From assembly GCF_002000365.1 (NCBI RefSeq), contig NZ_MVBK01000059.1, forward strand, positions 1-64,000: a DNA stretch of 64,000 nucleotides, read 5' to 3'. The stretch is from Thioalkalivibrio denitrificans. Lineage in GTDB: Bacteria; Pseudomonadota; Gammaproteobacteria; Ectothiorhodospirales; Ectothiorhodospiraceae. The notes beneath the pieces were generated by a model. That model worked only from the letters and a program-made list of their open reading frames with translations. It was not told where the DNA came from and did not search any database. Positions 1 through 64,000 of this stretch are shown here, piece after piece. Position numbers and translations under genes: made by a program. The stretch's first letter is position 1. The number at the start of each line of letters is the position of its first letter.

Positions 1-29
1 TGGCCCTTCATAGTTTCTATTGATCTGTT

Positions 30-109
30 CTCTTTGCGGGCTTCGCGGCATTGCGAGAGAAATGTCCTTTTAAGCAGTTCTTCGTGCTCTTCGTGAGCTT
101 CGTGGTTAA
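30..109. repeat. Dispersed intergenic repeat, 'cttcgtgg' family
   Basis: Two blocks typical of this window's commonest repeat: a 'tctttgcgggcttcgcgg' block with a gcgagagaaa tail, then direct copies of 'ttcgtg(ctc/agc)' ending in ttcgtggtta. The same two blocks recur, often in opposite orientation, near 11.5, 29.3-29.9, 30.5-30.8, 33.7-34.2, 48.9-49.1 and 53.2-53.6 kb. It is non-coding. Confidence 0.75.
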
Positions 110-116
110 ATCATGA

Positions 117-425
117 TCAATCCACGGCCGGAAGGTCCGGATGATCCTCTTCGACGCAGCGAAAGATCAGGGTCGCGCGGAAAAATCCGGGATCCAGTTC
201 CCGGGTTTCCATGTCATCCCCGAGGACGCGCAGGCCGCGGGCCGCGCAATGGGCCTCCGCCCGGTCCAGGGCACGGGAACCGGCCTCGTCGTGATAACCC
301 CGTGCCGTGGCGGCATAGCGGCCGTCGTCCAGGGTCTCGATGCTGCTGGTGCCGCCGCATGCGCCGGCAAGCAGGCCCAGGCAGCAAAGAATCGGCAACA
401 GCCAGCGCCGTCGTGCGTCATTCAT
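117..425 (-). CDS. Small putative lipoprotein
   Basis: This 102-residue protein begins with a basic N-region (MNDARRRW), a hydrophobic stretch and a lipobox, LAGAC, near residues 19-23. It is therefore probably exported and lipid-anchored. The mature part is mostly polar, with an Ala-rich helix-like stretch (residues 45-62), and contains two further cysteines (in AHCAARG and IFRCVE) that could form a disulfide. No enzymatic family is recognised. It stands alone, beside a dispersed repeat and divergent from the HDOD gene. Function unknown. Confidence 0.6.
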   Translation of the reverse strand: MNDARRRWLLPILCCLGLLAGACGGTSSIETLDDGRYAATARGYHDEAGSRALDRAEAHCAARGLRVLGDDMETRELDPGFFRATLIFRCVEEDHPDLPAVD

Positions 426-644
426 CCAGAGTGATCCAATGTGGTGGCCGGTGTCGGGATCATGTCTGAAAGAGTGCCTGAATTCAGCGGGTGATGCACT
501 TCTTCATGGTTGGAACCGGCGATCGCGTGCTATCTTTTCCGAACCGGGCGCGTTCCGTTGCGGACGGGCCGGGTGTCCGCACCATCACACCGTACAGGGG
601 AGACACATGCATCGGGGCTCAGCGAACCCGTGGGGGCGCGGTTC

Positions 645-1685
645 ATGATGGCGCGCCTGCGCCGCTGGCTGGGACTTGGAGCGGCGCCCGACGCGCCCCG
701 CGGTGATGGCCGTCCGCCCGGGGTGCCCGCGGCCGATTCGCCGTCTGCCGAACCGGAGACGGGCATACCGGTGCCCGACGATGCGTCCATCGCACGTTTC
801 TATGTGGAAAGCCTCTTCCGCATGGCGGATCGCGATGGCTCGGCGCTCTCAAGCACTGAACGCGAGTGGCTGCGGGAACACCGCGAGCGTTTGCGCGGAC
901 AGGATACGTCCTTCGGGGGTCTGGTGCCGCGCCTGCCGGCCGCCATGCCCCGTCTCATGGCCGCGACCCGGGACCCGGAAAGGACCAGCGCCCGGGAACT
1001 TGCGCGCATGATCGAGAGTGATCCGGTGCTGGCGGCCAACGTGCTCAAGGTGGTCAACAGTCCCGCCATGCGCATGCGCAGTGAGGCCGTGGACAGTCTC
1101 GAGCAGGCGGTGGTGATCATGGGATTCCCGGGCATGCGCGAGGTCATTGCGGCGGCGACCATCAGTCCCATCGCCAGTTTCGATACCGACCCCCGCCTCG
1201 ATGCCGCTGCCATCAGGCAGGTCTGGGCGCACACTCTGGAAGCCGCCGTGGCGGTGCGCGATGCGGCAGCGCGCACGAGTCCTGCCGATGCCTTCGAACT
1301 GTACCTGGCGGGTCTGAGTCACAGCAGCGGGCTGATGGTCCTGTTGCGTTGTCTGAAATCCCTGGATGATGTGCGGCCTTCATCGATGTTCCCCGGTGAG
1401 CTCGAGGCGCTGGCGCGACGCTACTCCGCTGCGGTTGCCCGTGACTGGGCATTCCCGAAGGGGACAGTCGAGGCGCTGGATCAGTGGGCAGAAGGCCGGG
1501 ATACCCCCGGCGCGGCGGTGTTGAATGCCGCCGTGGTCTGTGTGCGCGCCGGTGCATTGGCCGAGTCGGGCACGATAAGCGGTGAGCAACTGGAGGTGAT
1601 CCGCCATCGGCTGCCCGGCTTCGGCGAAGACCGGCGGGAGCGCAGGGACGGCCATCGGCCATCGGACGCCATCACCGCCGAATGA
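645..1685 (+). CDS. HDOD domain protein
   Basis: A 346-residue protein with a disordered Pro/Asp-rich N-terminus (to about residue 55) followed by an HDOD domain over roughly residues 100-290. The domain is recognised from the pattern LPAAMPRLMAATRDPE, MIESDPVLAANVLKVVNSPA and the helix containing VIMGFPGMREV. HDOD proteins are catalytically inactive HD relatives that act as adaptors in signalling and stress pathways. The start ATG at 645 (or 648) is chosen because the longer reading frame upstream looks non-coding and a G-rich stretch precedes it. Its partner is not evident from the neighbourhood. Confidence 0.8.
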   Translation: MMARLRRWLGLGAAPDAPRGDGRPPGVPAADSPSAEPETGIPVPDDASIARFYVESLFRMADRDGSALSSTEREWLREHRERLRGQDTSFGGLVPRLPAAMPRLMAATRDPERTSARELARMIESDPVLAANVLKVVNSPAMRMRSEAVDSLEQAVVIMGFPGMREVIAAATISPIASFDTDPRLDAAAIRQVWAHTLEAAVAVRDAAARTSPADAFELYLAGLSHSSGLMVLLRCLKSLDDVRPSSMFPGELEALARRYSAAVARDWAFPKGTVEALDQWAEGRDTPGAAVLNAAVVCVRAGALAESGTISGEQLEVIRHRLPGFGEDRRERRDGHRPSDAITAE

Positions 1686-1763
1686 CCCCGGTTCAGGCGG
1701 GTATTTGGCGTCGGTCTCGACTGTTAAGGTAGGAAGCCTGGTCTAACCCGGAGGAGGTGTCAC

Positions 1764-2099
1764 ATGAGCGGACTGTCAGCGGAAACGTGCGAGGCGTGCC
1801 GGGTCGGTGCCCCCACGGTGACCGAAGAAGAGATGAAGACACTGGGCAAGGAAGTGCCCGAGTGGAGCGTGGTCGAGCGCGACGGCATCAAGCAGCTGGA
1901 GCGCGTATTCAGGTTCGACAACTTCGTCGACGCCCTGGCGTTCACCAACCGGGTGGGAGACCTGGCCGAGGAGTACGGACATCATCCGGCCCTGCTGACG
2001 GAGTGGGGCAAGGTGACCGTGACGTGGTGGTCCCACAAGATTCGCGGTTTGCACCGCAACGATTACGTCATGGCGGCCAAGACCGACGCTCTGCCCTGA
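1764..2099 (+). CDS. phhB: Pterin-4a-carbinolamine dehydratase
   Basis: This 111-residue protein matches the PCD/DCoH family in length and motifs: the active-site segment EEYGHHPAL (residues about 72-80), then [20 protein letters not shown]. The enzyme dehydrates 4a-hydroxytetrahydrobiopterin to recycle the pterin cofactor of aromatic amino acid hydroxylases; in many bacteria it is also found away from phhA, where its role is less clear (some homologues assist molybdopterin enzymes). A strong ribosome-binding site, GGAGGAGG, precedes the ATG. No hydroxylase gene is nearby. Confidence 0.9.
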
Positions 2100-2133
2100 G
2101 GCTTGCCCCGCGTCCCGCCGCGACCCCGGCATT

Positions 2134-2204
2134 TGTAGGTCGGGCTTCAGCCCGACGCCGACGGGCTGCGTCAGGCACCGCCGTCGGGCTTCAGCCCGAC
2201 CTGC
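2134..2204. repeat. Palindromic 'gtaggtcgggcttcagcccgac' repeat pair
   Basis: Two self-complementary units (gtcgggcttcagcccgac) lie in inverted arrangement, 2134-2156 and 2183-2204. The unit can form a hairpin and could terminate transcription of both converging genes (phhB and the GGDEF-EAL gene). Related pairs occur at 8173-8243, about 8418-8489 and 26865-26942. Confidence 0.75.
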
Positions 2205-2232
2205 GGGGATCCCACAGTCCCGGCTGAAAGGC

Positions 2233-4359
2233 TTATGCAGAGACGCGCTTCTGCGATCCGTTTCGCAACCAGTCCTCCACCTCTTCCGCCGGCATTGGCC
2301 TTGCATAGAAGAAGCCCTGGGCGGAGTGGCAGCCCATGCCCATCAGTCGTCGTGCCTGGTCCTCGGTCTCGACGCCTTCGGCCACGACCCGAAGATCCAG
2401 CCCCCGGCTCATCAGGATCAGCGCCTCGGTGATGGCGCGCTGGCGTACGTCCTGTTCAATGGCGGAGATGAAGCTGCGGTCGATCTTGAGGGTATGAAAC
2501 GGCAGGCGGGCCAGGTAGCTGAGCGACGAGAAACCGGTGCCGAAATCATCGATGGCGAAACGCACGCCCAGTTCCGCAAGGGAGCGCATCGTCTTCTCCG
2601 CCTTGGAAAAATCCTGCAGCAGGCTGCTCTCGGTGAGTTCCACCACCAGGGTGGACGGGTCCACGCCTGACCGTGACAAGGTCTCGCGCAGACCGGATTC
2701 GAAATCGCCCTGACGGAACTGGCGCGCGGAGAAATTGACCGCAACGGGCGGTACGCGAAGGCCCGCGCGGGTCCACTCACCGATGCAGGTCAGCACACGC
2801 TCGAGAATCAGCTGCCCCAGCGGAACGATCAGACCCGTTTCTTCGGCGAGTGGAATGAACTCCGCGGGTGAGAGCGGTGTGGGGTTCCCATCCAGGCAGC
2901 GTGCGAGGGCCTCCAGTCCGACCAGTGAGCCGTCGGCCAGGGAAACCTGGGGCTGAAAATGGGGGATGAACAGGCCGGCGTCGATGGCGTCGTGAAGGGC
3001 CTGTTCCTGCCGGATACGCCGGCGCATGTCCTGACCCTGTTCGGCGGCGTAGAACTCGTAACTGCGGTCGGGATGGCGCTTCGCCCGGTCCAGGGCGATG
3101 CCCGAGGCGCGCAGCAGGCTGTCTGCGGTCTGTCCGTCTCCCGGGTAGAGGGCGAGGCCGATGCGGGCGTCGCCGCGCACGGCCACGTCATCGCGGATGA
3201 CGAAGGGATCCGTGAAAGGCGCCTGCAGGCGGCGCAGGATGTCAGTGAGGGTGACATCCGCCATCGACGCTTCGAGCGCCACCAGAAAGGTGTTGCCGTG
3301 CCCCCTGGCCACGAGGCCCTGCGAGTTCGCCTGCGCGAGCAGACGCGCGCCCGCCTGGCGCAGCAGTTCGTCCCCTGCGTCGAACCCGTAGGTCTCGTTG
3401 ATGTAGACCATGCGGCCCAGGTTGATCTGCGCGACGGCGATGCGCTGTTCGCGGGCGCCCCTCCGTCTGAACATGCGGTCCAGCAGGGCGACGAACTGGA
3501 ACGGGTTGGGCAATCCCGTCAGCGGATCGTGAGTGGCCAGTTGGTGGAGGCGTTCCTCGGTCTCCTGCTCCCGGGTGACGTCCAGGGCGAAGCCGTCCCA
3601 GACCACGGCATCGTCATCGAGCCGGCGCGGCTGGGAGACGATGTGCAGCCAGATGAACTCGCCCGACGGAATGCGCAGGCGCACGCGGATATTGAGCCCC
3701 GAGAGGTCTTCCGCGGACCGCGCCATCTCCCGGTCCAGTCTGCTCCTGTCGTCGGGATGGAGGGCATCGAAGAAGCTGGCCGGATCCTCCAGCATGGCTT
3801 CCATGTCGAGATCATAGTCCTTGAACAGGCTGCCCGAGAGAAAGGTGTTGCGGGCGACCCCTTCACGGGTGCGCACATGCTGGAACGCCATGCCCGGCAG
3901 GTGACGCGTCATGCCATGCAATGGGGTGTCGCCGGGCCGGGGGCTGTCGGGGAGCGGTTCCGAGCAGGCGGATTCGGTGAGGTCGCGCACGATGCTGAGT
4001 GCGATCATGTGACCCACCAGCAGATCCTCGATGAGGCGCACGAGATGCTCGGAGGCAAACGTGGATCCGTCCCGGCGTTTCAGCCAGTAGTGACAGTGAT
4101 AGCTGCCCGAACCGTTCTCAAGTACGCGCGCGCTTTCCTCGCCGAAGCGCCGGTAATGTTCGTCGCTCACGTGCAGGATGCGCGTGTCCTTGCCCACCAG
4201 TTCCCCGGCACCGTAGCCGAACACGCGCTCGGCGGCTTCGTTGCAGGCCAGGATGGTGCGTGAAGGCAGGTCAAGCAGCAGAATCGCGTGATCCCCGGAG
4301 AGCGAGGCGGCCTGCAGGACAGTGGCAGGAGAGAAAGCGGTGCTTGAGGAGTCTGTCAT
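2233..4359 (-). CDS. PAS-PAS-GGDEF-EAL cyclic-di-GMP protein
   Basis: A 708-residue protein with no membrane segment. Order: PAS domain (about 18-125), second PAS with PAC-like tail ending VTREQETEERLHQLATHDPLTGLPN (about 150-290), GGDEF domain (about 285-440), EAL domain (about 450-700). At the GGDEF site the sequence is RGHGNTFLVAL, so the diguanylate cyclase motif is lost. The EAL domain keeps its catalytic motifs (GLEALAR, VELTESS, IDDFGTGFSSL, LKIDRSF, VAEGVE, QGFF). The likely activity is c-di-GMP phosphodiesterase, with the degenerate GGDEF as a regulatory domain and PAS domains sensing an unknown signal. Confidence 0.9.
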   Translation of the reverse strand: MTDSSSTAFSPATVLQAASLSGDHAILLLDLPSRTILACNEAAERVFGYGAGELVGKDTRILHVSDEHYRRFGEESARVLENGSGSYHCHYWLKRRDGSTFASEHLVRLIEDLLVGHMIALSIVRDLTESACSEPLPDSPRPGDTPLHGMTRHLPGMAFQHVRTREGVARNTFLSGSLFKDYDLDMEAMLEDPASFFDALHPDDRSRLDREMARSAEDLSGLNIRVRLRIPSGEFIWLHIVSQPRRLDDDAVVWDGFALDVTREQETEERLHQLATHDPLTGLPNPFQFVALLDRMFRRRGAREQRIAVAQINLGRMVYINETYGFDAGDELLRQAGARLLAQANSQGLVARGHGNTFLVALEASMADVTLTDILRRLQAPFTDPFVIRDDVAVRGDARIGLALYPGDGQTADSLLRASGIALDRAKRHPDRSYEFYAAEQGQDMRRRIRQEQALHDAIDAGLFIPHFQPQVSLADGSLVGLEALARCLDGNPTPLSPAEFIPLAEETGLIVPLGQLILERVLTCIGEWTRAGLRVPPVAVNFSARQFRQGDFESGLRETLSRSGVDPSTLVVELTESSLLQDFSKAEKTMRSLAELGVRFAIDDFGTGFSSLSYLARLPFHTLKIDRSFISAIEQDVRQRAITEALILMSRGLDLRVVAEGVETEDQARRLMGMGCHSAQGFFYARPMPAEEVEDWLRNGSQKRVSA

Positions 4360-4633
4360 CGCGGGGCTGACACCGGGGCCGTGAAAATCGGGCGCTGCAC
4401 GCGGGCGTAGTTTGCGAGGCCACTATACCAGTCCGGGCCAGCGGAAAGTCGGGATTGCACGCCGTGCGGACGCGCCCGCCGACGAGCGCGCCCATCGCGG
4501 TGATTGCCGGCGGGACCCAGGGCAGGACGATCTCCACCACGCTGAAGCTGACCGCGCGCCATAGAGGATCACGCGGTCGCCATTCACGTGCCAGATCAGT
4601 TCGCGGATGCGGCCGCATCCTGCCGCTGCACGG

Positions 4634-5725
4634 TCATGGCTTGCGACAGACGAACCAGACGTTCATGGGATCATGGGGCAGCACGTGGCGCTGCACTTCG
4701 GCAAAGCCGGCGTCGTTCAGCATCGCCCCGGCCGTCTCCCATCCCCACATGGTACCCAGCCCATCGCCCCCCTGGCCCAGTGAGACCGGCGTGCAGTGTA
4801 CGCAGGAAATCGCATAAAGCAGAGTTGCGTTGGGAAAGTTCAGATTGTTCTCCAGGTGGGCCGAGCCGCCGATGTCCTGCACCAGGTAGATGCCTCCGGG
4901 ACCCAGGGCCCGGTACAGCCGCCGGACCAGGTCCGCTGGCGAGCGCTGGTCGTGTATGGCGTCAAATGACGTGATGAGATCATAGCGTTCTTGCTCGTCG
5001 AAGTGCGTCAGGTCGCGCGCCTCGAAGCGCAGGTTGTGGAGACCGGCCTTCCGGGCTGCGCGGCGGGCGTCCTCGATGGCGTCGGCGCACAGGTCGTAAC
5101 CGGTAAAGCGGCTCTCCGGGTAGCGCCGGGCGAGCGCCATGAGCGCTTCCCCGCGGCCGCAGCCGGCGTCCAGCACCGTGATGCCCCGTTCCAGGCGCGC
5201 GACGAGTCCCGGGGCCAGCGGCAGGATCTGGCCGAAGAGTTGCGCTACCACCGTCTGGCCGCTGTCCTCGGCCATGACGTGATGAAAGCAGGGGTAGTCC
5301 TCGTAACGCATACCTTCGCCGGTGCGAAATCGTTCGACGATCTGATCCTGAACCTGACCCATGAGCGCCACGTGTTGGGCGTACACGGCCAGGTTGCCGA
5401 GCGGCGCGTCGGGCACCAGGCAGGCGGCATGCTCCGCGGGCAGCAGGTATGTGCCGTGTTGCGCGTCGTAGGTGATGATGCCGCCCGTCACCAGCACCGC
5501 GAGCCATTCGCGCACGTAGCGTTCGGACAGCCCGGCCGCTTGTGCGATCTCCATGCTGGTGGATGGAGGCAGGCGCGACAGGGTGGCCAGCAGGCCGGTG
5601 CGATGCCCAATGGACAGCATCACGGCCACCGCGCCGGCATCGAGGATGGCGGCGGCGCGTTCCAGGAAGGCCTGCGCCCTGTCGGGGTCGTAGGTGTGTC
5701 CGGTCAGGTATGCGGGTTGTGACAT
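4634..5725 (-). CDS. Class I SAM-dependent methyltransferase with N-terminal winged helix
   Basis: A 363-residue protein. Residues about 25-100 form a winged-helix dimerisation module (SIGHRTGLLATL, AQAAGLSERYVREWLAVLVTGG) as in Rv2258c-like and plant O-methyltransferase families. The Rossmann domain follows, with motif I VLDAGCGRGEAL, an acidic residue in FTGYDL, and LGPGGIYLVQD. The start at 5725 is supported by GGAGGAGC eight bases upstream; the longer frame runs through the promoter of the divergent regulator. Substrate unknown. It may be a target of the divergent GlxA/AraC-type regulator. About 270 bases between it and the upstream PAS-EAL gene hold no recognisable gene. Confidence 0.85.
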   Translation of the reverse strand: MSQPAYLTGHTYDPDRAQAFLERAAAILDAGAVAVMLSIGHRTGLLATLSRLPPSTSMEIAQAAGLSERYVREWLAVLVTGGIITYDAQHGTYLLPAEHAACLVPDAPLGNLAVYAQHVALMGQVQDQIVERFRTGEGMRYEDYPCFHHVMAEDSGQTVVAQLFGQILPLAPGLVARLERGITVLDAGCGRGEALMALARRYPESRFTGYDLCADAIEDARRAARKAGLHNLRFEARDLTHFDEQERYDLITSFDAIHDQRSPADLVRRLYRALGPGGIYLVQDIGGSAHLENNLNFPNATLLYAISCVHCTPVSLGQGGDGLGTMWGWETAGAMLNDAGFAEVQRHVLPHDPMNVWFVCRKP

Positions 5726-5838
5726 GGTGTTGCTCCTCCGGGTGGTTTTTCGTGGTGTCGACACAGACTGCACCTGTGTGAGTCGTTTCGTGAGTGGCTG
5801 GATGGACAGAATCGGGGCATTCCGGTCATATTGCTGCG

Positions 5839-6864
5839 GTGAATCCCCGGGACCCAGTCGACAGCGTATCGGTGAGCCTCGTGGCGCTGCCCGAGAGCAC
5901 GCCCACGGCCCTGTTCGGCTTCTACGAAGTGTTCTCCGCCGTGGGATGCATCTGGCCGGAGCTGACGGGCGAGCCATCCGAGGCACGGAGCATGACGCCG
6001 CGGATCGTGGCCGCCTCACGTGAACCGTTTCAGTGTGCTGTCGGCGTGCCCATCACACCGCAGGCCGCATTCGGGGAAGTGAGTCACACGGACGTGGTGG
6101 TGGTCACTGATCTTGCGCTGGCCATGGATCGTGATCCGCGCGGCCGCTGGCCCGGGGCCGCCGCGTGGGTGCGAGACCGCCATGCGGCCGGGTCCACGGT
6201 GTGTTCCGTCTGTACCGGCTCCGTGCTGCTGGCGGATGCCGGCCTGCTGGACGGATGTGAAGCCACCAGTCACTGGAGTGCTGCCGGACTCTTCGACGTT
6301 TATTACCCGCAGGTGCGGCTGCATCCCGAACGCATTCTCTCGCCGGCCGGCAGCGACCACCGGCTGGTGACATGCGGCGGCATGGGTTCATGGGAGGATC
6401 TGGCCCTGTACCTGGTGGCGCGCTACTGCGGCGAGGCGGAGGCGGTGCGCATGGCCAAGGTGTTCGTGCTGGGGGATCGCAGTGAGGGTCAGTTGCCGTT
6501 CGCAGCCATGGTGCGGCCGCGGCGTCACGAGGATGCGGCGATAGGGACGTGTCAGCTATGGCTGGCGGATCACTATGACGAACCGCATCCGGTGGCGCGC
6601 ATGCTGGCGCTGTCCGGTCTGACCGAGCGTACGTTCACGCGCCGCTTCCGGGCCGCGACGGGTTATGCCCCGGTGGAGTACGTGCAGACCCTGCGCATCG
6701 AGGAGGCGCGGCAGCTGCTGGAGCGCAGCGCCGAAACCACCGATGCCATTGCCCGCAAGGTGGGCTACGAGGACACGGCCTTCTTCCGGCGCCTGTTCAA
6801 GCGCCGCACGGGCGTCACCCCTTCACGATACCGGCAGCGTTACCTGCGCATCGCTCATCCGTAA
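5839..6864 (+). CDS. GlxA-type AraC family transcriptional regulator
   Basis: A two-domain regulator: an N-terminal class I glutamine amidotransferase/DJ-1-like domain (about 5-190, with the nucleophile-elbow segment STVCSVCTGSVLLADAGLL) and a C-terminal AraC helix-turn-helix pair (about 230-335, ending GYEDTAFFRRLFKRRTGVTPSRYRQRY). Such proteins often act on adjacent genes, here the divergent methyltransferase. The start is uncertain: GTG at 5839 gives the usual family N-terminus, while GTG at 5794 would add 15 residues; neither has a good ribosome-binding site. Its stop overlaps the convergent nnrS stop by ten bases. Confidence 0.82.
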   Translation: MNPRDPVDSVSVSLVALPESTPTALFGFYEVFSAVGCIWPELTGEPSEARSMTPRIVAASREPFQCAVGVPITPQAAFGEVSHTDVVVVTDLALAMDRDPRGRWPGAAAWVRDRHAAGSTVCSVCTGSVLLADAGLLDGCEATSHWSAAGLFDVYYPQVRLHPERILSPAGSDHRLVTCGGMGSWEDLALYLVARYCGEAEAVRMAKVFVLGDRSEGQLPFAAMVRPRRHEDAAIGTCQLWLADHYDEPHPVARMLALSGLTERTFTRRFRAATGYAPVEYVQTLRIEEARQLLERSAETTDAIARKVGYEDTAFFRRLFKRRTGVTPSRYRQRYLRIAHP

Positions 6865-8048
6865 CGCCCGTCGATGCGGGGCTTCACCAGCATGGCCGCG
6901 TAGGTCCACAGGAACAGGGAGAAGGCGGCGATCCAGATGGCCTGGGACAGACCGATCCACAGGACGTGCTGGGCGGGCAGGAGCATGGGCAGGATCACGC
7001 GGACCACCGTGCCGGCCACCAGCAACGCCAGCATCCAGGTCACGGTGGCCGGCGGGTCGAACACGTTGCGGCCGGTGTGCCCCAGGCTTACCCGGCACAT
7101 CATGCCCAGGGTGATGAGGCCGATGCCGCCGTAGGCCATGGCGTGGGTGGCGAGGAAGGGGTTGAGGGCCACGACCGGCGCGAGCGCCTTGAGCGCGAAA
7201 CCGAACGCAATCCATACGAAGGCCAGGTACAGGCTCCAGAGCAAAGGCTTGCGCCAGATGCCCGGCGCGTGCCAGTCGCGCAGGCGGATCGCCTGGAAGA
7301 CGAATGCGGCCAGGGCCAGGACCGCGGACAGCGCCGGCTGTGCAAGAAACACCTCCGCTACCACGAAGGCGCCCAGGGAGATCAGGACGGCCTGGTCCAG
7401 CCATGGGCGGTCGGGGATGCTGACCGGCCCGTCCACGCCCTTGGTGATGAAAAAGGGCACCACGCGCCGGCCCATGACGAAGACCAGGAAGATCAGCAGG
7501 TAGAGCCCCAGGTACAGGCCCGCCTGGGCGCCCTGCGCCATCCAGCCCAGCACCCCCGCATAGAACAGGGCATGGGCGAGCGCCAGCAGGACGGGGACGG
7601 CCAGTATGCCCAGCTGTCCCCACTGGCGCGCCTTGATGATCGGATGCGCCACGGCCGCCGTCAGCGCAACGGCGAATGCCATGTCCAGAGCGGCCATGGC
7701 CGGAAGCGCGCCAGGATGCGGCACCAGCGCCAGCACCCGAGCCGCCAGCCAGCACAGCGCCAGCAACAGGAGCCCGACACCGTTGAGTGTCTGCACCCCG
7801 GTCCAGTTGCGCACGGCGGTGAGCAGGAAGCCAGCCACCACGGCCAGGGTGTAGCCGTAGACCATCTCGTGGCCGTGCCAGAGTATCGAGTGCAGGGGCA
7901 GTTGCGGGGCGGCCGCACCCCCGTGATAGACCCAGGTCCACATCAGGGTGGAGATCACCGCGAACAGGCCGGCCAGCAGAAAGAAGGGGCGAAAGCCCAG
8001 GTGCAGCAGGGAGACTCGGTAGTCCCCCGGTTGCTCGATGGTCAGCAT
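6855..8048 (-). CDS. nnrS: NnrS family heme/copper membrane protein
   Basis: About 397 residues, almost wholly hydrophobic, with roughly twelve membrane helices. Family signatures are LGFRPFFLLAG near the N-terminus, WHGHEMVYGY (about 55-65), GRRVVPFFITKGV, and THAMAYGGIGLITLGMMCRVSLGHTGR near the C-terminus, with conserved His for heme/copper binding. NnrS proteins help cells withstand nitric oxide and usually belong to NO-controlled regulons. The start at 8048 (MLTIEQPGDYR) has a GGAGAA site; a longer frame would begin inside the NsrR-like palindrome upstream. Fits the denitrification genes at 34-42 kb. Confidence 0.9.
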   Translation of the reverse strand: MLTIEQPGDYRVSLLHLGFRPFFLLAGLFAVISTLMWTWVYHGGAAAPQLPLHSILWHGHEMVYGYTLAVVAGFLLTAVRNWTGVQTLNGVGLLLLALCWLAARVLALVPHPGALPAMAALDMAFAVALTAAVAHPIIKARQWGQLGILAVPVLLALAHALFYAGVLGWMAQGAQAGLYLGLYLLIFLVFVMGRRVVPFFITKGVDGPVSIPDRPWLDQAVLISLGAFVVAEVFLAQPALSAVLALAAFVFQAIRLRDWHAPGIWRKPLLWSLYLAFVWIAFGFALKALAPVVALNPFLATHAMAYGGIGLITLGMMCRVSLGHTGRNVFDPPATVTWMLALLVAGTVVRVILPMLLPAQHVLWIGLSQAIWIAAFSLFLWTYAAMLVKPRIDGRYG

Positions 8049-8102
8049 GTCATTCTCCGGACGGTGTGGACCACGGGATCGGATGATTCCAATGTTGTTG
8101 AT

Positions 8103-8125
8103 AACATGTATTTGCAATCCATGTT
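8103..8125 (-). promoter_or_regulatory. NsrR-type operator upstream of nnrS
   Basis: An 11-1-11 inverted repeat: left half AACATGTATTT, one base, right half CAATCCATGTT; nine of eleven positions are symmetric. Spacing and sequence fit the known NsrR pattern (AAGATGYATTT, one base, then its complement). NsrR is a nitric-oxide-sensing Fe-S repressor and nnrS is a recurrent member of its regulon. The site lies about 55 bases upstream of the nnrS ATG. No nsrR gene is in the window. Confidence 0.65.
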
Positions 8126-8172
8126 AGAGGCCCCTCATGTTCGCATGACCGGGATCAAGGTTCCATCCAGCC

Positions 8173-8336
8173 TGTAGGTCGGCCTTCAGGCCGACATTGT
8201 GGTTCCGGATTGACTGTTGCGTCGGCCTGAAGGCCGACCTACATCTGCAGTTTCCTTCTCTGTGCCCTCTGTGACCTCTGTGGCAGGAATTCTTTGAAAA
8301 GCTTTTCTGCCACAGAGGTCACAGAGGTCACAGAGG
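8173..8336. repeat. Two stacked palindromic repeats ('gtaggtcgg' and 'ctctgtgg' types)
   Basis: At 8173-8195 and 8221-8243 is a perfect 23-base inverted repeat built on gtcggccttcaggccgac. At 8258-8285 and 8308-8336 is a second inverted repeat made of tandem ctctgtgacctctgtgg units. Both can form long hairpins. The region 8126-8637 between nnrS and the TldE-like gene holds no gene, only these repeats and the next pair. Confidence 0.85.
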
Positions 8337-8417
8337 TTCAGACGGTCAGGAAGAATTCCCAAGGACCGGATCAATGTCGTTGGAGATACGGTGCATCGTC
8401 AGGCCACAGATGGGGTA

Positions 8418-8578
8418 ACGCAGGTCGGCTTTCAGGCCGACATGGAGGTTCGTCATTGTCTCTCGTGTCTGGCTGTCGGCCAACCTACAGGCCAAGCTTT
8501 TCTTCTCTGTGCCCTCTGTGACCTCTGTGGCATGCTTTGAAAGGCGGTCTTGCCACAGAGGTCACAGAGGGCACAGAG
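8418..8578. repeat. Second copies of the two palindromic repeats
   Basis: A degenerate 'gcaggtcggctttcaggccgac ... gtcggccaacctacagg' pair (about 8418-8489) is followed by a perfect 28-base inverted repeat of ctctgtg(c/a)cc units (8505-8532 and 8551-8578). The order of the two types is the same as in the preceding 165 bases, so the whole composite appears duplicated. Confidence 0.8.
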
Positions 8579-8637
8579 GATAAGGATTTCGGCAGAAACC
8601 CTGGTGGGTGGGCGTTCCGTAGTGCGCTCAGCGCGGA

Positions 8638-9963
8638 CTACAGCGTGAAGGTGAAGCCGTCCACCAGCAGGCCGGGGAGGCGGGCGCTGACCTCGGAACG
8701 TTTTTCGTAGGTGGCGCTCTCCAGTATGTGCTGGCGCTCCGAGGTGATGGCCTCGAGCCGCTCGCCCAGGATGTGCAGCAGGCTTTCGTCGAAGCGCATG
8801 ACGTTGACGGGCGCCACGGGTTGCCCGTTCTCCACCCACAGGCAGGCAAAGCGGGTCATGCCGGTGATGCGGCAGTGATTGCGGTCCGAGTAATTGCTGT
8901 ACCAGAGATCGCTGATATACACGCCGGTGCCCAGTGCGGACAGGACCTGATCGGCGGGCAGATCGCCCCCGGCCATGTCCAGACATTCCGGTCGTTCCGA
9001 GGCGCAATTGACGGCCTCCCCGTACTCGCGGGCGCTGCGCGCGTTGGCCAGGCAGTCCCGGTAACGACCTTCGCTGATCAGCTCGACACGTTCCGGTTTG
9101 ATGAAGCCCTCGGGCGTGAACCGGGGGGCAAGCCCGCCCGCGTGGTCTTCGCCGAGGCTGATCCGGGGATCCAGTTGGAAGCCCTCGCGCACCATACGGA
9201 TCAACGGTGTCTGCGCCGTGCGGTGGCTCTTGAGCCCGAAACCGACCCAGGCCAGCAGGCTCATGAGTTCGTGTACCGCCGACGGCGCCAGGTACACCCG
9301 GTAACGGCCGGGCGTCAGCCGCCTTGGCGACTTCGCGAGCAGTGGCAGTGTGTCCCGCGCCTCGGTCAGCTGTCGAGTGACGGTGTCGGCGTCGAACACA
9401 AAGCCCGCATGGTGTTGCTTGACCGCCTGGTCAGTGCCGCCGTGCACGCTCCAGTCGGCATTGAAGCTCCAGTCGCTGTGCCAGTTGAACTGGCCCAGTG
9501 AGTTGGTGAAGCCGCGAGAGATTCGTCCGCTGCTCCAGATGCCGGCCACGTCCAGCCCCCGAGCCGCATCCAGCCAGTGTTCCACTGCCTCCTCGGCCGC
9601 GGGCAGCCGGTTGTCGCCCTCGTGACGGCTGTTCACGGGCTGCGTGGCGAAATGCAGGTAGGGGTCTTCCGGAAGTCGGGGCAGCAGATCGCGCAGCTCT
9701 CCGACCATGGCAACCGCCCGGGCGGCGTCTGTCTCGTCTTCACCGGTCAGCGCAAGATCGGCGCGGGCCGCGCGACCCTTGCAAATCAGTTCCAGCATCA
9801 GGACTTGCTGGCGAACGTGTCCCGCCTGGCGCACGCGCGCCCGGTTGATGCGCACGAAGTCGCTGTCCTCCGCCCCCAGGTTGAGCAGCAGCACCTCGTC
9901 GGAGGCGAGTCCGGCGAAGGCATCGTCTGCAAGGGCACGGAAACGCGTTTCCAGCTCAGTCAC
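8638..9963 (-). CDS. TldE/PmbA-like metalloprotease partner subunit
   Basis: A 441-residue protein of the TldD/PmbA family, lacking the HExxxH zinc motif, so it is the TldE-like, non-metal subunit. Recognised by overall layout and the C-terminal barrel segment GTGVYISDLWYSNYSDRNHCRITGMTRFACLWVENG. The GTG at 9963 is chosen as start because it overlaps the stop of the TldD-like gene, indicating translational coupling. TldD/TldE complexes are proteases that mature peptide natural products (microcin B17, PQQ-like peptides) and degrade unfolded peptides. No precursor peptide is evident beside it. Confidence 0.82.
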   Translation of the reverse strand: MTELETRFRALADDAFAGLASDEVLLLNLGAEDSDFVRINRARVRQAGHVRQQVLMLELICKGRAARADLALTGEDETDAARAVAMVGELRDLLPRLPEDPYLHFATQPVNSRHEGDNRLPAAEEAVEHWLDAARGLDVAGIWSSGRISRGFTNSLGQFNWHSDWSFNADWSVHGGTDQAVKQHHAGFVFDADTVTRQLTEARDTLPLLAKSPRRLTPGRYRVYLAPSAVHELMSLLAWVGFGLKSHRTAQTPLIRMVREGFQLDPRISLGEDHAGGLAPRFTPEGFIKPERVELISEGRYRDCLANARSAREYGEAVNCASERPECLDMAGGDLPADQVLSALGTGVYISDLWYSNYSDRNHCRITGMTRFACLWVENGQPVAPVNVMRFDESLLHILGERLEAITSERQHILESATYEKRSEVSARLPGLLVDGFTFTL

Positions 9964-11392
9964 CGCCAAAGACCTCCACGTCGTGGAACAGGCAGGGCGG
10001 CGAGGCATGGCCCACATGGATCATCTGGTTGGGTTCGGCCTTGCCGCAGGAGGGCGTGCCCCAGGCCTCCACGGTGTCGGCAGTGCCTACGCCCGCGAGG
10101 TTGCGCCAGAACTCGGCCGAGATTCCCCGGTAGCAGGGATTGCGCACGACCTCCCGAAGCTCACCGTCGCGGATCATGCGTCCCCATTCGCAGCCGAACT
10201 GGAACTTGTTGCGCCGATCGTCGATGGACCACGAACGGTTGGTATCCATAAGCACCCCGTACCCGACCGATGCAATGAGATCCTCGAGGCTCGATTCGCC
10301 GGGTTCCACGTTGAGGTTAGCCATGCGGTCCACCGCCGGGCGGTTCCAGGCGCAGGCCCGGGCGTTGGCCACCCCGGGCAGCCCCGCGCGCGCTGATGAC
10401 AGCGCGCCGCCCAGCGGGCGTTCCAGGATGCCGTCACGGATCAGCCAGGTGCGTTCGGCGGGCGTGCCTTCATCGTCATAGCCGTAGGCCGCCAGTTCAC
10501 CCGGGAAGGCAGGGTCGAAGGTGACGTTGAGCAGTTCCGAGCCGTAACGGTAGTGACCGAACATGTCGGTGGAGACGAAGCTGCCTCCGGCGTAGTTGCG
10601 CTCGTCACCCAGAATGCGGTCCAGTTCCAGCGGGTGACCGATGCTCTCGTGGATCTGCAGCATCATCTGGCTGGGCATGAGCACGAGGGAGGCGACGGCC
10701 TCCGGGCATTCGGGGGCGTCCAGCAGTGTCAGCGCCTCATGGGCCACCCGCGCGGCGTCGTCGTGGAAACGGAAACGCTCCAGCACCTCCAGTCCGCCCT
10801 GGCCGCCGGAATTCCAGCCGCCGCCGGTGCGCACCTGTGTCTGCGCGCCGCGGTTGGCGACGGCGGCGTAACCGGGCATGAGGATGTGCTGGTGCTGCTC
10901 GATCTCCACTCCATCGCTGGTATGGAGATGCGTTTGCACGTGCCGCCGGGTCATTCGGGCCTGGCGGTCCACGATGCAATCGTGAATGGCCAGTGCCCGG
11001 TCGATGTGGTGCAGCCGGTCCAGCTTCTCTTCAAGCGGCCAGTGCGCCCACGGGATCTCCACGGGAGTCGCATACTCGCCGGATTGCCGGGGCCGCGGGA
11101 ACAAGTCGGTGTCGAACAACGGGTGGCGGCGGCTGCACGCCAGCCAGCGCAGGGCCTGCTCGCAGGCGGCCCGGAGTCCGTCGCGGGTCAGGTCACTGGT
11201 GGCCGCATAGGCCAGACCGCCCCGATCCACCAGGGTGATGTGGGCGCCCTGGTCCAGGCTGCGCGCCGGAGGTTCCACCACGCCCGCACGCACCCGCAGG
11301 GTTTCGGTATCCTCGCCCACGAGGCGCAGGGACCAGAACTCTACCTGGGGAACCACTGACAGGAACTGTTCGAAAGCCCGTTGGAAGTGCAT
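9956..11392 (-). CDS. TldD-like zinc metalloprotease subunit
   Basis: A 478-residue TldD family protein containing the zinc motif in MMLQIHESIGHPLELDRILGDE (HExxxH, about residues 249-254), and C-terminal Cys segments (SCGKAEPNQMIHVGH) as in the family. It pairs with the overlapping downstream TldE-like gene; the heterodimer is the usual active form. This pair is diverged from classical tldD/pmbA, which are often unlinked, so it may be a paralogous set. The ATG at 11392 follows a repeat-bearing intergenic region and has no strong ribosome-binding site. Confidence 0.85.
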   Translation of the reverse strand: MHFQRAFEQFLSVVPQVEFWSLRLVGEDTETLRVRAGVVEPPARSLDQGAHITLVDRGGLAYAATSDLTRDGLRAACEQALRWLACSRRHPLFDTDLFPRPRQSGEYATPVEIPWAHWPLEEKLDRLHHIDRALAIHDCIVDRQARMTRRHVQTHLHTSDGVEIEQHQHILMPGYAAVANRGAQTQVRTGGGWNSGGQGGLEVLERFRFHDDAARVAHEALTLLDAPECPEAVASLVLMPSQMMLQIHESIGHPLELDRILGDERNYAGGSFVSTDMFGHYRYGSELLNVTFDPAFPGELAAYGYDDEGTPAERTWLIRDGILERPLGGALSSARAGLPGVANARACAWNRPAVDRMANLNVEPGESSLEDLIASVGYGVLMDTNRSWSIDDRRNKFQFGCEWGRMIRDGELREVVRNPCYRGISAEFWRNLAGVGTADTVEAWGTPSCGKAEPNQMIHVGHASPPCLFHDVEVFGGD

Positions 11393-11538
11393 GGGGTGAC
11401 GTTATCCCTTCGGCTGCGCTGACCCGCGTCAGGATGATTCTAATTCCCACGCCGGCCGGGATCACCCGTATCCGCATACGGGTATGACCGATGCATTACC
11501 ACACAGGGTGTGGCGAGGAACAGAAAAGGAAAAGGCGG

Positions 11539-11713
11539 TCTCTCGCGAAGGCGCCAAGCCCGCCAAGGAAATCTCGGAATGATCGAATGTCCGATGGGTA
11601 CCACCGCGCTTAACCCGGACATTGCACCGAGGCGGCACCGGGGCCGAAAGATTCGGCCTGCCCATCCCGTTCAAGAGCCCTTCTTTGCGGGCTTTGCGTC
11701 TTGGCGAGAGAAA
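11539..11713. repeat. Inverted pair of 'cttggcgggctttgcg' repeats
   Basis: Block tctctcgcgaaggcgccaag... (11539-11570) and its reverse-complement type ttctttgcgggctttgcg... (11681-11713) face each other. The surrounding gap 11393-11782 between the TldD-like gene and the MBL-fold gene shows no other feature. Confidence 0.75.
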
Positions 11714-11782
11714 TGTTCCTGTTCTTTATGTCGCCTCATCCCGCTGGGCGCTCCCACGTATACATGTGGTTGGCGGGCTCGT

Positions 11783-12574
11783 TCAGGCCGCCATCATCCC
11801 CTCCAGGGCGGCCTGGTCCGGTCCAATGAACGGCGGGGCGTCGGGGGCCTTGGCGAGGTTGCCCAGAAGCGTGCCGGTCATGGCTTCGGCCGGCGGCAGG
11901 TGACTGCTCAGCACCCGCCTCGGCTGCAGGTCGGTCACGGCCTGAAGGCTCTCCCGGAATCGGCCCCGGTCCACCCGGTGCAGCCACGGGGCATCCACCG
12001 TGGCCCAGCCGATCATCCCGGCACACAGCACCCCGGGATCCACCTCGGCCGCGCTTCCCGCCGGGGCGGGCAGAAGGGCGCCGAAGCAGTCGGCGCTGAA
12101 CAGCGTGCCCGTCGACGGATCGAACAGGCCGGTGGATTCCGGCGCGTCAAACACGGGCGGTGCCACGGCCAGCAGCCCGCGGTCGCCCGCATCCAGGCAT
12201 TGCCCGGGATTGACCAGGTGGACACGGTCTACCGGCAGCCCCAGCAGGCCCAGCTTGCCCATGCCGAGGAAAGTGGTGACCACCCGGGCGTTGGGGGCGT
12301 GTTCCAGCACCGCGGCCAGGTTGCCCACGTGATCCGGATCCGGGTGGGTCAGCCAGATCCATTCGAGCCGCGCCGGGTCGATGGATTGCTCCAGGGCCTT
12401 GAGGAACGCCTCGCCAAGCGCCGCAAGCCCCGTGTCCACCAGCACCGGCCGGGCGGCGCGGATCACGAAGGCGTTGACGGCCAGCACGCCGAAGCCCGGC
12501 ACGGGCAGCCAGGTGCCTAGGGCGTCCACGTCCGGGCTGACAGGGGTCGTGGTGATCATGGGTTGTGTGGTCAT
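11783..12574 (-). CDS. MBL-fold protein, diiron (ODP-like) type
   Basis: A 263-residue metallo-beta-lactamase-fold protein. The metal motif is THPDPDHVGN (about 79-88), i.e. H-x-D-x-D-H, and the segment TGTLFSADCFGALL follows further on. Both resemble the diiron oxygen-binding domain of flavodiiron proteins more than zinc hydrolases. No flavodoxin domain is fused. Start at 12574 has GGAGG nine bases upstream. It is divergent from a TetR regulator, with a palindrome between them, so probably controlled by it. Substrate unknown; a role in O2/NO or redox chemistry is possible but unproven. Confidence 0.78.
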   Translation of the reverse strand: MTTQPMITTTPVSPDVDALGTWLPVPGFGVLAVNAFVIRAARPVLVDTGLAALGEAFLKALEQSIDPARLEWIWLTHPDPDHVGNLAAVLEHAPNARVVTTFLGMGKLGLLGLPVDRVHLVNPGQCLDAGDRGLLAVAPPVFDAPESTGLFDPSTGTLFSADCFGALLPAPAGSAAEVDPGVLCAGMIGWATVDAPWLHRVDRGRFRESLQAVTDLQPRRVLSSHLPPAEAMTGTLLGNLAKAPDAPPFIGPDQAALEGMMAA

Positions 12575-12648
12575 CGGGATGTTCCTCCCCGTGGTTGAGG
12601 TGAAGGCAAGACGTCCGGCGCTCCGGTTGCAGGGCAAATTTCAGTAAA

Positions 12649-12664
12649 CATGTGTGTTCACATG
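12649..12664. promoter_or_regulatory. Palindromic operator candidate for the TetR-type regulator
   Basis: CATGTG and CACATG flank a TGTT spacer, a perfect 6-4-6 inverted repeat in the 143-base divergent region between the MBL-fold gene and the TetR gene. Its position suggests autoregulation and control of the MBL gene. Confidence 0.5.
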
Positions 12665-12717
12665 ACGACTGAGATTAGTCCCGGTCCGGTGGCTTGTCAA
12701 TATTTCGATGAACATCT

Positions 12718-13335
12718 ATGATCACTGATATGGGTACGCGCAGATACACGCTCCGCAAGCGTGCCGAGGCACAGGAGGACACTCGGGCGCGCATCGTAGA
12801 TGCCATGATCGAGGTGCACCGGGATCTGGGGCCCCGCAACGCCACCGTGAGCGCCATCGCCCAGAAGGCGGGGGTGCAGCGCCTGACCGTGTACCGCCAT
12901 TTCCCGGACGATGAGAGCCTGTTCGAGGCCTGCACGTCCACCTGGCTGCAGCGCAATCCGCCGCCGGATCCGGCCGCGTTCCAGGGGGTGTCAGATCCTG
13001 TCTCCCGCACACGGCGAGGCCTTGAGTCCCTGTACGCCTACTTCGGGAGCACGCACCGGATGTGGGCTGTCTCCTACCGCGACGTGGAGGAGGTGCCGGC
13101 CCTGCAGGGGCCCATGGCGGGTTTCGAGGCCTGGCTGGATGATTTTCACCAGGCCCTTCTTGGAGGCTGGCGGCTGCGGGGTGCCCGACGTGAACGCCTG
13201 GCCGATACGCTTGCGCTGGCGCTGCGTTTCCATACCTGGCAGACCCTGGATACACGGGGCCTCGATGATACGGCCAAGGCCGGGCTGGTGATGGAGTGGC
13301 TCATGGGCATCGCGGGCGGGAGGCGGGCGCGATGA
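12718..13335 (+). CDS. TetR family transcriptional regulator
   Basis: A 205-residue protein with an N-terminal TetR helix-turn-helix (about 20-67): ARIVDAMIEVHRDLGPRNATVSAIAQKAGVQRLTVYRHFPDDESLFEA. The C-terminal ligand domain is not assignable. The ATG at 12718 has no clear ribosome-binding site; ATG at 12730 is an alternative. It is divergent from the MBL-fold gene, and its stop overlaps the start of the DUF488 gene (ATGA), so the two are translationally coupled. Confidence 0.85.
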   Translation: MITDMGTRRYTLRKRAEAQEDTRARIVDAMIEVHRDLGPRNATVSAIAQKAGVQRLTVYRHFPDDESLFEACTSTWLQRNPPPDPAAFQGVSDPVSRTRRGLESLYAYFGSTHRMWAVSYRDVEEVPALQGPMAGFEAWLDDFHQALLGGWRLRGARRERLADTLALALRFHTWQTLDTRGLDDTAKAGLVMEWLMGIAGGRRAR

Positions 13336-13760
13336 CGGTCCGCATCGCGCTGCGGCGGATCTATGCGGCACCGGAGGCCGACGATGGCTTGCGGGTGCTC
13401 GTGGACCGGCTCTGGCCGCGCGGTGTGCGCAAGGCCGATGCCAAGGTCGGTCTGTGGCTTCGTGAGATCGCGCCGTCCCACGAGTTGCGCCGCTGGTTCG
13501 GCCACGATCCGGGGCGCTGGATGGCGTTTCGCGATCGTTACCGGGACGAACTGGCCCGGCAGCCGCAACGCCTGCGCGAACTGATGGACCACTGCCGGCG
13601 TGGCCCGGTGACCCTGCTCTATGCCGCCCGGGACGAGACCCGCAATCATGCGGTCGTGCTGCGCGAGGTTTTGCTGGGAGAGTTTATTGAGGAGGCGCGT
13701 CCCAACGAGGCCTCCTCTCCCGTGTGCTACCTGGGCGCCGGGGATGCCCATGACAGCTGA
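13332..13760 (+). CDS. DUF488 (YeaO-like) protein
   Basis: A 142-residue protein of the DUF488/YeaO family. Family features are the N-terminal VLVDRLWPRGVRK (about 23-35), APSHELRRWFGHDPGRWMAFRDRY (about 47-70) and TLLYAARDETRNHAVVLREVL near the C-terminus. Biochemical function is not established for the family. ATG at 13332 is inside the TetR stop codon overlap; the downstream methyltransferase start overlaps its end by eleven bases, so the three genes form a compact operon. Confidence 0.85.
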   Translation: MTVRIALRRIYAAPEADDGLRVLVDRLWPRGVRKADAKVGLWLREIAPSHELRRWFGHDPGRWMAFRDRYRDELARQPQRLRELMDHCRRGPVTLLYAARDETRNHAVVLREVLLGEFIEEARPNEASSPVCYLGAGDAHDS

Positions 13761-14415
13761 AGCGCCTGTTCACACTGATCCCGTTCGATGCACCCTGTGC
13801 GCCGGCCGCACTGTCGGCCATGCGGCCGACCTCAGGCGTTCCTATCTTCGCTGCGACCACTGCGGGCTCATCTTCGCCCATCCGTCGAGCCATCCGGACC
13901 GCGACACCGAGAAGGCCATCTACGATCTGCACGAGAACCATCCCGGCGATCCGGGTTACCGCGCATTTCTCTCCCGCTTGGTCATGCCGCTCCTCGAACG
14001 GCTGAGCCCCGGGATGGAGGGGCTGGACTATGGTTGCGGCCCCGGCCCGGTCCTGTCGATGATGCTGGAAGAGGCCGGCATGCGGGTGACCTGCTTCGAC
14101 CCCCTTTACGCTCCGGACGATTCGGTGCTTAGCCGCCGCTATGATTTCGTCACCTGTACAGAAGTTGTGGAACACTTCCATCGTCCGGCCGAAGACTGGT
14201 CCCGTCTCGCGGCACTGTTGCGGCCAGGGGGCTGGCTCGGGGTGATGACCCGAATGGTGCCCGAGGACCGGACGTTCGGGGACTGGCACTACAAGAACGA
14301 TCCCACCCACGTGAGCTTTTACAGCCCGAAGGTGATGCGTTGGCTGGCCGCTGCCCTGGACCTGCAACTCGTGCGGTTGCAGGGCGATGTGGTGCTGATG
14401 CGCAAACCGGCCTGA
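13750..14415 (+). CDS. Zinc-ribbon class I SAM methyltransferase
   Basis: A 221-residue methyltransferase. An N-terminal Cys4 zinc-binding module (CTLCAGR and CDHCG, about 14-40) precedes a Methyltransf_23-type domain with motif I GLDYGCGPGPVLSMML and LLRPGGWLGVMTRMV. The C-terminus contains the H-rich WHYKNDPTHVSFYSP segment usual in this family. Substrate unknown. Start at 13750 (or 13744) overlaps the DUF488 gene. Confidence 0.82.
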   Translation: MTAEAPVHTDPVRCTLCAGRTVGHAADLRRSYLRCDHCGLIFAHPSSHPDRDTEKAIYDLHENHPGDPGYRAFLSRLVMPLLERLSPGMEGLDYGCGPGPVLSMMLEEAGMRVTCFDPLYAPDDSVLSRRYDFVTCTEVVEHFHRPAEDWSRLAALLRPGGWLGVMTRMVPEDRTFGDWHYKNDPTHVSFYSPKVMRWLAAALDLQLVRLQGDVVLMRKPA

Positions 14416-14482
14416 TTTCCGGTTGTCCGGGCCCGCGGTGGTCTATACAGTCGGGGCAAGGTGTCGTATCCAGGGGTGCCCC

Positions 14483-15862
14483 ATGTTCATCAGCGTGCTC
14501 GAACTGTTCAAGATCGGCATCGGGCCGTCCAGCTCCCACACCATGGGCCCCATGGTGGCGGCAGCCACCTTCGCGCAACGGGCGGGCGCATGGCTGGCCG
14601 ACCATCAGCGTGATGAAGCGGTTTCCGTACGCTGCGTTCTGAAGGGTTCGCTGGCCTACACGGGCAAGGGCCACGCCACGGACCGTGCGGTGACGCTCGG
14701 GTTGCACGGGCATCTGCCCCGAAACGTGGCGGAGGAAGATGTGGATGCGCTGACGCAGGCGCTCGGAGGCAGGGATTCCGTCATCGTCAACGGCGATCTC
14801 CACATCGGTTTCAGACCGGATCGCGATATCGTGTTCGATCGGGGCGAGCCGTTGCCCGAGCATCCCAACGGCATGATCTTCGAGTTGCGGGATGCATCGG
14901 GACAGGTGCTGATGTCAGAGACGTACTTCTCCATCGGCGGCGGGTTCATCAGCACGCCGGAGGAGATCAACCGGCTGGTTGCGCCCTTGCGCATGACAGG
15001 TGCGGATGACTGTCCCTGGGGATTCGACTCCGCAAAGGAGATGTTGCGCATGGCTCGCGAGAGCGGGCTTTCCATCGCCGCCATGAAGCGCGCCAACGAA
15101 CTGACCATCATGGATGACGCGGCGCTGGACGAGGGGCTGGATGCGATCTGGCAGGCCATGAAGCGTTGCATCCACCGGGGCTTGTCGACAGGGGGCGAAC
15201 TGCCAGGCGGGTTGCACCTGACACGGCGCGCCTGCGATCTGCACGAGCAACTGCTGGCCAATCCCGACGAGTCCACCATGAACGACTGGTTGTGCGCCTA
15301 TGCCATGGCCGTCAACGAGGAGAACGCCGCCGGCCACATGGTGGTGACCGCGCCGACCAACGGTGCCGCCGGTGTGATCCCTGCCGTGCTGTACCGTTTC
15401 GTGCACGACGAGGGCGGCACTGATGTTCAGGTGCGCGACTTTCTGCTGACTGCGGCCGCCATCGGCGGACTGATCAAACATCGCAGCTCGATCTCGGGTG
15501 CCGAGGTGGGGTGTCAGGGTGAGGTCGGTTCCGCGGCCGCCATGGCGGCCGCAGGCCTTTGCGCTGTGCGCGGAGGCACGCCGGAGCAGATCGAGAACGC
15601 TGCCGAGATCGCGCTGGAGCATCACCTGGGCATGACCTGCGATCCGGTCAAGGGACTGGTACAGGTGCCCTGTATCGAGCGCAACGGTTTCGGCGCCATC
15701 AAGGCCTGGACGGCCGCGTCCCTGGCGCTGCGCGGCAGCGGCAAGCATTTTGTCGCGCTCGATGATTGCATCGCCGCCATGAAACAGACGGGCGAGGAAA
15801 TGTCGTCACGATTCAAGGAGACGTCCCTGGGCGGCCTGGCAGTGAGTGTGACGGAGTGTTGA
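14483..15862 (+). CDS. sdaA: L-serine ammonia-lyase (iron-sulfur, single chain)
   Basis: A 459-residue single-polypeptide L-serine dehydratase that converts serine to pyruvate and ammonia. The beta-type N-terminal region contains [14 protein letters not shown] (about 10-23); the C-terminal alpha region contains [16 protein letters not shown] and cysteines for the oxygen-sensitive [4Fe-4S] cluster ([30 protein letters not shown]). Length agrees with the enterobacterial type (about 454). ATG at 14483 is the start that gives the family N-terminus [19 protein letters not shown]. Convergent with the receiver-EAL gene. Confidence 0.95.
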
Positions 15863-15944
15863 GGGCGGCTCGGTGCGATAGATCACCGCGGGATGAGGCG
15901 CGACCGCCTCGGGCATGCCAGACTGGAACCGGATTGACGGCGGC

Positions 15945-17177
15945 TTACACACACAGCGGGTGCAGATCGCGGAGCCACTCCACGGCCTTGTCGCCCGACA
16001 GCGGGCGGGCGATAAAGTAACCCTGGGCGAGATCGCAGCCCACCTCGGTCACGTAATCCAGCGCTTCGCGGGTTTCCACGCCCTCCGCCGTGCAGCGCAG
16101 GCCCAGGCCGTGTCCCAGGTCCACAATGCTGCGGATCACGGTACGCGATTCACGGGATTCCATGGCCGTCATGACGAAGGACTTGTCCACCTTGATCTCC
16201 GAGAATGGCAGACGCACGAGCTGGACCATGGATGAGAATCCGGTGCCGAAGTCGTCGATGGACAGGTGGAATCCCTTCATTCTCATGCGCGTGAGCAGGT
16301 CCAGTGAGGCAACGGGATCGTCCATGGCGCTGGTTTCCGTGAGTTCGAAGATCAGGTTGGCGGGATGGATCTCCAGTGCTTCGCAGCGCGCCGCCAGACG
16401 GTCAACGAAAGCCGCATCATTGAGCGTGCGTGCCGAGATGTTCACCGACATGGTGAGTGCGTCCGTGGCCCGGGCCCGCAGGCGGCTGCAGGGATCGAGT
16501 ACGCTGTCCGGAGGAAGTGCTTTCAGCCAGGCCAGTGCCTGGTCCAGCACCTGCTCCGTGAGTGTGTCGATCAGCCCGGAGGACTCCGCCAGCGGGATGA
16601 ACCGGTCCGGCCCGATAATGCCGTGCTCGGGGTGCACCCAGCGTACCAGCGCTTCGAAGCCGGCGAGTTTCTCCGAGCCGCACTCGATCTTGGGTTGGTA
16701 GATTACCGAGAACTGACGCGCATCCAGCGCCGCCTTCAGATGCGCCTCGGTGATTTCCGGCTTCGGCCGTCGCGTGCGTGCGGGTGCCGCTGTGTTATTG
16801 GCTGTTTCGCCAGGGGTCAGCAATTCCCAAAGGTCGGCAGCGGTGAAGGGTTTCGCCAGTACGCCGACGATGTTGAGACCGTGGCCGGCGGCGGCCCGCC
16901 GGGCGGCATCCAGGATGCGCTCGCCCACGCCGCTGGTGATGATGATGCCTGCATCGCAGCCCCGGTCGGCCAGGCTGGACATGACCTCCACGCCGTCCAT
17001 ATCCGGCATGATGAGGTCCAGCGCAATGTGTGTCGGACCCCATGATTCCACCTGCAGAAAGAACTCTGACGGTGTACTGACAAAGCGCGCCACGGCCCCT
17101 GCGCCTTCAGCCATGAACTCCATGGTGCGGCCCACCATGGGATCGTCGTCGAGAATAAGCAGTCGGCATTCACTCAT
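15945..17177 (-). CDS. Response regulator with EAL phosphodiesterase output
   Basis: 410 residues. Receiver domain (about 1-120): acidic pocket ILDDDP, phosphoacceptor Asp in HIALDLIMPDMDG, and the K of LAKPF. EAL domain (about 155-405) with intact motifs GFEALVRW, FELTETS, IDDFGTGFSSM, IKVDKSF, AEGVET and AQGYF, so active c-di-GMP hydrolysis is expected. The natural input is the hybrid kinase encoded upstream on the same strand. Its start overlaps the stop of the decayed kinase fragment, which suggests it was once the third gene of the same operon. Confidence 0.9.
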   Translation of the reverse strand: MSECRLLILDDDPMVGRTMEFMAEGAGAVARFVSTPSEFFLQVESWGPTHIALDLIMPDMDGVEVMSSLADRGCDAGIIITSGVGERILDAARRAAAGHGLNIVGVLAKPFTAADLWELLTPGETANNTAAPARTRRPKPEITEAHLKAALDARQFSVIYQPKIECGSEKLAGFEALVRWVHPEHGIIGPDRFIPLAESSGLIDTLTEQVLDQALAWLKALPPDSVLDPCSRLRARATDALTMSVNISARTLNDAAFVDRLAARCEALEIHPANLIFELTETSAMDDPVASLDLLTRMRMKGFHLSIDDFGTGFSSMVQLVRLPFSEIKVDKSFVMTAMESRESRTVIRSIVDLGHGLGLRCTAEGVETREALDYVTEVGCDLAQGYFIARPLSGDKAVEWLRDLHPLCV

Positions 17178-17493
17178 TACTTGGCTTGCTCCCGGTCCTG
17201 CCGTTCGTGCCACCCGGCATGACCACGTCAGTGAGCAGCAGGTCGATGGTATCGCTACTGCGCACGATGTCCGGCTCATTCCTGGCGTCGCTGGCAGACG
17301 ACACCTGGTAGCCGCGATTCAGCAGCAGGGTTTCGACGTTGGCCGGCTCATCATTCTCCACCACCAGAACGAACTCCATACCGCCAGTCGGGGAAAGTCG
17401 CGTGTTGGCCCGTGTAGCGCAATGCCCTGCCTGTGACCGCAAGGCTTTGGGCAAGTAAATGTACACCGTAGTTCCATGCGCGAACTCGGGGTG
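17170..17493 (-). pseudogene. Decayed hybrid histidine kinase fragment (ATPase tail plus truncated receiver)
   Basis: On the minus strand, starting just after an in-frame stop at 17494-17496, the frame reads HPEFAHGTTVYIYLPKA, the C-terminal strand of a histidine-kinase ATPase domain, then a receiver starting MEFVLVVENDEPAN with phosphoacceptor TDVVMPGGTNGR. It breaks off after that Asp motif and ends TGSKPSNE, so the second half of the receiver is missing. The intact neighbour has the same order (GHGTTVRLYLPRA, then ILLVEDD, then TDVVMPGGMNGR), so this is a relic of a second, related hybrid kinase. A short translated product from 17379 or 17466 cannot be excluded. Confidence 0.75.
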
Positions 17494-17519
17494 CTATCGG
17501 ATCGCTCACTGGCGCCGCG

Positions 17520-20150
17520 TCACCGCGGCCCGTCTAGCGCCTCCCGCACCTTGCGCGCCAGGTCGGCCTGACGGTACGGCTTCGCCAACAGCAGGACACC
17601 GGTATCCAGCCGGCCCTGGTGCACGATGGCGTTCTGCGTGTAACCCGATGTGTAGAGGACTCTGATGTCGGGGTGCAGTGCGCGGGCCGCGTCCGCCAGT
17701 TCCCGCCCGTTCATGCCGCCCGGCATGACCACATCCGTGAACAGGAGATCGACATTCAGGTGCTCATGCAGGACTCCGAGTGCCTCGTGTGCGTTGGTGG
17801 CGACCAACACCGTATAGCCCAGGGCGCTGAGTTGTTCCTGCGCATACCGGCGCACCAGCCTGTCGTCTTCCACAAGCAGGATGATCTCGTCTCCACGCCG
17901 GGTTCCTGCATCGGTTGTCGCCGCAGCATCTTTCATATCGGTGTGCGCGGCTCGCGGCAGGTACAGCCGCACCGTGGTGCCATGACCGGGTTCGGAGTAG
18001 ATGCTTATCTGGCCTCCGGACTGCTTGACGAAGCCGTGCACCATGGACAGGCCGAGGCCCGTGCCACGTTCCGCGCCCTTGGTAGTGAAGAACGGTTCGA
18101 ACACCTTGTCCAGGATCTCCGGGGCGATCCCCTCGCCGGTGTCGGTCACACTCAACAGTACGTACTCTCCGGGATTCACTTCCATGTGCGTGTCGGCATA
18201 GTGCTCGTCCAGCACGGCGTTCGCAGTCTCGATGGTGAGAAAGCCTCCGTCGCCCATGGCATCGCGAGCGTTGATACAGAGGTTAAGCAGCGCATTCTCA
18301 AGTTGGCCGGGGTCCACCATGGCGGGCCACAAGTCCGGGGTGAGTACGAAGCGGATCTCGATGTGTTCACCCAGCGCCCGCTGCAGCAGATCGGTGATGC
18401 CCTCGAGATGCGCATTGGCGTCGATGATCCGGGGTTCCAGGACCTGGTGGCGGGAGAAGGCCAACAGTCGCTGGGTCAGCTCCGCGCCGCGCTGGGCGGC
18501 CGAGCCGATCATGTCCACCAGTCCGCGCAGGGTGTCATCCCTGTCCATGCGCAGTTGCAACAGTTCGGCGTTGCCGATGATGACGGTAAGCAGGTTGTTG
18601 AAATCGTGTGCGACGCCGCCGGTGAGCTGACCGATGGCCGACAGCCGATCCGACTGATTGAGCGTATGGATCATGCGCCGGGTATGGAGCATGCGAGAAA
18701 GATGCCCGGCCACACCGTCCAGCAGCGGCTGTTCCTCGGGCAGGAAAGGGTCGGATTGCGGTTGTGCCTCGGCTGGAAGGCGCGTGTAACCCACTTCGAT
18801 GAAGCCCTCGTCCGTGCCGTCGTGCCGGATGGTGCTCATGATCTTGAATGTCGGTGTCTCCCAGCAAGGGCTGCGCCATTCTTCGGAACCAATCACCACA
18901 CGGGCCACGGCATGCTCCGGCCAGGTGAATCCCGCCGGGAGCATGTTGGCCACCTCCTCACAGACCTCGTACGTTGTCCTGGTCGCATCCGCAGTCAGTT
19001 CCAGGATCCGGTACAGGGTGCGCAGTTCCTTGACCCGCTCGCGCAGGTCGACCTCCATCTGGCGCATGTGGGTGACGTCTACAGCCACTCCCGCAATGCG
19101 ATACACTTGTCCTCGGTCGTCATGAATCGGGAATGCGCGGTCCAGTATCATGCGCACGGAGCCGTCGGGCCGCACGACACGATACTCCTCGTTGTAGGTG
19201 CCCTTCGCCTGACGTCCGGCTGCTTCGATGACCCGGGCGCGATCTTCTTCATGGATGGCGTCCAGCCAGACCTCCGGTCTGTCGTAGAGCGCACCGCAGG
19301 ACACGCCCCAGACGCGCTCGAAGGCCGGACTGACATAGAGTACGGAACGCTTGTCCGGGGTGCTCATCCAGAAGACCTCGTCGATGTTCTCGGCCAGCTG
19401 GCGGAAGCGTTCCTCCTGGTCCTTCAGCGTGTCCTCGTACTGCTGCCGCTGGTCGACCATGCGGTTGAAAAGCCGAGCGAGTTCACCCAGCTCGTCATTG
19501 CCGCGGATGGGAATGTGCGTGTCGGGATCACCCCGGGCGAACAGACTGAGACCGCGTTGCAGGTCTGCCAGGGGCCTCCTGAGCCGGCGATGGATTAGGG
19601 TGAAGCCGATCAAGGACAGGAGTGCGAGGGCCATCGCGACGGCCGTAAGGGTGCCCACCAGCGCCATGAGAGCCGTGGCGACCGACTCGTCCTGTGCGCG
19701 ATCGAGGGTATTGAGCACATCGGTCACCCCGGAGCGGTGGACAAGCAACTGTCGGCTCAGGGCCATCAATGTGTCGCGTTGGAGTTCGTCCGCGTGGAGC
19801 AGTGAGGTATCCGGTGCCGCCTCTGCCAGTACCTCGCTCAGATGCGCGATCTCGTTCAGGTGCAGTATTGCCGGCGCACCGGCGACGGGGTCCAGAGTCC
19901 TGATCGACTCCGCGAGTCGCCTTGCATCGACGCCTACACCCTGCAGGACGTCGATGTCGCTGCGGATCAGGGTGACGTAATCGATGGCGGACTTGAACTG
20001 CTCCATCTCTGTGCGCAGTTCCGAGAACGTGTGGATATCCTCAAGATGCCCCGAGAATGTGCGCCAGGCGTGGACGCTGAATGCCCCAAGCAACAGCAGA
20101 GCCGCAAGCGCAGCGGTCAGGAACGTCCCGGAGAGCGTGCGCAGTTTCAT
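17520..20150 (-). CDS. Membrane hybrid histidine kinase
   Basis: 876 residues. Order: membrane helix (8-28), periplasmic region of about 135 residues, second helix (about 165-190), HAMP, PAS/PAC (about 255-380), a GAF-like or undefined sensing region (about 395-510), HisKA with GQLTGGVAHDFNNLLTVI, HATPase_c (N box NLCINARDAM, DTGEGI, GTGLGLSMV), and a C-terminal receiver with LFTDVVMPGGMNG. Start ATG at 20150 overlaps the stop of the binding-protein gene (ATGA), so the two are coupled. The periplasmic domain probably reads the binding protein rather than a free ligand. The downstream receiver-EAL protein is a plausible output. Confidence 0.92.
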   Translation of the reverse strand: MKLRTLSGTFLTAALAALLLLGAFSVHAWRTFSGHLEDIHTFSELRTEMEQFKSAIDYVTLIRSDIDVLQGVGVDARRLAESIRTLDPVAGAPAILHLNEIAHLSEVLAEAAPDTSLLHADELQRDTLMALSRQLLVHRSGVTDVLNTLDRAQDESVATALMALVGTLTAVAMALALLSLIGFTLIHRRLRRPLADLQRGLSLFARGDPDTHIPIRGNDELGELARLFNRMVDQRQQYEDTLKDQEERFRQLAENIDEVFWMSTPDKRSVLYVSPAFERVWGVSCGALYDRPEVWLDAIHEEDRARVIEAAGRQAKGTYNEEYRVVRPDGSVRMILDRAFPIHDDRGQVYRIAGVAVDVTHMRQMEVDLRERVKELRTLYRILELTADATRTTYEVCEEVANMLPAGFTWPEHAVARVVIGSEEWRSPCWETPTFKIMSTIRHDGTDEGFIEVGYTRLPAEAQPQSDPFLPEEQPLLDGVAGHLSRMLHTRRMIHTLNQSDRLSAIGQLTGGVAHDFNNLLTVIIGNAELLQLRMDRDDTLRGLVDMIGSAAQRGAELTQRLLAFSRHQVLEPRIIDANAHLEGITDLLQRALGEHIEIRFVLTPDLWPAMVDPGQLENALLNLCINARDAMGDGGFLTIETANAVLDEHYADTHMEVNPGEYVLLSVTDTGEGIAPEILDKVFEPFFTTKGAERGTGLGLSMVHGFVKQSGGQISIYSEPGHGTTVRLYLPRAAHTDMKDAAATTDAGTRRGDEIILLVEDDRLVRRYAQEQLSALGYTVLVATNAHEALGVLHEHLNVDLLFTDVVMPGGMNGRELADAARALHPDIRVLYTSGYTQNAIVHQGRLDTGVLLLAKPYRQADLARKVREALDGPR

Positions 20151-21199
20151 GGGCCCGGCTCCGCGGGCCGCGCCGGTGAGTGAATGTAGGCCGGGAGCTT
20201 GACCCTGTGGGGCGCGACGCGGGAAAGCGGCCCGGCCTCGAGGTACTGGCCGGGTTTCGGGAGGTATGACCGGGCGAACTCCGGCCGCCGGCGCAGCCAC
20301 TCGAATTGGGTGTCCAGGTTGGAAAGCACGGACCAGCCCAGGTTTATGTGCCAGATGATGTTGGACGGCGGCGGCGTGTGCAGCGCGTCCGGGTTGCGGT
20401 AGATGTGATCGATGGCCCGAAGATAGCCGCGCAGCACCCGGTCTGTGATGTCCGGGCGAGCCAGGGCAATTTCCCTCCGTGTCACGAGCAGCCAGTCCAC
20501 GGCGTGGAGTTCCCGCATGGAGAAGACCACTGCCTGATCGCCGAGGGTCTCGGTGATGGGTTCCACCCAGGGATCCCAGGTGACCGCCGCGTCGATGTGA
20601 CCCCGAGCCAGGCCCTCGGCCAGTTCACCGATGGGCATGTCTACCAGGGTCACGGAATCACTGGCCATGCCGTGAAACTCGGCGAACCGGTCCCAGGCGT
20701 GGTGAGCGGAGGTGTCGAGCACGAGGCCGATACGCCGCCCGGCCAGTTGCACTGGTCTTTCAATGCCCCGTCGTCGGTCCGTCACCACATGATGGGAGAG
20801 ATTGGACAGGGTGACCGAGGCGAGGATGACGACATCGTCTCCCGGATCCCGTGATGTGACCGTCCTGCGCAGCAGGCCGATGGCCACCGGTTCCGGGGCT
20901 GCCAGAGCGAATTCCACTTCCTCACCAAGGAGTGCCTCGAAGGCCTGCTTGCCGGTGTCATACTGCTCGACCCGGATGACCTCGCGGGTTCGCGTGTCAT
21001 GCTCGGGGGGGTTGAAGTAGCCCAATTCGGCGGCGATGCGTGTGGGCGCATCGCCCACCCAGGGCGATCCGGCGATGCGAAACTCGGGCGGCGTTTTGGC
21101 GCCAGGTTCAGCAGTCGCTGTCCCGCACAGTGTGGTCGCCATCAGCAGCAAAACGATCCATCGCGCCGCAGACGGACGCCCCGGTTCGCGGCTGCTCAT
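20147..21199 (-). CDS. Periplasmic binding protein, NMT1/SsuA type, linked to a kinase
   Basis: 350 residues with an N-terminal signal peptide (hydrophobic WIVLLLMATTLCGTATA, cleavage near residue 30). The mature part has NMT1/SsuA-like features: FRIAGSPWVGDAPTRIAAELGYF at the start, YDTGKQAFEALLGEEVEFALAAPEPVAIGL, and GHIDAAVTWDPWVEPI. Family members bind sulfonates, nitrate or pyrimidine precursors. No permease or ATPase gene is present; instead it overlaps a hybrid kinase, so it likely serves as a sensor subunit. Start at 21199 is preferred over 21301 because it places the signal peptide at the N-terminus. Confidence 0.85.
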   Translation of the reverse strand: MSSREPGRPSAARWIVLLLMATTLCGTATAEPGAKTPPEFRIAGSPWVGDAPTRIAAELGYFNPPEHDTRTREVIRVEQYDTGKQAFEALLGEEVEFALAAPEPVAIGLLRRTVTSRDPGDDVVILASVTLSNLSHHVVTDRRRGIERPVQLAGRRIGLVLDTSAHHAWDRFAEFHGMASDSVTLVDMPIGELAEGLARGHIDAAVTWDPWVEPITETLGDQAVVFSMRELHAVDWLLVTRREIALARPDITDRVLRGYLRAIDHIYRNPDALHTPPPSNIIWHINLGWSVLSNLDTQFEWLRRRPEFARSYLPKPGQYLEAGPLSRVAPHRVKLPAYIHSPARPAEPGP

Positions 21200-21486
21200 G
21201 CGCGATGCCACGGCTCCATCGGCGGCTGCGCCGCGACCAGATTGGCTGGCCTGCCCTTCGATGCGAGCCGCGCGTACTGTGCACGTGGCGGCATTCATCA
21301 AGAAACCCCTGATTATTATTATTGTTCAAGGTGTTGAGTCGGCTGACCCTCCGTGGAGGATAGCAGTCCCCGCGTTGTACGACGGCCCGGCCCAGGTCTT
21401 TTTCTTGCAGTGCGACACGCACCGTCTAAGGTCTACATTGACACCGTAGCACAGGATCTCCTAAAAGGTGCTATGAAGATACATCT
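21200..21486. other. Divergent promoter region, no gene
   Basis: About 290 bases between the binding-protein gene and the membrane EAL gene. It contains an AT-rich stretch (tgattattattattgttcaa, 21310-21329) that is unusual for this DNA and may mark promoters. No palindrome or known box was identified with confidence. Confidence 0.4.
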
Positions 21487-23232
21487 TTGGAATTGCTCGT
21501 GACCGATTGGGGAGTCCACAGATTCTCCGGCGTGTCCGACGTGGTGTGCGCGCTGCAGCGCAACCCGGGAGTATCTCTCGCGCTGGTAATTGTTGCGCTG
21601 TTCAGCAACGCGGGCCTGCTGCTGGTGGAAGAGGCGGTCAGGGGGCCGTTGTCACTGTTTCTCTTCGCCCCGGTGATCCTCGCCGGGCTGGCCTTCGGAT
21701 TCTTCTGGGGAATCACGGCCGCACTCGTTTGCAGTCTGGCGATCTCGCCCTGGCTGTTCCCGGCGGAACCTGGTGTTCAGGCTGTTTCCTGGGTGGACTG
21801 GGCCATACGCACCACGTGGTTCTGCGTGGTGGGCGGGCTCGTGGGTATCCTGGCGGGCAACGCCCGGGACATGGCAGGGCAGATCAACCGCATGCGGGGG
21901 GTCGACCCGAGTACCGGGCTGCCGGACTTCGATGGCGCCAGGAAACACATCGAGGTACTGCTGAGCAGCACGAGCGGTGACACGGCGGGGGACGATGTTC
22001 ATGTCACCCAGATCCGCGTGACCAATTTCGAGCAGCTCAAGACGCTGTGCGGCATCCGGCGCACCGAAGAGATCATGCATCAGCTGCGCGAGCGTGTGCG
22101 CGCGGCACTGCCCGCGGACAGTTACGTGAGCCGCTCGGAGGCGGACCTGTTCACGGTCGTCAATTCGGGGGAGATGACGCCTTCCGCCACGGAGCAGTTC
22201 AAGCGCCTGCAGGAGATCAGCGAGGCACCCTTCGAACTGGACGACATGCTTGTCTTCACGGATCTCGTGGCCGGGATGGCCAGCGGTCCACGGTCCGGCG
22301 TCAGTGCCGAGCAGCTGTTGTCCAACGCCAACGAGCAGGTGACGCGCCGTCTCCGCCAACGCACAATGGCGGATGGCCACGGGATGACCTATGTCGATGC
22401 AGGACCGGCCAATCTAAAGCTGCTGGGCGAGGTGGGCCGGGCCATCGAGGACGGCGAGATCCGCGTGGTGTACCAGCCGGCGCTCAACCTGCATACGCGC
22501 GAGTTCGTGCACCTGGAGGCCCTGGCGCGCTGGAACCACCCCACCCGGGGGCTGGTGCCGCCGAGCAAGTTCATCCCGCTGATTGAGCAGGCCGACGTGG
22601 TGCATCAGTTCACACGGTGGATGTTCCAGGAGGTGGTCGCCCGGGTGGCCGAGTGGGCTGCACACGGCAACGCGCTTACGGTGTCCATCAACCTGTCCCC
22701 GCGCAATCTCATGGATCGCACTCTGCTGCTGGAGATTCCGCCGCTGCTGGAGAAGCAGGGTGTGAAGCGTGACTGCCTCGGACTGGAGATCAGTGAGCAC
22801 GTGATCATGTCGCTCAAGGGCCCGCAGCTGGAACGCATGCGCGAGCTCAAGAATCTGGGCGTGCGATGCGCCGTGGACAACTTCGTTGGCAACCGGGTGC
22901 CGCTCACCCACCTGCGCACGCTCCCGGTGGACACCATCAAGCTGGACGTGGCGCGTCTATGCGACGAATCCGGGCGGCTGAAGGATCCGGAGACCATGCG
23001 CATCGTGGTGCGCATGGCCCATGACCTGGGCCTGGACGTAATCGCCAGCGGCGTGGAGAACGAGGTGCAGCTCAAGGAATTCGTTGCGCTGGGCTGTGAC
23101 GTGCTGCAGGGATTCCTCATCGCCAGGCCGCTGGAGGCGGACAAGGTCGAAGACACCTTGCGTTCCGCCGGAGGCATCGCGGATCGGCCGATGTTTGCGG
23201 GCATCGGTGCTGCCGGTGGCGCAGGGACCTGA
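21487..23232 (+). CDS. Membrane GGDEF-EAL protein with degenerate motifs
   Basis: Up to 581 residues: three to four membrane helices (about 28-130), a GGDEF-like domain (about 140-290) whose signature site reads SRSEADLFTVV and so is not catalytic, and an EAL domain (about 310-565). The EAL keeps LEALARW, SINLSP, LEISEH, IKLD and GVENE, but the central DDFG motif is VDNFVG, losing the second metal-binding Asp. Phosphodiesterase activity is therefore doubtful and a c-di-GMP receptor role is more likely. Start uncertain: TTG 21487 or GTG 21499. Confidence 0.85.
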   Translation: MELLVTDWGVHRFSGVSDVVCALQRNPGVSLALVIVALFSNAGLLLVEEAVRGPLSLFLFAPVILAGLAFGFFWGITAALVCSLAISPWLFPAEPGVQAVSWVDWAIRTTWFCVVGGLVGILAGNARDMAGQINRMRGVDPSTGLPDFDGARKHIEVLLSSTSGDTAGDDVHVTQIRVTNFEQLKTLCGIRRTEEIMHQLRERVRAALPADSYVSRSEADLFTVVNSGEMTPSATEQFKRLQEISEAPFELDDMLVFTDLVAGMASGPRSGVSAEQLLSNANEQVTRRLRQRTMADGHGMTYVDAGPANLKLLGEVGRAIEDGEIRVVYQPALNLHTREFVHLEALARWNHPTRGLVPPSKFIPLIEQADVVHQFTRWMFQEVVARVAEWAAHGNALTVSINLSPRNLMDRTLLLEIPPLLEKQGVKRDCLGLEISEHVIMSLKGPQLERMRELKNLGVRCAVDNFVGNRVPLTHLRTLPVDTIKLDVARLCDESGRLKDPETMRIVVRMAHDLGLDVIASGVENEVQLKEFVALGCDVLQGFLIARPLEADKVEDTLRSAGGIADRPMFAGIGAAGGAGT

Positions 23233-23261
23233 TTGATGCGAAGGGGAGCCACGACAGAATC

Positions 23262-23873
23262 ATGGGCATGAATCCCGGCGACGACCGTTGCCCCTGGTGC
23301 CTGGGTTTTCCGGAGTACGTGCGCTATCACGACGAAGAGTGGGGCGTACCCTGTTTCGACGAGCGTCATCTCTTCGAGATGCTGATCCTGGAGGGTGCGC
23401 AGGCCGGCCTGTCCTGGGCCACCATCCTGAAGAAACGGGAGCATTATCGTGTCGTGTTCGATCGCTTCGATCCCGAGCGCATGGCGCGTTTCACGCCGAA
23501 GCGTATCGAACGCCTGCTCGCCGATCCCGGCATCGTGCGCAACCGGCTCAAGGTGGAGGCCGCGGTGGGCAATGCCCGGGCATGGCTGGCATTGAAGGAC
23601 AAGGGGATCGATGTCGTCGAATACCTGTGGCGCTATGTGGAGGGCCGTCCGGTGGTGAACCGTTTCGAGTCCCTGTCACAGGTGCCTGCATCCACACCGG
23701 TGTCCATGGCCATGAGCCGCGACCTGAAGAAGGCGGGCTTCCGGTTCGTGGGCAGCACCATCTGCTATGCCTTCATGCAGGCAGTCGGCATGGTGAACGA
23801 TCATCTGGTCGGCTGCCCCTGGCATGATCAGCCGGGTGTCGGACCGGGGCAGAAAAAACGCCGCACCCGGTAG
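23262..23873 (+). CDS. tag: DNA-3-methyladenine glycosylase I
   Basis: 203 residues, typical for Tag. It removes 3-methyladenine from alkylated DNA in base excision repair. Visible signatures: DRCPWCLGFPEYVRYHDEEWGVP at the N-terminus, EGAQAGLSWATILKKREHYR (about 45-64), and the zinc ligands of CPW near the start and HLVGCPWH at the C-terminus. ATG at 23262 is used; 23268 is also possible. Its last codons overlap the terminator of the convergent soxB gene. Confidence 0.95.
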   Translation: MGMNPGDDRCPWCLGFPEYVRYHDEEWGVPCFDERHLFEMLILEGAQAGLSWATILKKREHYRVVFDRFDPERMARFTPKRIERLLADPGIVRNRLKVEAAVGNARAWLALKDKGIDVVEYLWRYVEGRPVVNRFESLSQVPASTPVSMAMSRDLKKAGFRFVGSTICYAFMQAVGMVNDHLVGCPWHDQPGVGPGQKKRRTR

Positions 23874-23886
23874 CCCGAATGCGGCG
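23852..23886 (-). terminator. Rho-independent terminator of soxB
   Basis: On the minus strand a CGCCGCA/TGCGGCG stem (23880-23886 with 23859-23865) is followed directly by six T residues (23858-23853). It lies about 45 bases beyond the soxB stop and overlaps the 3' end of the convergent tag gene. Confidence 0.8.
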
Positions 23887-23929
23887 CAGCGCGCGGAACG
23901 CGCCAGGAGCCTGTCCGAGTACTTTCTGC

Positions 23930-25660
23930 TCAGATGTCCAGACCGGGGTCGCCTTCGACGTTCTTGAGACGGGGGGTGTACGGCTCGCCGACGCGCACGG
24001 TCTTGACGTCGCGCAGGTAGTCTTCCACCACCTCCCAGATGGGGCGGTCGTCCACCGGCGCCGCGACGCTCGCCCAGCCGGCGACCACGTACCTCTTGTC
24101 CGCCTTCATCGGTTCCCCGTTGACCTCCAGGTCGCTGATCCGGTTGCCCAGGGACTGATGCGGGTCGATGGTGTAGCGCAGACCGCCGGTGCGCACCATG
24201 TCGCCGCCCCGGTGCAGGTATGGATTGGCATTGAAGATGCTGTTCGCCACGTCCTCCATCACGAACTTGATCTGCTCGCCGGTCATTTCGTTGCGGGTGA
24301 TCTCCGAGTAGGTGGTCACCGTCTGGGTCATCAGGTCCTCGAAGGTGATGGGCTGGCCGGGCAGTACGCTGACGCCCCAGCGGAAACCCGGCGAGAAGGC
24401 GATCTCGGCATCCATCTCGCGCAGCATGGCCTGGATGATCACCTCGTCGAAGGTGCCGTTGAAGTTGCCGCGCCGGTACAGGAGGTCGTCCGAGACGGCC
24501 AGTTCCTCTGAGAGCTTGTCCGCGTAGGGGGCGCGCACTTTCTGGATGTATTCGCTCATCTCGCGGTCGGGTTCCAGCAGGTTCGAGAACACGGGCACCA
24601 GCTTGAACCGGTAATCGCGCACGCCGTTGTCGCGCACGTCCAGATCCATCACACCCAGGAACTTGCCGTTGGAGCCGGCGTTGGTCACGATGGTCTTGCC
24701 GTTGCCATTGTCCACCTCGACGGCACCGGGGATGGCGTCATGGGTGTGTCCGCCCATGATGACATCGATGCCTTGCACACGGCGCGCCATCTCGAAATCA
24801 GTGACCATGCCGTTGTGAGAGAGCACGATCACGGCCTTGGCGCCGGCGGCGCGGGCCTCCTCGACCATCCGCTGCATGCGGCTGTCCCGGATGCCGAAAC
24901 TCCAGTTGGGGATCATGTATTGCGGGTTGGCGACGGGGGTATAGGGGAATGCCTGACCGATGATGGCCACCGGCACGCCGTTGACTTCGCGGATCACGTA
25001 GGGATCGAACACCGGTTCCTCCCAGTCCACGTCCACGATATTCTGCGCAACCCAGTCGATGCCTGCGTCCTTGAAATCGTTCTCGACGACTTCCAGCACG
25101 CGTTCCTCGCCGAAGGTGAACTCCCAGTGGCCGATCATCACGTCCACGCCCAGCAGTTTCTGTGCATCCACCATGTCCTGGGCGTTGGTCCAGAGTGACG
25201 TGGCGGAGCCCTGCCACGTGTCGCCGCCATCGAGCAGCAGCGCGCCCGGACGCTCGGCGCGAAGCTTCTTGACCAGCGTGGAAAGATGGGCAAAACCGCC
25301 TACACGGCCGTACTTGCGCGCGGCCTCGGTGAAATCCAGGTGGGTGACCGCATGAGCCATGGGCGTGCCGGGCTTGATGCCGAAATGCCCCAGCAGCTTG
25401 TCGCCCACCAGCACCGGCGGTTTGCCGTGCATGTCGCCCACGCCGATGTTGATGTTGGGTTCGCGAAAGTAAATCGGATTGAGCTGTGCGTGGCAGTCGG
25501 TGTAGTGCAGCAGCGAGACGTTGCCGAAGCGCGGCAGGTCGTAGAAGTCGGGAGGTACGTCCTTCCAGTTCGGGCGTGTACCGGCCCAGCTGTTCAGGCT
25601 GAAGCCCGCGGCGCTGGCGGCCACCAGCACTTCAAGAAATTCCCGGCGCGTCAGGTTCAT
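23930..25660 (-). CDS. soxB: SoxB, Mn-dependent S-sulfosulfanyl-cysteine sulfohydrolase
   Basis: 576 residues with a twin-arginine signal (TRREFLEVLVAASAAGF). SoxB hydrolyses the sulfonate group from SoxY-bound thiosulfate derivatives in the periplasm. Metallophosphatase-superfamily motifs are HYTDCHAQL (about 51-59), LLDGGDTWQGS, the SoxB-type GHWEFTFG in place of GNHE, LSHNG, and GGHTHDA (about 307-313). AGGAGGA precedes the start. No other sox gene is in the window, so SoxXA, SoxYZ and any SoxCD must be elsewhere, as is common in branched (SoxCD-less) sulfur oxidisers. Confidence 0.96.
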   Translation of the reverse strand: MNLTRREFLEVLVAASAAGFSLNSWAGTRPNWKDVPPDFYDLPRFGNVSLLHYTDCHAQLNPIYFREPNINIGVGDMHGKPPVLVGDKLLGHFGIKPGTPMAHAVTHLDFTEAARKYGRVGGFAHLSTLVKKLRAERPGALLLDGGDTWQGSATSLWTNAQDMVDAQKLLGVDVMIGHWEFTFGEERVLEVVENDFKDAGIDWVAQNIVDVDWEEPVFDPYVIREVNGVPVAIIGQAFPYTPVANPQYMIPNWSFGIRDSRMQRMVEEARAAGAKAVIVLSHNGMVTDFEMARRVQGIDVIMGGHTHDAIPGAVEVDNGNGKTIVTNAGSNGKFLGVMDLDVRDNGVRDYRFKLVPVFSNLLEPDREMSEYIQKVRAPYADKLSEELAVSDDLLYRRGNFNGTFDEVIIQAMLREMDAEIAFSPGFRWGVSVLPGQPITFEDLMTQTVTTYSEITRNEMTGEQIKFVMEDVANSIFNANPYLHRGGDMVRTGGLRYTIDPHQSLGNRISDLEVNGEPMKADKRYVVAGWASVAAPVDDRPIWEVVEDYLRDVKTVRVGEPYTPRLKNVEGDPGLDI

Positions 25661-26039
25661 CGCAATCCTCCTGGTGTCGTAGGTAGCTCGTTGTTGTCTG
25701 TTGCGCGATCAGGGCGCTGTGCCCGAGTGCGGCGGCGTGGCCGTGATGGCCGACATGCCCTGGCCCGGAGGTTTCACGTTGCCGCGCGACGAGGGCGGAT
25801 GCATGACTCCGTGGCGCGGTCAGGCACGCCGGTGATGCATGATTGCGGTCCCTGGATGTAGCGAGCGAACCGCGACTGCGACAAGAGAATGTGAGTGTAC
25901 CGGACCTGTGCCCACACCTCGGGTGTGCGACCTCAGGCGAGGTGATTTGTTCCGCGACATCCTAACGCATGCGCGTCGATCTGGGCATGCTGCGGTGCGG
26001 AATGCGGGCTTGTGTCGTGCATTACATGCGCTGCTGCCC
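25661..26039. other. Gene-free region upstream of soxB
   Basis: About 380 bases between soxB and nrdG (both minus strand). It must hold the soxB promoter, but no convincing -10/-35 pair, palindrome or repeat could be assigned by eye. Confidence 0.4.
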
Positions 26040-26759
26040 TTATCTCACCACCACGTGTGGGACATGGGCGCGCAAGCGTTCGATCAACGTCGGGTCATCG
26101 AGCGGATCACGGTCATTCACCGGGGGCGGCCGGCAACGTTGCAGTACGTATTGCTGCACACCGCGGTCGGCCAGCCACCGGGCCAGTGTGAGCAGTCGTT
26201 CCGTGCTCAGGAGCGATGGATCCACGGTGGTGCGGAACTCGTGATCGACACCGCTCGCCATCAGCAGGCGGGCACTTTCGGCTGCGCGATCTCCGCTGCC
26301 GGGTACGCCCGTGATGCGCGCGTAATCTTCCAGCGGCGCCTTCAGATCGAAGCCCACCCAATCCACCAGGGGCAGCACCCGGGCAAGACGCTCGGGATAA
26401 GGCCCGCCGGTGTGCAGGCCGGTGAGGAAACCCATCTCCCGGGCCTCGCGCAGGGCCTCACCCAACCCTGACTGAAGCGTGGGCTCGCCGCCGCTGAACA
26501 CCACGGCATCCAGCAGGCCACGGCGCCGCTCGAGGAATCTCAGCACCGCCGACCACGGGCGGTCACCGGGGCCGCGGGGGATGAGATGGGGGTTGTGGCA
26601 GTAGCCGCACTGCCAGGGGCAGCCCTGGCAGAAGACCACCGCCGAGAGACGGCCGGGCAGGTCCAGGGTGGTCAGTTGCGTGAGGCCGCCCACGGCGAAT
26701 CCCGGTACTTCACCGGGGCGGCCGTTGGTTTCGGGGAATGTGGTGACGGGTGATGCCAT
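26040..26759 (-). CDS. nrdG: Anaerobic ribonucleotide reductase activase (radical SAM)
   Basis: 239 residues. The radical SAM motif is CQGCPWQCGYCHNPHL (CxxxCxxC, about 44-57), followed by VVFSGGEPTLQ and the SAM-binding region GLHTGGPYPERL. It generates the glycyl radical on NrdD under anoxic conditions, using SAM and reduced flavodoxin or ferredoxin. ATG at 26759 is chosen because it gives the usual family N-terminus; the longer frame contains no conserved sequence. It lies about 200 bases beyond the small nrdD gene, on the same strand, separated by palindromic repeats. Annotation as a pyruvate-formate-lyase activase is excluded by context. Confidence 0.9.
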   Translation of the reverse strand: MASPVTTFPETNGRPGEVPGFAVGGLTQLTTLDLPGRLSAVVFCQGCPWQCGYCHNPHLIPRGPGDRPWSAVLRFLERRRGLLDAVVFSGGEPTLQSGLGEALREAREMGFLTGLHTGGPYPERLARVLPLVDWVGFDLKAPLEDYARITGVPGSGDRAAESARLLMASGVDHEFRTTVDPSLLSTERLLTLARWLADRGVQQYVLQRCRPPPVNDRDPLDDPTLIERLRAHVPHVVVR

Positions 26760-26829
26760 GGCGTGAATCCGGCTGTTCGGACATGCAGGAACTTTCGCCA
26801 GGATGCTGGGAAAGCACATCGTTCAATCT

Positions 26830-26942
26830 GCAGGGCGGATAAGCGCAGCGCATCCGCCCTGCGACCTGTAGGTCGGGCTTCAGCCCGACAGTGGAGTGCC
26901 TGAAATGCGCCTCGGCTGTCGGCCTAAAGACCGACCTACAGG
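26830..26942. repeat. Hairpin repeat plus 'gtaggtcggg' inverted pair
   Basis: A hairpin with an 11-base stem (GCAGGGCGGAT, 26830-26840, with ATCCGCCCTGC, 26852-26862) is followed by inverted units at 26865-26889 and 26918-26942 of the gtaggtcgg family. The block separates nrdG from the small nrdD gene and may modulate read-through or mRNA stability. Confidence 0.8.
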
Positions 26943-26957
26943 TGGCGGCCCACGTCG

Positions 26958-27125
26958 TCACATCATCCGGTGTTCGCGGAAGTGGCGCCGCTCGGTGTGC
27001 TCGCTTTTCTTGCCGGGGTTGAACTCGGCCACGGGGCGGTGATAGCCCATTACGCGGGTCCAGACCTCGCAGCGCTGGCGTTCTTCGTCACGCAGTTCGG
27101 GGTGTTGCACGTTCACTTGCTGCAT
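26958..27125 (-). CDS. Separate glycyl-radical domain of class III ribonucleotide reductase
   Basis: Only 55 residues. The core, RCEVWTRVMGYHRPVAEF followed by NPGKKSEHTERRHFRE, is the C-terminal glycyl-radical domain normally fused to NrdD (consensus RVxGYxxPV...N.GK..E...R), with the radical Gly in RVMGY. The large NrdD encoded just upstream ends without this domain. The gene has its own ATG at 27125 with AGAGGAGA seven to eight bases upstream, and starts 17 bases after the nrdD stop, so it is a real cistron rather than a frameshift tail. It should associate with NrdD to rebuild the active site and be activated by NrdG. Confidence 0.88.
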   Translation of the reverse strand: MQQVNVQHPELRDEERQRCEVWTRVMGYHRPVAEFNPGKKSEHTERRHFREHRMM

Positions 27126-27142
27126 CACGCTTGTCTCCTCTT

Positions 27143-29203
27143 TCAGTTGAGATGTGCGCTCTCGGCGCTTTCGGCTCGCTTGCGTTCCAGGATCTCCGCG
27201 TCGCATTTCGGGCAGAACGCGTGTTCCCCGGAGAGATACCCGTGGGTCGGGCAGATGGAAAAGGTGGGCGTCACCGTGATGTAGGGCAGGCGGAAGCGCG
27301 TGAGCGCGCGCCGCACCAGCGCCTTGCAGGCCTCGACGCTCGAGATCTGCTCGCTCATGTAGAGATGCAGCACCGTACCGCCCGTGTAGCGGGTCTGCAG
27401 GTCGTCCTGCATCTCCAGGGCCTCGAAGGGATCCTCGGTGTAGCCCACCGGGAGCTGGCTGGAGTTGGTGTAGTAGGGTGCATCATCGCCGCCCGCATGG
27501 AGGATGTCCGGGAAGCGGCGCTTGTCCTCCTTGGCGAAACGGTAGGTGGTGCCCTCGGCGGGCGTGGCCTCCAGGTTGTACATGTGGCCCGTCTCTTCCT
27601 GGAACTCGGTGAGTCGGGCACGCACGTGATCCAGCAGTTCCACGGCGAAGGCATGACCCCACTCGGTGGTGATGTCGTGCTCGTCGTTGGTGAAGTTGCG
27701 GATCATCTCGTTGATGCCGTTCACACCCAGCGTGGAGAAATGGTTGCGCAGGGTGCCGAGATAGCGCCTGGTATACGGGAACAGGCCCGCATCCATGTGG
27801 TGCTGGATCACCTTGCGCTTGATCTCCAGGCTGTTGCGCCCCAGCTCCAGCAGGGCGTCCAGGCGCCTGAACAGCCCTTCGCGGTCGCCGCGGAACTGAT
27901 AACCCAGGCGCGCGCAGTTGACGGTGACCACCCCCAGCGAGCCGGTCTGCTCCGCGGAACCGAACAGCCCGTTGCCGCGCTTGAGCAGTTCGCGCAGATC
28001 CAGCTGCAGGCGGCAGCACATGGAGCGGATCATGTTGGGCTTGAGTTCCGAGTTGAGGAAGTTCTGAAAGTAGGGCAGGCCGTAGCGGGCCGTCATGTGG
28101 AACAGCCGGTCGGCGTTCTCCGATTCCCAGGGGAAGTCGGGGGTGATGTTGTAGGTGGGGATGGGGAAGGTGAACACCCGGCCCCGGGCGTCGCCCGCGG
28201 TCATCACCTCGATGTAGGCCCGGTTGATCATGTCCATCTCGGCCTGCAGGTCGCCGTAGGTGAACGGCATCTCCTCGCCGCCGATGATCGGCACTTGTTC
28301 GCGCAGGTCCTCGGGGCACACCCAGTCGAACGTGACGTTGGTGAACGGTGTCTGGCTGCCCCAGCGCGAGGGGACGTTCAGGTTGTATATGAACTCCTGG
28401 ATGCACTGCTTGACCTGCTCGAAGGGCAGGTTGTCCTTGCGTACGAAAGGCGCCAGATAGGTATCGAAGGAGCTGAAGGCCTGGGCTCCCGCCCACTCGT
28501 TCTGCAGGGTGCCGAGGAAGTTGACCATCTGGCCCACGGCGCTGGAGAGGTGCTTCGGCGGCCCCGCCTCGATCTTGCCGGGGATGCCGTTGAAGCCCTC
28601 GTTGAGCAGGGTGCGCAGCGACCAGCCGGCGCAGTAGCCCGCCAGCATGTCCAGATCGTGGACGTGGATGTCGCCGTCACGGTGGGCCGCGCCGATCTCG
28701 GCCGGGTAGACATGGCTCAGCCAGTAGTTGGCGATCACCTTGCCGGAGACGTTGAGGATCAGGCCGCCCAGGGAATACCCCTGATTGGCGTTGGCATTCA
28801 CGCGCCAGTCCTGGCGATGCAGGTACTCGTTGACGGAGCTGGCCACGTCCACCAGGGTGCGCCGGTCCTGGCGAAGCTGCTTGTGCTGCTCCCGATAGAC
28901 GATGTAGGCACGGGCGGTCTGGAAGTGATCGGCGCTGATGAGCACCTGCTCGACGATGTCCTGGATCTGCTCGATGCTGGGCGCCCCGCCCTGGAAGCGG
29001 TGGGCGAGCACCTTGATCACCTGGTTGGCCAGGCGCCGGGCCTGGTCCGCGTCGAACTCGCCGGTGGCAGCCCCCGCGCGGCGGATGGCGGAGACGATCT
29101 TTTCTCCATCGAAGGCGGCCTGGCGGCCGTCACGCTTGAGGACCCGGCCGGGCAGGTGAACGGGGGCGGCCGCCCCCGATGCATGGGCAGTACTGGGCGT
29201 CAT
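27143..29203 (-). CDS. nrdD: Anaerobic ribonucleoside-triphosphate reductase, catalytic chain lacking glycyl domain
   Basis: 686 residues. An ATP-cone allosteric domain (about 15-110, VLKRDGRQAAFDGEKIVSAI) is followed by the ten-stranded barrel with RDGDIHVHDLDM, the probable thiyl-radical cysteine region MIRSMCCRLQLD, and GVNGINEMI. The C-terminal zinc site is CPTHGYLSGEHAFCPKC (about 655-671). The protein stops 18 residues later, without the RVxGY glycyl-radical segment, which is supplied by the next gene. It reduces ribonucleoside triphosphates without oxygen. An FNR-type box lies about 115 bases upstream. Confidence 0.95.
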   Translation of the reverse strand: MTPSTAHASGAAAPVHLPGRVLKRDGRQAAFDGEKIVSAIRRAGAATGEFDADQARRLANQVIKVLAHRFQGGAPSIEQIQDIVEQVLISADHFQTARAYIVYREQHKQLRQDRRTLVDVASSVNEYLHRQDWRVNANANQGYSLGGLILNVSGKVIANYWLSHVYPAEIGAAHRDGDIHVHDLDMLAGYCAGWSLRTLLNEGFNGIPGKIEAGPPKHLSSAVGQMVNFLGTLQNEWAGAQAFSSFDTYLAPFVRKDNLPFEQVKQCIQEFIYNLNVPSRWGSQTPFTNVTFDWVCPEDLREQVPIIGGEEMPFTYGDLQAEMDMINRAYIEVMTAGDARGRVFTFPIPTYNITPDFPWESENADRLFHMTARYGLPYFQNFLNSELKPNMIRSMCCRLQLDLRELLKRGNGLFGSAEQTGSLGVVTVNCARLGYQFRGDREGLFRRLDALLELGRNSLEIKRKVIQHHMDAGLFPYTRRYLGTLRNHFSTLGVNGINEMIRNFTNDEHDITTEWGHAFAVELLDHVRARLTEFQEETGHMYNLEATPAEGTTYRFAKEDKRRFPDILHAGGDDAPYYTNSSQLPVGYTEDPFEALEMQDDLQTRYTGGTVLHLYMSEQISSVEACKALVRRALTRFRLPYITVTPTFSICPTHGYLSGEHAFCPKCDAEILERKRAESAESAHLN

Positions 29204-29267
29204 TCGTGTCTCTCCCTTGGCTGGTGCGGCCGGGCATTATGTGGCGCCGACCGTCATCGGAAGAGAC

Positions 29268-29328
29268 TATATAGTGGGGTCTGGAGGCCCGTGTACCCCA
29301 ATATCTTGGGTTCATTGACCTGGGTCAA
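29268..29328 (-). promoter_or_regulatory. FNR/Dnr-type promoter of nrdD
   Basis: A perfect TTGAC-CTGG-GTCAA palindrome (29315-29328) matches the FNR/Anr/Dnr family pattern TTGAT-N4-ATCAA with C for T at the fifth position of both halves. An AT-rich TATATA (29268-29273) in this GC-rich DNA could be the -10 element; it would place the box near -61 of a start around 29261, a class I geometry. The gene starts at 29203. Confidence 0.65.
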
Positions 29329-29334
29329 CAGTAT

Positions 29335-29868
29335 CACCACGAAGCTCACGAAGGACACGAAGAAAAGATCGTTCTCTCGCGAAGACGCAAAGCCCGCCAA
29401 GAAAAGCGTTTGATCATAGGGCGCCCCGTGGGCGCCGCCGGGCCTCGGTCAGGGCCCGAGAGGCGGGCATGGCCCGCCCTATGAATCTGTTTTCTTGGCG
29501 GGCTTCGCGGCTTCGCGAGAGAAACGTCTTTCGTCAGAGAATGCGGCCAAGGGAGATTCCGGCAGCAAAATCGATAAAGGGTACGGAAGCAACCTGACCA
29601 GCTTTCCTTCGTGCCCTTCGTGTGCTTCGTGGTAAGGCGTTTTTCAAACCACCAGAACCAACCGCAGCCACAGGGCCTCGGTCGGGGCCCGAGAGGCGGG
29701 CACGGCCCGCCCTATGAATCTGTTTCCTTGGCGGGCTTTGCGACTTCGCGAGAGAAACGTCTGTCGTCAGAGAATGCCGCCAAGGGAGATTCCGGCAGCG
29801 AGATCGACAAGGGTACGGAAGCAAACCGATCAGTTTTTCTTCGTGTTCTTCGTGCGCTTCGTGGTTAC
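29335..29868. repeat. Cluster of 'cttcgtgg'/'cttggcggg' dispersed repeats
   Basis: Blocks in one orientation at 29335-29410 and in the opposite one at 29490-29526, 29604-29636, 29723-29760 and 29838-29868; the last two sets are a near-copy of the preceding two. The 670-base gap between nrdD and the radical SAM gene holds only these blocks and the nrdD promoter. Confidence 0.85.
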
Positions 29869-29874
29869 CTGAAC

Positions 29875-30489
29875 TCAACCCACCTCATCCAGGACACGGC
29901 GGCGGAAGTTGACGCCCAGGTCCCGGGCGATGGCCTCGCAAGCCTGGATATCCAGACCAGGCAGACCTTCGATGGCGGTGATGGTGACGTCCGGCACATG
30001 GCGCCGCGCGTGGCGCACGAAATCCAGCACCGCTCCCCAGGCGCCGGCGTGTTGAGGTCGGCAGTGGACATCGTAGACGGCCGGATCCTGCCCGTTCAGG
30101 GAGACGGACAGAGCGTCGATCAGGCCCGCGAAGCGGGGTGTCACGTCCTGTCCGTGCACCAGGTTCGCCAGCCCGTCGGTGTTGATGCGCACCCGCCGCG
30201 CACCCGCCGTACGCACAGCGGCAGCCACCTGGAGAATCTCGTCCAGGCGCAATGTGGGTTCCCCCAGGCCGCAGAACACCACCTCGTCCCATGCGCCCGC
30301 ATCCCCGGCGGCAGCGATCATCTCCTCCACGTCCGGTTCGTCGCGCATGCGCAGGCCGTGGCCCTTCACCTCCCAGACCTTGTTGAACTTCGGGCAGAAG
30401 GCACAGCGCAGCGTGCACCGGTTGGTGACGTTGATGTAGCGCTGGTTGCGGATGGTGTAGCCCACCGCCGGGGTTTGGGTATCCTGCAT
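29875..30489 (-). CDS. Radical SAM protein, TatD-associated family
   Basis: 204 residues. The radical SAM motif is NVTNRCTLRCAFCPKFN (CxxxCxxC, about 25-32) with VVFCGLGEPTLRL and RVRINTDGLANL further on. The short length and the pattern match the family often linked or fused to TatD-type nucleases (TIGR04038-like). No tatD gene is adjacent here. Substrate unknown. It is bracketed on both sides by the dispersed repeats. Confidence 0.82.
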   Translation of the reverse strand: MQDTQTPAVGYTIRNQRYINVTNRCTLRCAFCPKFNKVWEVKGHGLRMRDEPDVEEMIAAAGDAGAWDEVVFCGLGEPTLRLDEILQVAAAVRTAGARRVRINTDGLANLVHGQDVTPRFAGLIDALSVSLNGQDPAVYDVHCRPQHAGAWGAVLDFVRHARRHVPDVTITAIEGLPGLDIQACEAIARDLGVNFRRRVLDEVG

Positions 30490-30531
30490 GGTGTTTCTCG
30501 CCGGGGTGCCGGGAGTTGAAATGATGGATTA

Positions 30532-30773
30532 ACCACGAAGCTCACGAAGGGCACGAAGAGAAAAAAGGCGCTCTCTCGCAAAGACGCGAAGCCCGCCAAG
30601 AAAACCTGAATAATCGGATCAATTCGGCGGAATGAGCCTGCCGACATGACCTCGTTCTACATCTGGCCTCACAAATGGGCGCCCCATATTCAAAGCTCTT
30701 CTTCGCGGGCTTCGCGTCTTTGCGAGAGATGATTTCCTTTTCTTCGTGTCCTTCGTGAGCTTCGTGGTTAATC
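30532..30773. repeat. Inverted pair of 'cttcgtgg' dispersed repeats
   Basis: Blocks ccacgaagctcacgaagg... with tctctcgcaaagacgcg... (30532-30605) face their reverse-complement blocks (about 30700-30773), so the pair could fold into a long imperfect hairpin. No gene lies between the radical SAM gene and mog. Confidence 0.85.
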
Positions 30774-30876
30774 AGAAAACATTATCCGCCCGTCGAGACG
30801 GATCGCCTTGCGTCAGGTCAAGCAACGGCCGGTGCGTCGGGGTATCCTGCCGGTCGAGCCCTCTGGAGATGCATCC

Positions 30877-31437
30877 ATGCGCCCCTCGTTACCCGCACGA
30901 ATTGGAATTCTTACGGTCTCGGACCGCGCCAGTCGCGGGGAATACGAGGACCGGGGCGGTCCGGCGATCCGGGAATGGCTGGACAAGGCGCTGGCCGGTT
31001 CGTGGACGCCCGTGGCGCGCATCGTGCCCGACGAGGCGGATCTGGTGGCCGGCGCGTTGCGCGACCTTTCCGATGAGGAAGGCTGCTGCCTGGTGGTGAC
31101 GACGGGCGGGACCGGGCCGGCCCCGCGCGATGTGACGCCCGAGGCTACCGAGCAGGTATGCGACAAGCTCATGCCCGGGTTCGGGGAGCTGATGCGGACC
31201 GTGTCCCTGCGCCACGTGCCCACCGCCATCCTCTCGCGCCAGACGGCGGGTATCCGCGGCCGTTGCCTGATCATCAATCTGCCCGGCAAGCCCTCGGCCA
31301 TCGCCGAGTGCCTGGAGGCAGTGTTCCCCGCTGTGCCCTACTGCATCGACCTGATCGAGGGGCCTTACCTTGAGACGCGGGAGAACTTCATCCAGGCGTT
31401 CCGGCCGGCCCACGCCAGGCGTTCGGGAAATGAATGA
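30877..31437 (+). CDS. mog: Molybdopterin adenylyltransferase
   Basis: 186 residues of the MogA family, which adenylates molybdopterin before molybdenum insertion. Recognised by RIGILTVSDRASRGEYEDRGGPAI at the N-terminus, VVTTGGTGPAPRDVTPEAT (about 73-91) and the C-terminal LPGKPSAIAECLEAVFPAVPYCIDLI. The ATG at 30877 has GGAG seven bases upstream. It stands alone, but the pathway would supply molybdenum cofactor to, for example, a nitrate reductase of the denitrification chain. Confidence 0.95.
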   Translation: MRPSLPARIGILTVSDRASRGEYEDRGGPAIREWLDKALAGSWTPVARIVPDEADLVAGALRDLSDEEGCCLVVTTGGTGPAPRDVTPEATEQVCDKLMPGFGELMRTVSLRHVPTAILSRQTAGIRGRCLIINLPGKPSAIAECLEAVFPAVPYCIDLIEGPYLETRENFIQAFRPAHARRSGNE

Positions 31438-31447
31438 AATGCCTTTT

Positions 31448-31589
31448 GCCACAGAGGTCACAGAGGTCACGAAATGAAGAACAAGAAGCAGAACCAGTAC
31501 CGTGATCGAGCATCCACGGGGCCTGGCGGGCGATTCGACCCTAGACCTTGGCTTTTTCACCTCTGTGGCCTCTGTGACCTCTGTGGCAG
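31448..31589. repeat. Inverted pair of 'ctctgtgg' repeats
   Basis: gccacagaggtcacagagg units (31448-31470) face cctctgtggcctctgtgacc units (31558-31589). The remaining gap between mog and the next gene (31590-31885) shows no recognisable feature. Confidence 0.8.
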
Positions 31590-31885
31590 AAAGATCCAGC
31601 GTATTCATGGCCACTGAGCCCTGCTTGACCACCATGGGTGGTGGGGTCGATCGTGGCAAATCACACAGCCTGGTGTGGCAGCTGCCCCTCCATGCGTTCG
31701 ACCCGGTGCGCTATCGATCCCAACCCGCTGTTTTCAAGGCGCTTTGCCGTGGGAAACGTTTGGCATGGTTCTCGCTTTTTCATGGCGGAACCGTCTGTGG
31801 GGATGCCTGAACAGAACCGACTGCGGATTAGAGGAGTCCATTGCAGATTAATGGTTTCCCCGAGCGACAAACCGGAACGATCTCC

Positions 31886-32365
31886 ATGCCCCGCCTCACC
31901 GCCCTGTCATTTGCCGCCCTGATCCTGCTCGTGTTGCTGGGCTGGCTGCTTCAGCCCCGTCTGGCCAGTCTGCTGGGCGATGACGGCCAACCGCTCATAT
32001 GGCTGGCGGAGGCCGGCGGTGACTGTGATCTGCACACGGGCCCCTGTCGCGTTTCCCTGGAGGACGGCGGTTGGGTGGAACTGTCCATCGAGCCGCGCCC
32101 AATCCGGATGTTGTATCCGTTCACCATGGAGGTCCGCCATGAGGGGGTCGACGCCGAGACGGTAGCGGTGGATTTCAGCGGTGTGGAGATGGAGATGGGC
32201 TTCAATCGCCCACGACTTCAACCTGTGGCGCCCGGCCTGTTCCGCGGTGACGGGTTATTGCCCATGTGCGTGCTGGACCGCATGACGTGGCGGGTGCAGG
32301 TGCTGATGGACGGTGAGGCGGGCCGCGGTGTGGCGGTCTATCACTTCGAGACGACACGGAATTAA
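31886..32365 (+). CDS. Membrane-anchored protein of unknown function beside SCO1
   Basis: 159 residues with one N-terminal hydrophobic helix (about 5-23, ALSFAALILLVLLGWLLQP) and a mainly beta, probably periplasmic, remainder. Two cysteines lie close together in GGDCDLHTGPCRV (about 47-54) and one more in LLPMCVL. The C-terminal pattern TWRVQVLMDGEAGRGVAVYHF is reminiscent of FixH-like proteins, but this is not enough to assign a family. Position before SCO1 and PCuAC suggests a part in copper or oxidase assembly. Its TAA stop lies within the left TTAA end of a MITE-like element. Confidence 0.7.
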   Translation: MPRLTALSFAALILLVLLGWLLQPRLASLLGDDGQPLIWLAEAGGDCDLHTGPCRVSLEDGGWVELSIEPRPIRMLYPFTMEVRHEGVDAETVAVDFSGVEMEMGFNRPRLQPVAPGLFRGDGLLPMCVLDRMTWRVQVLMDGEAGRGVAVYHFETTRN

Positions 32366-32529
32366 CCCGAATGTCTCATGAATTGCGCACGCCCTCGCTT
32401 GTCTCTTGTCCGCACAGCGGATTTTCCTCAGTCGGCCGTATAGCCCGATACGGCGCTTCCTCGGACGATCCCCTGTGCGGCCAATATCCTGCGCGATCAT
32501 CGCGCGAATCCATGAAACATTCGGGTTAA
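32362..32529. mobile_element. 168-base MITE-like palindromic element flanked by TTAA
   Basis: The ends TTAACCCGAATGT (32362-32374) and ACATTCGGGTTAA (32517-32529) are perfect inverted repeats, and the similarity continues inward (ctcatgaattgcgc against gcgcgaatccatga). Inside, CCGCACAG pairs with CTGTGCGG and CCGTAT with ATACGG about the centre, so the entire element can fold as one imperfect hairpin. TTAA at both ends may be the duplicated target. There is no coding capacity. It lies exactly between the upstream stop codon and the SCO1 start. Confidence 0.75.
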
Positions 32530-32533
32530 GATC

Positions 32534-33148
32534 ATGCTGGAACGCGGTTTGTGGATACTGGTGGCGGCCCTGCTGGTGGCGGTGGTGTGGGTGGCGTTCT
32601 TCCTGCCCGAGGGGGAGGAGGCTGCTCATCCGGGACACCGGGCGTTGCCGCTCGCGGCCGAGCCGGTGGGCGGCGATTTCCGCCTCTCACGGGAGGGAGA
32701 GTCCTTCGACCTGGCCAAACATCGCGGCAAGGTGGTGCTGCTCTACTTCGGCTACACCCACTGCCCCGACGTGTGCCCCAGTTCGCTGGTGATGATGCGC
32801 CATGCCCTTGAGCGCATGGAGCCCGATCAGCTCGAGCAGGTGCGGGGTGTCTTCGTCAGTGTCGACCCCGAGCGCGACGACCCCGCGCGCCTGCAGGAGT
32901 ACGCCCGTTTCTTCCACCCGCGCATCATGGGCGTGAGCGGCACCCACGATCAGCTTGAGCAGGCGGGACGCCTGTACGGCTCCGCCTGGCAGCGCACCGA
33001 GACCGATTCCGCCATGGGCTACGCGGTCGACCACAGCTCCAACACCTACGTGATCGACCGGGACGGCCGGCTCGTGGAGATCCTCCCCCATGGCGCGGAT
33101 GCCGACCAGATTCTTGCCACCATTCTTCCCTTGCTGACCGAGGACTAG
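32534..33148 (+). CDS. SCO1/SenC copper-delivery protein
   Basis: 204 residues: an N-terminal membrane anchor (about 5-24) and a periplasmic thioredoxin fold. Copper ligands are the CxxxC of YTHCPDVCPSS (about 78-82) and the His of YAVDHSSNTYVID (about 164). SCO proteins load the CuA centre of cytochrome oxidase and, in denitrifiers, may do so for nitrous-oxide reductase, whose CuA is encoded 5 kb away. The ATG follows the MITE-like element by four bases, so the 5' leader is formed by that element. Followed after four bases by PCuAC. Confidence 0.92.
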   Translation: MLERGLWILVAALLVAVVWVAFFLPEGEEAAHPGHRALPLAAEPVGGDFRLSREGESFDLAKHRGKVVLLYFGYTHCPDVCPSSLVMMRHALERMEPDQLEQVRGVFVSVDPERDDPARLQEYARFFHPRIMGVSGTHDQLEQAGRLYGSAWQRTETDSAMGYAVDHSSNTYVIDRDGRLVEILPHGADADQILATILPLLTED

Positions 33149-33152
33149 ATCG

Positions 33153-33653
33153 ATGATGCCAACCTTGATGCGCACCCTCCTGCCCGCGGCACTCATGCTT
33201 TTCATGGGAGCGGCCTGGGCTGGCAGCCACGGCCACGACGCGGGTGCCTCCCACCCGGTCAAGGTGCACATGCCCTTCGTGCGCCTCATGCCGCCCGGAC
33301 AGCCCAACACCGCCGCCTTCATGACCCTGGAAAACACGGCTGGGCAGGATCTGGCGGTGGTGTCCGCCGAGAGCGGCGTCTCCCGGGTGGTGGAACTGCA
33401 CACCCACACCATGCACGAGGGCGTGATGCGCATGCGCCAGATCGAGCGCATCGAGGTCCCGGCAGGGGGGCGTACGGAACTCAAGCCCGGCGGCCTGCAC
33501 GTGATGCTCATCGGCCTGCACGAGCCGCTGCAGGAAGGGCAGGTGGTGGAAGTGACCCTGGTCTACGACGATGGCTCGCGCCAGCTGGTCAGGGCCCCGG
33601 TGCGTGATCCGGGCGACATGATGCGGGGCGGCGGCCATGGCATGAACCATTAG
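33153..33653 (+). CDS. PCuAC periplasmic copper chaperone
   Basis: 166 residues with a signal peptide (LLPAALMLFMGAAWA). The copper-binding pattern is present: ELHTHTMHEGVMRM (about 88-101) followed by LKPGGLHVMLIGL (about 111-123), i.e. the H(M)-x10-M-x21-H-x-M arrangement. A His/Met-rich C-terminus (MMRGGGHGMNH) adds possible Cu(I) ligands. PCuAC hands Cu(I) to SCO1 or directly to CuA sites; here it is co-transcribed with SCO1. Confidence 0.93.
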   Translation: MMPTLMRTLLPAALMLFMGAAWAGSHGHDAGASHPVKVHMPFVRLMPPGQPNTAAFMTLENTAGQDLAVVSAESGVSRVVELHTHTMHEGVMRMRQIERIEVPAGGRTELKPGGLHVMLIGLHEPLQEGQVVEVTLVYDDGSRQLVRAPVRDPGDMMRGGGHGMNH

Positions 33654-33682
33654 CGGCCCGTTTCAGCGCCCGCCAAAGGCTT

Positions 33683-34168
33683 TTCACCACGAAGCGCACG
33701 AAGAAAAGATTGTTCTCTCGCAAAGACGCAAAGCCCGCCAAGAAAACAGATTCATAGGGCGGGCCGTGCCCGCCACACTGGCCTCGATCGAGTTCCGGGG
33801 GAGCCCACGGGGCGCCCTTTATTCCAGCGCTTTTCTTGGCGAGCTTTGCGTCTTCGCGAGAGAAATGTCTTTCGTCGGGGAATGCCGTCAAGGGGGATTC
33901 CGGCCATGAATCCCATATAGGGCACGAAAGCAACCTGATCCGTTTTTCTTCGTGTCCTTCGTGCGCTTCGTGGTGAACAAAGGTCTTTCGGGATCAGTCA
34001 GGTAGGTTGGGGTGAGGAACGAACCCCAACAAGTGATACCCGGTCCTGGCCAATGTTGTTGGGGTTCGCGCTGCTCACCCCAACCTACACATTCCTTGGA
34101 TTTCTTGGCGGGCTTCGCGGCTTTGCGAGAGACCGATCTCTTTCCTGGTGCGCTTCGTGGTGAACAAA
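33683..34168. repeat. Repeat cluster between PCuAC and nosL
   Basis: cttcgtgg/cttggcggg blocks occur at about 33683-33752, 33832-33868, 33945-33975 and 34098-34168. Inside them an inverted pair, taggttggggtgaggaacga (from 34001) against a tcaccccaaccta block (to 34088), forms another palindrome with ccccaacaa/ttgttgggg arms. No gene occupies this 527-base gap between two converging operons. Confidence 0.82.
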
Positions 34169-34180
34169 GGCCTATCGGGA

Positions 34181-34690
34181 TCAGCCCAGGTTCCCGCGCA
34201 GGTTGTCCCAGTTGATCTGGTCAAGGTCCATGACGCGTCCGCCATGGCGCTCGGCGAAGGCCTCGGCGTCGGCTCGCTGCGAGAACGGTGCGGGGGAATG
34301 GCCCATGGCGCCCTGCTGGTCGTGGCCTATGACGTAGACGGCCGCCTGGGCATCCATATAGGCCTCGTCGGAAGGCTCATCCCAGCCGGTGTGCGACAGG
34401 TCGTGCACGTAGAGCTTCTCGATGGCGGGTACGGATTCCGGCTGCCAGGACCACGCCAGCAGGTCCTGCACGGAACAGAATGGCAGCACCCGACCATCAC
34501 GCAGGCAGGCCTGCCCCTTGGGGCCGGGGAAACGCACCACTGTCATGCCGCACAGGGCGCACTCGTGCTCGTCGGTGAGCAGGATCGGTGAGCACGCGGT
34601 GGCTGCGGTCTCCCGGTCACCACCACAGGCCACCAGACTGAGGGTGGGCAGGGCAGCGAGCAGCGTAAGGACCTGGCGTCGTGTGGGCAT
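34181..34690 (-). CDS. nosL: NosL copper chaperone lipoprotein
   Basis: 169 residues with a lipoprotein signal (LTLLAALPTLSLVAC, Cys near residue 22). The NosL motif ECALCGMTVVRFPGPKGQA (about 43-61) carries the Cys and Met ligands that bind Cu(I), then FCSVQDLLAW. NosL supplies copper for the CuZ cluster of NosZ from the outer or inner membrane. Last gene of the nosRZDFYL operon, 45 bases after nosY. Confidence 0.95.
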   Translation of the reverse strand: MPTRRQVLTLLAALPTLSLVACGGDRETAATACSPILLTDEHECALCGMTVVRFPGPKGQACLRDGRVLPFCSVQDLLAWSWQPESVPAIEKLYVHDLSHTGWDEPSDEAYMDAQAAVYVIGHDQQGAMGHSPAPFSQRADAEAFAERHGGRVMDLDQINWDNLRGNLG

Positions 34691-34735
34691 GGCGGGGAAT
34701 CTCCTGTGCGATGGCAGACACGGACAAGGGAATGT

Positions 34736-35566
34736 TCAGGTGCGCCGCGCCGCGAACAGCGCCGCGGCCGCGCCTAATGGCACCGCGATCCAGGCCACCA
34801 GGATGCCGAGCAGCAGGGACAGGGGGTAGTCCTGGTCCTGGAATACGCTCAGCAGGCCGCTGCTCGTCGCGGTTTCCTCGAAGCCGATCAGGTTGACCAG
34901 ACGGAACACGTCAGTGGGGTTGAACAGGAGCAGCAGGCGGAACACGCCGCCGTCGACGCGCCCCTCGGTGCCCACCAGCACGCCCAGCAGCACCAGGTCG
35001 TAGACCAGGACGAACAGGAACCATACCAGCAGGGCCAGTCCGGCCGCCCGGGCCTTCTCCCGGGTGACCACGCTCACCAGGTAGGCCAGTGCGAGGAAGG
35101 TCAGCCCCAGCAGGATGGCGCTCGCGATAAACAGGCTGAATGGACCCGCAAGATTCGCAAAGGTGGCCTGTTCCGCCAGCAATCCAATCAGTACGGCGGC
35201 AATGCCGAAGCCCAGGACCGTCGACAGGGCCAGGATGGCTCCGTGGCCCAGAAACTTGCCGGCCAGCAGGCCCGTGCGGCTCAGCGGATAAGTCATGAGC
35301 AGCAGCAGGGTGCCCTGCTCGTCCTCGCCCACGATACTGTCGTAGGCGAGCATCAGGGCGATGAGGGGGATCAGAAAGACCGCGAGGCTCGCCAGGCTGA
35401 CGATGGTGGTGGAGATGCGAGTGAAGCCCACCTCGCCGGAGGCGGCGGCCCCGAACCAGGCCAGCCCCATGGCCAGCAGGGCAAAAGCCAGGGTGATGGC
35501 CAGGATCCAGCGGTTGCGCATGCCGTCGCGGAACTCCTTGCCGGCTACGATGAAGACCTCACGCAT
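34736..35566 (-). CDS. nosY: NosY ABC transporter permease
   Basis: 276 residues with about six membrane helices and the N-terminal amphipathic start MREVFIVAGKEFRDGMRNRW common to ABC-2 permeases. EDEQGTLLLLMTYPLSRTGLLAGKFLG (about 82-108) is the characteristic loop. With NosF and NosD it forms the NosDFY complex needed to mature CuZ of nitrous-oxide reductase. Its start overlaps the nosF end by eight bases. Confidence 0.94.
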   Translation of the reverse strand: MREVFIVAGKEFRDGMRNRWILAITLAFALLAMGLAWFGAAASGEVGFTRISTTIVSLASLAVFLIPLIALMLAYDSIVGEDEQGTLLLLMTYPLSRTGLLAGKFLGHGAILALSTVLGFGIAAVLIGLLAEQATFANLAGPFSLFIASAILLGLTFLALAYLVSVVTREKARAAGLALLVWFLFVLVYDLVLLGVLVGTEGRVDGGVFRLLLLFNPTDVFRLVNLIGFEETATSSGLLSVFQDQDYPLSLLLGILVAWIAVPLGAAAALFAARRT

Positions 35567-36491
35567 CGCCCTGTCCTCCGTTGCGGCCTTGCGCATCGAA
35601 GTAGGCGTAGAGCGAGTCGAGCGTCGGCGGCTCCATGCCGATGTCGCTCAAGCGCTTCTCGGCCAGCAGGGTACGCAGCACGTCCAGCTTCTCCGAGGGT
35701 GCCGTGCTCAGATGCGTGCGTCCGTCGCCGTTGGTCCTCACCTCTACGCCGCGTTCGATGAGCCGGCCGCGCAGCGCCTCGCTGATCTCTTCGCTGCGCA
35801 CATGGATCCGCAGCGGCAGGCCGGCTTCCTGGCGCAGGGCGTCGATGGTGCCCCAGGCCAGCAGCCGCCCCTCGCAGAGAATGGCGACCCGGTCGATGTG
35901 TCGTTCCACGCCCGGAAGCACGTGGGAGCTGAGGATCACGCTGGTGCCCTTGCCGCGCAGTTGGTCGATCATGCCGTAGACGTCCCGCACCGCCATCGGA
36001 TCCAGACCCACTGTGGGTTCGTCCAGCAGCAGCAGGCGCGGCTCGCCAAGCAGGGCCTGGGCGAGCCCGAGGCGCTGCCGCATGCCTTTGGAATAGGTGC
36101 GTACCCGACGCCTGGCGGCGTGACCCAGCCCCACGCGTTCCAGCAGCCGGTCGGCCTCGGGCACCGGCACCCGCTTGAGGCGCGCGAAGTAGCGCAGCAC
36201 CTCGCTCCCGCTCAGGTTGTCATAGAAGCTGACGTTCTCCGGCAGATAGCCCAGCTGCAGGCGCAGGTTGCGGGCCTGGTGCCCGCGCGGATCCTCGCCG
36301 AGCACGCTCACGCGGCCGGCCGTGGGCGCCAGGACGCCCAGCACCAGCTTCATCATGGTGGACTTGCCCGCGCCGTTGTGCCCCAGCAGGCCCAGCACCT
36401 CGCCGGCCTCCACCGTGAGGCTCAGCCCTTTGAGGGCCTCCACCGAGCCGAAGCGGCGCTCCACCTGTTCCAGACGTACGATGGGGCTCAT
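35559..36491 (-). CDS. nosF: NosF ABC transporter ATPase
   Basis: 310 residues. Walker A GHNGAGKST (about 38-46), ABC signature YSKGMRQRLGLAQALL, Walker B LLLLDEPTVGLD and switch His in SSHVLPG are all present. It powers the NosDFY complex that delivers copper and sulfur species to apo-NosZ. The ATG at 36491 overlaps the nosD stop (ATGA) and its end overlaps nosY, so translation is coupled. Confidence 0.95.
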   Translation of the reverse strand: MSPIVRLEQVERRFGSVEALKGLSLTVEAGEVLGLLGHNGAGKSTMMKLVLGVLAPTAGRVSVLGEDPRGHQARNLRLQLGYLPENVSFYDNLSGSEVLRYFARLKRVPVPEADRLLERVGLGHAARRRVRTYSKGMRQRLGLAQALLGEPRLLLLDEPTVGLDPMAVRDVYGMIDQLRGKGTSVILSSHVLPGVERHIDRVAILCEGRLLAWGTIDALRQEAGLPLRIHVRSEEISEALRGRLIERGVEVRTNGDGRTHLSTAPSEKLDVLRTLLAEKRLSDIGMEPPTLDSLYAYFDAQGRNGGQGDA

Positions 36492-37786
36492 CCCACTTCC
36501 TCCAGCGAACGGGTCGGGCGCATCAGCGGGGCGCTGTCCTTCACGCCCGGCGGGCGCAGGACGGGAAACGTGCGCTGCACCCAGCGCAGGAGTTGTATAG
36601 CGGGACTGTTCATGAGCACGCGCGCCATGGGGTACTTCCAGAGCAACCGGTCCACCGAGTCGTTGGGCTCGTGGGGCACGTCACCGAGGCCGTCGCCGCT
36701 CAGGTCCCAGCCCACGTAGTCGCTCCAGTAATTGCCACGGCCGTCCACCGACCATTCCTGCTGACGGGTGGCCACGTACATGACCTGGCTGCGGTTGTTG
36801 ACCAGCGCATTGTTGTAGATGCGGTTGCCTTCCGATCCGGCGGTCAGGTGGACGCCGATGTCCGTGCCGGCCAGGAGGTTGTCGCGGATGGTGTTGTGCT
36901 GGGAATTGTATACAAACAGCGCCTTGCCTTCGGCGCCGGCGATGGTCTGCCCGCCAGTGCCCGGTGTGGTGCCGTGGCGGATGCCGATGGCCGTGTTGCT
37001 CTCGATGGTGGAGTAGGTGATGTCGTTGAGCAAGAAACCGTAGTTTTCGTCGCCCATCGCGCGGTTGCCTACCACGGTGAGATGACGCGAGGCCATGAGG
37101 GCAAAGCCCGCCCGGTTGTCCCGGGTGCGATTGCCCATCACCTCGTTGTGATGCGAAAACATGTAATGGATGCCGTAGCGCTGGTCATGCAGGGTGTTGC
37201 CCAGCAGCCGATTGTGGTTGCTCACGTCGATGTAGATGCCGTCGCGGGCCTCCCAGACGATGTTTCCCGCAACGACTGCGTGGTTCACGTTGAACAGGTG
37301 AATGCCGTTGCCGCGATCCTGGGAGCGCAGTGCCGTGTCTCCGCTGATGCGGTTATCCGCCACGACCGCGTGGGGCGCGCCGTCCAGCCAGATGCCGAAG
37401 CCGCGGGCATGGATGCGGTTGCCGATCAGTCGGACCCGCTCGGCCTGTTTCTCCACGAAGATGGCGGCATCCATCGCGGTGAGATCCGCGCCGTCATTGC
37501 GCAGAGTGAGTCCCTGTATCACCACGTCCGGCGCCGCTACCACCAGCACGCGGCCCTGCCCGTCACCGTCGAGCACAGCATCGGACTCGGCAGTGAGTCT
37601 CAAGGGGACCTCGACGCGCACACCGCCTCCGTGGGTCCCGGATTCAAGGTGCAGCCAGGCCCCCGGCTGTGCGTCCGCAAGCGCCGTGGCAAGCTGGCCC
37701 GGGGCGACGCGTAGTGGGGTGTCGGCGGCAGATACACTGCCGGCCCAGAACAGGGCCAACAGGGCGAAAATTCGGATGATGCTCAT
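36488..37786 (-). CDS. nosD: NosD periplasmic copper-maturation protein
   Basis: 432 residues with a signal peptide (IRIFALLALFWAGSVSA) and a right-handed beta-helix of repeated NRI/GNxxxxN units across about residues 90-330 (for example HNRLLGNTLHDQRYGIHYMFSHHNEVMGN). This is the NosD/CASH fold. It binds NosZ in the periplasm and passes copper to CuZ. ATG at 37786 is chosen because it places the signal peptide at the N-terminus. It begins 65 bases after nosZ. Confidence 0.95.
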   Translation of the reverse strand: MSIIRIFALLALFWAGSVSAADTPLRVAPGQLATALADAQPGAWLHLESGTHGGGVRVEVPLRLTAESDAVLDGDGQGRVLVVAAPDVVIQGLTLRNDGADLTAMDAAIFVEKQAERVRLIGNRIHARGFGIWLDGAPHAVVADNRISGDTALRSQDRGNGIHLFNVNHAVVAGNIVWEARDGIYIDVSNHNRLLGNTLHDQRYGIHYMFSHHNEVMGNRTRDNRAGFALMASRHLTVVGNRAMGDENYGFLLNDITYSTIESNTAIGIRHGTTPGTGGQTIAGAEGKALFVYNSQHNTIRDNLLAGTDIGVHLTAGSEGNRIYNNALVNNRSQVMYVATRQQEWSVDGRGNYWSDYVGWDLSGDGLGDVPHEPNDSVDRLLWKYPMARVLMNSPAIQLLRWVQRTFPVLRPPGVKDSAPLMRPTRSLEEVG

Positions 37787-37850
37787 GGGAATGGGCGCGG
37801 AGGCGGCGCGCTCGCACCGCCCCCGCGCCACGCCCTCCGTTACAAGGTGG

Positions 37851-39743
37851 TCAGGCCTCGACAATCATGCGACCGGCCATTTCCATGTGCAAGGCATGGC
37901 AGAACCAGTTGCAGTAGTACCAGTACACCCCGGCCTTGTCGGCCGTGAAGGTGATCGAGGAGGTCTGAAGCGGGCTGATCTCCATGCTCACCCCGTGATC
38001 GGTCACGCAGAAGCCGTGGGTCAGGTCCTCGATCCGGTCCAGGTTGGTGACAACCACCGTGACCTGGTCGCCCTTCTTTACGCGGAACTCGGAAAGGCCA
38101 AAGGAGGGGGCCACCGAGGTCATGTAGACGCGCACCTTGTTGCCGTCCCGGATGACCGTGTTGTCGGTTTCCACGTTGACCCCGTCGCGCCGGGCCATCT
38201 CGATGGTCTCGGCGAAATAGGGGTCATCCCGGTCCCAGATCTGCTTGGTGGTGATCTGGTCACGGCGCACAATGACCGCGTCGTGCGGCTCCGCAAACGT
38301 GGGGGTGTCGTGCACCAGCACCATCTCGTCGCCCGAGATGTCGATCATCTGGTCGCACTCGGCATGCAGCGGGCCCACGGGGAGGAACCGGTCCTTGGAG
38401 AACTTGTTCAACGAGAACAGCCACTTGCCGTCGGCGTCCTTGGACTCTGCCAGCGAGGCGTGGTTGTGGCCCGGCTGGTAGTGGACGTCGATCTTCTGGA
38501 CGATGTAGTCCACATTCTCACCGTTGTAGTGGCGCACGGCGTTTTCCATGTTCCACTTGACCACCTGGCTGTCCAGGAACAACGTGGTGTAGGCAAAGCC
38601 CCTGCCGTCGAAGGTGGTGTGCAGCGGCCCGAGACCGAGCTCCGGTTCGCCGACCACTACGTCACGCTCGTTCTGCAGCTGACCCGCGAAGAGGTCATCC
38701 AGCTTGGCGATGTCGATCATGGTAACGGTGGGTGAGAGCTTGCCGTTGGCGATAAAGTACTTGCCGTCGGTGGACGTGTTGAGACCGTGGGGGTTCTTGG
38801 GCACCGGGATGTAGCGGGTGACGTTCAGCTCGGACGTCTTGCGACCGTCCACCACGGGCACGTCGGAATCGCCGATGGTGGTGAAGTTGCCGTCACGCAC
38901 CGCCTTCTCGATGTTGGCGATGTTGAACACCACCACGTGGTCACGCTCCGCCTGCATCTTTCCGGCCAGGGTCACCGCGTTCTCGGAGTTGTAGCAGGTG
39001 GAGGCGGTGTACTTGCCGGTGTAGTCGGCGTCCGTGTTGTCCAGGTTGCCGTCCACCAGCACCTGCCACTTGACCTCCATACTGTCTGCGTCGATGGCGC
39101 TGTAGAGCGTACGGTAGTTTTCCGTATCGTCCAGGCCGCGACCATCGTTGGGCTGCGGGATCAGGTACTCGCCGTTCGCGAACACGTAACCGGTACGCGG
39201 TGCCTTCTGCAGGCGCAGGCCGTGGACGGCCTGGACGTTGGGCACGGTGACCATCTTGTCCGTCTTGAACACGTCAAGCCGGATGCGGGCCACACGGGTG
39301 TTGGCCTTGTCGTTGATGAACAGGTACCGGCCGTCGTGGCTGCCCTCCGTGTAGCTTACATGCGGATGGTGCGCATCACCGTTGGTGAAGCGCCAGCTGT
39401 CGCCCATGATGCGCTTGGACTCGTCGGTCATGCCCCAGCCGCTGGCCGAGCAGTGGTTGAACACCGGGATGCGCATGATCTCGCGCATGGACGGCACACC
39501 GTAGACGCGCACCTCGCCGGAGTGCCCGCCACTCCAGAAGCCGTAGTATTCGTCCAGTTCGCCCAGCGGGACGTGGGTGCTCTGCGCGCCGCCGCTGTTG
39601 CGTGCAGCGGTTGCCTCGCCGCTCTTCATGAGCGCGGCGCCTCCACCTGCCGCACCTAGCATGCCGACGGCGGCCGTGGCGCCCAGAAAGCGCCGGCGTC
39701 CCGGGCTTTCCAGGGCCTTCCTTTCATCGTTTCGGTCTGTCAT
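37851..39743 (-). CDS. nosZ: Nitrous-oxide reductase, clade I
   Basis: 630 residues with a Tat signal (GRRRFLGATAAVG), marking clade I. The N-terminal seven-bladed propeller holds CuZ, with His ligands in NGDAHHPHVSYTEGSHDG, QAVHGLRLQ and PLHTTFDGRG; the C-terminal cupredoxin holds CuA, with WYYCNWFCHALHMEM. It reduces N2O to N2 in the periplasm, the last step of denitrification. It is the second gene of nosRZDFYL, 30 bases after nosR. Both copper sites appear complete. Confidence 0.98.
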   Translation of the reverse strand: MTDRNDERKALESPGRRRFLGATAAVGMLGAAGGGAALMKSGEATAARNSGGAQSTHVPLGELDEYYGFWSGGHSGEVRVYGVPSMREIMRIPVFNHCSASGWGMTDESKRIMGDSWRFTNGDAHHPHVSYTEGSHDGRYLFINDKANTRVARIRLDVFKTDKMVTVPNVQAVHGLRLQKAPRTGYVFANGEYLIPQPNDGRGLDDTENYRTLYSAIDADSMEVKWQVLVDGNLDNTDADYTGKYTASTCYNSENAVTLAGKMQAERDHVVVFNIANIEKAVRDGNFTTIGDSDVPVVDGRKTSELNVTRYIPVPKNPHGLNTSTDGKYFIANGKLSPTVTMIDIAKLDDLFAGQLQNERDVVVGEPELGLGPLHTTFDGRGFAYTTLFLDSQVVKWNMENAVRHYNGENVDYIVQKIDVHYQPGHNHASLAESKDADGKWLFSLNKFSKDRFLPVGPLHAECDQMIDISGDEMVLVHDTPTFAEPHDAVIVRRDQITTKQIWDRDDPYFAETIEMARRDGVNVETDNTVIRDGNKVRVYMTSVAPSFGLSEFRVKKGDQVTVVVTNLDRIEDLTHGFCVTDHGVSMEISPLQTSSITFTADKAGVYWYYCNWFCHALHMEMAGRMIVEA

Positions 39744-39773
39744 GACGTCACCTCTTTAATGGTTAAAAGGCTG

Positions 39774-41936
39774 CTAGCTCTTTGCGGTTGAAGCAGCCTG
39801 TTCCTCGATCCGGATGACCGGATATTCGCCACCTTTCGCCCTTCCCGCCGAGATGCTGGCCGCCTTCTCTCGCCGCTTGCGGCGGGCGATCAAGGGCGGG
39901 CACTTGCGGTCGTTCCAGTAGGTCACCTGGCAGTCCAGGCAGTAGTGGCATTCGTTGGCGTTGATGCGTCCGTCCGGATGGATGGCGCGCACCTCGCATT
40001 CATGGGCGCAGATCTGGCAGGGTGTCCCGCACTCCTTGTGGCGCCTGAGCCAGTCGAACAGGCGGATGCGCGCAGGGATGGCGAGACCCGCCCCGAGCGG
40101 GCACATGTACCGGCAGAAGAACTTGCGGTTGACCACGGAGATGGCCAGCAGGATCCCTGCGTAGAGTACGAATCCCCATTCGCGCTGGAAGCGCAGTGTG
40201 ACCGCGGTCTTGAACGGCTCGACCTCGGCATAGACCTCGGCGGTGGAGAGCGAATGCAGCGAGATGGCGAACAGGACGAGCAGGATCATGTACTTGATGG
40301 CCCAGAGCCGCTCGTGCACGGCCCAGGGCAGCTCGAATTGGGGCACCTTGAACTTGCGCGAGACCTCGTTGATCAGTTCCTGCATGGCACCGAACGGGCA
40401 CAGCCAGCCGCAATAGACACCCCGGCCCCAGAGCAGCAGGGTGGCCGCCACAAAGGTCCATAGGATGAACATCATGGGGTCCATCAGGAAGGTGTCCCAC
40501 TTGAAATCACGGCCCAGCGAATTGGTGAAGGTGAAGATGTTGACCACCGAGAGCTGCGCCAGGGCATACCAGCCGATGAACACCACGGTGTAGATCAGGA
40601 AGACATGACGAATCCGCAGCAAGAGCTTCGGCCGGCGTGCCAGCACGTCCTGGAACATCAGTATGAACACCAGCAGCGTGAGCCCGATGCCCAGCACCAC
40701 GATGTGCATGACACGGTCTTCCCAGACCGTCACCCACAGCGGCCGGTCGTCGTCGACCGCGATGGCGGGCTCGGGCGGCTCCGGATAGCTGAACCAGGCC
40801 TCCGGCGGCGTATACATGAGCGGGAAGTTGACGAAGGCCGAGTCGAGGGCCCCCACCTGCCGGCGCACCAGCAGCTCGATCTCCCAGGGGCGTCCCGGGT
40901 CGAAGCCGTGCTCCGATCGCACCACGAAGATGTCGCGCTCGATGAAATGCGGCGCGCCCTCGGCAGCGATGTTGGGCGCACGGATAAGGTCCGTGTCGCG
41001 GAACTGGATCGCGCGGTCGCCCTGAAGCAACTGGATGCGATCGAAGATGCCGCCGCGTACGAACCCGGAGCCCTTGAACGAGTAACGCCCCGAGGCCATG
41101 AGCAGGATGGCGTGCTCATCCTGCTCCAGGCGCCCCATGATCCGCTCGTAATGGGCATCGCCGAGCAGGTTGCGGCCCGCCGTGGGCGCGTTCAGGTAGG
41201 CGGCGTGGAAGTCGATGAAGATCTCGTCCTCGGCCCCCGGCGGGGCGGTCTCCCGGCCCTCGGCCTCGGTGCCGATGAATGCCTCGTCCACCTCGCCGCG
41301 GGTCAGATCCAGGCGTCCGACGGCGCCCGCTTCGAGCAATTCGTTCCAGGTGGCAGGTTCGAACACGTCCTCGCGCACCGTGGCCGGTTCCCGTACAGCC
41401 AGTGCTTCCGGGTCGACCAGTCCGTGGGCCAGAGCGATGCGCCGCGCGCTGCGCATGATGCCTTCGCCCATGACCACTACCGTGACCGTGGCCCCGGACA
41501 CCGCATCCACGTACTGGTAGCCCTCGCGCTGGCGCGGCGAGATGCCGACACGCACCCGATCCTTGATGGTGCGCGTGAGATACTGGTTGGCGAAGTCCAC
41601 CAGGCGCTGCTCGGGGATGCCCACCAGCATGATAGGTTCGCTGTGCTCGAGGACCCGCACGCCGACGATCATGCCGGTCATGTCCAGCGCCACCAGCATG
41701 TTGACGGGCTCGCCGGAGTAGGCGGGGATGGGGGCCACGTCGTTGGTCTCGAACAGCAGCCCGATCTGCTCCTCACCCCGGTAGACGGGCCGGGCGGGCG
41801 GATCCCCGGCGGGCTCCCCGAGGCGATCCGCTTCCGCAAAGAATCGCTCCCAGTCGGCGCCCGCGGGCAGTGCCAGGGTCAGCACGAGCAACGTCAGGAT
41901 GAACAGGGCCAGTCGTGATGTGATGATGCTGCGCAT
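39774..41936 (-). CDS. nosR: NosR membrane flavoprotein
   Basis: 720 residues: signal/first helix (8-28), periplasmic FMN-binding domain with the covalent flavin site in AVSGATVTVVVMG (about 145-157), five or more membrane helices, then polyferredoxin-like CxxxCP motifs (CGWLCPFGAMQE, CRYMCPLGAG) and two [4Fe-4S] sets near the C-terminus (CGTPCQICAHECEVRA and NECHYCLDCQ). NosR passes electrons to NosZ and is needed for nosZ expression. The start at 41936 fits the signal peptide. An FNR-type box lies 230 bases upstream. Confidence 0.96.
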   Translation of the reverse strand: MRSIITSRLALFILTLLVLTLALPAGADWERFFAEADRLGEPAGDPPARPVYRGEEQIGLLFETNDVAPIPAYSGEPVNMLVALDMTGMIVGVRVLEHSEPIMLVGIPEQRLVDFANQYLTRTIKDRVRVGISPRQREGYQYVDAVSGATVTVVVMGEGIMRSARRIALAHGLVDPEALAVREPATVREDVFEPATWNELLEAGAVGRLDLTRGEVDEAFIGTEAEGRETAPPGAEDEIFIDFHAAYLNAPTAGRNLLGDAHYERIMGRLEQDEHAILLMASGRYSFKGSGFVRGGIFDRIQLLQGDRAIQFRDTDLIRAPNIAAEGAPHFIERDIFVVRSEHGFDPGRPWEIELLVRRQVGALDSAFVNFPLMYTPPEAWFSYPEPPEPAIAVDDDRPLWVTVWEDRVMHIVVLGIGLTLLVFILMFQDVLARRPKLLLRIRHVFLIYTVVFIGWYALAQLSVVNIFTFTNSLGRDFKWDTFLMDPMMFILWTFVAATLLLWGRGVYCGWLCPFGAMQELINEVSRKFKVPQFELPWAVHERLWAIKYMILLVLFAISLHSLSTAEVYAEVEPFKTAVTLRFQREWGFVLYAGILLAISVVNRKFFCRYMCPLGAGLAIPARIRLFDWLRRHKECGTPCQICAHECEVRAIHPDGRINANECHYCLDCQVTYWNDRKCPPLIARRKRREKAASISAGRAKGGEYPVIRIEEQAASTAKS

Positions 41937-42165
41937 GGTCAATCCGGGATGTGCGAGTACAGCTCTCCGCCGATGTCCGTTCGGGCGTCGTGCGCAGCCT
42001 TCCACTGGGAGGGAGAAACCCTGCGATGCATCCTGTTATCCTCGTGAGTGAGGTCTGTATCCGGTGCAACTTGAGGGGTTCGCGTTCCCTGGGCCGGACT
42101 ACGGATCGCGCGACCTGTCCTCGCATGGCTTGAAACCATGCTAGCGACCCCCCATGGTGGGGCAC

Positions 42166-42179
42166 TTGATTGGGATCAA
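42166..42179. promoter_or_regulatory. FNR/Dnr box between nosR and a small divergent gene
   Basis: TTGAT-TGGG-ATCAA is a perfect match to the FNR/Dnr consensus. For the plus-strand gene at 42239 its centre (42172.5) would be at -41.5 of a start near 42214, with TATCTT at 42202-42207 as -10, a textbook class II arrangement. For nosR on the minus strand it lies 230 bases from the ATG, so it could serve both directions only with a long nosR leader. Confidence 0.8.
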
Positions 42180-42188
42180 GCAACGATA

Positions 42189-42210
42189 TGAAAGATGTAT
42201 ATATCTTTCA
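42189..42210. promoter_or_regulatory. 22-base palindrome over the putative -10 element
   Basis: TGAAAGAT and ATCTTTCA are separated by six bases (GTATAT), a perfect 8-6-8 inverted repeat, starting ten bases after the FNR box and covering the proposed -10. The AAGATGTA core resembles an NsrR half-site, but the overall spacing is shorter than the NsrR pattern. Probably a repressor operator; the protein is unknown. Confidence 0.6.
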
Positions 42211-42238
42211 CGTTAATTACCGCGGCGGAGGAACGGCC

Positions 42239-42580
42239 ATGAACGAAGGTGTCGACGAGGGAAAATTCAGGCGCGAGGGCGTCGACTGGGCGAGACGCCT
42301 GGTGGACGAGTACGCCTTCTCCCTGGAGGGGATTCCCGAGATGATCCGGCTGCGCTTCTACCGGGTGGTGGGCGGCCAGGAGATCGAGGTGGAGCAGAGT
42401 CACTACCTTCAGACCCCGGGCATGGCGAGCCCGGTGCTCTCGGAGACACAACGTTACCCCGGCATGAATGAAGCCCTGGAGGATGTTCTGAACGGCTTTA
42501 CCGAGGGCTACCACGCCGCCGTCTCGGCGGGGCGGCGTCCGGACCTGAACTGGCTCCTGCCGAACCGGGATTTCCACTGA
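42239..42580 (+). CDS. Small conserved-looking protein of unknown function, FNR-type promoter
   Basis: 113 residues, soluble, acidic, without signal peptide or cysteines. It starts MNEGVDEGKFRREGVDWARR and has a mixed alpha/beta composition, ending NWLLPNRDFH. No family is recognised. The ATG at 42239 has GGAGGA nine bases upstream. It is divergent from nosR, behind an FNR box at about -41.5 and a palindrome over the -10, so expression under oxygen limitation, possibly relieved by a second signal, is likely. A role linked to denitrification is inferred only from position. Confidence 0.75.
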   Translation: MNEGVDEGKFRREGVDWARRLVDEYAFSLEGIPEMIRLRFYRVVGGQEIEVEQSHYLQTPGMASPVLSETQRYPGMNEALEDVLNGFTEGYHAAVSAGRRPDLNWLLPNRDFH

Positions 42581-42586
42581 GACGGT

Positions 42587-43270
42587 TCAGTCCCTTGCGG
42601 GAGCAAGAATCCGGTAGGTCCACTGGTCGAGGAGGTCGATTTCCTCCGGACAGACCGCATGGCCCATGGCGAACTCGTGCCAGTCCACCGCATAGCCCAG
42701 TTCCAGCAGGCGGTCCCGGCTGCGGCGGGCGTCCTCCAGCGGGATGGTCTCATCCCCGGTCCCGTGCAGCATGAGTATGGGGACGTCCGCATTGGCCGGA
42801 TGACGTTCCCCGGCCAGGCTGTCAGCCAGCACCAGTTCCCCGGAGAGCACGATGACGCCGCCCAGACGGTGGGGGTAACGCAGTGCCGTGTGCAGCGCAA
42901 GCGATGCCCCCTGGGAGAAGCCGCCGATCACCGTGTGTTCCGATGCGATGCCGCGTCCCCGTTCGTCGTCCAGCAGCGTCGTGATGCGCCGTGCGCTCTC
43001 CTCGATGCCGGCCTGGTCCTCGGGCACCTCCGCGGGGTCGCCGGTCACGTCGAACCAGGCCCGCATGGGTTGCCCGCGATTCACGGTGATGCGCCGCAGA
43101 GGCGCGCTGGGCGCCAGGTAATGCAGGCCCAGCTCCCGTGATCGACGCATGTTGGTGATGATGGCGTCCATGTCCGTGGCGTTCACCCCGAGCCCATGAA
43201 GCCAGACGGTGCAGGCCACCAGTTCCGGGCGGGTGTACAGCTCAATGAGGTCTTCCTGCTCTCTTTTCAT
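42587..43270 (-). CDS. Alpha/beta hydrolase, carboxylesterase/phospholipase family
   Basis: 227 residues of the EstB/acyl-protein thioesterase-like family. Catalytic nucleophile Ser in GGFSQGASLAL (about 119-123), Asp in LHGTGDETIPL and His in FAMGHAVCPEE complete the triad; the oxyanion region is WLHGLGVNATDM (about 23-34). It hydrolyses short acyl esters; physiological substrate unknown. It converges on the small FNR-linked gene and is followed upstream by tandem repeats. Confidence 0.88.
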   Translation of the reverse strand: MKREQEDLIELYTRPELVACTVWLHGLGVNATDMDAIITNMRRSRELGLHYLAPSAPLRRITVNRGQPMRAWFDVTGDPAEVPEDQAGIEESARRITTLLDDERGRGIASEHTVIGGFSQGASLALHTALRYPHRLGGVIVLSGELVLADSLAGERHPANADVPILMLHGTGDETIPLEDARRSRDRLLELGYAVDWHEFAMGHAVCPEEIDLLDQWTYRILAPARD

Positions 43271-43272
43271 GG

Positions 43273-43352
43273 TGTCAGATGTCAGATGGCAGATGGCAGA
43301 TGGCAGATCTCAGATGGCAGACTGACGTCTAACGTCTGATATCTGACGTCTG
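43273..43352. repeat. Tandem 'cagatgg' and 'gacgtctga' short repeats
   Basis: Several copies of tgtcagatggcagatgg are followed by gacgtctaacgtctgatatctgacgtctga. The tract runs into the end of ubiT: the last residues of that protein (QTSDIRR) and its stop codon lie in the repeat. Confidence 0.8.
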
Positions 43353-43859
43353 AATGCGGTCCAGGCCTGCACGGCGCACGACGCCGATCACCAGGTTTCC
43401 CGGGCCTGTGCCCAGCACCGCCCTGACGTGTGCCTGCCAGTCAAACTCCATGGCGTCGAGCAGGTTCTTGAGGTAGAGCCCTGCCTCGGTCTCGCCCTCC
43501 AGGTCGAGGCGGCGATGGAAGAACAGCGTGTCCGGGTCCTCGATCCGCGCGGCCAGCCGCCAGAAATCCTCCAGCGCGCCGCGGATGCGCACGTCCCAGT
43601 CGTCCGCCCCGCGGGTTCGGCACGGTGTCAGCCGGCGACCGCGCACCAGGAACGTGATCTCGCTGCCGGTGTCGGAGACCGAGAGGCGGATGCGCTTGCC
43701 GTCGAGCGGGTCCAGTTCGTCGGCCAGCGGCTGCCCCTTCAGCAGGTGGTTGACCATGGCGGTGAACACCGCTTCATGCGCCGCATTCGGGGCAGTGCGC
43801 AGGGCGAGCCCCAGAGGCGCCAGCAGCGTAGTGCGTGAGGGCGCGAGGGTCAATTGCAT
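43329..43859 (-). CDS. ubiT: UbiT, SCP2-domain ubiquinone biosynthesis factor
   Basis: 176 residues with an SCP2/sterol-carrier fold: N-terminal helix, HEAVFTAMVNHLLKGQPLADELDPLDGKRIRLSVSD, then ALEDFWRLAARIEDPDTLFFHRRLDLEGETEAGLYLKNLLD, typical of UbiT/YhbT. UbiT binds lipid intermediates for oxygen-independent ubiquinone synthesis with UbiU and UbiV. ATG at 43859 has GGAG eight bases upstream; longer versions (43913, 44054) lack support. ubiT is divergent from ubiU-ubiV, as in many proteobacteria, with a MITE-like element between. The C-terminus is built from short repeat sequence. Confidence 0.88.
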   Translation of the reverse strand: MQLTLAPSRTTLLAPLGLALRTAPNAAHEAVFTAMVNHLLKGQPLADELDPLDGKRIRLSVSDTGSEITFLVRGRRLTPCRTRGADDWDVRIRGALEDFWRLAARIEDPDTLFFHRRLDLEGETEAGLYLKNLLDAMEFDWQAHVRAVLGTGPGNLVIGVVRRAGLDRIQTSDIRR

Positions 43860-43944
43860 GGGTGACTCCGAGGCTGGATTCGTCAGGTGAATCGCCAAGT
43901 CTAGTGCATTCATGGCCGGCTGTGGGTGCGGGCCCGGCTCGCCC

Positions 43945-43958
43945 TTGACACAGGTCAT
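43945..43958 (-). promoter_or_regulatory. FNR-like box upstream of ubiT
   Basis: TTGAC-ACAG-GTCAT differs from a full TTGAC-N4-GTCAA palindrome at one base. Centred at 43951.5, it would sit at -41.5 of a minus-strand start near 43910, leaving a leader of about 50 bases before the ubiT ATG. Control of ubiTUV by FNR is known in E. coli. Confidence 0.55.
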
Positions 43959-44080
43959 GGCAGGGAGGCCCCCATCCGGGTGCAATGATAAGGACCCTGC
44001 CGGACCCCCCCGAGGCATCATGGGTGTCGCGGGACGGGCCTCCGGTTTGCCCAATCATACCTGGAGTTGGCTCCATGCTT

Positions 44081-44362
44081 AGCCTGCATATCTCACCGCC
44101 GTTTGTAGCGAGGGCGTCGAGATGCCGCTGTGACGGGGCGCGCGGACCGCAGGACGGCGCAGGCGTAGCCGACACTACGTCAAGCCGGCCGGAGGGGCGA
44201 AGCGGAATCGAAGGTCCGGTGGACCTTCGCAGTTCGCTGAGCGGGCGTGCAGGACGCACGCCCTGGGCTGCAAGCGAAGCAGGGACTGCGCAGCGCAGCA
44301 GACGCCCCGTCACAGCGAGCAGATCGGCGGCCGCAGTAGAAGGGTGGTGAGATATGCAGGCT
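44081..44362. mobile_element. 282-base MITE-like element with 17-base terminal inverted repeats
   Basis: AGCCTGCATATCTCACC at the left end (44081-44097) is perfectly inverted at the right end (44346-44362). The inside is GC-rich with further inverted segments (ggtcc/ggacc, cgtgc/gcacg) and no convincing gene. A related element with ends AGCCCGCACATCTCACCGGG lies at 63392-63649, and both have cgtttgtag just inside one end. It occupies the divergent promoter region between ubiT and the radical SAM-ubiU-ubiV operon. Confidence 0.8.
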
Positions 44363-44394
44363 GGTAAGGACCAGCGCGCACCCGGGCCGGTGCC

Positions 44395-45375
44395 GTGGCG
44401 CTGACCGATCGTGTCCACACCCTCGGTGCCGCGCTGCGCGCGCGTCACGGGGTACGGGTGCACAAGCTGACGGTGAGCGCCGGATTCGTCTGTCCCAACA
44501 TGGACGGCACCCGCGGGCGCGGCGGATGCACCTTCTGCAACAACGCAAGCTTCTCGCCCCAGGGCTACGACGGCGGCGACGTGGCGCGTCAGTTGGCCGA
44601 GGGTCGAGCGGTGATCGCGCGCCGCACCGGTGCGCGACGGTATCTCGCCTACTTCCAGGCCTACACCAACACCTACGCGGAACTGGAACGCCTGCGCGCC
44701 CTCTACGACGCAGCGCTGGCCCAGCCGGGCGTAATCGGCCTGAGCATCGGTACGCGCCCCGATTGCGTGCCCGACCCGGTGCTGGACCTCCTCGCGGCGT
44801 ACCGGGACCGGGGCCACGAGATCTGGCTGGAACTGGGGCTGCAGTCCAGCTTCGACGAGACCCTGGCGCGGGTGAACCGGGGGCACGGGTTCGAGGAGTA
44901 CCGCGACGCGGTGCGTCGTGCCCACCTGCGGGGCCTGGAGGTGTGCACGCATCTCATCGTCGGTCTGCCCGGGGAGACCGAATGGCATGCCCGGGAGACG
45001 CTGAACCGGGTCCTGGAGGCGGGCACGGAGGGGCTCAAGCTCCACCCCCTGCATGTGGTGCGCGGCACGCGCCTCGCCCGGGACTGGCGCGCCGGGGGCT
45101 ACCGGCCCTGGACGCAGGACGAGTACGTGACCACCGCAGCCGATCTGATCGCCATGACGCCCCCCGGCGTGGTCTTCCATCGCCTGACCGCCACCGCCCG
45201 GGCGCCCCTGCTCCTGGCCCCCGCGTGGTGTGCCGCAAAGTGGTCCGTGCTCAACGCCATCGAGGCGGAGCTGGTGCGGCGCGGCACCTGCCAGGGCGGC
45301 GCCTGCACGCGGCCGCGGCCCGCGTGTCCCGGACTGTCGTTCGAATCCCGCCACAAGGAGGCAACCTGCCGATGA
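44395..45375 (+). CDS. Radical SAM protein, YhcC/TIGR01212-like
   Basis: 326 residues. N-terminal cluster region GFVCPNMDGTRGRGGCTFCNN (about 26-46) with the wide-spaced cysteines of this family, IGLSIGTRPDCVPD (about 116-129), WLELGLQSSFDETL and HLIVGLPGETEWHARETL. Family function is not established. GTG at 44395 is the only start giving the full N-terminus. It begins the operon and overlaps ubiU by four bases, which is not the usual ubiUV arrangement and links it to anaerobic metabolism. Confidence 0.85.
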   Translation: MALTDRVHTLGAALRARHGVRVHKLTVSAGFVCPNMDGTRGRGGCTFCNNASFSPQGYDGGDVARQLAEGRAVIARRTGARRYLAYFQAYTNTYAELERLRALYDAALAQPGVIGLSIGTRPDCVPDPVLDLLAAYRDRGHEIWLELGLQSSFDETLARVNRGHGFEEYRDAVRRAHLRGLEVCTHLIVGLPGETEWHARETLNRVLEAGTEGLKLHPLHVVRGTRLARDWRAGGYRPWTQDEYVTTAADLIAMTPPGVVFHRLTATARAPLLLAPAWCAAKWSVLNAIEAELVRRGTCQGGACTRPRPACPGLSFESRHKEATCR

Positions 45376-46382
45376 CACAACCGCCAATGGAACTGGTCTG
45401 CCCGGCCGGCAGTCTGCCGGCCCTGCGTGCAGCCGTGGACAACGGCGCCGATGCGGTCTACGTGGGGCTCAAGGGGCGCACCAACGCGCGCAACTTCCCG
45501 GGCCTCAACTTCGACGTGAACACCCTGCGTCGGGGCATCGAGTATGCCCGCGCCCGGGGCACGAAGGTGTTCATGGCCCTCAATACCTACCCGAGGCCCG
45601 AGGGCTGGGCGGACTCGGTGCAGGTCGTGGATATCGCCGCCGTCGAGGGGGTGGACGCCCTGATCGTGGCCGACATGGGCCTCATGCGCTATGCGGCCGA
45701 TCACCACCCGGATCTGCCCCTGCACCTCTCGGTGCAGGCCTCGGCCACGAGCCCCGACGCGTTGGACTTTTATCGCGAGCGCTACGGCATCCGCCGCGCG
45801 GTGCTGCCGCGGGTGCTCTCCATCAAGCAGGTCGCGCAGGTGATCGCGGGCTGCCACGTGGACGTGGAGGTGTTCGGTTTCGGCAGCCTGTGCGTGATGG
45901 TGGAGGGGCGCTGCATGCTCTCGTCCTATGCCACCGGCGAATCGCCCAACGCCTGCGGTGTGTGCTCTCCCGCGCACGCGGTGCGCTGGCAGGAGACCGC
46001 CGGGGGGCGCGAGGCGCGCCTCAACGGCGTACTCATCGACAGCTTCGCGCCCGGCGAGAACGCGGGCTACCCGGTCGTGTGCAAGGGCCGCTTTCGCGTG
46101 CGCGACCAGGTCTTCTACGCCATCGAGGAGCCCACCAGCCTCAGCACCCTGGACATCCTGCCCGAGCTCTACAGGCTCGGTGTGCGCGCCATCAAGCTGG
46201 AGGGGCGCCAGCGCAGCCCCGCCTACGTGGGCCGGGTCACGCGCGTCATGCGCGAAGCCCTCGACGCCTGCCACAGGGACCCGCAAGGCTTCGTGCCCCG
46301 TCCGGAGTGGACCGCGAGTCTGAACGACATGGCCGAGGGACGCACCCACACCCTGGGTGCCTTTCACAGGGCATGGCAATGA
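45372..46382 (+). CDS. ubiU: UbiU, oxygen-independent ubiquinone hydroxylation subunit
   Basis: 336 residues, U32 peptidase-like family. N-terminal MELVCPAGSLPALRAAVDNGADAVYVGLKGRTNARNF and the cysteine cluster GSLCVMVEGRCMLSSYATGESPNACGVCSPAH plus VCKGR provide [4Fe-4S] ligands as in UbiU (YhbU). UbiU and UbiV form a heterodimer that hydroxylates the quinone ring without O2. ATG overlaps the radical SAM stop; its stop overlaps the ubiV start, so all are coupled. Confidence 0.93.
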   Translation: MTQPPMELVCPAGSLPALRAAVDNGADAVYVGLKGRTNARNFPGLNFDVNTLRRGIEYARARGTKVFMALNTYPRPEGWADSVQVVDIAAVEGVDALIVADMGLMRYAADHHPDLPLHLSVQASATSPDALDFYRERYGIRRAVLPRVLSIKQVAQVIAGCHVDVEVFGFGSLCVMVEGRCMLSSYATGESPNACGVCSPAHAVRWQETAGGREARLNGVLIDSFAPGENAGYPVVCKGRFRVRDQVFYAIEEPTSLSTLDILPELYRLGVRAIKLEGRQRSPAYVGRVTRVMREALDACHRDPQGFVPRPEWTASLNDMAEGRTHTLGAFHRAWQ

Positions 46383-47272
46383 AGCTCGCGCTGGGACCGT
46401 TGCAGTACTTCTGGCCCCGGGAGCGGGTGATGGCCTTCTACGAGGCCGCGGCGGGCTGGCCCGTGGACATCGTCTACCTGGGTGAGACGGTCTGCTCCAA
46501 GCGCCGAGAACTGCGGCCCGCCGACTGGCTGGCACTGGGTGAGAAGCTCGCCGCGGCCGGCAAGACCGTCGTGATCTCCTCGCTGGCCCTGATCGAGGCG
46601 GACTCGGAGCGGCTGAGCCTGAAAAGCCAGGTGGCCGACGGCCGCTTCCCCATGGAGGCCAACGACGCCACGGCGCTCGCCCTGCTTGCCGGGCGCCCCT
46701 TCGTGGCGGGCCCTCACCTCAACACCTACAACCCTTACACCCTCGCGGAACTGGCCGCTCTAGGTGCCGTGCGCTGGGTCGCACCGGTGGAACTGGCCCG
46801 CGACACGGTGGCCGAGTTGCACAGCCGCCGGCCCGAGGGGCTCGAAACCGAGGTACTGGTGTTCGGTCGTCTGCCGCTCACCTTCTCGGCGCGCTGTTTC
46901 ACCGCCCGCGCCCACAACCGCCCAAAAGATGCCTGCGAGCTGGCCTGCCGCGACGACCCGGCCGGCCTGCCTCTGGCGACCCGGGACGGACAGAACTTCC
47001 TCACCGTCAACGGCATCCAGCTCCAGTCCGCCGATCCCGTCAACCTTATCGCCGAGGTGGCCTCGCTGCGCGAAGCCGGGGTGCAGGTGCTGCGCATCTA
47101 CCCGGAGGCGGAGGGCACCGAGGTGGTGGTGCGCGCCTTTCGTGCCTGCGCCGACGGCGCCGCCACGGCGGACGTTGCCCTGGCGCAGATCGCGCCCCAT
47201 TTCACGGGATTCTGCGACGGCTACTGGCACGGTGGCGCGGGCATGGACTGGGGGGGCTCGCCGCAGCCATGA
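46379..47272 (+). CDS. ubiV: UbiV, oxygen-independent ubiquinone hydroxylation subunit
   Basis: 297 residues, U32-like family, shorter than UbiU. Starts MKLALGPLQYFWPRERVMAFYEA; [4Fe-4S] cysteines in YLGETVCSKRREL (about 39) and SARCFTARAHNRPKDACELACRDDP (about 175-194). Partner of UbiU. Overlaps ubiU upstream and the LplA-DUF116 gene downstream by four bases each, marking one translationally coupled operon. Confidence 0.93.
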   Translation: MKLALGPLQYFWPRERVMAFYEAAAGWPVDIVYLGETVCSKRRELRPADWLALGEKLAAAGKTVVISSLALIEADSERLSLKSQVADGRFPMEANDATALALLAGRPFVAGPHLNTYNPYTLAELAALGAVRWVAPVELARDTVAELHSRRPEGLETEVLVFGRLPLTFSARCFTARAHNRPKDACELACRDDPAGLPLATRDGQNFLTVNGIQLQSADPVNLIAEVASLREAGVQVLRIYPEAEGTEVVVRAFRACADGAATADVALAQIAPHFTGFCDGYWHGGAGMDWGGSPQP

Positions 47273-48843
47273 CCGTGCGCACTTGCCGTGTGCTGCGTGA
47301 GGGCACGGCGCCTGGGCCGCGGCAGGTGAATGTTGACCGGGCCATGCTCGCGACCTGCGCATCCCGCGGGAGTGCAACGCTCAGGTTTCATCGTTATCGG
47401 CCCACCGCGAGCCTGGGCCGTGATGAGGCCGTCTGTCACGCGGTGCGGGCCGACTATTGTCGCGAGGCAGGCATTCCCCTGGTACGCCGGCCCACCGGGG
47501 GCGGCGCCCTGTACCTGGATCCGGGGCAACTCTGCCTGAGTCTCACGCTCCCGCGCGCATGGCTGGGTGGGGCCGATGACCTGGTTCGACTCATGGCGCG
47601 CTGCAACGGCGCTGTGGTGGACGCCCTGCGTGGCATGGGTATCCCCGCCGAGGCCGTGCAGCCGAACGACCTGGAATCGGGCGGCCGCAAGCTGGGCGCG
47701 GGTTTCCTGTGCCTGGAGGCGGACGCCGTGCTCTATCAGGCGGTGCTGCTCATGGCCCCCGTGGACATGGAGACCCTGCTCACCGTGCTGCGCGCCCCAC
47801 GGGAGAAGCTGAGCCCGGTGGGCGTGCAGAGCGCGCGGGAACGCTTCATCACGCTCACGGAACTCGACGAATACCTCGGTGTGCCTGCTCCGGGCGCCGG
47901 GGACAGGCTGGAGGACGCCCTGCAGGCGGCCTTTTGCGAAGCGTTCGGGCTGACGGCCTCGCAGGACGAGGGTGCCGAGCAAGCATTGCCCATCCCGCCG
48001 CCGGCGCCCGTGGCGGACGAACTGGAACAGGACTGGAACGCCGTTCGGGATCGCACCTGGCAGGCCTTCGAACCCACCCCGGGCGGCGTGCTGCACCTGC
48101 GCCTGGATCCCGATGTCGACGGTACGCGCATCCGGCATGCGACCCTGGCGGGTGCGGTGCACGTAACGCCGCCCACCCTGCTGGCGGATTTGGCCCGGGA
48201 ACTGACCGTGGCCGCACCCGGCGCCGCCGAGGCGCGGTGGCGCCGGTATCTCGCCGATGGAGAGGTGCAGTTGCTGGGTTTCGAGGCCGGGGATCTGTAC
48301 CGCCTGCTACGGCGTGCGTTGCACCGTGATGACGAGCGGCGGCTGGGCCTGGATACCGAACAGGCCAACACACTGATGGTGCATCCGGCGGGCGGGACCG
48401 ACGCCGCACACGAGATCCTCGAGCGCGCGACGGTGATGCTGGTGCCCTACTGCGCCAAGCCCGCCTGGTGCAAGTGGCGCCACCGGGACGGCTGTCCGGA
48501 GTGCGGCCAGTGCGAGGTGGGCGACGCCTACCGGCTGGCCCGCGAGCGCGGCATGCGGGTGGTGACCATCACCCGGTTTGAGCACCTGCGTGAAGAACTG
48601 GATCAGATGCGCCGCGACGGCCAGCCAGCCTACGTGGGCATGTGCTGCGGCAACTTCTACCTCAAGCGCGCCCAGGCCTTCCGGGACGCCGGCATACCGG
48701 CCGTGCTCATGGACATCAGCGGCGCCAACTGCTACGAGCTGCGCCAGGAAGACCAGGCCTACGCGGGACAGTTCACTGCCGAAGCGCGCCTCAACGGCGA
48801 AGTGGTGGAGCAGGTGATGCGCTGGGTGCCGCGGGTTCGGTGA
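47269..48843 (+). CDS. Lipoate-protein ligase A-like and DUF116 fusion protein
   Basis: 524 residues in three parts. Residues about 1-225 are a lipoate/biotin ligase fold with RRPTGGGALYLDPGQLCLSL and the lysine motif SGGRKLGAGFLCLEADAVLYQ. Residues about 245-365 resemble the LplA accessory domain (GAVHVTPPTLLADLARELT ... GDLYRLLRRAL). Residues about 375-524 are DUF116, rich in cysteines (VPYCAKPAWCKWRHRDGCPECGQC, MCCGNFYLK, ISGANCYEL), which may bind metal or Fe-S. The target is unknown; no lipoyl protein gene is nearby. Overlap with ubiV suggests an oxygen-sensitive or quinone-linked process. Confidence 0.82.
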   Translation: MTVRTCRVLREGTAPGPRQVNVDRAMLATCASRGSATLRFHRYRPTASLGRDEAVCHAVRADYCREAGIPLVRRPTGGGALYLDPGQLCLSLTLPRAWLGGADDLVRLMARCNGAVVDALRGMGIPAEAVQPNDLESGGRKLGAGFLCLEADAVLYQAVLLMAPVDMETLLTVLRAPREKLSPVGVQSARERFITLTELDEYLGVPAPGAGDRLEDALQAAFCEAFGLTASQDEGAEQALPIPPPAPVADELEQDWNAVRDRTWQAFEPTPGGVLHLRLDPDVDGTRIRHATLAGAVHVTPPTLLADLARELTVAAPGAAEARWRRYLADGEVQLLGFEAGDLYRLLRRALHRDDERRLGLDTEQANTLMVHPAGGTDAAHEILERATVMLVPYCAKPAWCKWRHRDGCPECGQCEVGDAYRLARERGMRVVTITRFEHLREELDQMRRDGQPAYVGMCCGNFYLKRAQAFRDAGIPAVLMDISGANCYELRQEDQAYAGQFTAEARLNGEVVEQVMRWVPRVR

Positions 48844-48857
48844 GTTGTTCTTGGTCT

Positions 48858-49130
48858 TAACCACGAAGCGCACGAAGATCACGAAGAACCTCTAAAGCAA
48901 TGTTCTCTCGCAAAGACGCGAAGCCCGCCAAGAAGACACAAGAATATAGACGTTAACCCCCCGTTTTTTTGGAGAACATTAGGCGCCCCATGGTCACCGC
49001 CGGACGCACAGCTATGGCGGAGAGGCGCGCGCGGCCCGCCCTATAAACCGGTTTTCTTTGCGGGCTTCGCGTCTTTGCGAGAGAAACTTTTTAAGCAGTT
49101 CTTCGTGATCTTCGTGCGCTTCGTGGTTAA
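48858..49130. repeat. Inverted pair of 'cttcgtgg' dispersed repeats
   Basis: ccacgaagcgcacgaag... with tctctcgcaaagacgcg... (48858-48942) faces tttgcgggcttcgcgtc... with ttcttcgtgatcttcgtgcg... (49053-49130). The 436-base gap between the LplA-DUF116 gene and the aldolase has no other feature except the aldolase promoter, which could not be placed. Confidence 0.85.
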
Positions 49131-49279
49131 ACGGGTTTTGACCCTGCCTAGGACGGCACCACTGGCGATCGCCGGCACAGGGCAATACACTCAGGGGACG
49201 CTGACGGCGACAGCGCCTGCAGCTCATGACACATTGCCGTCGGCCGTGAGCTGCGGGCCTCAACCGCGGGAGGTGTCTC

Positions 49280-50302
49280 ATGAGCGGAAACGATCTCGCA
49301 TCCATTGCCCGGGCCATGGTCGCTCCGGGCAAGGGCATCCTGGCCATCGACGAAAGCCTCGGCACCATTAAAAAGCGCTTCGACAGCATCAATGTCGAAT
49401 CCACCGTGGAGAACCGCCGCGCCTACCGGGAACTGCTGATCACGGCCCCGGGCGGCGGCGAGTATGTCAGCGGCATGATCCTGTTCGACGAGACCATTCG
49501 CCAGAAGACCGGCGACGGCGTGCCGTTCGTGCAGGTGCTCGCCGATCAGGGCATCCTGCCGGGTATCAAGGTGGATGCCGGTGCGAAGGATCTAGCCGGG
49601 CATCCCGGCGAGAAGGTCACCGAGGGTCTCGACGGCCTGCGCGAACGTCTGGCCGAGTACGTGCAGCTCGGCGCGAAGTTCGCCAAGTGGCGCGCGGTGA
49701 TCACCATCGGCGAGGGCATTCCTTCATCTGGCTGCATCGAGGCCAACGCCCATGCCCTGGCCCGTTACGCGGCCCTGTGCCAGGAGGCCGGACTGGTGCC
49801 CATCGTGGAACCCGAGACCCTCATGGACGGCGACAACACCATCGAGCGCTGCTACGAGGTGACGGAGTGGACGCTGCGGAATCTCTTCAGCGAACTGCAC
49901 CGGCAACGCGTCGTCACCGAGCACACGATCCTCAAGGTCAACATGGTCGTGCCGGGGAAGAAGTGCGCGGACCAGGCGAGTGTCGAGCAGGTCGCCGACC
50001 TGACCGTGCGTTGCCTGAAGAACTCCGTGCCCGCTGCGCTGCCCGGCATCGTGTTTCTCTCGGGCGGACAGAGCGCGCGCGACGCCACCGTGCACCTCGA
50101 CGCCATGAACAGGAGGTATCCCGACCTGCCGTGGCCGCTCAGCTTCTCCTATGGCCGCGCCCTGCAGGAGCCGAGCCTCAAGGCCTGGGCCGGGCGTCCG
50201 GAGAACGTCGAGGCCGCACAGGCGGCGCTGCTGCATCGCGAGAAGTGCAACAGCCTCGCCGCGCTCGGTCGGTACGACGCGTCGCTGGAGGAGGCGGCCT
50301 GA
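49280..50302 (+). CDS. Class I fructose-bisphosphate aldolase
   Basis: 340 residues, matching the class I (Schiff-base) aldolases of animal type that occur in some bacteria. Motifs: GKGILAIDESLGTIKKRF (about 17-34), GAKFAKWRAVI (about 130-140), VEPETLMDG, the Schiff-base lysine in HTILKVNMVVPGKK (about 213-226) and FLSGGQSARDAT. It cleaves fructose-1,6-bisphosphate in glycolysis, and acts in reverse in gluconeogenesis or the Calvin cycle. A GGGAGG site precedes the ATG. Five bases separate it from a SelW-like gene. Confidence 0.94.
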   Translation: MSGNDLASIARAMVAPGKGILAIDESLGTIKKRFDSINVESTVENRRAYRELLITAPGGGEYVSGMILFDETIRQKTGDGVPFVQVLADQGILPGIKVDAGAKDLAGHPGEKVTEGLDGLRERLAEYVQLGAKFAKWRAVITIGEGIPSSGCIEANAHALARYAALCQEAGLVPIVEPETLMDGDNTIERCYEVTEWTLRNLFSELHRQRVVTEHTILKVNMVVPGKKCADQASVEQVADLTVRCLKNSVPAALPGIVFLSGGQSARDATVHLDAMNRRYPDLPWPLSFSYGRALQEPSLKAWAGRPENVEAAQAALLHREKCNSLAALGRYDASLEEAA

Positions 50303-50307
50303 GCCCC

Positions 50308-50580
50308 GTGAAGCCGCGCGTGGAGATCGAGTTCTGCACGGCATGCCGATTCACGCTGCGTGCCGGCTGGCTGGCCCAGGAACTGCTGTTCACCTTCGGC
50401 GAGGATCTCGGCGAGGTGGCCCTGGTTCCGACCACGGGCGGGGTCTTCGAGGTCCGCTGCGACGGCACGACCCTGTGGTCGCGCAAGACCGAGGGCCGGC
50501 AACCCGACGCCAAGGAACTCAAGCAACGGCTGCGTGATCACATCGATCCGGACAGGTCGCTGGGTCACAGCGACCGTTGA
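50308..50580 (+). CDS. SelW/SelT/SelH (Rdx) family protein
   Basis: 90 residues of the thioredoxin-like Rdx family. The redox motif is EIEFCTACRFTLRAGWLAQEL (CxxC, with Cys in place of selenocysteine, about 10-13), followed by the family segment GVFEVRCDGTTLWSRKTEGRQPDAKELKQRLRD. Function in bacteria is not established; a redox role is inferred. GTG at 50308 starts five bases after the aldolase stop, so it is probably co-transcribed; GTG at 50320 is an alternative. Confidence 0.85.
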   Translation: MKPRVEIEFCTACRFTLRAGWLAQELLFTFGEDLGEVALVPTTGGVFEVRCDGTTLWSRKTEGRQPDAKELKQRLRDHIDPDRSLGHSDR

Positions 50581-50613
50581 TCGCCGGTCGCTGTCCGTTC
50601 CGGGAGCCATTCC

Positions 50614-52293
50614 ATGTCCGACAACCGCAGAAGCCGGGTCGTCACCGAGGGTGTGCAGCGCAGCCCCAACCGCGCCATGCTGCGCGCCGTCGGATTCGAC
50701 AACGGCGATTTCACCCGGCCCATCGTGGGCGTCGCCAGCGCCCACAGCACGATCACCCCCTGCAACATGGGCATCGGCGGGCTCGCCGAGCGCGGCGAGG
50801 CAGCGCTGCGGGCGGCAGGGGCGATGCCGCAGCTGTTCGGCACCATCACCATCTCGGACGGCATCTCCATGGGTACGCCCGGCATGAAGTACTCGCTGGT
50901 GTCGCGGGAGGTGATCGCCGACGCCATCGAGACGGTGTGCATGGGACAGTCCATGGACGGCGTGCTCGCCTTCGGCGGCTGCGACAAGAACATGCCGGGC
51001 GCCATGATCGCCATCGCGCGCATGAACATACCGGCGGTGTTCGTCTACGGCGGCACCATCAGGCCCGGGCATTACAAGGGTGAGGACCTCACCATCGTGT
51101 CCGCCTTCGAGGCGGTGGGCCGTCACGCCGCCGGACGCCTCAGCGACGAGGACCTCTACGGCATCGAGCGCAACGCCTGTCCGGGCGCGGGGTCCTGCGG
51201 CGGCATGTACACCGCCAACACCATGTCCAGCGCCTTCGAGGCCATGGGCATGAGTCTTCCGTACTCCTCCACCATGGCGGCGGAGGATGCCGAGAAGGCC
51301 GAGAGCGCCGCGCGCTCGGCCGAGGTGCTGGTGGAAGCCATCCGCCACCAGCGGCTGCCCCGGCAGATGCTGACGCGCGAGGCGTTTGAGAACGCCATCG
51401 CCGTGGTCATGGCGCTGGGCGGGTCCACCAACGCCGTACTGCACCTGCTGGCCATCGCCCATGCGGCGGAGGTGCCCCTGTCGCTGGACGATTTCGAGGA
51501 CATCCGTGCCCGGGTGCCGGTGCTGTGCGACCTCAAGCCCTCCGGGCGCCACGTGACCACCGAGTTCCACCGGGCCGGGGGCGTGCCGCAGGTGATGCGC
51601 ATGCTGCTCGATCGCGGGCTCATCCACGGCCAATGTCTCACGGTCACGGGCCGCACCCTCGCCGAGACGCTGGAGAGGATTCCCGCCGAGCCCCCTGCAG
51701 GACAATCGGTGATCCGTCCGTGGGACGAACCGGTCTACGCGAGCGGCCACCTGGCGATCCTCAGGGGCAACCTGGCCCCGGAAGGGGCGGTGGCCAAGAT
51801 CAGCGGCGTGCGCAGCCCGGAGATCACCGGACCGGCGCGGGTGTTCGAGTCCGAGGAGGCCTGCCTGGACGCGATCCTCGGCGGCCGCATCCGGGCCGGC
51901 GATGTGCTGGTGATCCGTTACGAGGGTCCGAAGGGCGGGCCGGGCATGCGCGAGATGCTTGCCCCCACCTCGGCCATCATCGGTGCGGGTCTGGGTGACA
52001 GCGTGGGGTTGATCACCGACGGGCGTTTTTCCGGGGGCACGTACGGGATGGTGGTTGGTCATGTCGCGCCGGAGGCCGCAGTGGGCGGACCCATCGCACT
52101 GGTGCAGGAAGGCGACCCCATCACCGTCGACGCCCGCGCACGCCGGCTCGATGTCCACGTGTCGGAGGCGGAACTGGAGCGTCGACGCGCGCAGTGGACA
52201 CCGCGTCCGATGCCGGACCGGGGGGTGCTTGCGAAGTACGCGCGGCAGGTGGGCTCGGCGGCGCGGGGAGCCGTGACGGACGGGCAGGAATGA
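50614..52293 (+). CDS. ilvD: Dihydroxy-acid dehydratase
   Basis: 559 residues. It dehydrates dihydroxy acids to 2-keto acids in isoleucine and valine synthesis. Fe-S cysteines are in TPCNMGIG (about 49-56), [10 protein letters not shown] (about 121-130) and [15 protein letters not shown] (about 191-205); VVGHVAPEA and [10 protein letters not shown] near the C-terminus are typical. Length and motif set resemble the [2Fe-2S] short type found in plants, mycobacteria and many sulfur bacteria. Its stop overlaps the next start (ATGA). Confidence 0.95.
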
Positions 52294-53192
52294 GCGCACG
52301 CGCCGTGGTACTGGGCGGCACCGGCTTCCTGGGCCGGGCGGTGGTGCGCCGCCTGATGGAGTCGGGCTGGACGGTGCGCTGCGTCGCACGTCATGCGGAT
52401 CGGGCCGCGAAGCAGTTCCCGGCCGATTCGCCGCTGGAGCTGCGCGCTGCCGACATCGGCGACGAAGATGGCCTGAGGGAGGTGTTGCAGGACGCCGACG
52501 GCGTGGTCAACGTCGTGTCGCTTTACGTGGAACAGGGCGGTGCCACCTTCGAGGCGATCCACGTGCATGGTGCGCAGCGCCTCGCACGCCTTGCCCGGGA
52601 GGCAGGGGTGCCCGCTCTCGTACACGTCTCCGGCCTCGGCGTCGACGAGACCTCGCCCTCGTCCTACGTGCGCGCCCGGGCCAGGGGTGAGCGGTGCGTG
52701 CGCGAGGTCCTGCCGGAGGCCGTGATCATGCGCCCGAGCGTCCTGTTCGGTCCCGGCGACGCCTTCCTCCGATCCCTGGAGATGATCACCCGCCGCCTGC
52801 CGGTGATACCGCTGTTCGGGGACGGTTCAACGCGCTTGCAGCCCGTCTACGTGGAGGACGTGGCCGCCGCCATCGCGCAGGCCCTCGTACAACCGGATGC
52901 ACGCGGGCGGGTCTTCGAGCTGGGTGGTGCCCGAGTGCACACCTACCGCGAGATCGTGGTCATGGTCCTGCGTCACTTCGGACTCCGCCGGCTGCTGATG
53001 CCCGTGCCCTTCGCCCTTTGGCACGGCCTGGCCGCCACCGCCTCACTCCTGCCCGCCGCGCCGCTCACCCGCGACCAGGTCTGGCTCCTGCAGTCGGACA
53101 ATGTCGTCGCAGCGGACGCATCCACGTTCGCTGATCTGGGTGTTGAACCCCAGGTTCTCGAAACGCTCCTTCCGGAATGCCTCGGCGTTTAG
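52290..53192 (+). CDS. NAD(P)-binding extended-SDR protein, NDUFA9-like
   Basis: 300 residues, atypical short-chain dehydrogenase. N-terminal nucleotide-binding motif [17 protein letters not shown] (about 6-22), [24 protein letters not shown], and [15 protein letters not shown], a pattern shared with complex I-associated NDUFA9-like proteins. The usual YxxxK catalytic pair is altered (YVRARARGE), so it may bind rather than oxidise a substrate. Coupled to ilvD by a four-base overlap; no functional link with branched-chain synthesis is known. Confidence 0.85.
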
Positions 53193-53199
53193 CCCCGAA

Positions 53200-53580
53200 G
53201 CGCACGAAGTGCACGAAGGGAACCGAAAGAATTTTCTCTCGCGAAGCCGCGAAGCCCGCAAAGGAAACCTGAAGGATTGGATCAATGCGGCGGGCTGAAC
53301 TGTCGATGTGATCGCGATTGACATCGGGCGGCGGGCACGGCCCGCCCTATGAATCCGCTGTCTTGGCGTGCTTGGCGTTCTTTGCGAGAGAAATATCTGT
53401 TCCTTCGTGTTCTTCGTGCGCTTCGTGGTTGGAGACATCCCTCGACCGGGCACATAGGGCGCCCCGTGGGCGCCGCCGGACGTCCAATGCGACCACATCG
53501 GCAGACACAGCCCGTCGAATCGATCCAGATCTTCAGATTTTCTTTGCGGGCTTCGCGGCTTCGCGAGAGATATCTTCCTT
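53200..53580. repeat. Cluster of 'cttcgtgg' dispersed repeats
   Basis: Blocks at about 53200-53268, 53358-53430 and 53541-53580, in inverted arrangement. They fill the 388-base gap between two converging genes (SDR protein and mmsA), where they could act as bidirectional terminators. Confidence 0.85.
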
Positions 53581-55104
53581 TCAATGCGTCGGCATGATGA
53601 ACGAGTTGGCGGACAGCTCACCAGCAGACGGCCAGCGCGAAGTGACGGTCTTGAGGCGGGTGTAGAAGTGCACGCCCTCGGGGCCGTGGATGGCGTGGTC
53701 GCCGAACAGGGAGTGCTTCCAGCCGCCGAAGCTGTGGAAGGCGAGCGGCACAGGGATGGGCACGTTGATGCCCACCATGCCGGCGGAGATGCGGCGCGTG
53801 AACTCGCGGGCGACGCCGCCGTTACGCGTGAACACCGCCACGCCGTTGCCGAACTCGTGGGCGTTGACCAGGGAGATGGCGTGGTCGAGATCCGGCACGC
53901 GTACCACCGAGAGCACCGGACCGAAAATCTCCTCCCGGTAGATGCGCATGGAAGGCTCCACCCGGTCGAACAGGCAGCCGCCCAGGAAGAAGCCGCCCTC
54001 GTGGCCTTCCACCCGAAAACCGCGGCCATCCACCACCAGTTCCGCACCCTCGGAGACGCCGAGGTCCACATAGCCGGTGACGCGCTCCAGGTGCGCGCGG
54101 GTGATCAGCGGGCCCATGTCCGCCTCCGGATCGGTGCCGGGGCCGATACGCAGCTTGCGTACGCGATCCGCCACGCGTGCCACCAGGGCATCCGCCACAT
54201 CCCCGACGGCCACGGCCACGGAGATGGCCATGCAGCGTTCACCCGCCGAGCCGTAGGCGGCGCCGACGAGCGCGTCCACGGCCTGTTCAAGGTCCGCATC
54301 GGGCATCACCACCATGTGGTTCTTGGCTCCGCCCAGTGCCTGCACTCGCTTGCCGTGGGCTGCACCGGTGGAATAGATGTGCTGCGCGATGGGCGTGGAT
54401 CCGACGAAACTCACGGCGGCCACGCGCGGGTCCGTGAGCAGGGCATTCACGGCTTCGGCATCGCCGTTGAGCACGTTGAACACGCCGTTGGGCAGACCCG
54501 CCTCGCGCAGCAGTTCGGCGAGCATCAGGGCGGGGCCCGGGTCGCGCTCCGAGGGTTTGAGCACGAAGGTGTTGCCGCAGGCGATGGCCACCGGAAACAT
54601 CCACATGGGCACCATGACCGGGAAGTTGAAGGGCGTGATGCCCGCGCACACGCCCACCGGCTGTCGCAGGGAGTAGCTGTCGATCCCCGTGCCTACCTGG
54701 TCCGAGTACTCGCCCTTGAGCAGATGGGGAATGCCGCAGGCAAACTCCACCACCTCCAGCCCGCGGGTGAACTCGCCCCTGGCGTCGGAGAGGACCTTGC
54801 CGTGTTCGTGGGTGATCAGCGCCGTGAGTTCGTCGGCGTTCTTCTCCAGCAGCTCCTTGAAGCGGAACAGCACCCGGGCGCGCCGCAGCGGGGAGGTGTC
54901 GGCCCAGCCGGGCAGGGCAGCGGTCGCAGCGGTGAGTGCCTCCTCCACGTCTGCCTGGCCGGCGAGCGGCACCCGGGCGGTCACCTCACCCGTGGCCGGA
55001 TTGAACACCTCGCCGAACCTGTCGTTTGCACCGGCGTGCGCTTCACCGTTAAGGAAGTGGGTGAGTCGGCGGGGCCGGCTTTCGTCATACAGCCTGGATG
55101 TCAT
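53581..55104 (-). CDS. mmsA: Methylmalonate-semialdehyde dehydrogenase (CoA-acylating)
   Basis: 507 residues of the aldehyde dehydrogenase superfamily. Signatures of Mms[30 protein letters not shown] (about 150-178), [15 protein letters not shown] (about 262-276), catalytic Cys in [11 protein letters not shown] (about 290-300) and the C-terminal [25 protein letters not shown]. It oxidises (methyl)malonate semialdehyde to acyl-CoA in valine, thymine or inositol breakdown. Stands alone and is divergent from the 107-residue gene. Confidence 0.94.
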
Positions 55105-55272
55105 GTGCGTGCCCTCCGCGCCGCCGGCGCGGCGCGCAATGGTCGAAGCGTGGCACCCGCTCCGGGGCCGGTCAAGGCGCGTCGGGTCGGCAGGCTGTTA
55201 TGCTGTGTGTCCGGCAATGCGCAATCTGCCTTCGGGCGGTAATTTCACATCAGGAGAAACGGGAACTGCGTC

Positions 55273-55596
55273 ATGGAGCTCAAAGTCATCATCGAGGACC
55301 AGCTGTACACCCTGAACGTACCCGACGAAATCATCCAGGGCGCGACGGACGCCTTCGAGCGCATGGACCGCGAAATGGACAACGGCTGGCAGATGGGCCG
55401 CGACTGGGTGGACCAGCCAGGGCGGGAGGACCGCGTACGGATCGTCGGAGACAAGCTCCTGTCGGCGCTGGAGCGCGACGACCATGATCTCGGGCGCGTG
55501 ATGGCGGCCTATATACTCAGCCGGATGCCGGAACTGGATACGCTGGTCCTGGATACCTCCGGCGAGATCCGCAACAGTGAATTGCGCTATCGCTGA
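55273..55596 (+). CDS. Small protein of unknown function
   Basis: 107 residues, soluble, highly acidic, with no cysteines. Begins MELKVIIEDQLYTLNVPDEII, then a helical region with DREMDNGWQMGRDWVDQP, and ends SGEIRNSELRYR. No family recognised, but codon use and a good upstream AGGAG (about 20 bases before the ATG, somewhat distant) support a real gene. Convergent with aceK. Confidence 0.7.
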   Translation: MELKVIIEDQLYTLNVPDEIIQGATDAFERMDREMDNGWQMGRDWVDQPGREDRVRIVGDKLLSALERDDHDLGRVMAAYILSRMPELDTLVLDTSGEIRNSELRYR

Positions 55597-55629
55597 GAAC
55601 TCCCGCGGCCCATGCCCGCCGCCGACGGG

Positions 55630-57387
55630 TTATTCCGCCGTAGCCAGGTCCTGCGCGGGGGCGGCCTCGGGGCGCGGGAAGCGCACGCGTCTCGGATAGG
55701 GGAACACGTCCCCGTACACGCCGTTCTCCACCTCCTTCTGCCGCTGCTGCCAGTAGCTGTAGTCGAACAGCTCAGGGTGCAGCTCCCGGAGCAGCCTGCG
55801 TTGCTGCGGGTCGGTGGTGAGGAAGGTGGGAAACTCCTCGGGGAAGATGTCGTGGGGGCCGACGGCGTACCACGGCTCCGAGCTGAGTTCGTCCTCCGGT
55901 GTGCGCGGCGGCGGAATCTTCCGGAAGTTGCACTCGGTGAGGTAGCAGATCTCGTCGTAGTCGTAGAACACCACCTTTCCGCTGGACGTGACGCCGAAGT
56001 TCTTGAACAGCAGGTCGCCGGGGAAGATGTTCACGGCCATGAGCTGCTTTATGGCCCGGCCCCAGTCGTCCAGGGCGGTGCGGGCCTTCTCGGGTGGCGC
56101 GTCCTCAAGGTACACATTGAGGGGCACCATGCGCTTCTCGATGTACATGTGCCGGATGAACAGCACATCGCCTTCGATTTCCATCTTCTCCGGGATCTGC
56201 CCCTTGAGTTCCTCGAGCAGTTCGGGCGAGAAGCGTTTGAGCGGAAACGCCACGTCGGAGAACTCCAGCGTGTCGGCCATGCGTCCGACGCGGTCGTGCA
56301 TCTTCACCTGCAGGTAACGCTTGCGCACCAGTTCCGGCGTGACCTGTTTCTGGGGCGGGAACCGGTCGCGCATGACCTTGAATACGTACGGGTATGAGGG
56401 CAGCGTGAACACGGCCATCACCAGGCCGCGCGTGCCGGGCGCCACCTCGAAGGTATCGTCGCTGGCCGCCAGGTGGTTGAGGAAGTCGCGGTAGAAGTCG
56501 TTCTTGGCCTGCTTCTGGAAGCCAATGGCCATGTAGATCTCGGCGATGGGCTTTTCCGGCATGATGTCATGCAGGAACGCCACTGTCGCCGCCGGCACGG
56601 GCGTCTTCACCAGGAAATAGGCCCGGGCGAAGCTGAACACCGCCTCGGCCTCGTCCTCGGTGGTGAGCAGGGTGTCCGCGTAGATCCCGCCCTGCTCGTT
56701 GTTGATCAGCGGCACGATGAAGGGATGGGACTGTTCGCCTTTCACTACGCGCCCGATGATGTAGGCAGCCTTGTTGCGAAAGAACGGAAACTCCAGCACG
56801 TCGACGCGAAGCTCGTCCATGTTGCCTGCGCCGAAGGGGGAGCGCTCACGCAGCGCTTCCGCAATGCGTTCCGCATCCCGGTCCAGATCCTCGTAGGCCA
56901 CATTGAAATAGAACGCGGACAGGATCTCCCAGATGCTGGTCTCCAGCCCGCCGTCCCGCGGATGGAAGGACATGAAGCCCCGGTATCGCTGGGCCAGCGC
57001 CTCGCGATCAACGACGGATTCCACGAAGATGTTGTCGTTATTGAAGTACTTTCGTTCGAAAAGCTGGCAGAAGACCGAGTTGTAGAAGGTTTCCGCCAGT
57101 TCCGGCCGGCTGTGATGGGACAGGAGACCCGTGTAGATGCTCTTGACCTCCTGCCACAGGCGCTCGTTCAGATGTTCGATGCCGAAGCTGCCGCGCAGCT
57201 TCTCCACGGTCTCGCGTACCCGCTTGTCATAGAAACTGATCCGCTTGGCGGCGGCCGCACGCACGCCGTCCCAGTCGGCCTCCTCGAAGCGCTCCCGGGC
57301 CACACTGGTGATCTCCTGGAAGAACGAGAAGTGACGTTCGAAACCCGTGAGTATGGACCGGGCGAGTTGTCGGGCCGAGTCGGTCAT
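55630..57387 (-). CDS. aceK: Isocitrate dehydrogenase kinase/phosphatase
   Basis: 585 residues, the usual AceK length. Recognised by the N-terminal regulatory domain (AKRISFYDKRVRETVEKLRG, ETFYNSVFCQLFERKYFNND), the ATP-binding stretch GTRGLVMAVFTLPSYPYVFKVMRDRF with the nucleotide-binding Lys, and VFYDYDEICYLTECNFRKIP. It phosphorylates and dephosphorylates isocitrate dehydrogenase, setting flux between the TCA cycle and the glyoxylate shunt. ATG at 57387 gives the family start MTDSARQLARSIL. Divergent from aceA, so it is not in an aceBAK operon. Confidence 0.96.
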   Translation of the reverse strand: MTDSARQLARSILTGFERHFSFFQEITSVARERFEEADWDGVRAAAAKRISFYDKRVRETVEKLRGSFGIEHLNERLWQEVKSIYTGLLSHHSRPELAETFYNSVFCQLFERKYFNNDNIFVESVVDREALAQRYRGFMSFHPRDGGLETSIWEILSAFYFNVAYEDLDRDAERIAEALRERSPFGAGNMDELRVDVLEFPFFRNKAAYIIGRVVKGEQSHPFIVPLINNEQGGIYADTLLTTEDEAEAVFSFARAYFLVKTPVPAATVAFLHDIMPEKPIAEIYMAIGFQKQAKNDFYRDFLNHLAASDDTFEVAPGTRGLVMAVFTLPSYPYVFKVMRDRFPPQKQVTPELVRKRYLQVKMHDRVGRMADTLEFSDVAFPLKRFSPELLEELKGQIPEKMEIEGDVLFIRHMYIEKRMVPLNVYLEDAPPEKARTALDDWGRAIKQLMAVNIFPGDLLFKNFGVTSSGKVVFYDYDEICYLTECNFRKIPPPRTPEDELSSEPWYAVGPHDIFPEEFPTFLTTDPQQRRLLRELHPELFDYSYWQQRQKEVENGVYGDVFPYPRRVRFPRPEAAPAQDLATAE

Positions 57388-57480
57388 GGGGCGACCGGGC
57401 AAACCTCCTGCGCTATATTCATGGAGATTTCACTATAGCATTCAATCACCGCCTTCAGGACAGGCCCGCTATATTAAGTT

Positions 57481-57501
57481 TTTCAATCCATACCATTGAA
57501 A
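57481..57501. promoter_or_regulatory. Inverted repeat in the aceK-aceA divergent region
   Basis: TTTCAAT and ATTGAAA are separated by seven bases (57481-57487 and 57495-57501), with an AT-rich TATATT just to the left. Suitable position for an operator controlling both genes. The binding protein is unknown. Confidence 0.5.
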
Positions 57502-57639
57502 TGAAGGCTCTTTCGCAGCGCCGGAAGGTCAGTTAGCGTATTTGTGGCGGTTTGTAAGCCATGCCGACCCCGATCCCGGAGAGCACCGGGACCTGACCCA
57601 ACAGTACAACGAGCGACCAACGCGGAGAGGATTGAGACG

Positions 57640-58959
57640 ATGAGCAGAGAGCAGCAGATCCAGGCCCTGGAACGTGACTGGGCGGAGAATCCGCGCTGGC
57701 AAGGGGTAAAGCGCGGCTATACGGCCGCGGACGTGGTACGGCTCAGGGGGTCGGTGCAGCCGGAGCACACCATCGCGCGCCGGGGCGCCGAGAAGCTCTG
57801 GCGCCTGGTCAACGGTGACGCGAAGAAGGGGTACGTGAACTGCCTCGGCGCGCTGACCGCCGGCCAGGCCCTGCAGCAGGCCAAGGCGGGCGTGGAGGCC
57901 ATTTACCTGTCGGGCTGGCAGGTGGCGGCGGACAACAACACCTCCGAGACCATGTATCCGGACCAGTCTCTGTATGCCTACGACTCGGTGCCCACGGTGG
58001 TGCGCCGGATCAACAACACCTTCAAGCGCGCTGACGAGATCCAGTGGAGCCGCGGCGTTTCGCCGGAGGACGAGAACGGCATCGACTTCTTCCTGCCCAT
58101 CGTGGCGGACGCCGAGGCCGGTTTCGGTGGTGTGCTCAATGCCTTCGAACTGATGAAGAACATGATCACTGCGGGCGCGTCGGGCGTGCATTTCGAGGAT
58201 CAGCTGGCCGCCGTGAAGAAGTGCGGGCACATGGGCGGCAAGGTGCTGGTGCCCACCCAGGAGGCCGTGCAGAAGCTGGTGGCGGCGCGCCTGGCCGCCG
58301 ACGTCATGGGCGTGCCCACCCTCCTGCTGGCGCGCACCGACGCCGAGGCGGCCAATCTGCTCACTTCGGACGTGGACGACAACGACAGGCCGTTCCTGAC
58401 GGGTGAGCGCACCGCCGAGGGTTTCTACCGCGTGAAGAATGGCCTGGAGCAGGCCATCAGCCGCGGCGTGGCCTATGCCCCGTATGCGGACCTGGTGTGG
58501 TGCGAGACCGGCACCCCCGACCTGGGCTTCGCCCGCGAGTTCGCGGAGGCGGTGCGGGACAAGAATCCCGGCCAGCTGCTGGCCTACAACTGCTCGCCGT
58601 CCTTCAACTGGAAGAAGAACCTGGACATGAAGACCATTGCCGAGTTCCAGGACAAGCTCTCCGAGTACGGCTACAAGTACCAGTTCATCACCCTGGCCGG
58701 AATCCACAGCATGTGGTTCAACATGTTCGACCTGGCCCACGACTACGCCCGGGGCGAGGGCATGCGCCATTACGTGGAGAAGGTTCAGGAACCGGAGTTC
58801 GCCGCCCGCGAGAAGGGCTACACGTTCGTGTCCCACCAGCAGGAAGTGGGTGCCGGCTACTTCGATGATGTGACCACCACGATTCAGGGCGGCGCGTCGT
58901 CGGTGACGGCGCTGACCGGCTCCACCGAAGAGGCGCAGTTCGACGAGGCCAAGGGCTGA
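57640..58959 (+). CDS. aceA: Isocitrate lyase
   Basis: 439 residues. The catalytic [14 protein letters not shown] (about 195-208) carries the active-site Cys; [21 protein letters not shown], and [14 protein letters not shown] (about 320-333) are also typical. It splits isocitrate into glyoxylate and succinate for growth on acetate or fatty acids. ATG at 57640 follows GGAGAGG. A GC-rich hairpin lies just after the stop. Confidence 0.97.
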
Positions 58960-58965
58960 TCCGCC

Positions 58966-58990
58966 GGGCCGGGGCACGCTGCCCCGGCCC
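58966..58990 (+). terminator. GC-rich hairpin between aceA and rraA
   Basis: A perfect 11-base stem (GGGCCGGGGCA with TGCCCCGGCCC) with a three-base loop starts seven bases after the aceA stop. It lacks a T tract, so it may be an mRNA-stabilising or partial termination structure that sets aceA above rraA. Confidence 0.55.
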
Positions 58991-59017
58991 CTTCAAACGC
59001 CCCGGCGGGAGGCAACC

Positions 59018-59512
59018 ATGGAACCTGCATCCTACGGACTGACCGCGACGGCCGACCTGTGCGATTCCCACGGGGACGCCGCGCGGGTCTGCGAGATCCC
59101 GTTCAGGGACTTCGGCGAGGTGACTTCGTTCTCGGGGCCCGTCGCCACCATCCGCTGTTTCGAGGACAACACCCAGGTGCGCAAGGTCCTGGAGACCGAG
59201 GGCCACGGTCGGGTGCTGGTGGTGGATGCCGGCGGCTCGGTGCGTTGCGCCATGCTGGGCGACAACCTGGCCCAGCTGGCCCTGGACAACGGCTGGGCCG
59301 GCGTGATCATGTACGGCTGCGTGCGCGACGCAGCCGTGCTGGCCACCCTGCCGCTGGGCGTCAAGGCGCTGGGCACCCATCCGCGGCGCAGCGAGAAACG
59401 CGGCGGCGGCGAGGTGGACGTGCCGGTGAGTTTCGGCGGCGTGACCTTCAACCCGGGCGAGCGGGTGTTTGCGGACGATGACGGGGTGATCGTCCTGGCG
59501 GACGAAGGTTGA
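59018..59512 (+). CDS. rraA: RraA family protein (RNase E regulator)
   Basis: 164 residues. RraA hallmarks: [23 protein letters not shown] at the N-terminus, [39 protein letters not shown] (about 67-105), and [24 protein letters not shown]. Members inhibit RNase E or act as 4-hydroxy-4-methyl-2-oxoglutarate/oxaloacetate-type lyases in other clades. It follows aceA after a hairpin. GGGAGG precedes the ATG. Confidence 0.92.
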
Positions 59513-59716
59513 AGGATGAAGGCGGAAGGATGAAGGCGGAAGGAGGGGTGATTAGCCACGGTGACCTGTCAATCTCCCCGTAGGAGCGGCGCCCTCGCCG
59601 CGAACGCCCGTGCCCGTTGTGCCACTGTGTTCGTTCGACCCGGCGGCGGGCCTCCTACAGGATCGAGATTCGGGTTTGATTCATCCTTCATCCTTCATCC
59701 TTCATCCTTCATCCTT
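59505..59716. repeat. Inverted arrays of 'gaaggatga' tandem repeats
   Basis: gaaggatgaaggcggaagg units (59505-59545) face four to five copies of cttcatc (about 59682-59716). A stretch with taggagcggcgccctcgccgcg lies between. No gene is seen between rraA and aceB. Confidence 0.75.
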
Positions 59717-61306
59717 TCAGTCCAGGTGCTCATAGGCCACGAGCGTCAGAAAGTCCGCCAGCTCCTCCGCCTTCGTGATGTCCTCGAACAGTTTTGCGGC
59801 CAGCTGGTAGTGGCCTGACTCGAAGGCGTCGCTGCCGACTTCCTTGCGGATCGTCTCCATTTCCTCGGGGATCAGTTTTTCCACCATCTCCAGCGTCACG
59901 CGCCGGCCGTCGTCCAGCACGCCGCCGGGGTGGCGGATCCACTGCCAGATCTGGCAGCGGGAGATCTCGGCGGTGGCGGCGTCTTCCATGAGGTTGTGGA
60001 TGGGCACGGCGCCCCGGCCACCCAGCCACGCGGCCATGTACTGGATGGCCACGTTGATGTTGTTGCGCAGGCCGGCCTCGGTAATGGTGCCCTCGGCGGG
60101 AGCGATCAGGGCGTCGCGCTCGGCGCTCACGTCGGGGCGCTGGCGGGCCACCTGGTTGGCGTCGGGCATGTGCTTGTCAAAGACCTCCATGGCCACGGGC
60201 ACCAGCCCCGGGTGGGCGACCCAGGTGCCGTCGTGGCCGTCCTTCGCCTCGCGCTCCTTGTCGGCGCGCACCTTGTCGAAGGCCTCGCGGTTGGCCTCAT
60301 CGTCGCCGCGCACCGGGATCTGGGCTGCCATGCCGCCCATGGCGAATGCCCCGCGCCGATGGCAGGTCTTGATGACCAGCAGCGAATAGGTGCGCATGAA
60401 CGGCACCGTCATGCCCACCTGGCCGCGGTCCGGCAGGATGCGGTCCGGATGTTTACGGAACGTCTTGATGTAACTGAAGATGTAGTCCCAGCGGCCGCAG
60501 TTGAGGCCGACGATGTGATCCTTCAGTTCCCAGAGGATTTCGTCGAGCTCGAACACGGCCGGCAGGGTCTCGATGAGCACCGTGACCTTGATGGTGCCCA
60601 CGGGAATCCCCAGCCGTTCCTGGGCGAACACGAACACGTCGTTCCACAGCCGCGCCTCGGCGTGTGCCTGGAGCTTCGGCAGGTAGAAGTACGGGCCGGT
60701 GCCCTGGTCGATGAGGTTCCGTGCGTTGTGGAAGAAGTACAGACCGAAGTCGAACAGGGCGCCGGGGATGGGCCTGCCGCCGACGGTCATGTGCTTCTCC
60801 GGCAGATGCCAGCCCCGCGGGCGCACGATCAGCACGGCCGTCTCGTCGTTGAGCCGGTATTCCTTGCCCTCCGGCGAGGTGAAGTCGATGTTTCGGTTGA
60901 CCGCGTCGCGCAGGTTCACCTGCCCCTCCAGGCAGTTGTGCCAGGTGGGGGAATGGGCGTCCTCGAGACAGGCCATGAAGCATTTGGCGCCGCTGTTCAG
61001 CGCGTTGATGAGCATTTTGCGGTCGGTGGGCCCGGTGATCTCCACGCGCCGGTCCAGCAGGTCCTCGGGGATCTTCGCCACGGTCCAGTCCGACTCTCGG
61101 ATCTCGCGGGTTTCGGGCAGAAAATCCGGAAGTTCCCCGGCATCGAACCGTGCCTGGCGCTGACGGCGCGCGTCGAGCACGTCCTCCACCCGGGCGGCGA
61201 ACCGCTCGTGCAGGGCGACCAGGAAGTCCACCGCGTCCGGGGTGAGCAGATCCTCGAAGCCCTCGATGGGGCCCTTGAACGCAACTGAGTCGTGGTACGT
61301 CGCCAT
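59717..61306 (-). CDS. aceB: Malate synthase A
   Basis: 529 residues, normal for AceB. Motifs: LEDAHSPTWHNCLEGQVNLRDAV (about 118-140), RPRGWHLPEKHMTVGG, PKLQAHAEARLWNDVF, LIETLPAVFELDEILWELKDHIVGLNCGRWDY (about 247-278) with the catalytic Arg and Glu, and the C-terminal SRCQIWQW. It condenses glyoxylate with acetyl-CoA. GGAGG precedes the ATG at 61306. It converges on rraA and is divergent from a LysR regulator, so it is not in an operon with aceA although it adjoins it. Confidence 0.97.
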   Translation of the reverse strand: MATYHDSVAFKGPIEGFEDLLTPDAVDFLVALHERFAARVEDVLDARRQRQARFDAGELPDFLPETREIRESDWTVAKIPEDLLDRRVEITGPTDRKMLINALNSGAKCFMACLEDAHSPTWHNCLEGQVNLRDAVNRNIDFTSPEGKEYRLNDETAVLIVRPRGWHLPEKHMTVGGRPIPGALFDFGLYFFHNARNLIDQGTGPYFYLPKLQAHAEARLWNDVFVFAQERLGIPVGTIKVTVLIETLPAVFELDEILWELKDHIVGLNCGRWDYIFSYIKTFRKHPDRILPDRGQVGMTVPFMRTYSLLVIKTCHRRGAFAMGGMAAQIPVRGDDEANREAFDKVRADKEREAKDGHDGTWVAHPGLVPVAMEVFDKHMPDANQVARQRPDVSAERDALIAPAEGTITEAGLRNNINVAIQYMAAWLGGRGAVPIHNLMEDAATAEISRCQIWQWIRHPGGVLDDGRRVTLEMVEKLIPEEMETIRKEVGSDAFESGHYQLAAKLFEDITKAEELADFLTLVAYEHLD

Positions 61307-61435
61307 GCTGGTGTCCTCCTCTGGGGGTCGTCGATGCGCCGGTGCACGGAGCGGATCTTGCGTCAACGTGTCCGCTTTCCGATGCGAGGGGCGCTCTCTG
61401 GCCCTACCCTAAAAAACCGGATAGTATTTGACTAG

Positions 61436-61452
61436 ATTATTAACTGAATAAT
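61436..61452. promoter_or_regulatory. LysR-type operator candidate
   Basis: ATTATT and AATAAT flank a five-base spacer, giving a T-N11-A palindrome in an AT-rich stretch of the divergent aceB-LysR region. Fits the binding mode of LysR regulators. Confidence 0.5.
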
Positions 61453-61522
61453 GAATATTAAAATCGCAAGGTACTCGCAGGGATCGGCAGGGCAACGATT
61501 CTCTGACTCAGGACACTAGCTC

Positions 61523-62536
61523 ATGGCCCACAATAATCCACTGGCTGCCACGCCAAACCGGTTGCGACAGCTGCGCGCCTTCTGCCAGGCCGCCCAGGCG
61601 GGCAGCATCTCCCGGGCGGCCGAGCGCCTGTGCGTCAGCCAGCCTTCCGTCTCGCTGCTGATCAAGGGTCTGGAGAAGGACCTGGGCGTCCTGCTGTTCG
61701 ACCGCCGCGGCCCGCGCATCGATCTGACCGCGGCGGGTCAGGTGCTGCTGGAGACCGCGCTGCCGCTGGTGGAGGGCATGGATCATCTGCCTGAGGTGTT
61801 CGCCGCGCGTCTCGGCGAAGTGGGGCAGGGGGCCCTGGACCTGGCTGCCGGCGAGTCCACTATCCTGTATCTGCTTCCGGAGTACGTGAAGCGCTTCAGT
61901 GAGAGCTACCCGAAGGTGAAGCTGCATCTGCACAACGTCACCGGCCGGGACGGCCTGAAGATGCTGCGCGCGGGAGAGGTGGATTTTGCCGTGGGGTCCA
62001 TGATCGACGTGCCCGACGACATGAGTTATCACCCCATCTTCACCTACGACCCCATGCTCATCACCTCCCTGAATCATCCGTTGGCGGGGCGGGATCAGGT
62101 AACGCTGGAGGATGTGGCCCCGTGCGGGCTGATTCTGCCGCCCCGGCACCTGTCCACCTGGCAGATCGTGGACCTGGTGTTTCATCAGCACGGGCTGAGC
62201 TATCACGTGGTGCTCGAGGCCGGGGGCTGGGAGGTGATCAAGAAGTTCGTGGAGCTGGACATGGGAGTGTCCATCGTGACCAGCATCTGCCTGACCGGAA
62301 AGGAGAAGCTGGCGGCCATCCCGCTGGGCGATTACTTCCCAAGGCGCACCTATGGTGTCGTGATGCGCAAGGGCAAGTTCCTGTCCCCCCAGGCCTGTTC
62401 CTTCCTGGAGCTGATGGATCCCGATTTCTCCTACGAGCGTTATACCGGGGTCGGCGGGCGGCCCGGTTCCGGGCGCAGCGCGGACGCGGTGGAAGGACGT
62501 GTGGATTTCACGGGGCATGATCGTTCCCTGCCCTGA
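61523..62536 (+). CDS. LysR family transcriptional regulator
   Basis: 337 residues. N-terminal winged helix RLRQLRAFCQAAQAGSISRAAERLCVSQPSVSLLIKGLEKDLGVLLFDRR (about 13-62) and a periplasmic-binding-like effector domain (about 95-300) resembling the CysB/CbbR branch. Divergent from aceB with a T-N11-A palindrome between, so control of malate synthase is likely. The effector is unknown. The C-terminal tail beyond residue 305 is Arg/Gly-rich and not conserved. Confidence 0.88.
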   Translation: MAHNNPLAATPNRLRQLRAFCQAAQAGSISRAAERLCVSQPSVSLLIKGLEKDLGVLLFDRRGPRIDLTAAGQVLLETALPLVEGMDHLPEVFAARLGEVGQGALDLAAGESTILYLLPEYVKRFSESYPKVKLHLHNVTGRDGLKMLRAGEVDFAVGSMIDVPDDMSYHPIFTYDPMLITSLNHPLAGRDQVTLEDVAPCGLILPPRHLSTWQIVDLVFHQHGLSYHVVLEAGGWEVIKKFVELDMGVSIVTSICLTGKEKLAAIPLGDYFPRRTYGVVMRKGKFLSPQACSFLELMDPDFSYERYTGVGGRPGSGRSADAVEGRVDFTGHDRSLP

Positions 62537-62652
62537 ACGGCCCCGGTGCCGGGTTTGACGCAACGGCGGTCTTCGGCTATGGGAATTCCCTTGTGGACGA
62601 TCGTGCCTGCATGTGTCATGTGCGGCCGGTCGCATGCGGGGATGGCATCAAC

Positions 62653-63393
62653 ATGAAGATACGGGTCGACAAGCACGGAAAGCCCCTGGGTGAAGTGGAG
62701 CTCGGACCGGGGGAAACGACCATCGGCAGGGCGCCGCACAACGACATCGTGCTGGGCGATCGGGCCGTGAGCGGACGCCATGCGAGCGTGCACCTGGCAC
62801 AGGGGCAGGCCGTCCTGCGGGACCTCAAGAGCACCAACGGCACGCAGGTCAACGGCCGGCGCATCACGACGCACACCCTGTCGGACGGCGATGTCATCGC
62901 AATCGCCAATTACCGCATCACCGTTTTTACTACTGATCGCATCGAGGAAGCGTCGGCAGACCCGCCGACGCGCATCCTTCGCCTGGATCGCCCGGGGATG
63001 CCGCCGGGCCTGGTGGACGAGCATTCCACCAGGCGCATCCGGCAGATCCGGTCCACACGATCCGGTGCCCCGGGCAGCACGCGCACCGTGCGCCTCAGGG
63101 TCATGGGCGGCTGCAACCAGGGCCGCCATCTGGATCTGATTGCGCCGGTGACGGCCCTGGGTGAGCCGGGCCAGGAAGTGGTGGTGTTCATCCGTGACGG
63201 CGATGACCTCTATGTGCAGCTGGTCCATGAGGGAACGGGGCGTGTACAGGTGAACGGCAAGGTACTGGATACGGAGCGCCGTTCCCTCGCCCACAACGAC
63301 GTGATCACGGTGGGCGAGGTGCGCATGATCGTGGTGGCGGAGTCCAGCGCCGACGAACTGGGGGCCGGCACCGAAGAGTGGAAGCTCGACTAG
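62653..63393 (+). CDS. FHA domain protein
   Basis: 246 residues. An N-terminal FHA domain (about 3-90) with the phosphothreonine-binding motif IGRAPHNDIVLGDRAVSGRHASVHL and DLKSTNGTQVNG. A Thr/Arg-rich linker (about 100-150) is followed by a second, weaker FHA-like domain (about 155-235, VTALGEPGQEVVVFIRDGDDLYVQL ... GRVQVNGKVL). No kinase gene is adjacent. ATG at 62653 is the start that gives the domain at the N-terminus. The stop codon is at the left edge of a MITE-like element. Confidence 0.85.
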   Translation: MKIRVDKHGKPLGEVELGPGETTIGRAPHNDIVLGDRAVSGRHASVHLAQGQAVLRDLKSTNGTQVNGRRITTHTLSDGDVIAIANYRITVFTTDRIEEASADPPTRILRLDRPGMPPGLVDEHSTRRIRQIRSTRSGAPGSTRTVRLRVMGGCNQGRHLDLIAPVTALGEPGQEVVVFIRDGDDLYVQLVHEGTGRVQVNGKVLDTERRSLAHNDVITVGEVRMIVVAESSADELGAGTEEWKLD

Positions 63394-63649
63394 CCCGCAC
63401 ATCTCACCGGGCGGACACCGGCTACCGCACAACAGGCGGAAATTTAGGGGGAATACTCGGAAATGGTCGAAAGCCTGAGTATCACAGACTGTCTTCGCCG
63501 GTGTCCTATCGCGGTTCAGGCTCGTCTTCGCGTCCGTATGCTTGCTCTTCACTCAACCCATAGCTACGGCTATGGGTTTCGCTCCAGAGCGGCGCCTACA
63601 AACGCGAATCCTTTGCCTGCTCCCGCGATCCCGGTGAGATGTGCGGGCT
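63392..63649. mobile_element. 258-base MITE-like element with perfect 20-base terminal inverted repeats
   Basis: AGCCCGCACATCTCACCGGG (63392-63411) is perfectly repeated in inverted orientation at 63630-63649. An internal perfect hairpin with 10-base stems AACCCATAGC/GCTATGGGTT (63555-63578) is present. The ends match those of the element at 44081-44362 (AGCCYGCAYATCTCACC). No transposase. The left end overlaps the FHA stop codon; the right end stops just before the next start codon. Confidence 0.85.
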
Positions 63650-63650
63650 G

Positions 63651-63893
63651 ATGCGCGGCCTCGTCCCACCCGATCCCGAAACCGAGGTCTCCACCGACCG
63701 ATATGCGGTGGTGTACATGCCGGGTCGTGCCCGCAAGCGCTTCCCCGCCGGCTGCGTCGAGGTGGTGGCCTCGAGGGATGCGGCACTCGCGGGCGCCGAT
63801 CCCGCGTCACGGCGCTTCCCCGCCCGGGTGCTGGGGCCCTCCAAGTCGTCCGAGGGGCAATACCTCTACTATCTGTTGGAATGGCTTGAGTAA
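63651..63893 (+). CDS. Small protein of unknown function
   Basis: About 80 residues (MRGLVPPDPETEVSTDRYAVV...LYYLLEWLE), no signal peptide or cysteine pair; one Cys in PAGCVEVV. Central segment YMPGRARKRFPAGCVEVVASRDAALAGADPASRRFPARVLGPSKSSEGQYLYYL looks structured, but no family is recognised. The start is uncertain: ATG at 63651 is used; ATG at 63639 would lie inside the MITE-like element. Confidence 0.65.
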   Translation: MRGLVPPDPETEVSTDRYAVVYMPGRARKRFPAGCVEVVASRDAALAGADPASRRFPARVLGPSKSSEGQYLYYLLEWLE

Positions 63894-63938
63894 ACGGCGC
63901 CGGTTCACTCGGCGCACGTGGGTTCAGGGGGGCATGAC

Positions 63939-64000
63939 ATGGCCGACAAGCCGGTTTTCAGGGGCGGGCGCAACATCGCCATGAAGGTGCCCCCGCACCT
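63939..64000 (+). CDS. VOC family protein, N-terminal fragment cut by window edge
   Basis: Only the first 20 residues are visible: MADKPVFRGGRNIAMKVPPH. This start (FRGGxNIAMKxP) is usual for vicinal-oxygen-chelate/glyoxalase-like proteins. Function cannot be judged from the fragment. Confidence 0.55.
   Translation, partial: MADKPVFRGGRNIAMKVPPH

Follow-up and report, generated by a model that had tools for sequence, protein, structure and literature searches.

Introduction

The closest described relative of the protein analysed here is sLpl(AB), the ligase of sHdr-LbpA sulfur oxidation, whose gene belongs together with lipS1/lipS2 and LipT to the set that, in sulfur oxidisers, is reported to assemble lipoate on LbpA (Tanabe et al. 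2023, PMC10332631). Our protein shares with it the LplA-LplB order, the Lys, ND and RRxxGGG motifs and the LipS1/LipS2 companions, and differs in its sequence (~30% identity), in an extra C-terminal DUF116 domain, in standing mostly in ubiUV operons and in having no adjoining LbpA gene. With the canonical lipoate ligases (E. coli LplA, 1x2g; the Enterococcus enzyme, 5iby; Thermoplasma LplA/LplB, 2ars and 3r07) it has the fold, the two-domain layout and the catalytic Lys in common; however, most fusions have Leu (GALYLD) for the His of the canonical YHD motif, DUF116 is added, and the fusion co-occurs with LipS1/LipS2. The third system of reference is the UbiTUV pathway of oxygen-independent ubiquinone synthesis, and ubiU, ubiV and ubiT all lie at one locus in our DNA. 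According to the accessible parts of the papers that define it, this pathway needs only UbiT, UbiU and UbiV, and these parts mention no ligase-DUF116 gene for the locus (PMC6747719, PMC11707229).

In the literature searched, we found no description of an LplA-LplB-DUF116 architecture or of its linkage to ubiUV, and no paper naming both DUF116 and lipoate. To our knowledge, DUF116 occurs widely, and no activity is known for it. It appears mostly in gene lists, and discussion of the family was found only in one paper, which guesses at a flavodoxin-like fold, describes N-terminal membrane segments in archaeal members and gives as another bacterial fusion partner a polyprenyl synthetase, not a ligase (PMC5898192). 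Our protein has its Pfam match and its Cys-richness in common with the DUF116 proteins (PF01976/COG1852) of archaea and some bacteria. In many sulfur-oxidising bacteria the fusion gene closely follows the genes for oxygen-independent ubiquinone synthesis. Both its relatives and the genes that accompany it in the genomes suggest a place in lipoic-acid assembly for sulfur oxidation.

The locus and the domain anatomy of the fusion

The window, which is the whole stretch of 64,000 nucleotides from Thioalkalivibrio denitrificans that was analysed, carries the fusion gene at 47269-48843 on the plus strand (524 aa, ATG start). An earlier note on this DNA had described a lipoate-ligase fold with its accessory domain fused to DUF116 and a four-base overlap with ubiV, and both observations were borne out: the open reading frame has exactly these limits and its start overlaps the ubiV stop in an ATGA at 47269-47272, while the domains were recovered by Pfam, by a family profile and by superposition of an AlphaFold (AF2) model. 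Upstream, on the same strand and overlapping or nearly so, lie ubiV (46379-47272; NF047965, 381.8 bits, cut-off 275), ubiU (45372-46382; NF047963, 533.6 bits, cut-off 440) and a YhcC-like radical SAM gene of the mnmL/ytqA tRNA-modification type (44395-45375; TIGR01212, 361.9 bits, cut-off 180), which overlaps ubiU and is the first gene of the apparent operon. ubiT, with its SCP2 domain, is divergent on the minus strand (NF047962, 123.7 bits, cut-off 46.9); its coordinates, 43329-44054, are those of the longest open reading frame, and the real start is probably downstream.

Around the ubi operon, a nos cluster (34181-42005, minus strand; nosR identified by NCBIfam, nosZ, D, F, Y and L named from sequence) and the nearby class III ribonucleotide reductase genes nrdD/nrdG (27143-30489, minus strand) form an anaerobic island. 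Upstream of nosR, at 42166-42179, stands a perfect FNR/ANR-type box, TTGATTGGGATCAA; no such box with up to two mismatches was found before the ubi operon.

The LplA catalytic domain comprises residues 20-230 (47326-47958), and Pfam LplA-B_cat (PF21948) matched residues 20-199 (6.1e-27, 95.3 bits against a cut-off of 27). It retains the RRxxGGGA motif (R73, R74, G77-79), N133-D134 and, in a GRK motif, K141 (codon 47689-47691), the alignment equivalent of the catalytic Lys of lipoate ligases; these residues are kept in most fusions. No Pfam model fired on the accessory domain (residues 262-362, 48052-48354). Nevertheless, a family profile of 66 relatives compared with the PDB matched two-domain lipoate ligases along positions 7-317, and its positions 261-347 matched the separate LplB subunit of Thermoplasma (3r07_C, 3.8e-9), so the protein reads LplA-LplB-DUF116. 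In agreement, the AlphaFold model (mean pLDDT 93, pTM 0.92) superposes on the lipoate ligases of E. coli, Enterococcus and Thermoplasma (Foldseek 1x2g, 1.9e-22). With a catalytic domain over the curated cut-off, the motifs and the LplB accessory domain all present, the fusion is by sequence and fold a member of the LplA family; its match to the NCBIfam equivalog TIGR00545 is far under the cut-off (77.4 against 280 bits).

The DUF116 domain was matched by Pfam at residues 380-490 (PF01976; 48406-48738; 7.9e-9, 35.6 bits against a gathering cut-off of 25), with a conserved block that extends to about residue 506. Its cluster C395-x5-C401-x7-C409-x2-C412-x2-C415 (48451-48513) is a candidate Fe-S or Zn site and is followed by a C459-C460 pair (CC motif, 48643-48648), in which C460 is invariant, and by the invariant C488 of a G-x-N/T-C-Y-E motif (48730-48732). 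Taken together, seven Cys (C395, C401, C409, C412, C415, C460 and C488) are invariant or nearly so in alignments of 66 to 92 sequences, and from their pattern a metal centre, probably Fe-S, is predicted for this module. Modelled alone with AF2 (pLDDT 92), DUF116 forms an alpha/beta Rossmann-like domain, which agrees with the published flavodoxin-like guess, although it gave no PDB fold match better than E 0.03 and no sequence match to any solved relative. DUF116 is also the best-conserved part of the protein, with a mean pairwise identity among ubi-linked copies of 64% compared to 41% for LplA and 31% for LplB, and ligation may therefore not be the main point. The catalytic Lys is present in 83 of 88 distinct fusions and in 15/15 sLpl(AB). 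The remaining five fusions, four of them ubi-linked and none lip-linked, have R, T or Q in its place and keep the DUF116 Cys (loci L035, L037, L038, L131 and L141).

Conserved coupling to ubiUV

The earlier note had left the linkage to ubiUV to a gene-neighbourhood survey, and a lack of it in related genomes would have counted against its idea. The linkage proved to be conserved over several proteobacterial classes. A full-length fusion was found in 13 of 369 genomes of the class, directly behind ubiU/ubiV in ten. A wider scan of 84,980 species genomes yielded 241 relatives, and the 80 kept came from Ectothiorhodospira, Thioalkalivibrio, Sulfuricella, Hydrogenophilales, Gallionellaceae, Burkholderiales, Acidithiobacillus, several Alphaproteobacteria and one marine euryarchaeon. 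Altogether, 92 full-length fusions (88 distinct) were compared: ubiU/ubiV stood in the locus of 55 (51 distinct), lipS1/lipS2 in 12 and neither in 25, where a copy counts as ubi-linked if the fetched locus (up to ~8 kb) holds UbiU or UbiV; in two cases the distance is 2.5-3.3 kb. The ubi-adjacent copies span Alpha-, Beta- and Gammaproteobacteria and Acidithiobacillia. Furthermore, the fusion starts less than 100 bp from the ubiV stop in 40 of the 45 ubiV-bearing loci (median -4 bp), and the overlap seen in the window is therefore not a chance one. A chance neighbour or a mis-called reading frame was ruled out by this coupling and by 66 aligned homologues.

Such close coupling speaks for a rival reading, in which the ligase fold is reused and the fusion acts directly in oxygen-independent ubiquinone synthesis: an Fe-S or persulfide centre in DUF116 would service the [4Fe-4S] clusters of UbiU/UbiV or feed them electrons or sulfur, and the LplA half would serve only for binding, be it of a partner or of an acyl or prenyl intermediate. 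The four distinct ubi-linked proteins that lack the catalytic Lys and keep the DUF116 Cys speak for it as well, whereas the ligase active site kept in most members speaks against it. In addition, E. coli is known to form ubiquinone under anoxia by means of UbiU, UbiV and UbiT, and no ligase-DUF116 protein is known to take part (PMC6747719, PMC10470549).

Other neighbours were less frequent. The TIGR01212-type radical SAM gene recurs in 24 of the 80 related loci and class III nrdD in 19, and a rhodanese gene adjoins one fusion copy. Three copies from family f122 (L042, L043 and L044) are divergent, stand away from ubiUV and have lost the first Cys of the CC motif; their genomes have UbiU and dsrA and no LipS1. 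Their neighbours are housekeeping genes (PmbA/TldD, MgtE or a citrate transporter) that give no functional clue, and the same holds for most other neighbours in loci with neither context (ClpB, ATP synthase, CcmH, glyoxalase).

Kinship with sLpl(AB) and the lipS1/lipS2 context

LipS1 and LipS2 are the recurrent neighbours in non-ubi loci and were found next to or near the fusion in 12 of them, with a geranylgeranyl-reductase-like LipT in most and a second ligase, of sLpl(AB) type, in many. On a quick full-length tree without bootstrap, the ubi label needs nine changes and the lip label five; the two contexts interleave, and one family thus serves both. In the window the lip genes are not beside the fusion. 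Instead, contig C100 of the same genome holds a complete cluster of sHdr, GcvH-like LbpA, LipS1, sLpl(AB), LipT and LipS2, together with a possible outer-membrane protein named by sequence. This sLpl(AB) is one of four LplA/B-type proteins in the genome, the others being a LipB-sized protein near lipA, the fusion and one more LplA. The genome (G000) also has two dsrA copies, on contigs C99 and C100, the latter shared with the sHdr-LbpA-lip cluster.

A second quick tree without bootstrap was built from the ligase halves of the fusions and sLpl(AB), in which the remaining LplA proteins of these genomes served as outgroup. It unites the fusion halves with sLpl(AB) (SH-aLRT 100) and places the fusions as sister to the sLpl(AB) clade, not nested within it. 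Only the ligase half of the archaeal fusion groups with sLpl(AB) (99); it shares 49% identity with the sLpl(AB) of the window genome, and its DUF116 about 51% with that of the window fusion. DUF116 is thus tied to the sLpl(AB)-type ligase branch, and either its loss in sLpl(AB) or two separate fusion events may account for the present distribution. In two genomes of a marine archaeal order the genes run molybdopterin oxidoreductase, lipS2, lipS1, fusion and LipT-like (L160, 3015-10707; L173, 3358-11053), with Fe-S subunits also present as named from sequence. Among the 21 genomes of this order, the fusion is complete in two and partial in a third. In genome G401, the sole other LplA-type protein found is a 272-aa frame.

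A scavenging lipoate ligase of the ordinary kind, with DUF116 as a passenger, placed behind ubiV as both are useful under anoxia and having no tie to LipS1/LipS2, would account for the LplA-LplB anatomy and motifs and for the 25 of 88 distinct fusions with neither ubi nor lip genes. It is an improbable explanation, as the lipS1/lipS2 neighbours recur in separate lineages, the kinship with sLpl(AB) excludes the other LplA proteins of the same genomes, DUF116 is very strongly conserved, and an association with LipS1 extends to whole genomes, as described below.

Co-occurrence with LipS1 and UbiU

LipS1 was called at E < 1e-40 because its scores, mostly 175-207 bits, fall under the NCBIfam cut-off of 230; the LipS1 of the window genome's own sHdr cluster (196.5 bits) does so likewise. 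With this threshold LipS1 was present in 46 of 50 fusion genomes tested compared to 26 of 369 genomes of the class. Within that class sample, the fusion occurred in 10 of 12 genomes with both LipS1 and UbiU, in none of 14 with LipS1 only, in 3 of 80 with UbiU only (one family, divergent sequences) and in none of 263 with neither. Among UbiU genomes this amounts to 10/12 with LipS1 against 3/80 without (Fisher 2e-9), and among LipS1 genomes to 10/12 with UbiU against 0/14 without (Fisher 1e-5), both values being uncorrected for relatedness. Kinship was handled in sister contrasts only, and many of the compared genomes are draft MAGs. In genus g2 the fusion is present in G322, which has both pathways, and absent from G106 (UbiU only); in g149 it is present in G147 and absent from G259 and G355 (UbiU only); in g123 it is present in G236 and absent from G121 (LipS1 only). 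Contrasts in families f83 and f1 point the same way.

These counts bear on a direct role in ubiquinone synthesis from both sides. UbiU is present in 13/13 fusion genomes of the class sample, including the three with the gene elsewhere, and the dependence on UbiU among LipS1 genomes argues in the same direction. On the other hand, 79 of 92 UbiU genomes lack the fusion, and outside the class sample no UbiU was detected in eight Thioalkalivibrio genomes with the fusion, in the archaeon and in several others. A direct role on UbiUV thus accounts better for the coupling and for the decayed ligase sites but leaves unexplained the copies in genomes where no UbiU was detected, and we regard it as possible though rather unlikely. 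An exclusive tie of the fusion to UbiUV was ruled out by the eight Thioalkalivibrio genomes and the archaeon. LipS1, found in 46/50, is the steadier companion, because in several fusion genomes no UbiU was detected; UbiUV is the commoner neighbour.

Two further candidates were discarded. LipA was found in 53 of the 55 genomes searched for it, which rules out the fusion as a stand-in for missing LipA, and lipoate for central metabolism is presumably made in the usual way. Dsr sulfur oxidation does not discriminate, because many UbiU genomes that lack the fusion have dsrA as well.

Proposed role of the fusion

The reading that we prefer, with a probability of roughly 0.5, is that the fusion is an sLpl(AB)-type lipoate/octanoate:protein ligase with a DUF116 metal module, which takes part in lipoate assembly of the LipS1/LipS2 type and is co-expressed with the anaerobic quinone genes. 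The pathway would be the LipS1/LipS2 branch that provides lipoate for the sulfur-carrying LbpA of sulfur oxidisers, and not the LipA/LipB branch. The LplA half would adenylate octanoate or lipoate and load a lipoyl acceptor, and the tethered DUF116 cluster could assist in sulfur insertion, for instance through renewal of the sacrificial LipS1/LipS2 clusters or through transfer of sulfur or electrons. In lineages that respire anaerobically or are phototrophic, the gene may have moved behind ubiUV and become co-expressed with it, so that its function would be at hand when ubiquinone is made without oxygen. The ligase activity, the acceptor, the cluster type, the role of DUF116 and co-regulation as the cause of the ubi linkage are what we infer from kinship, context and co-occurrence.

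The earlier note had offered two branches, a ligase for a target needed under the same conditions or a ligase fold reused in the quinone pathway, and the first is the better match to a family that is sister to sLpl(AB) and goes with LipS1/LipS2. The linkage to ubiUV stands; the lipS1/lipS2 context and the copies in genomes with no UbiU detected speak against the quinone-centred framing of the note. Several observations nevertheless count against assignment to LipS1/LipS2 assembly. No lipoyl-acceptor gene recurs near the ubi-linked fusions, and the LbpA-like gene seen in two ubi-linked loci is the same sequence. The fusion genomes already hold sLpl(AB) and LipA/LipB-type proteins, which makes the fusion a further ligase without an obvious job. 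Additionally, K141 is replaced in five distinct fusions, four of them ubi-linked, and the three f122 genomes combine a divergent fusion and UbiU with no LipS1.

A more tentative idea than direct action on UbiUV is that LplA-DUF116 is a maturation factor shared by LipS1/LipS2 lipoate assembly and UbiUV hydroxylation, coupling the two through an Fe-S or persulfide centre in DUF116 that would supply clusters or sulfur to both. A mere ecological link, in which sulfur oxidisers use the fusion for some other sulfur function under anoxia (with a further LbpA-like or a Dsr-linked carrier, for instance) and LipS1 and UbiUV correlate only since the organisms have both, could draw on dsrA in the three LipS1-negative fusion genomes, on the archaeal operon with its molybdopterin oxidoreductase and Fe-S subunits as named from sequence and on the rhodanese gene beside one copy, but it is very improbable, as no single sulfur gene recurs near ubi-linked copies and dsrA is common among UbiU genomes lacking the fusion.

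Should the fusion belong to LipS1/LipS2 lipoate assembly, a component of that pathway has so far been missed; should it act on UbiUV, a maturation factor confined to certain lineages would serve anaerobic ubiquinone synthesis. In both cases, the data suggest a genetic tie between sulfur oxidation with lipoyl carriers and oxygen-free quinone supply. Furthermore, the function of DUF116 becomes testable because its fusion partner is a ligase from a defined pathway and its presence tracks two defined pathways.

Repeats downstream of the fusion

Directly 3' of the fusion, nested inverted repeats occupy positions 48857-49130, with arms of 40 and 35 nt that are 93-94% complementary. No exact copy of a 21-mer from this repeat was found in any locus outside the window's own stretch. 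Within the window the 21-mer occurs at nine sites on both strands (up to three mismatches; none expected in shuffles), and the repeat looks like a dispersed palindromic repeat element.
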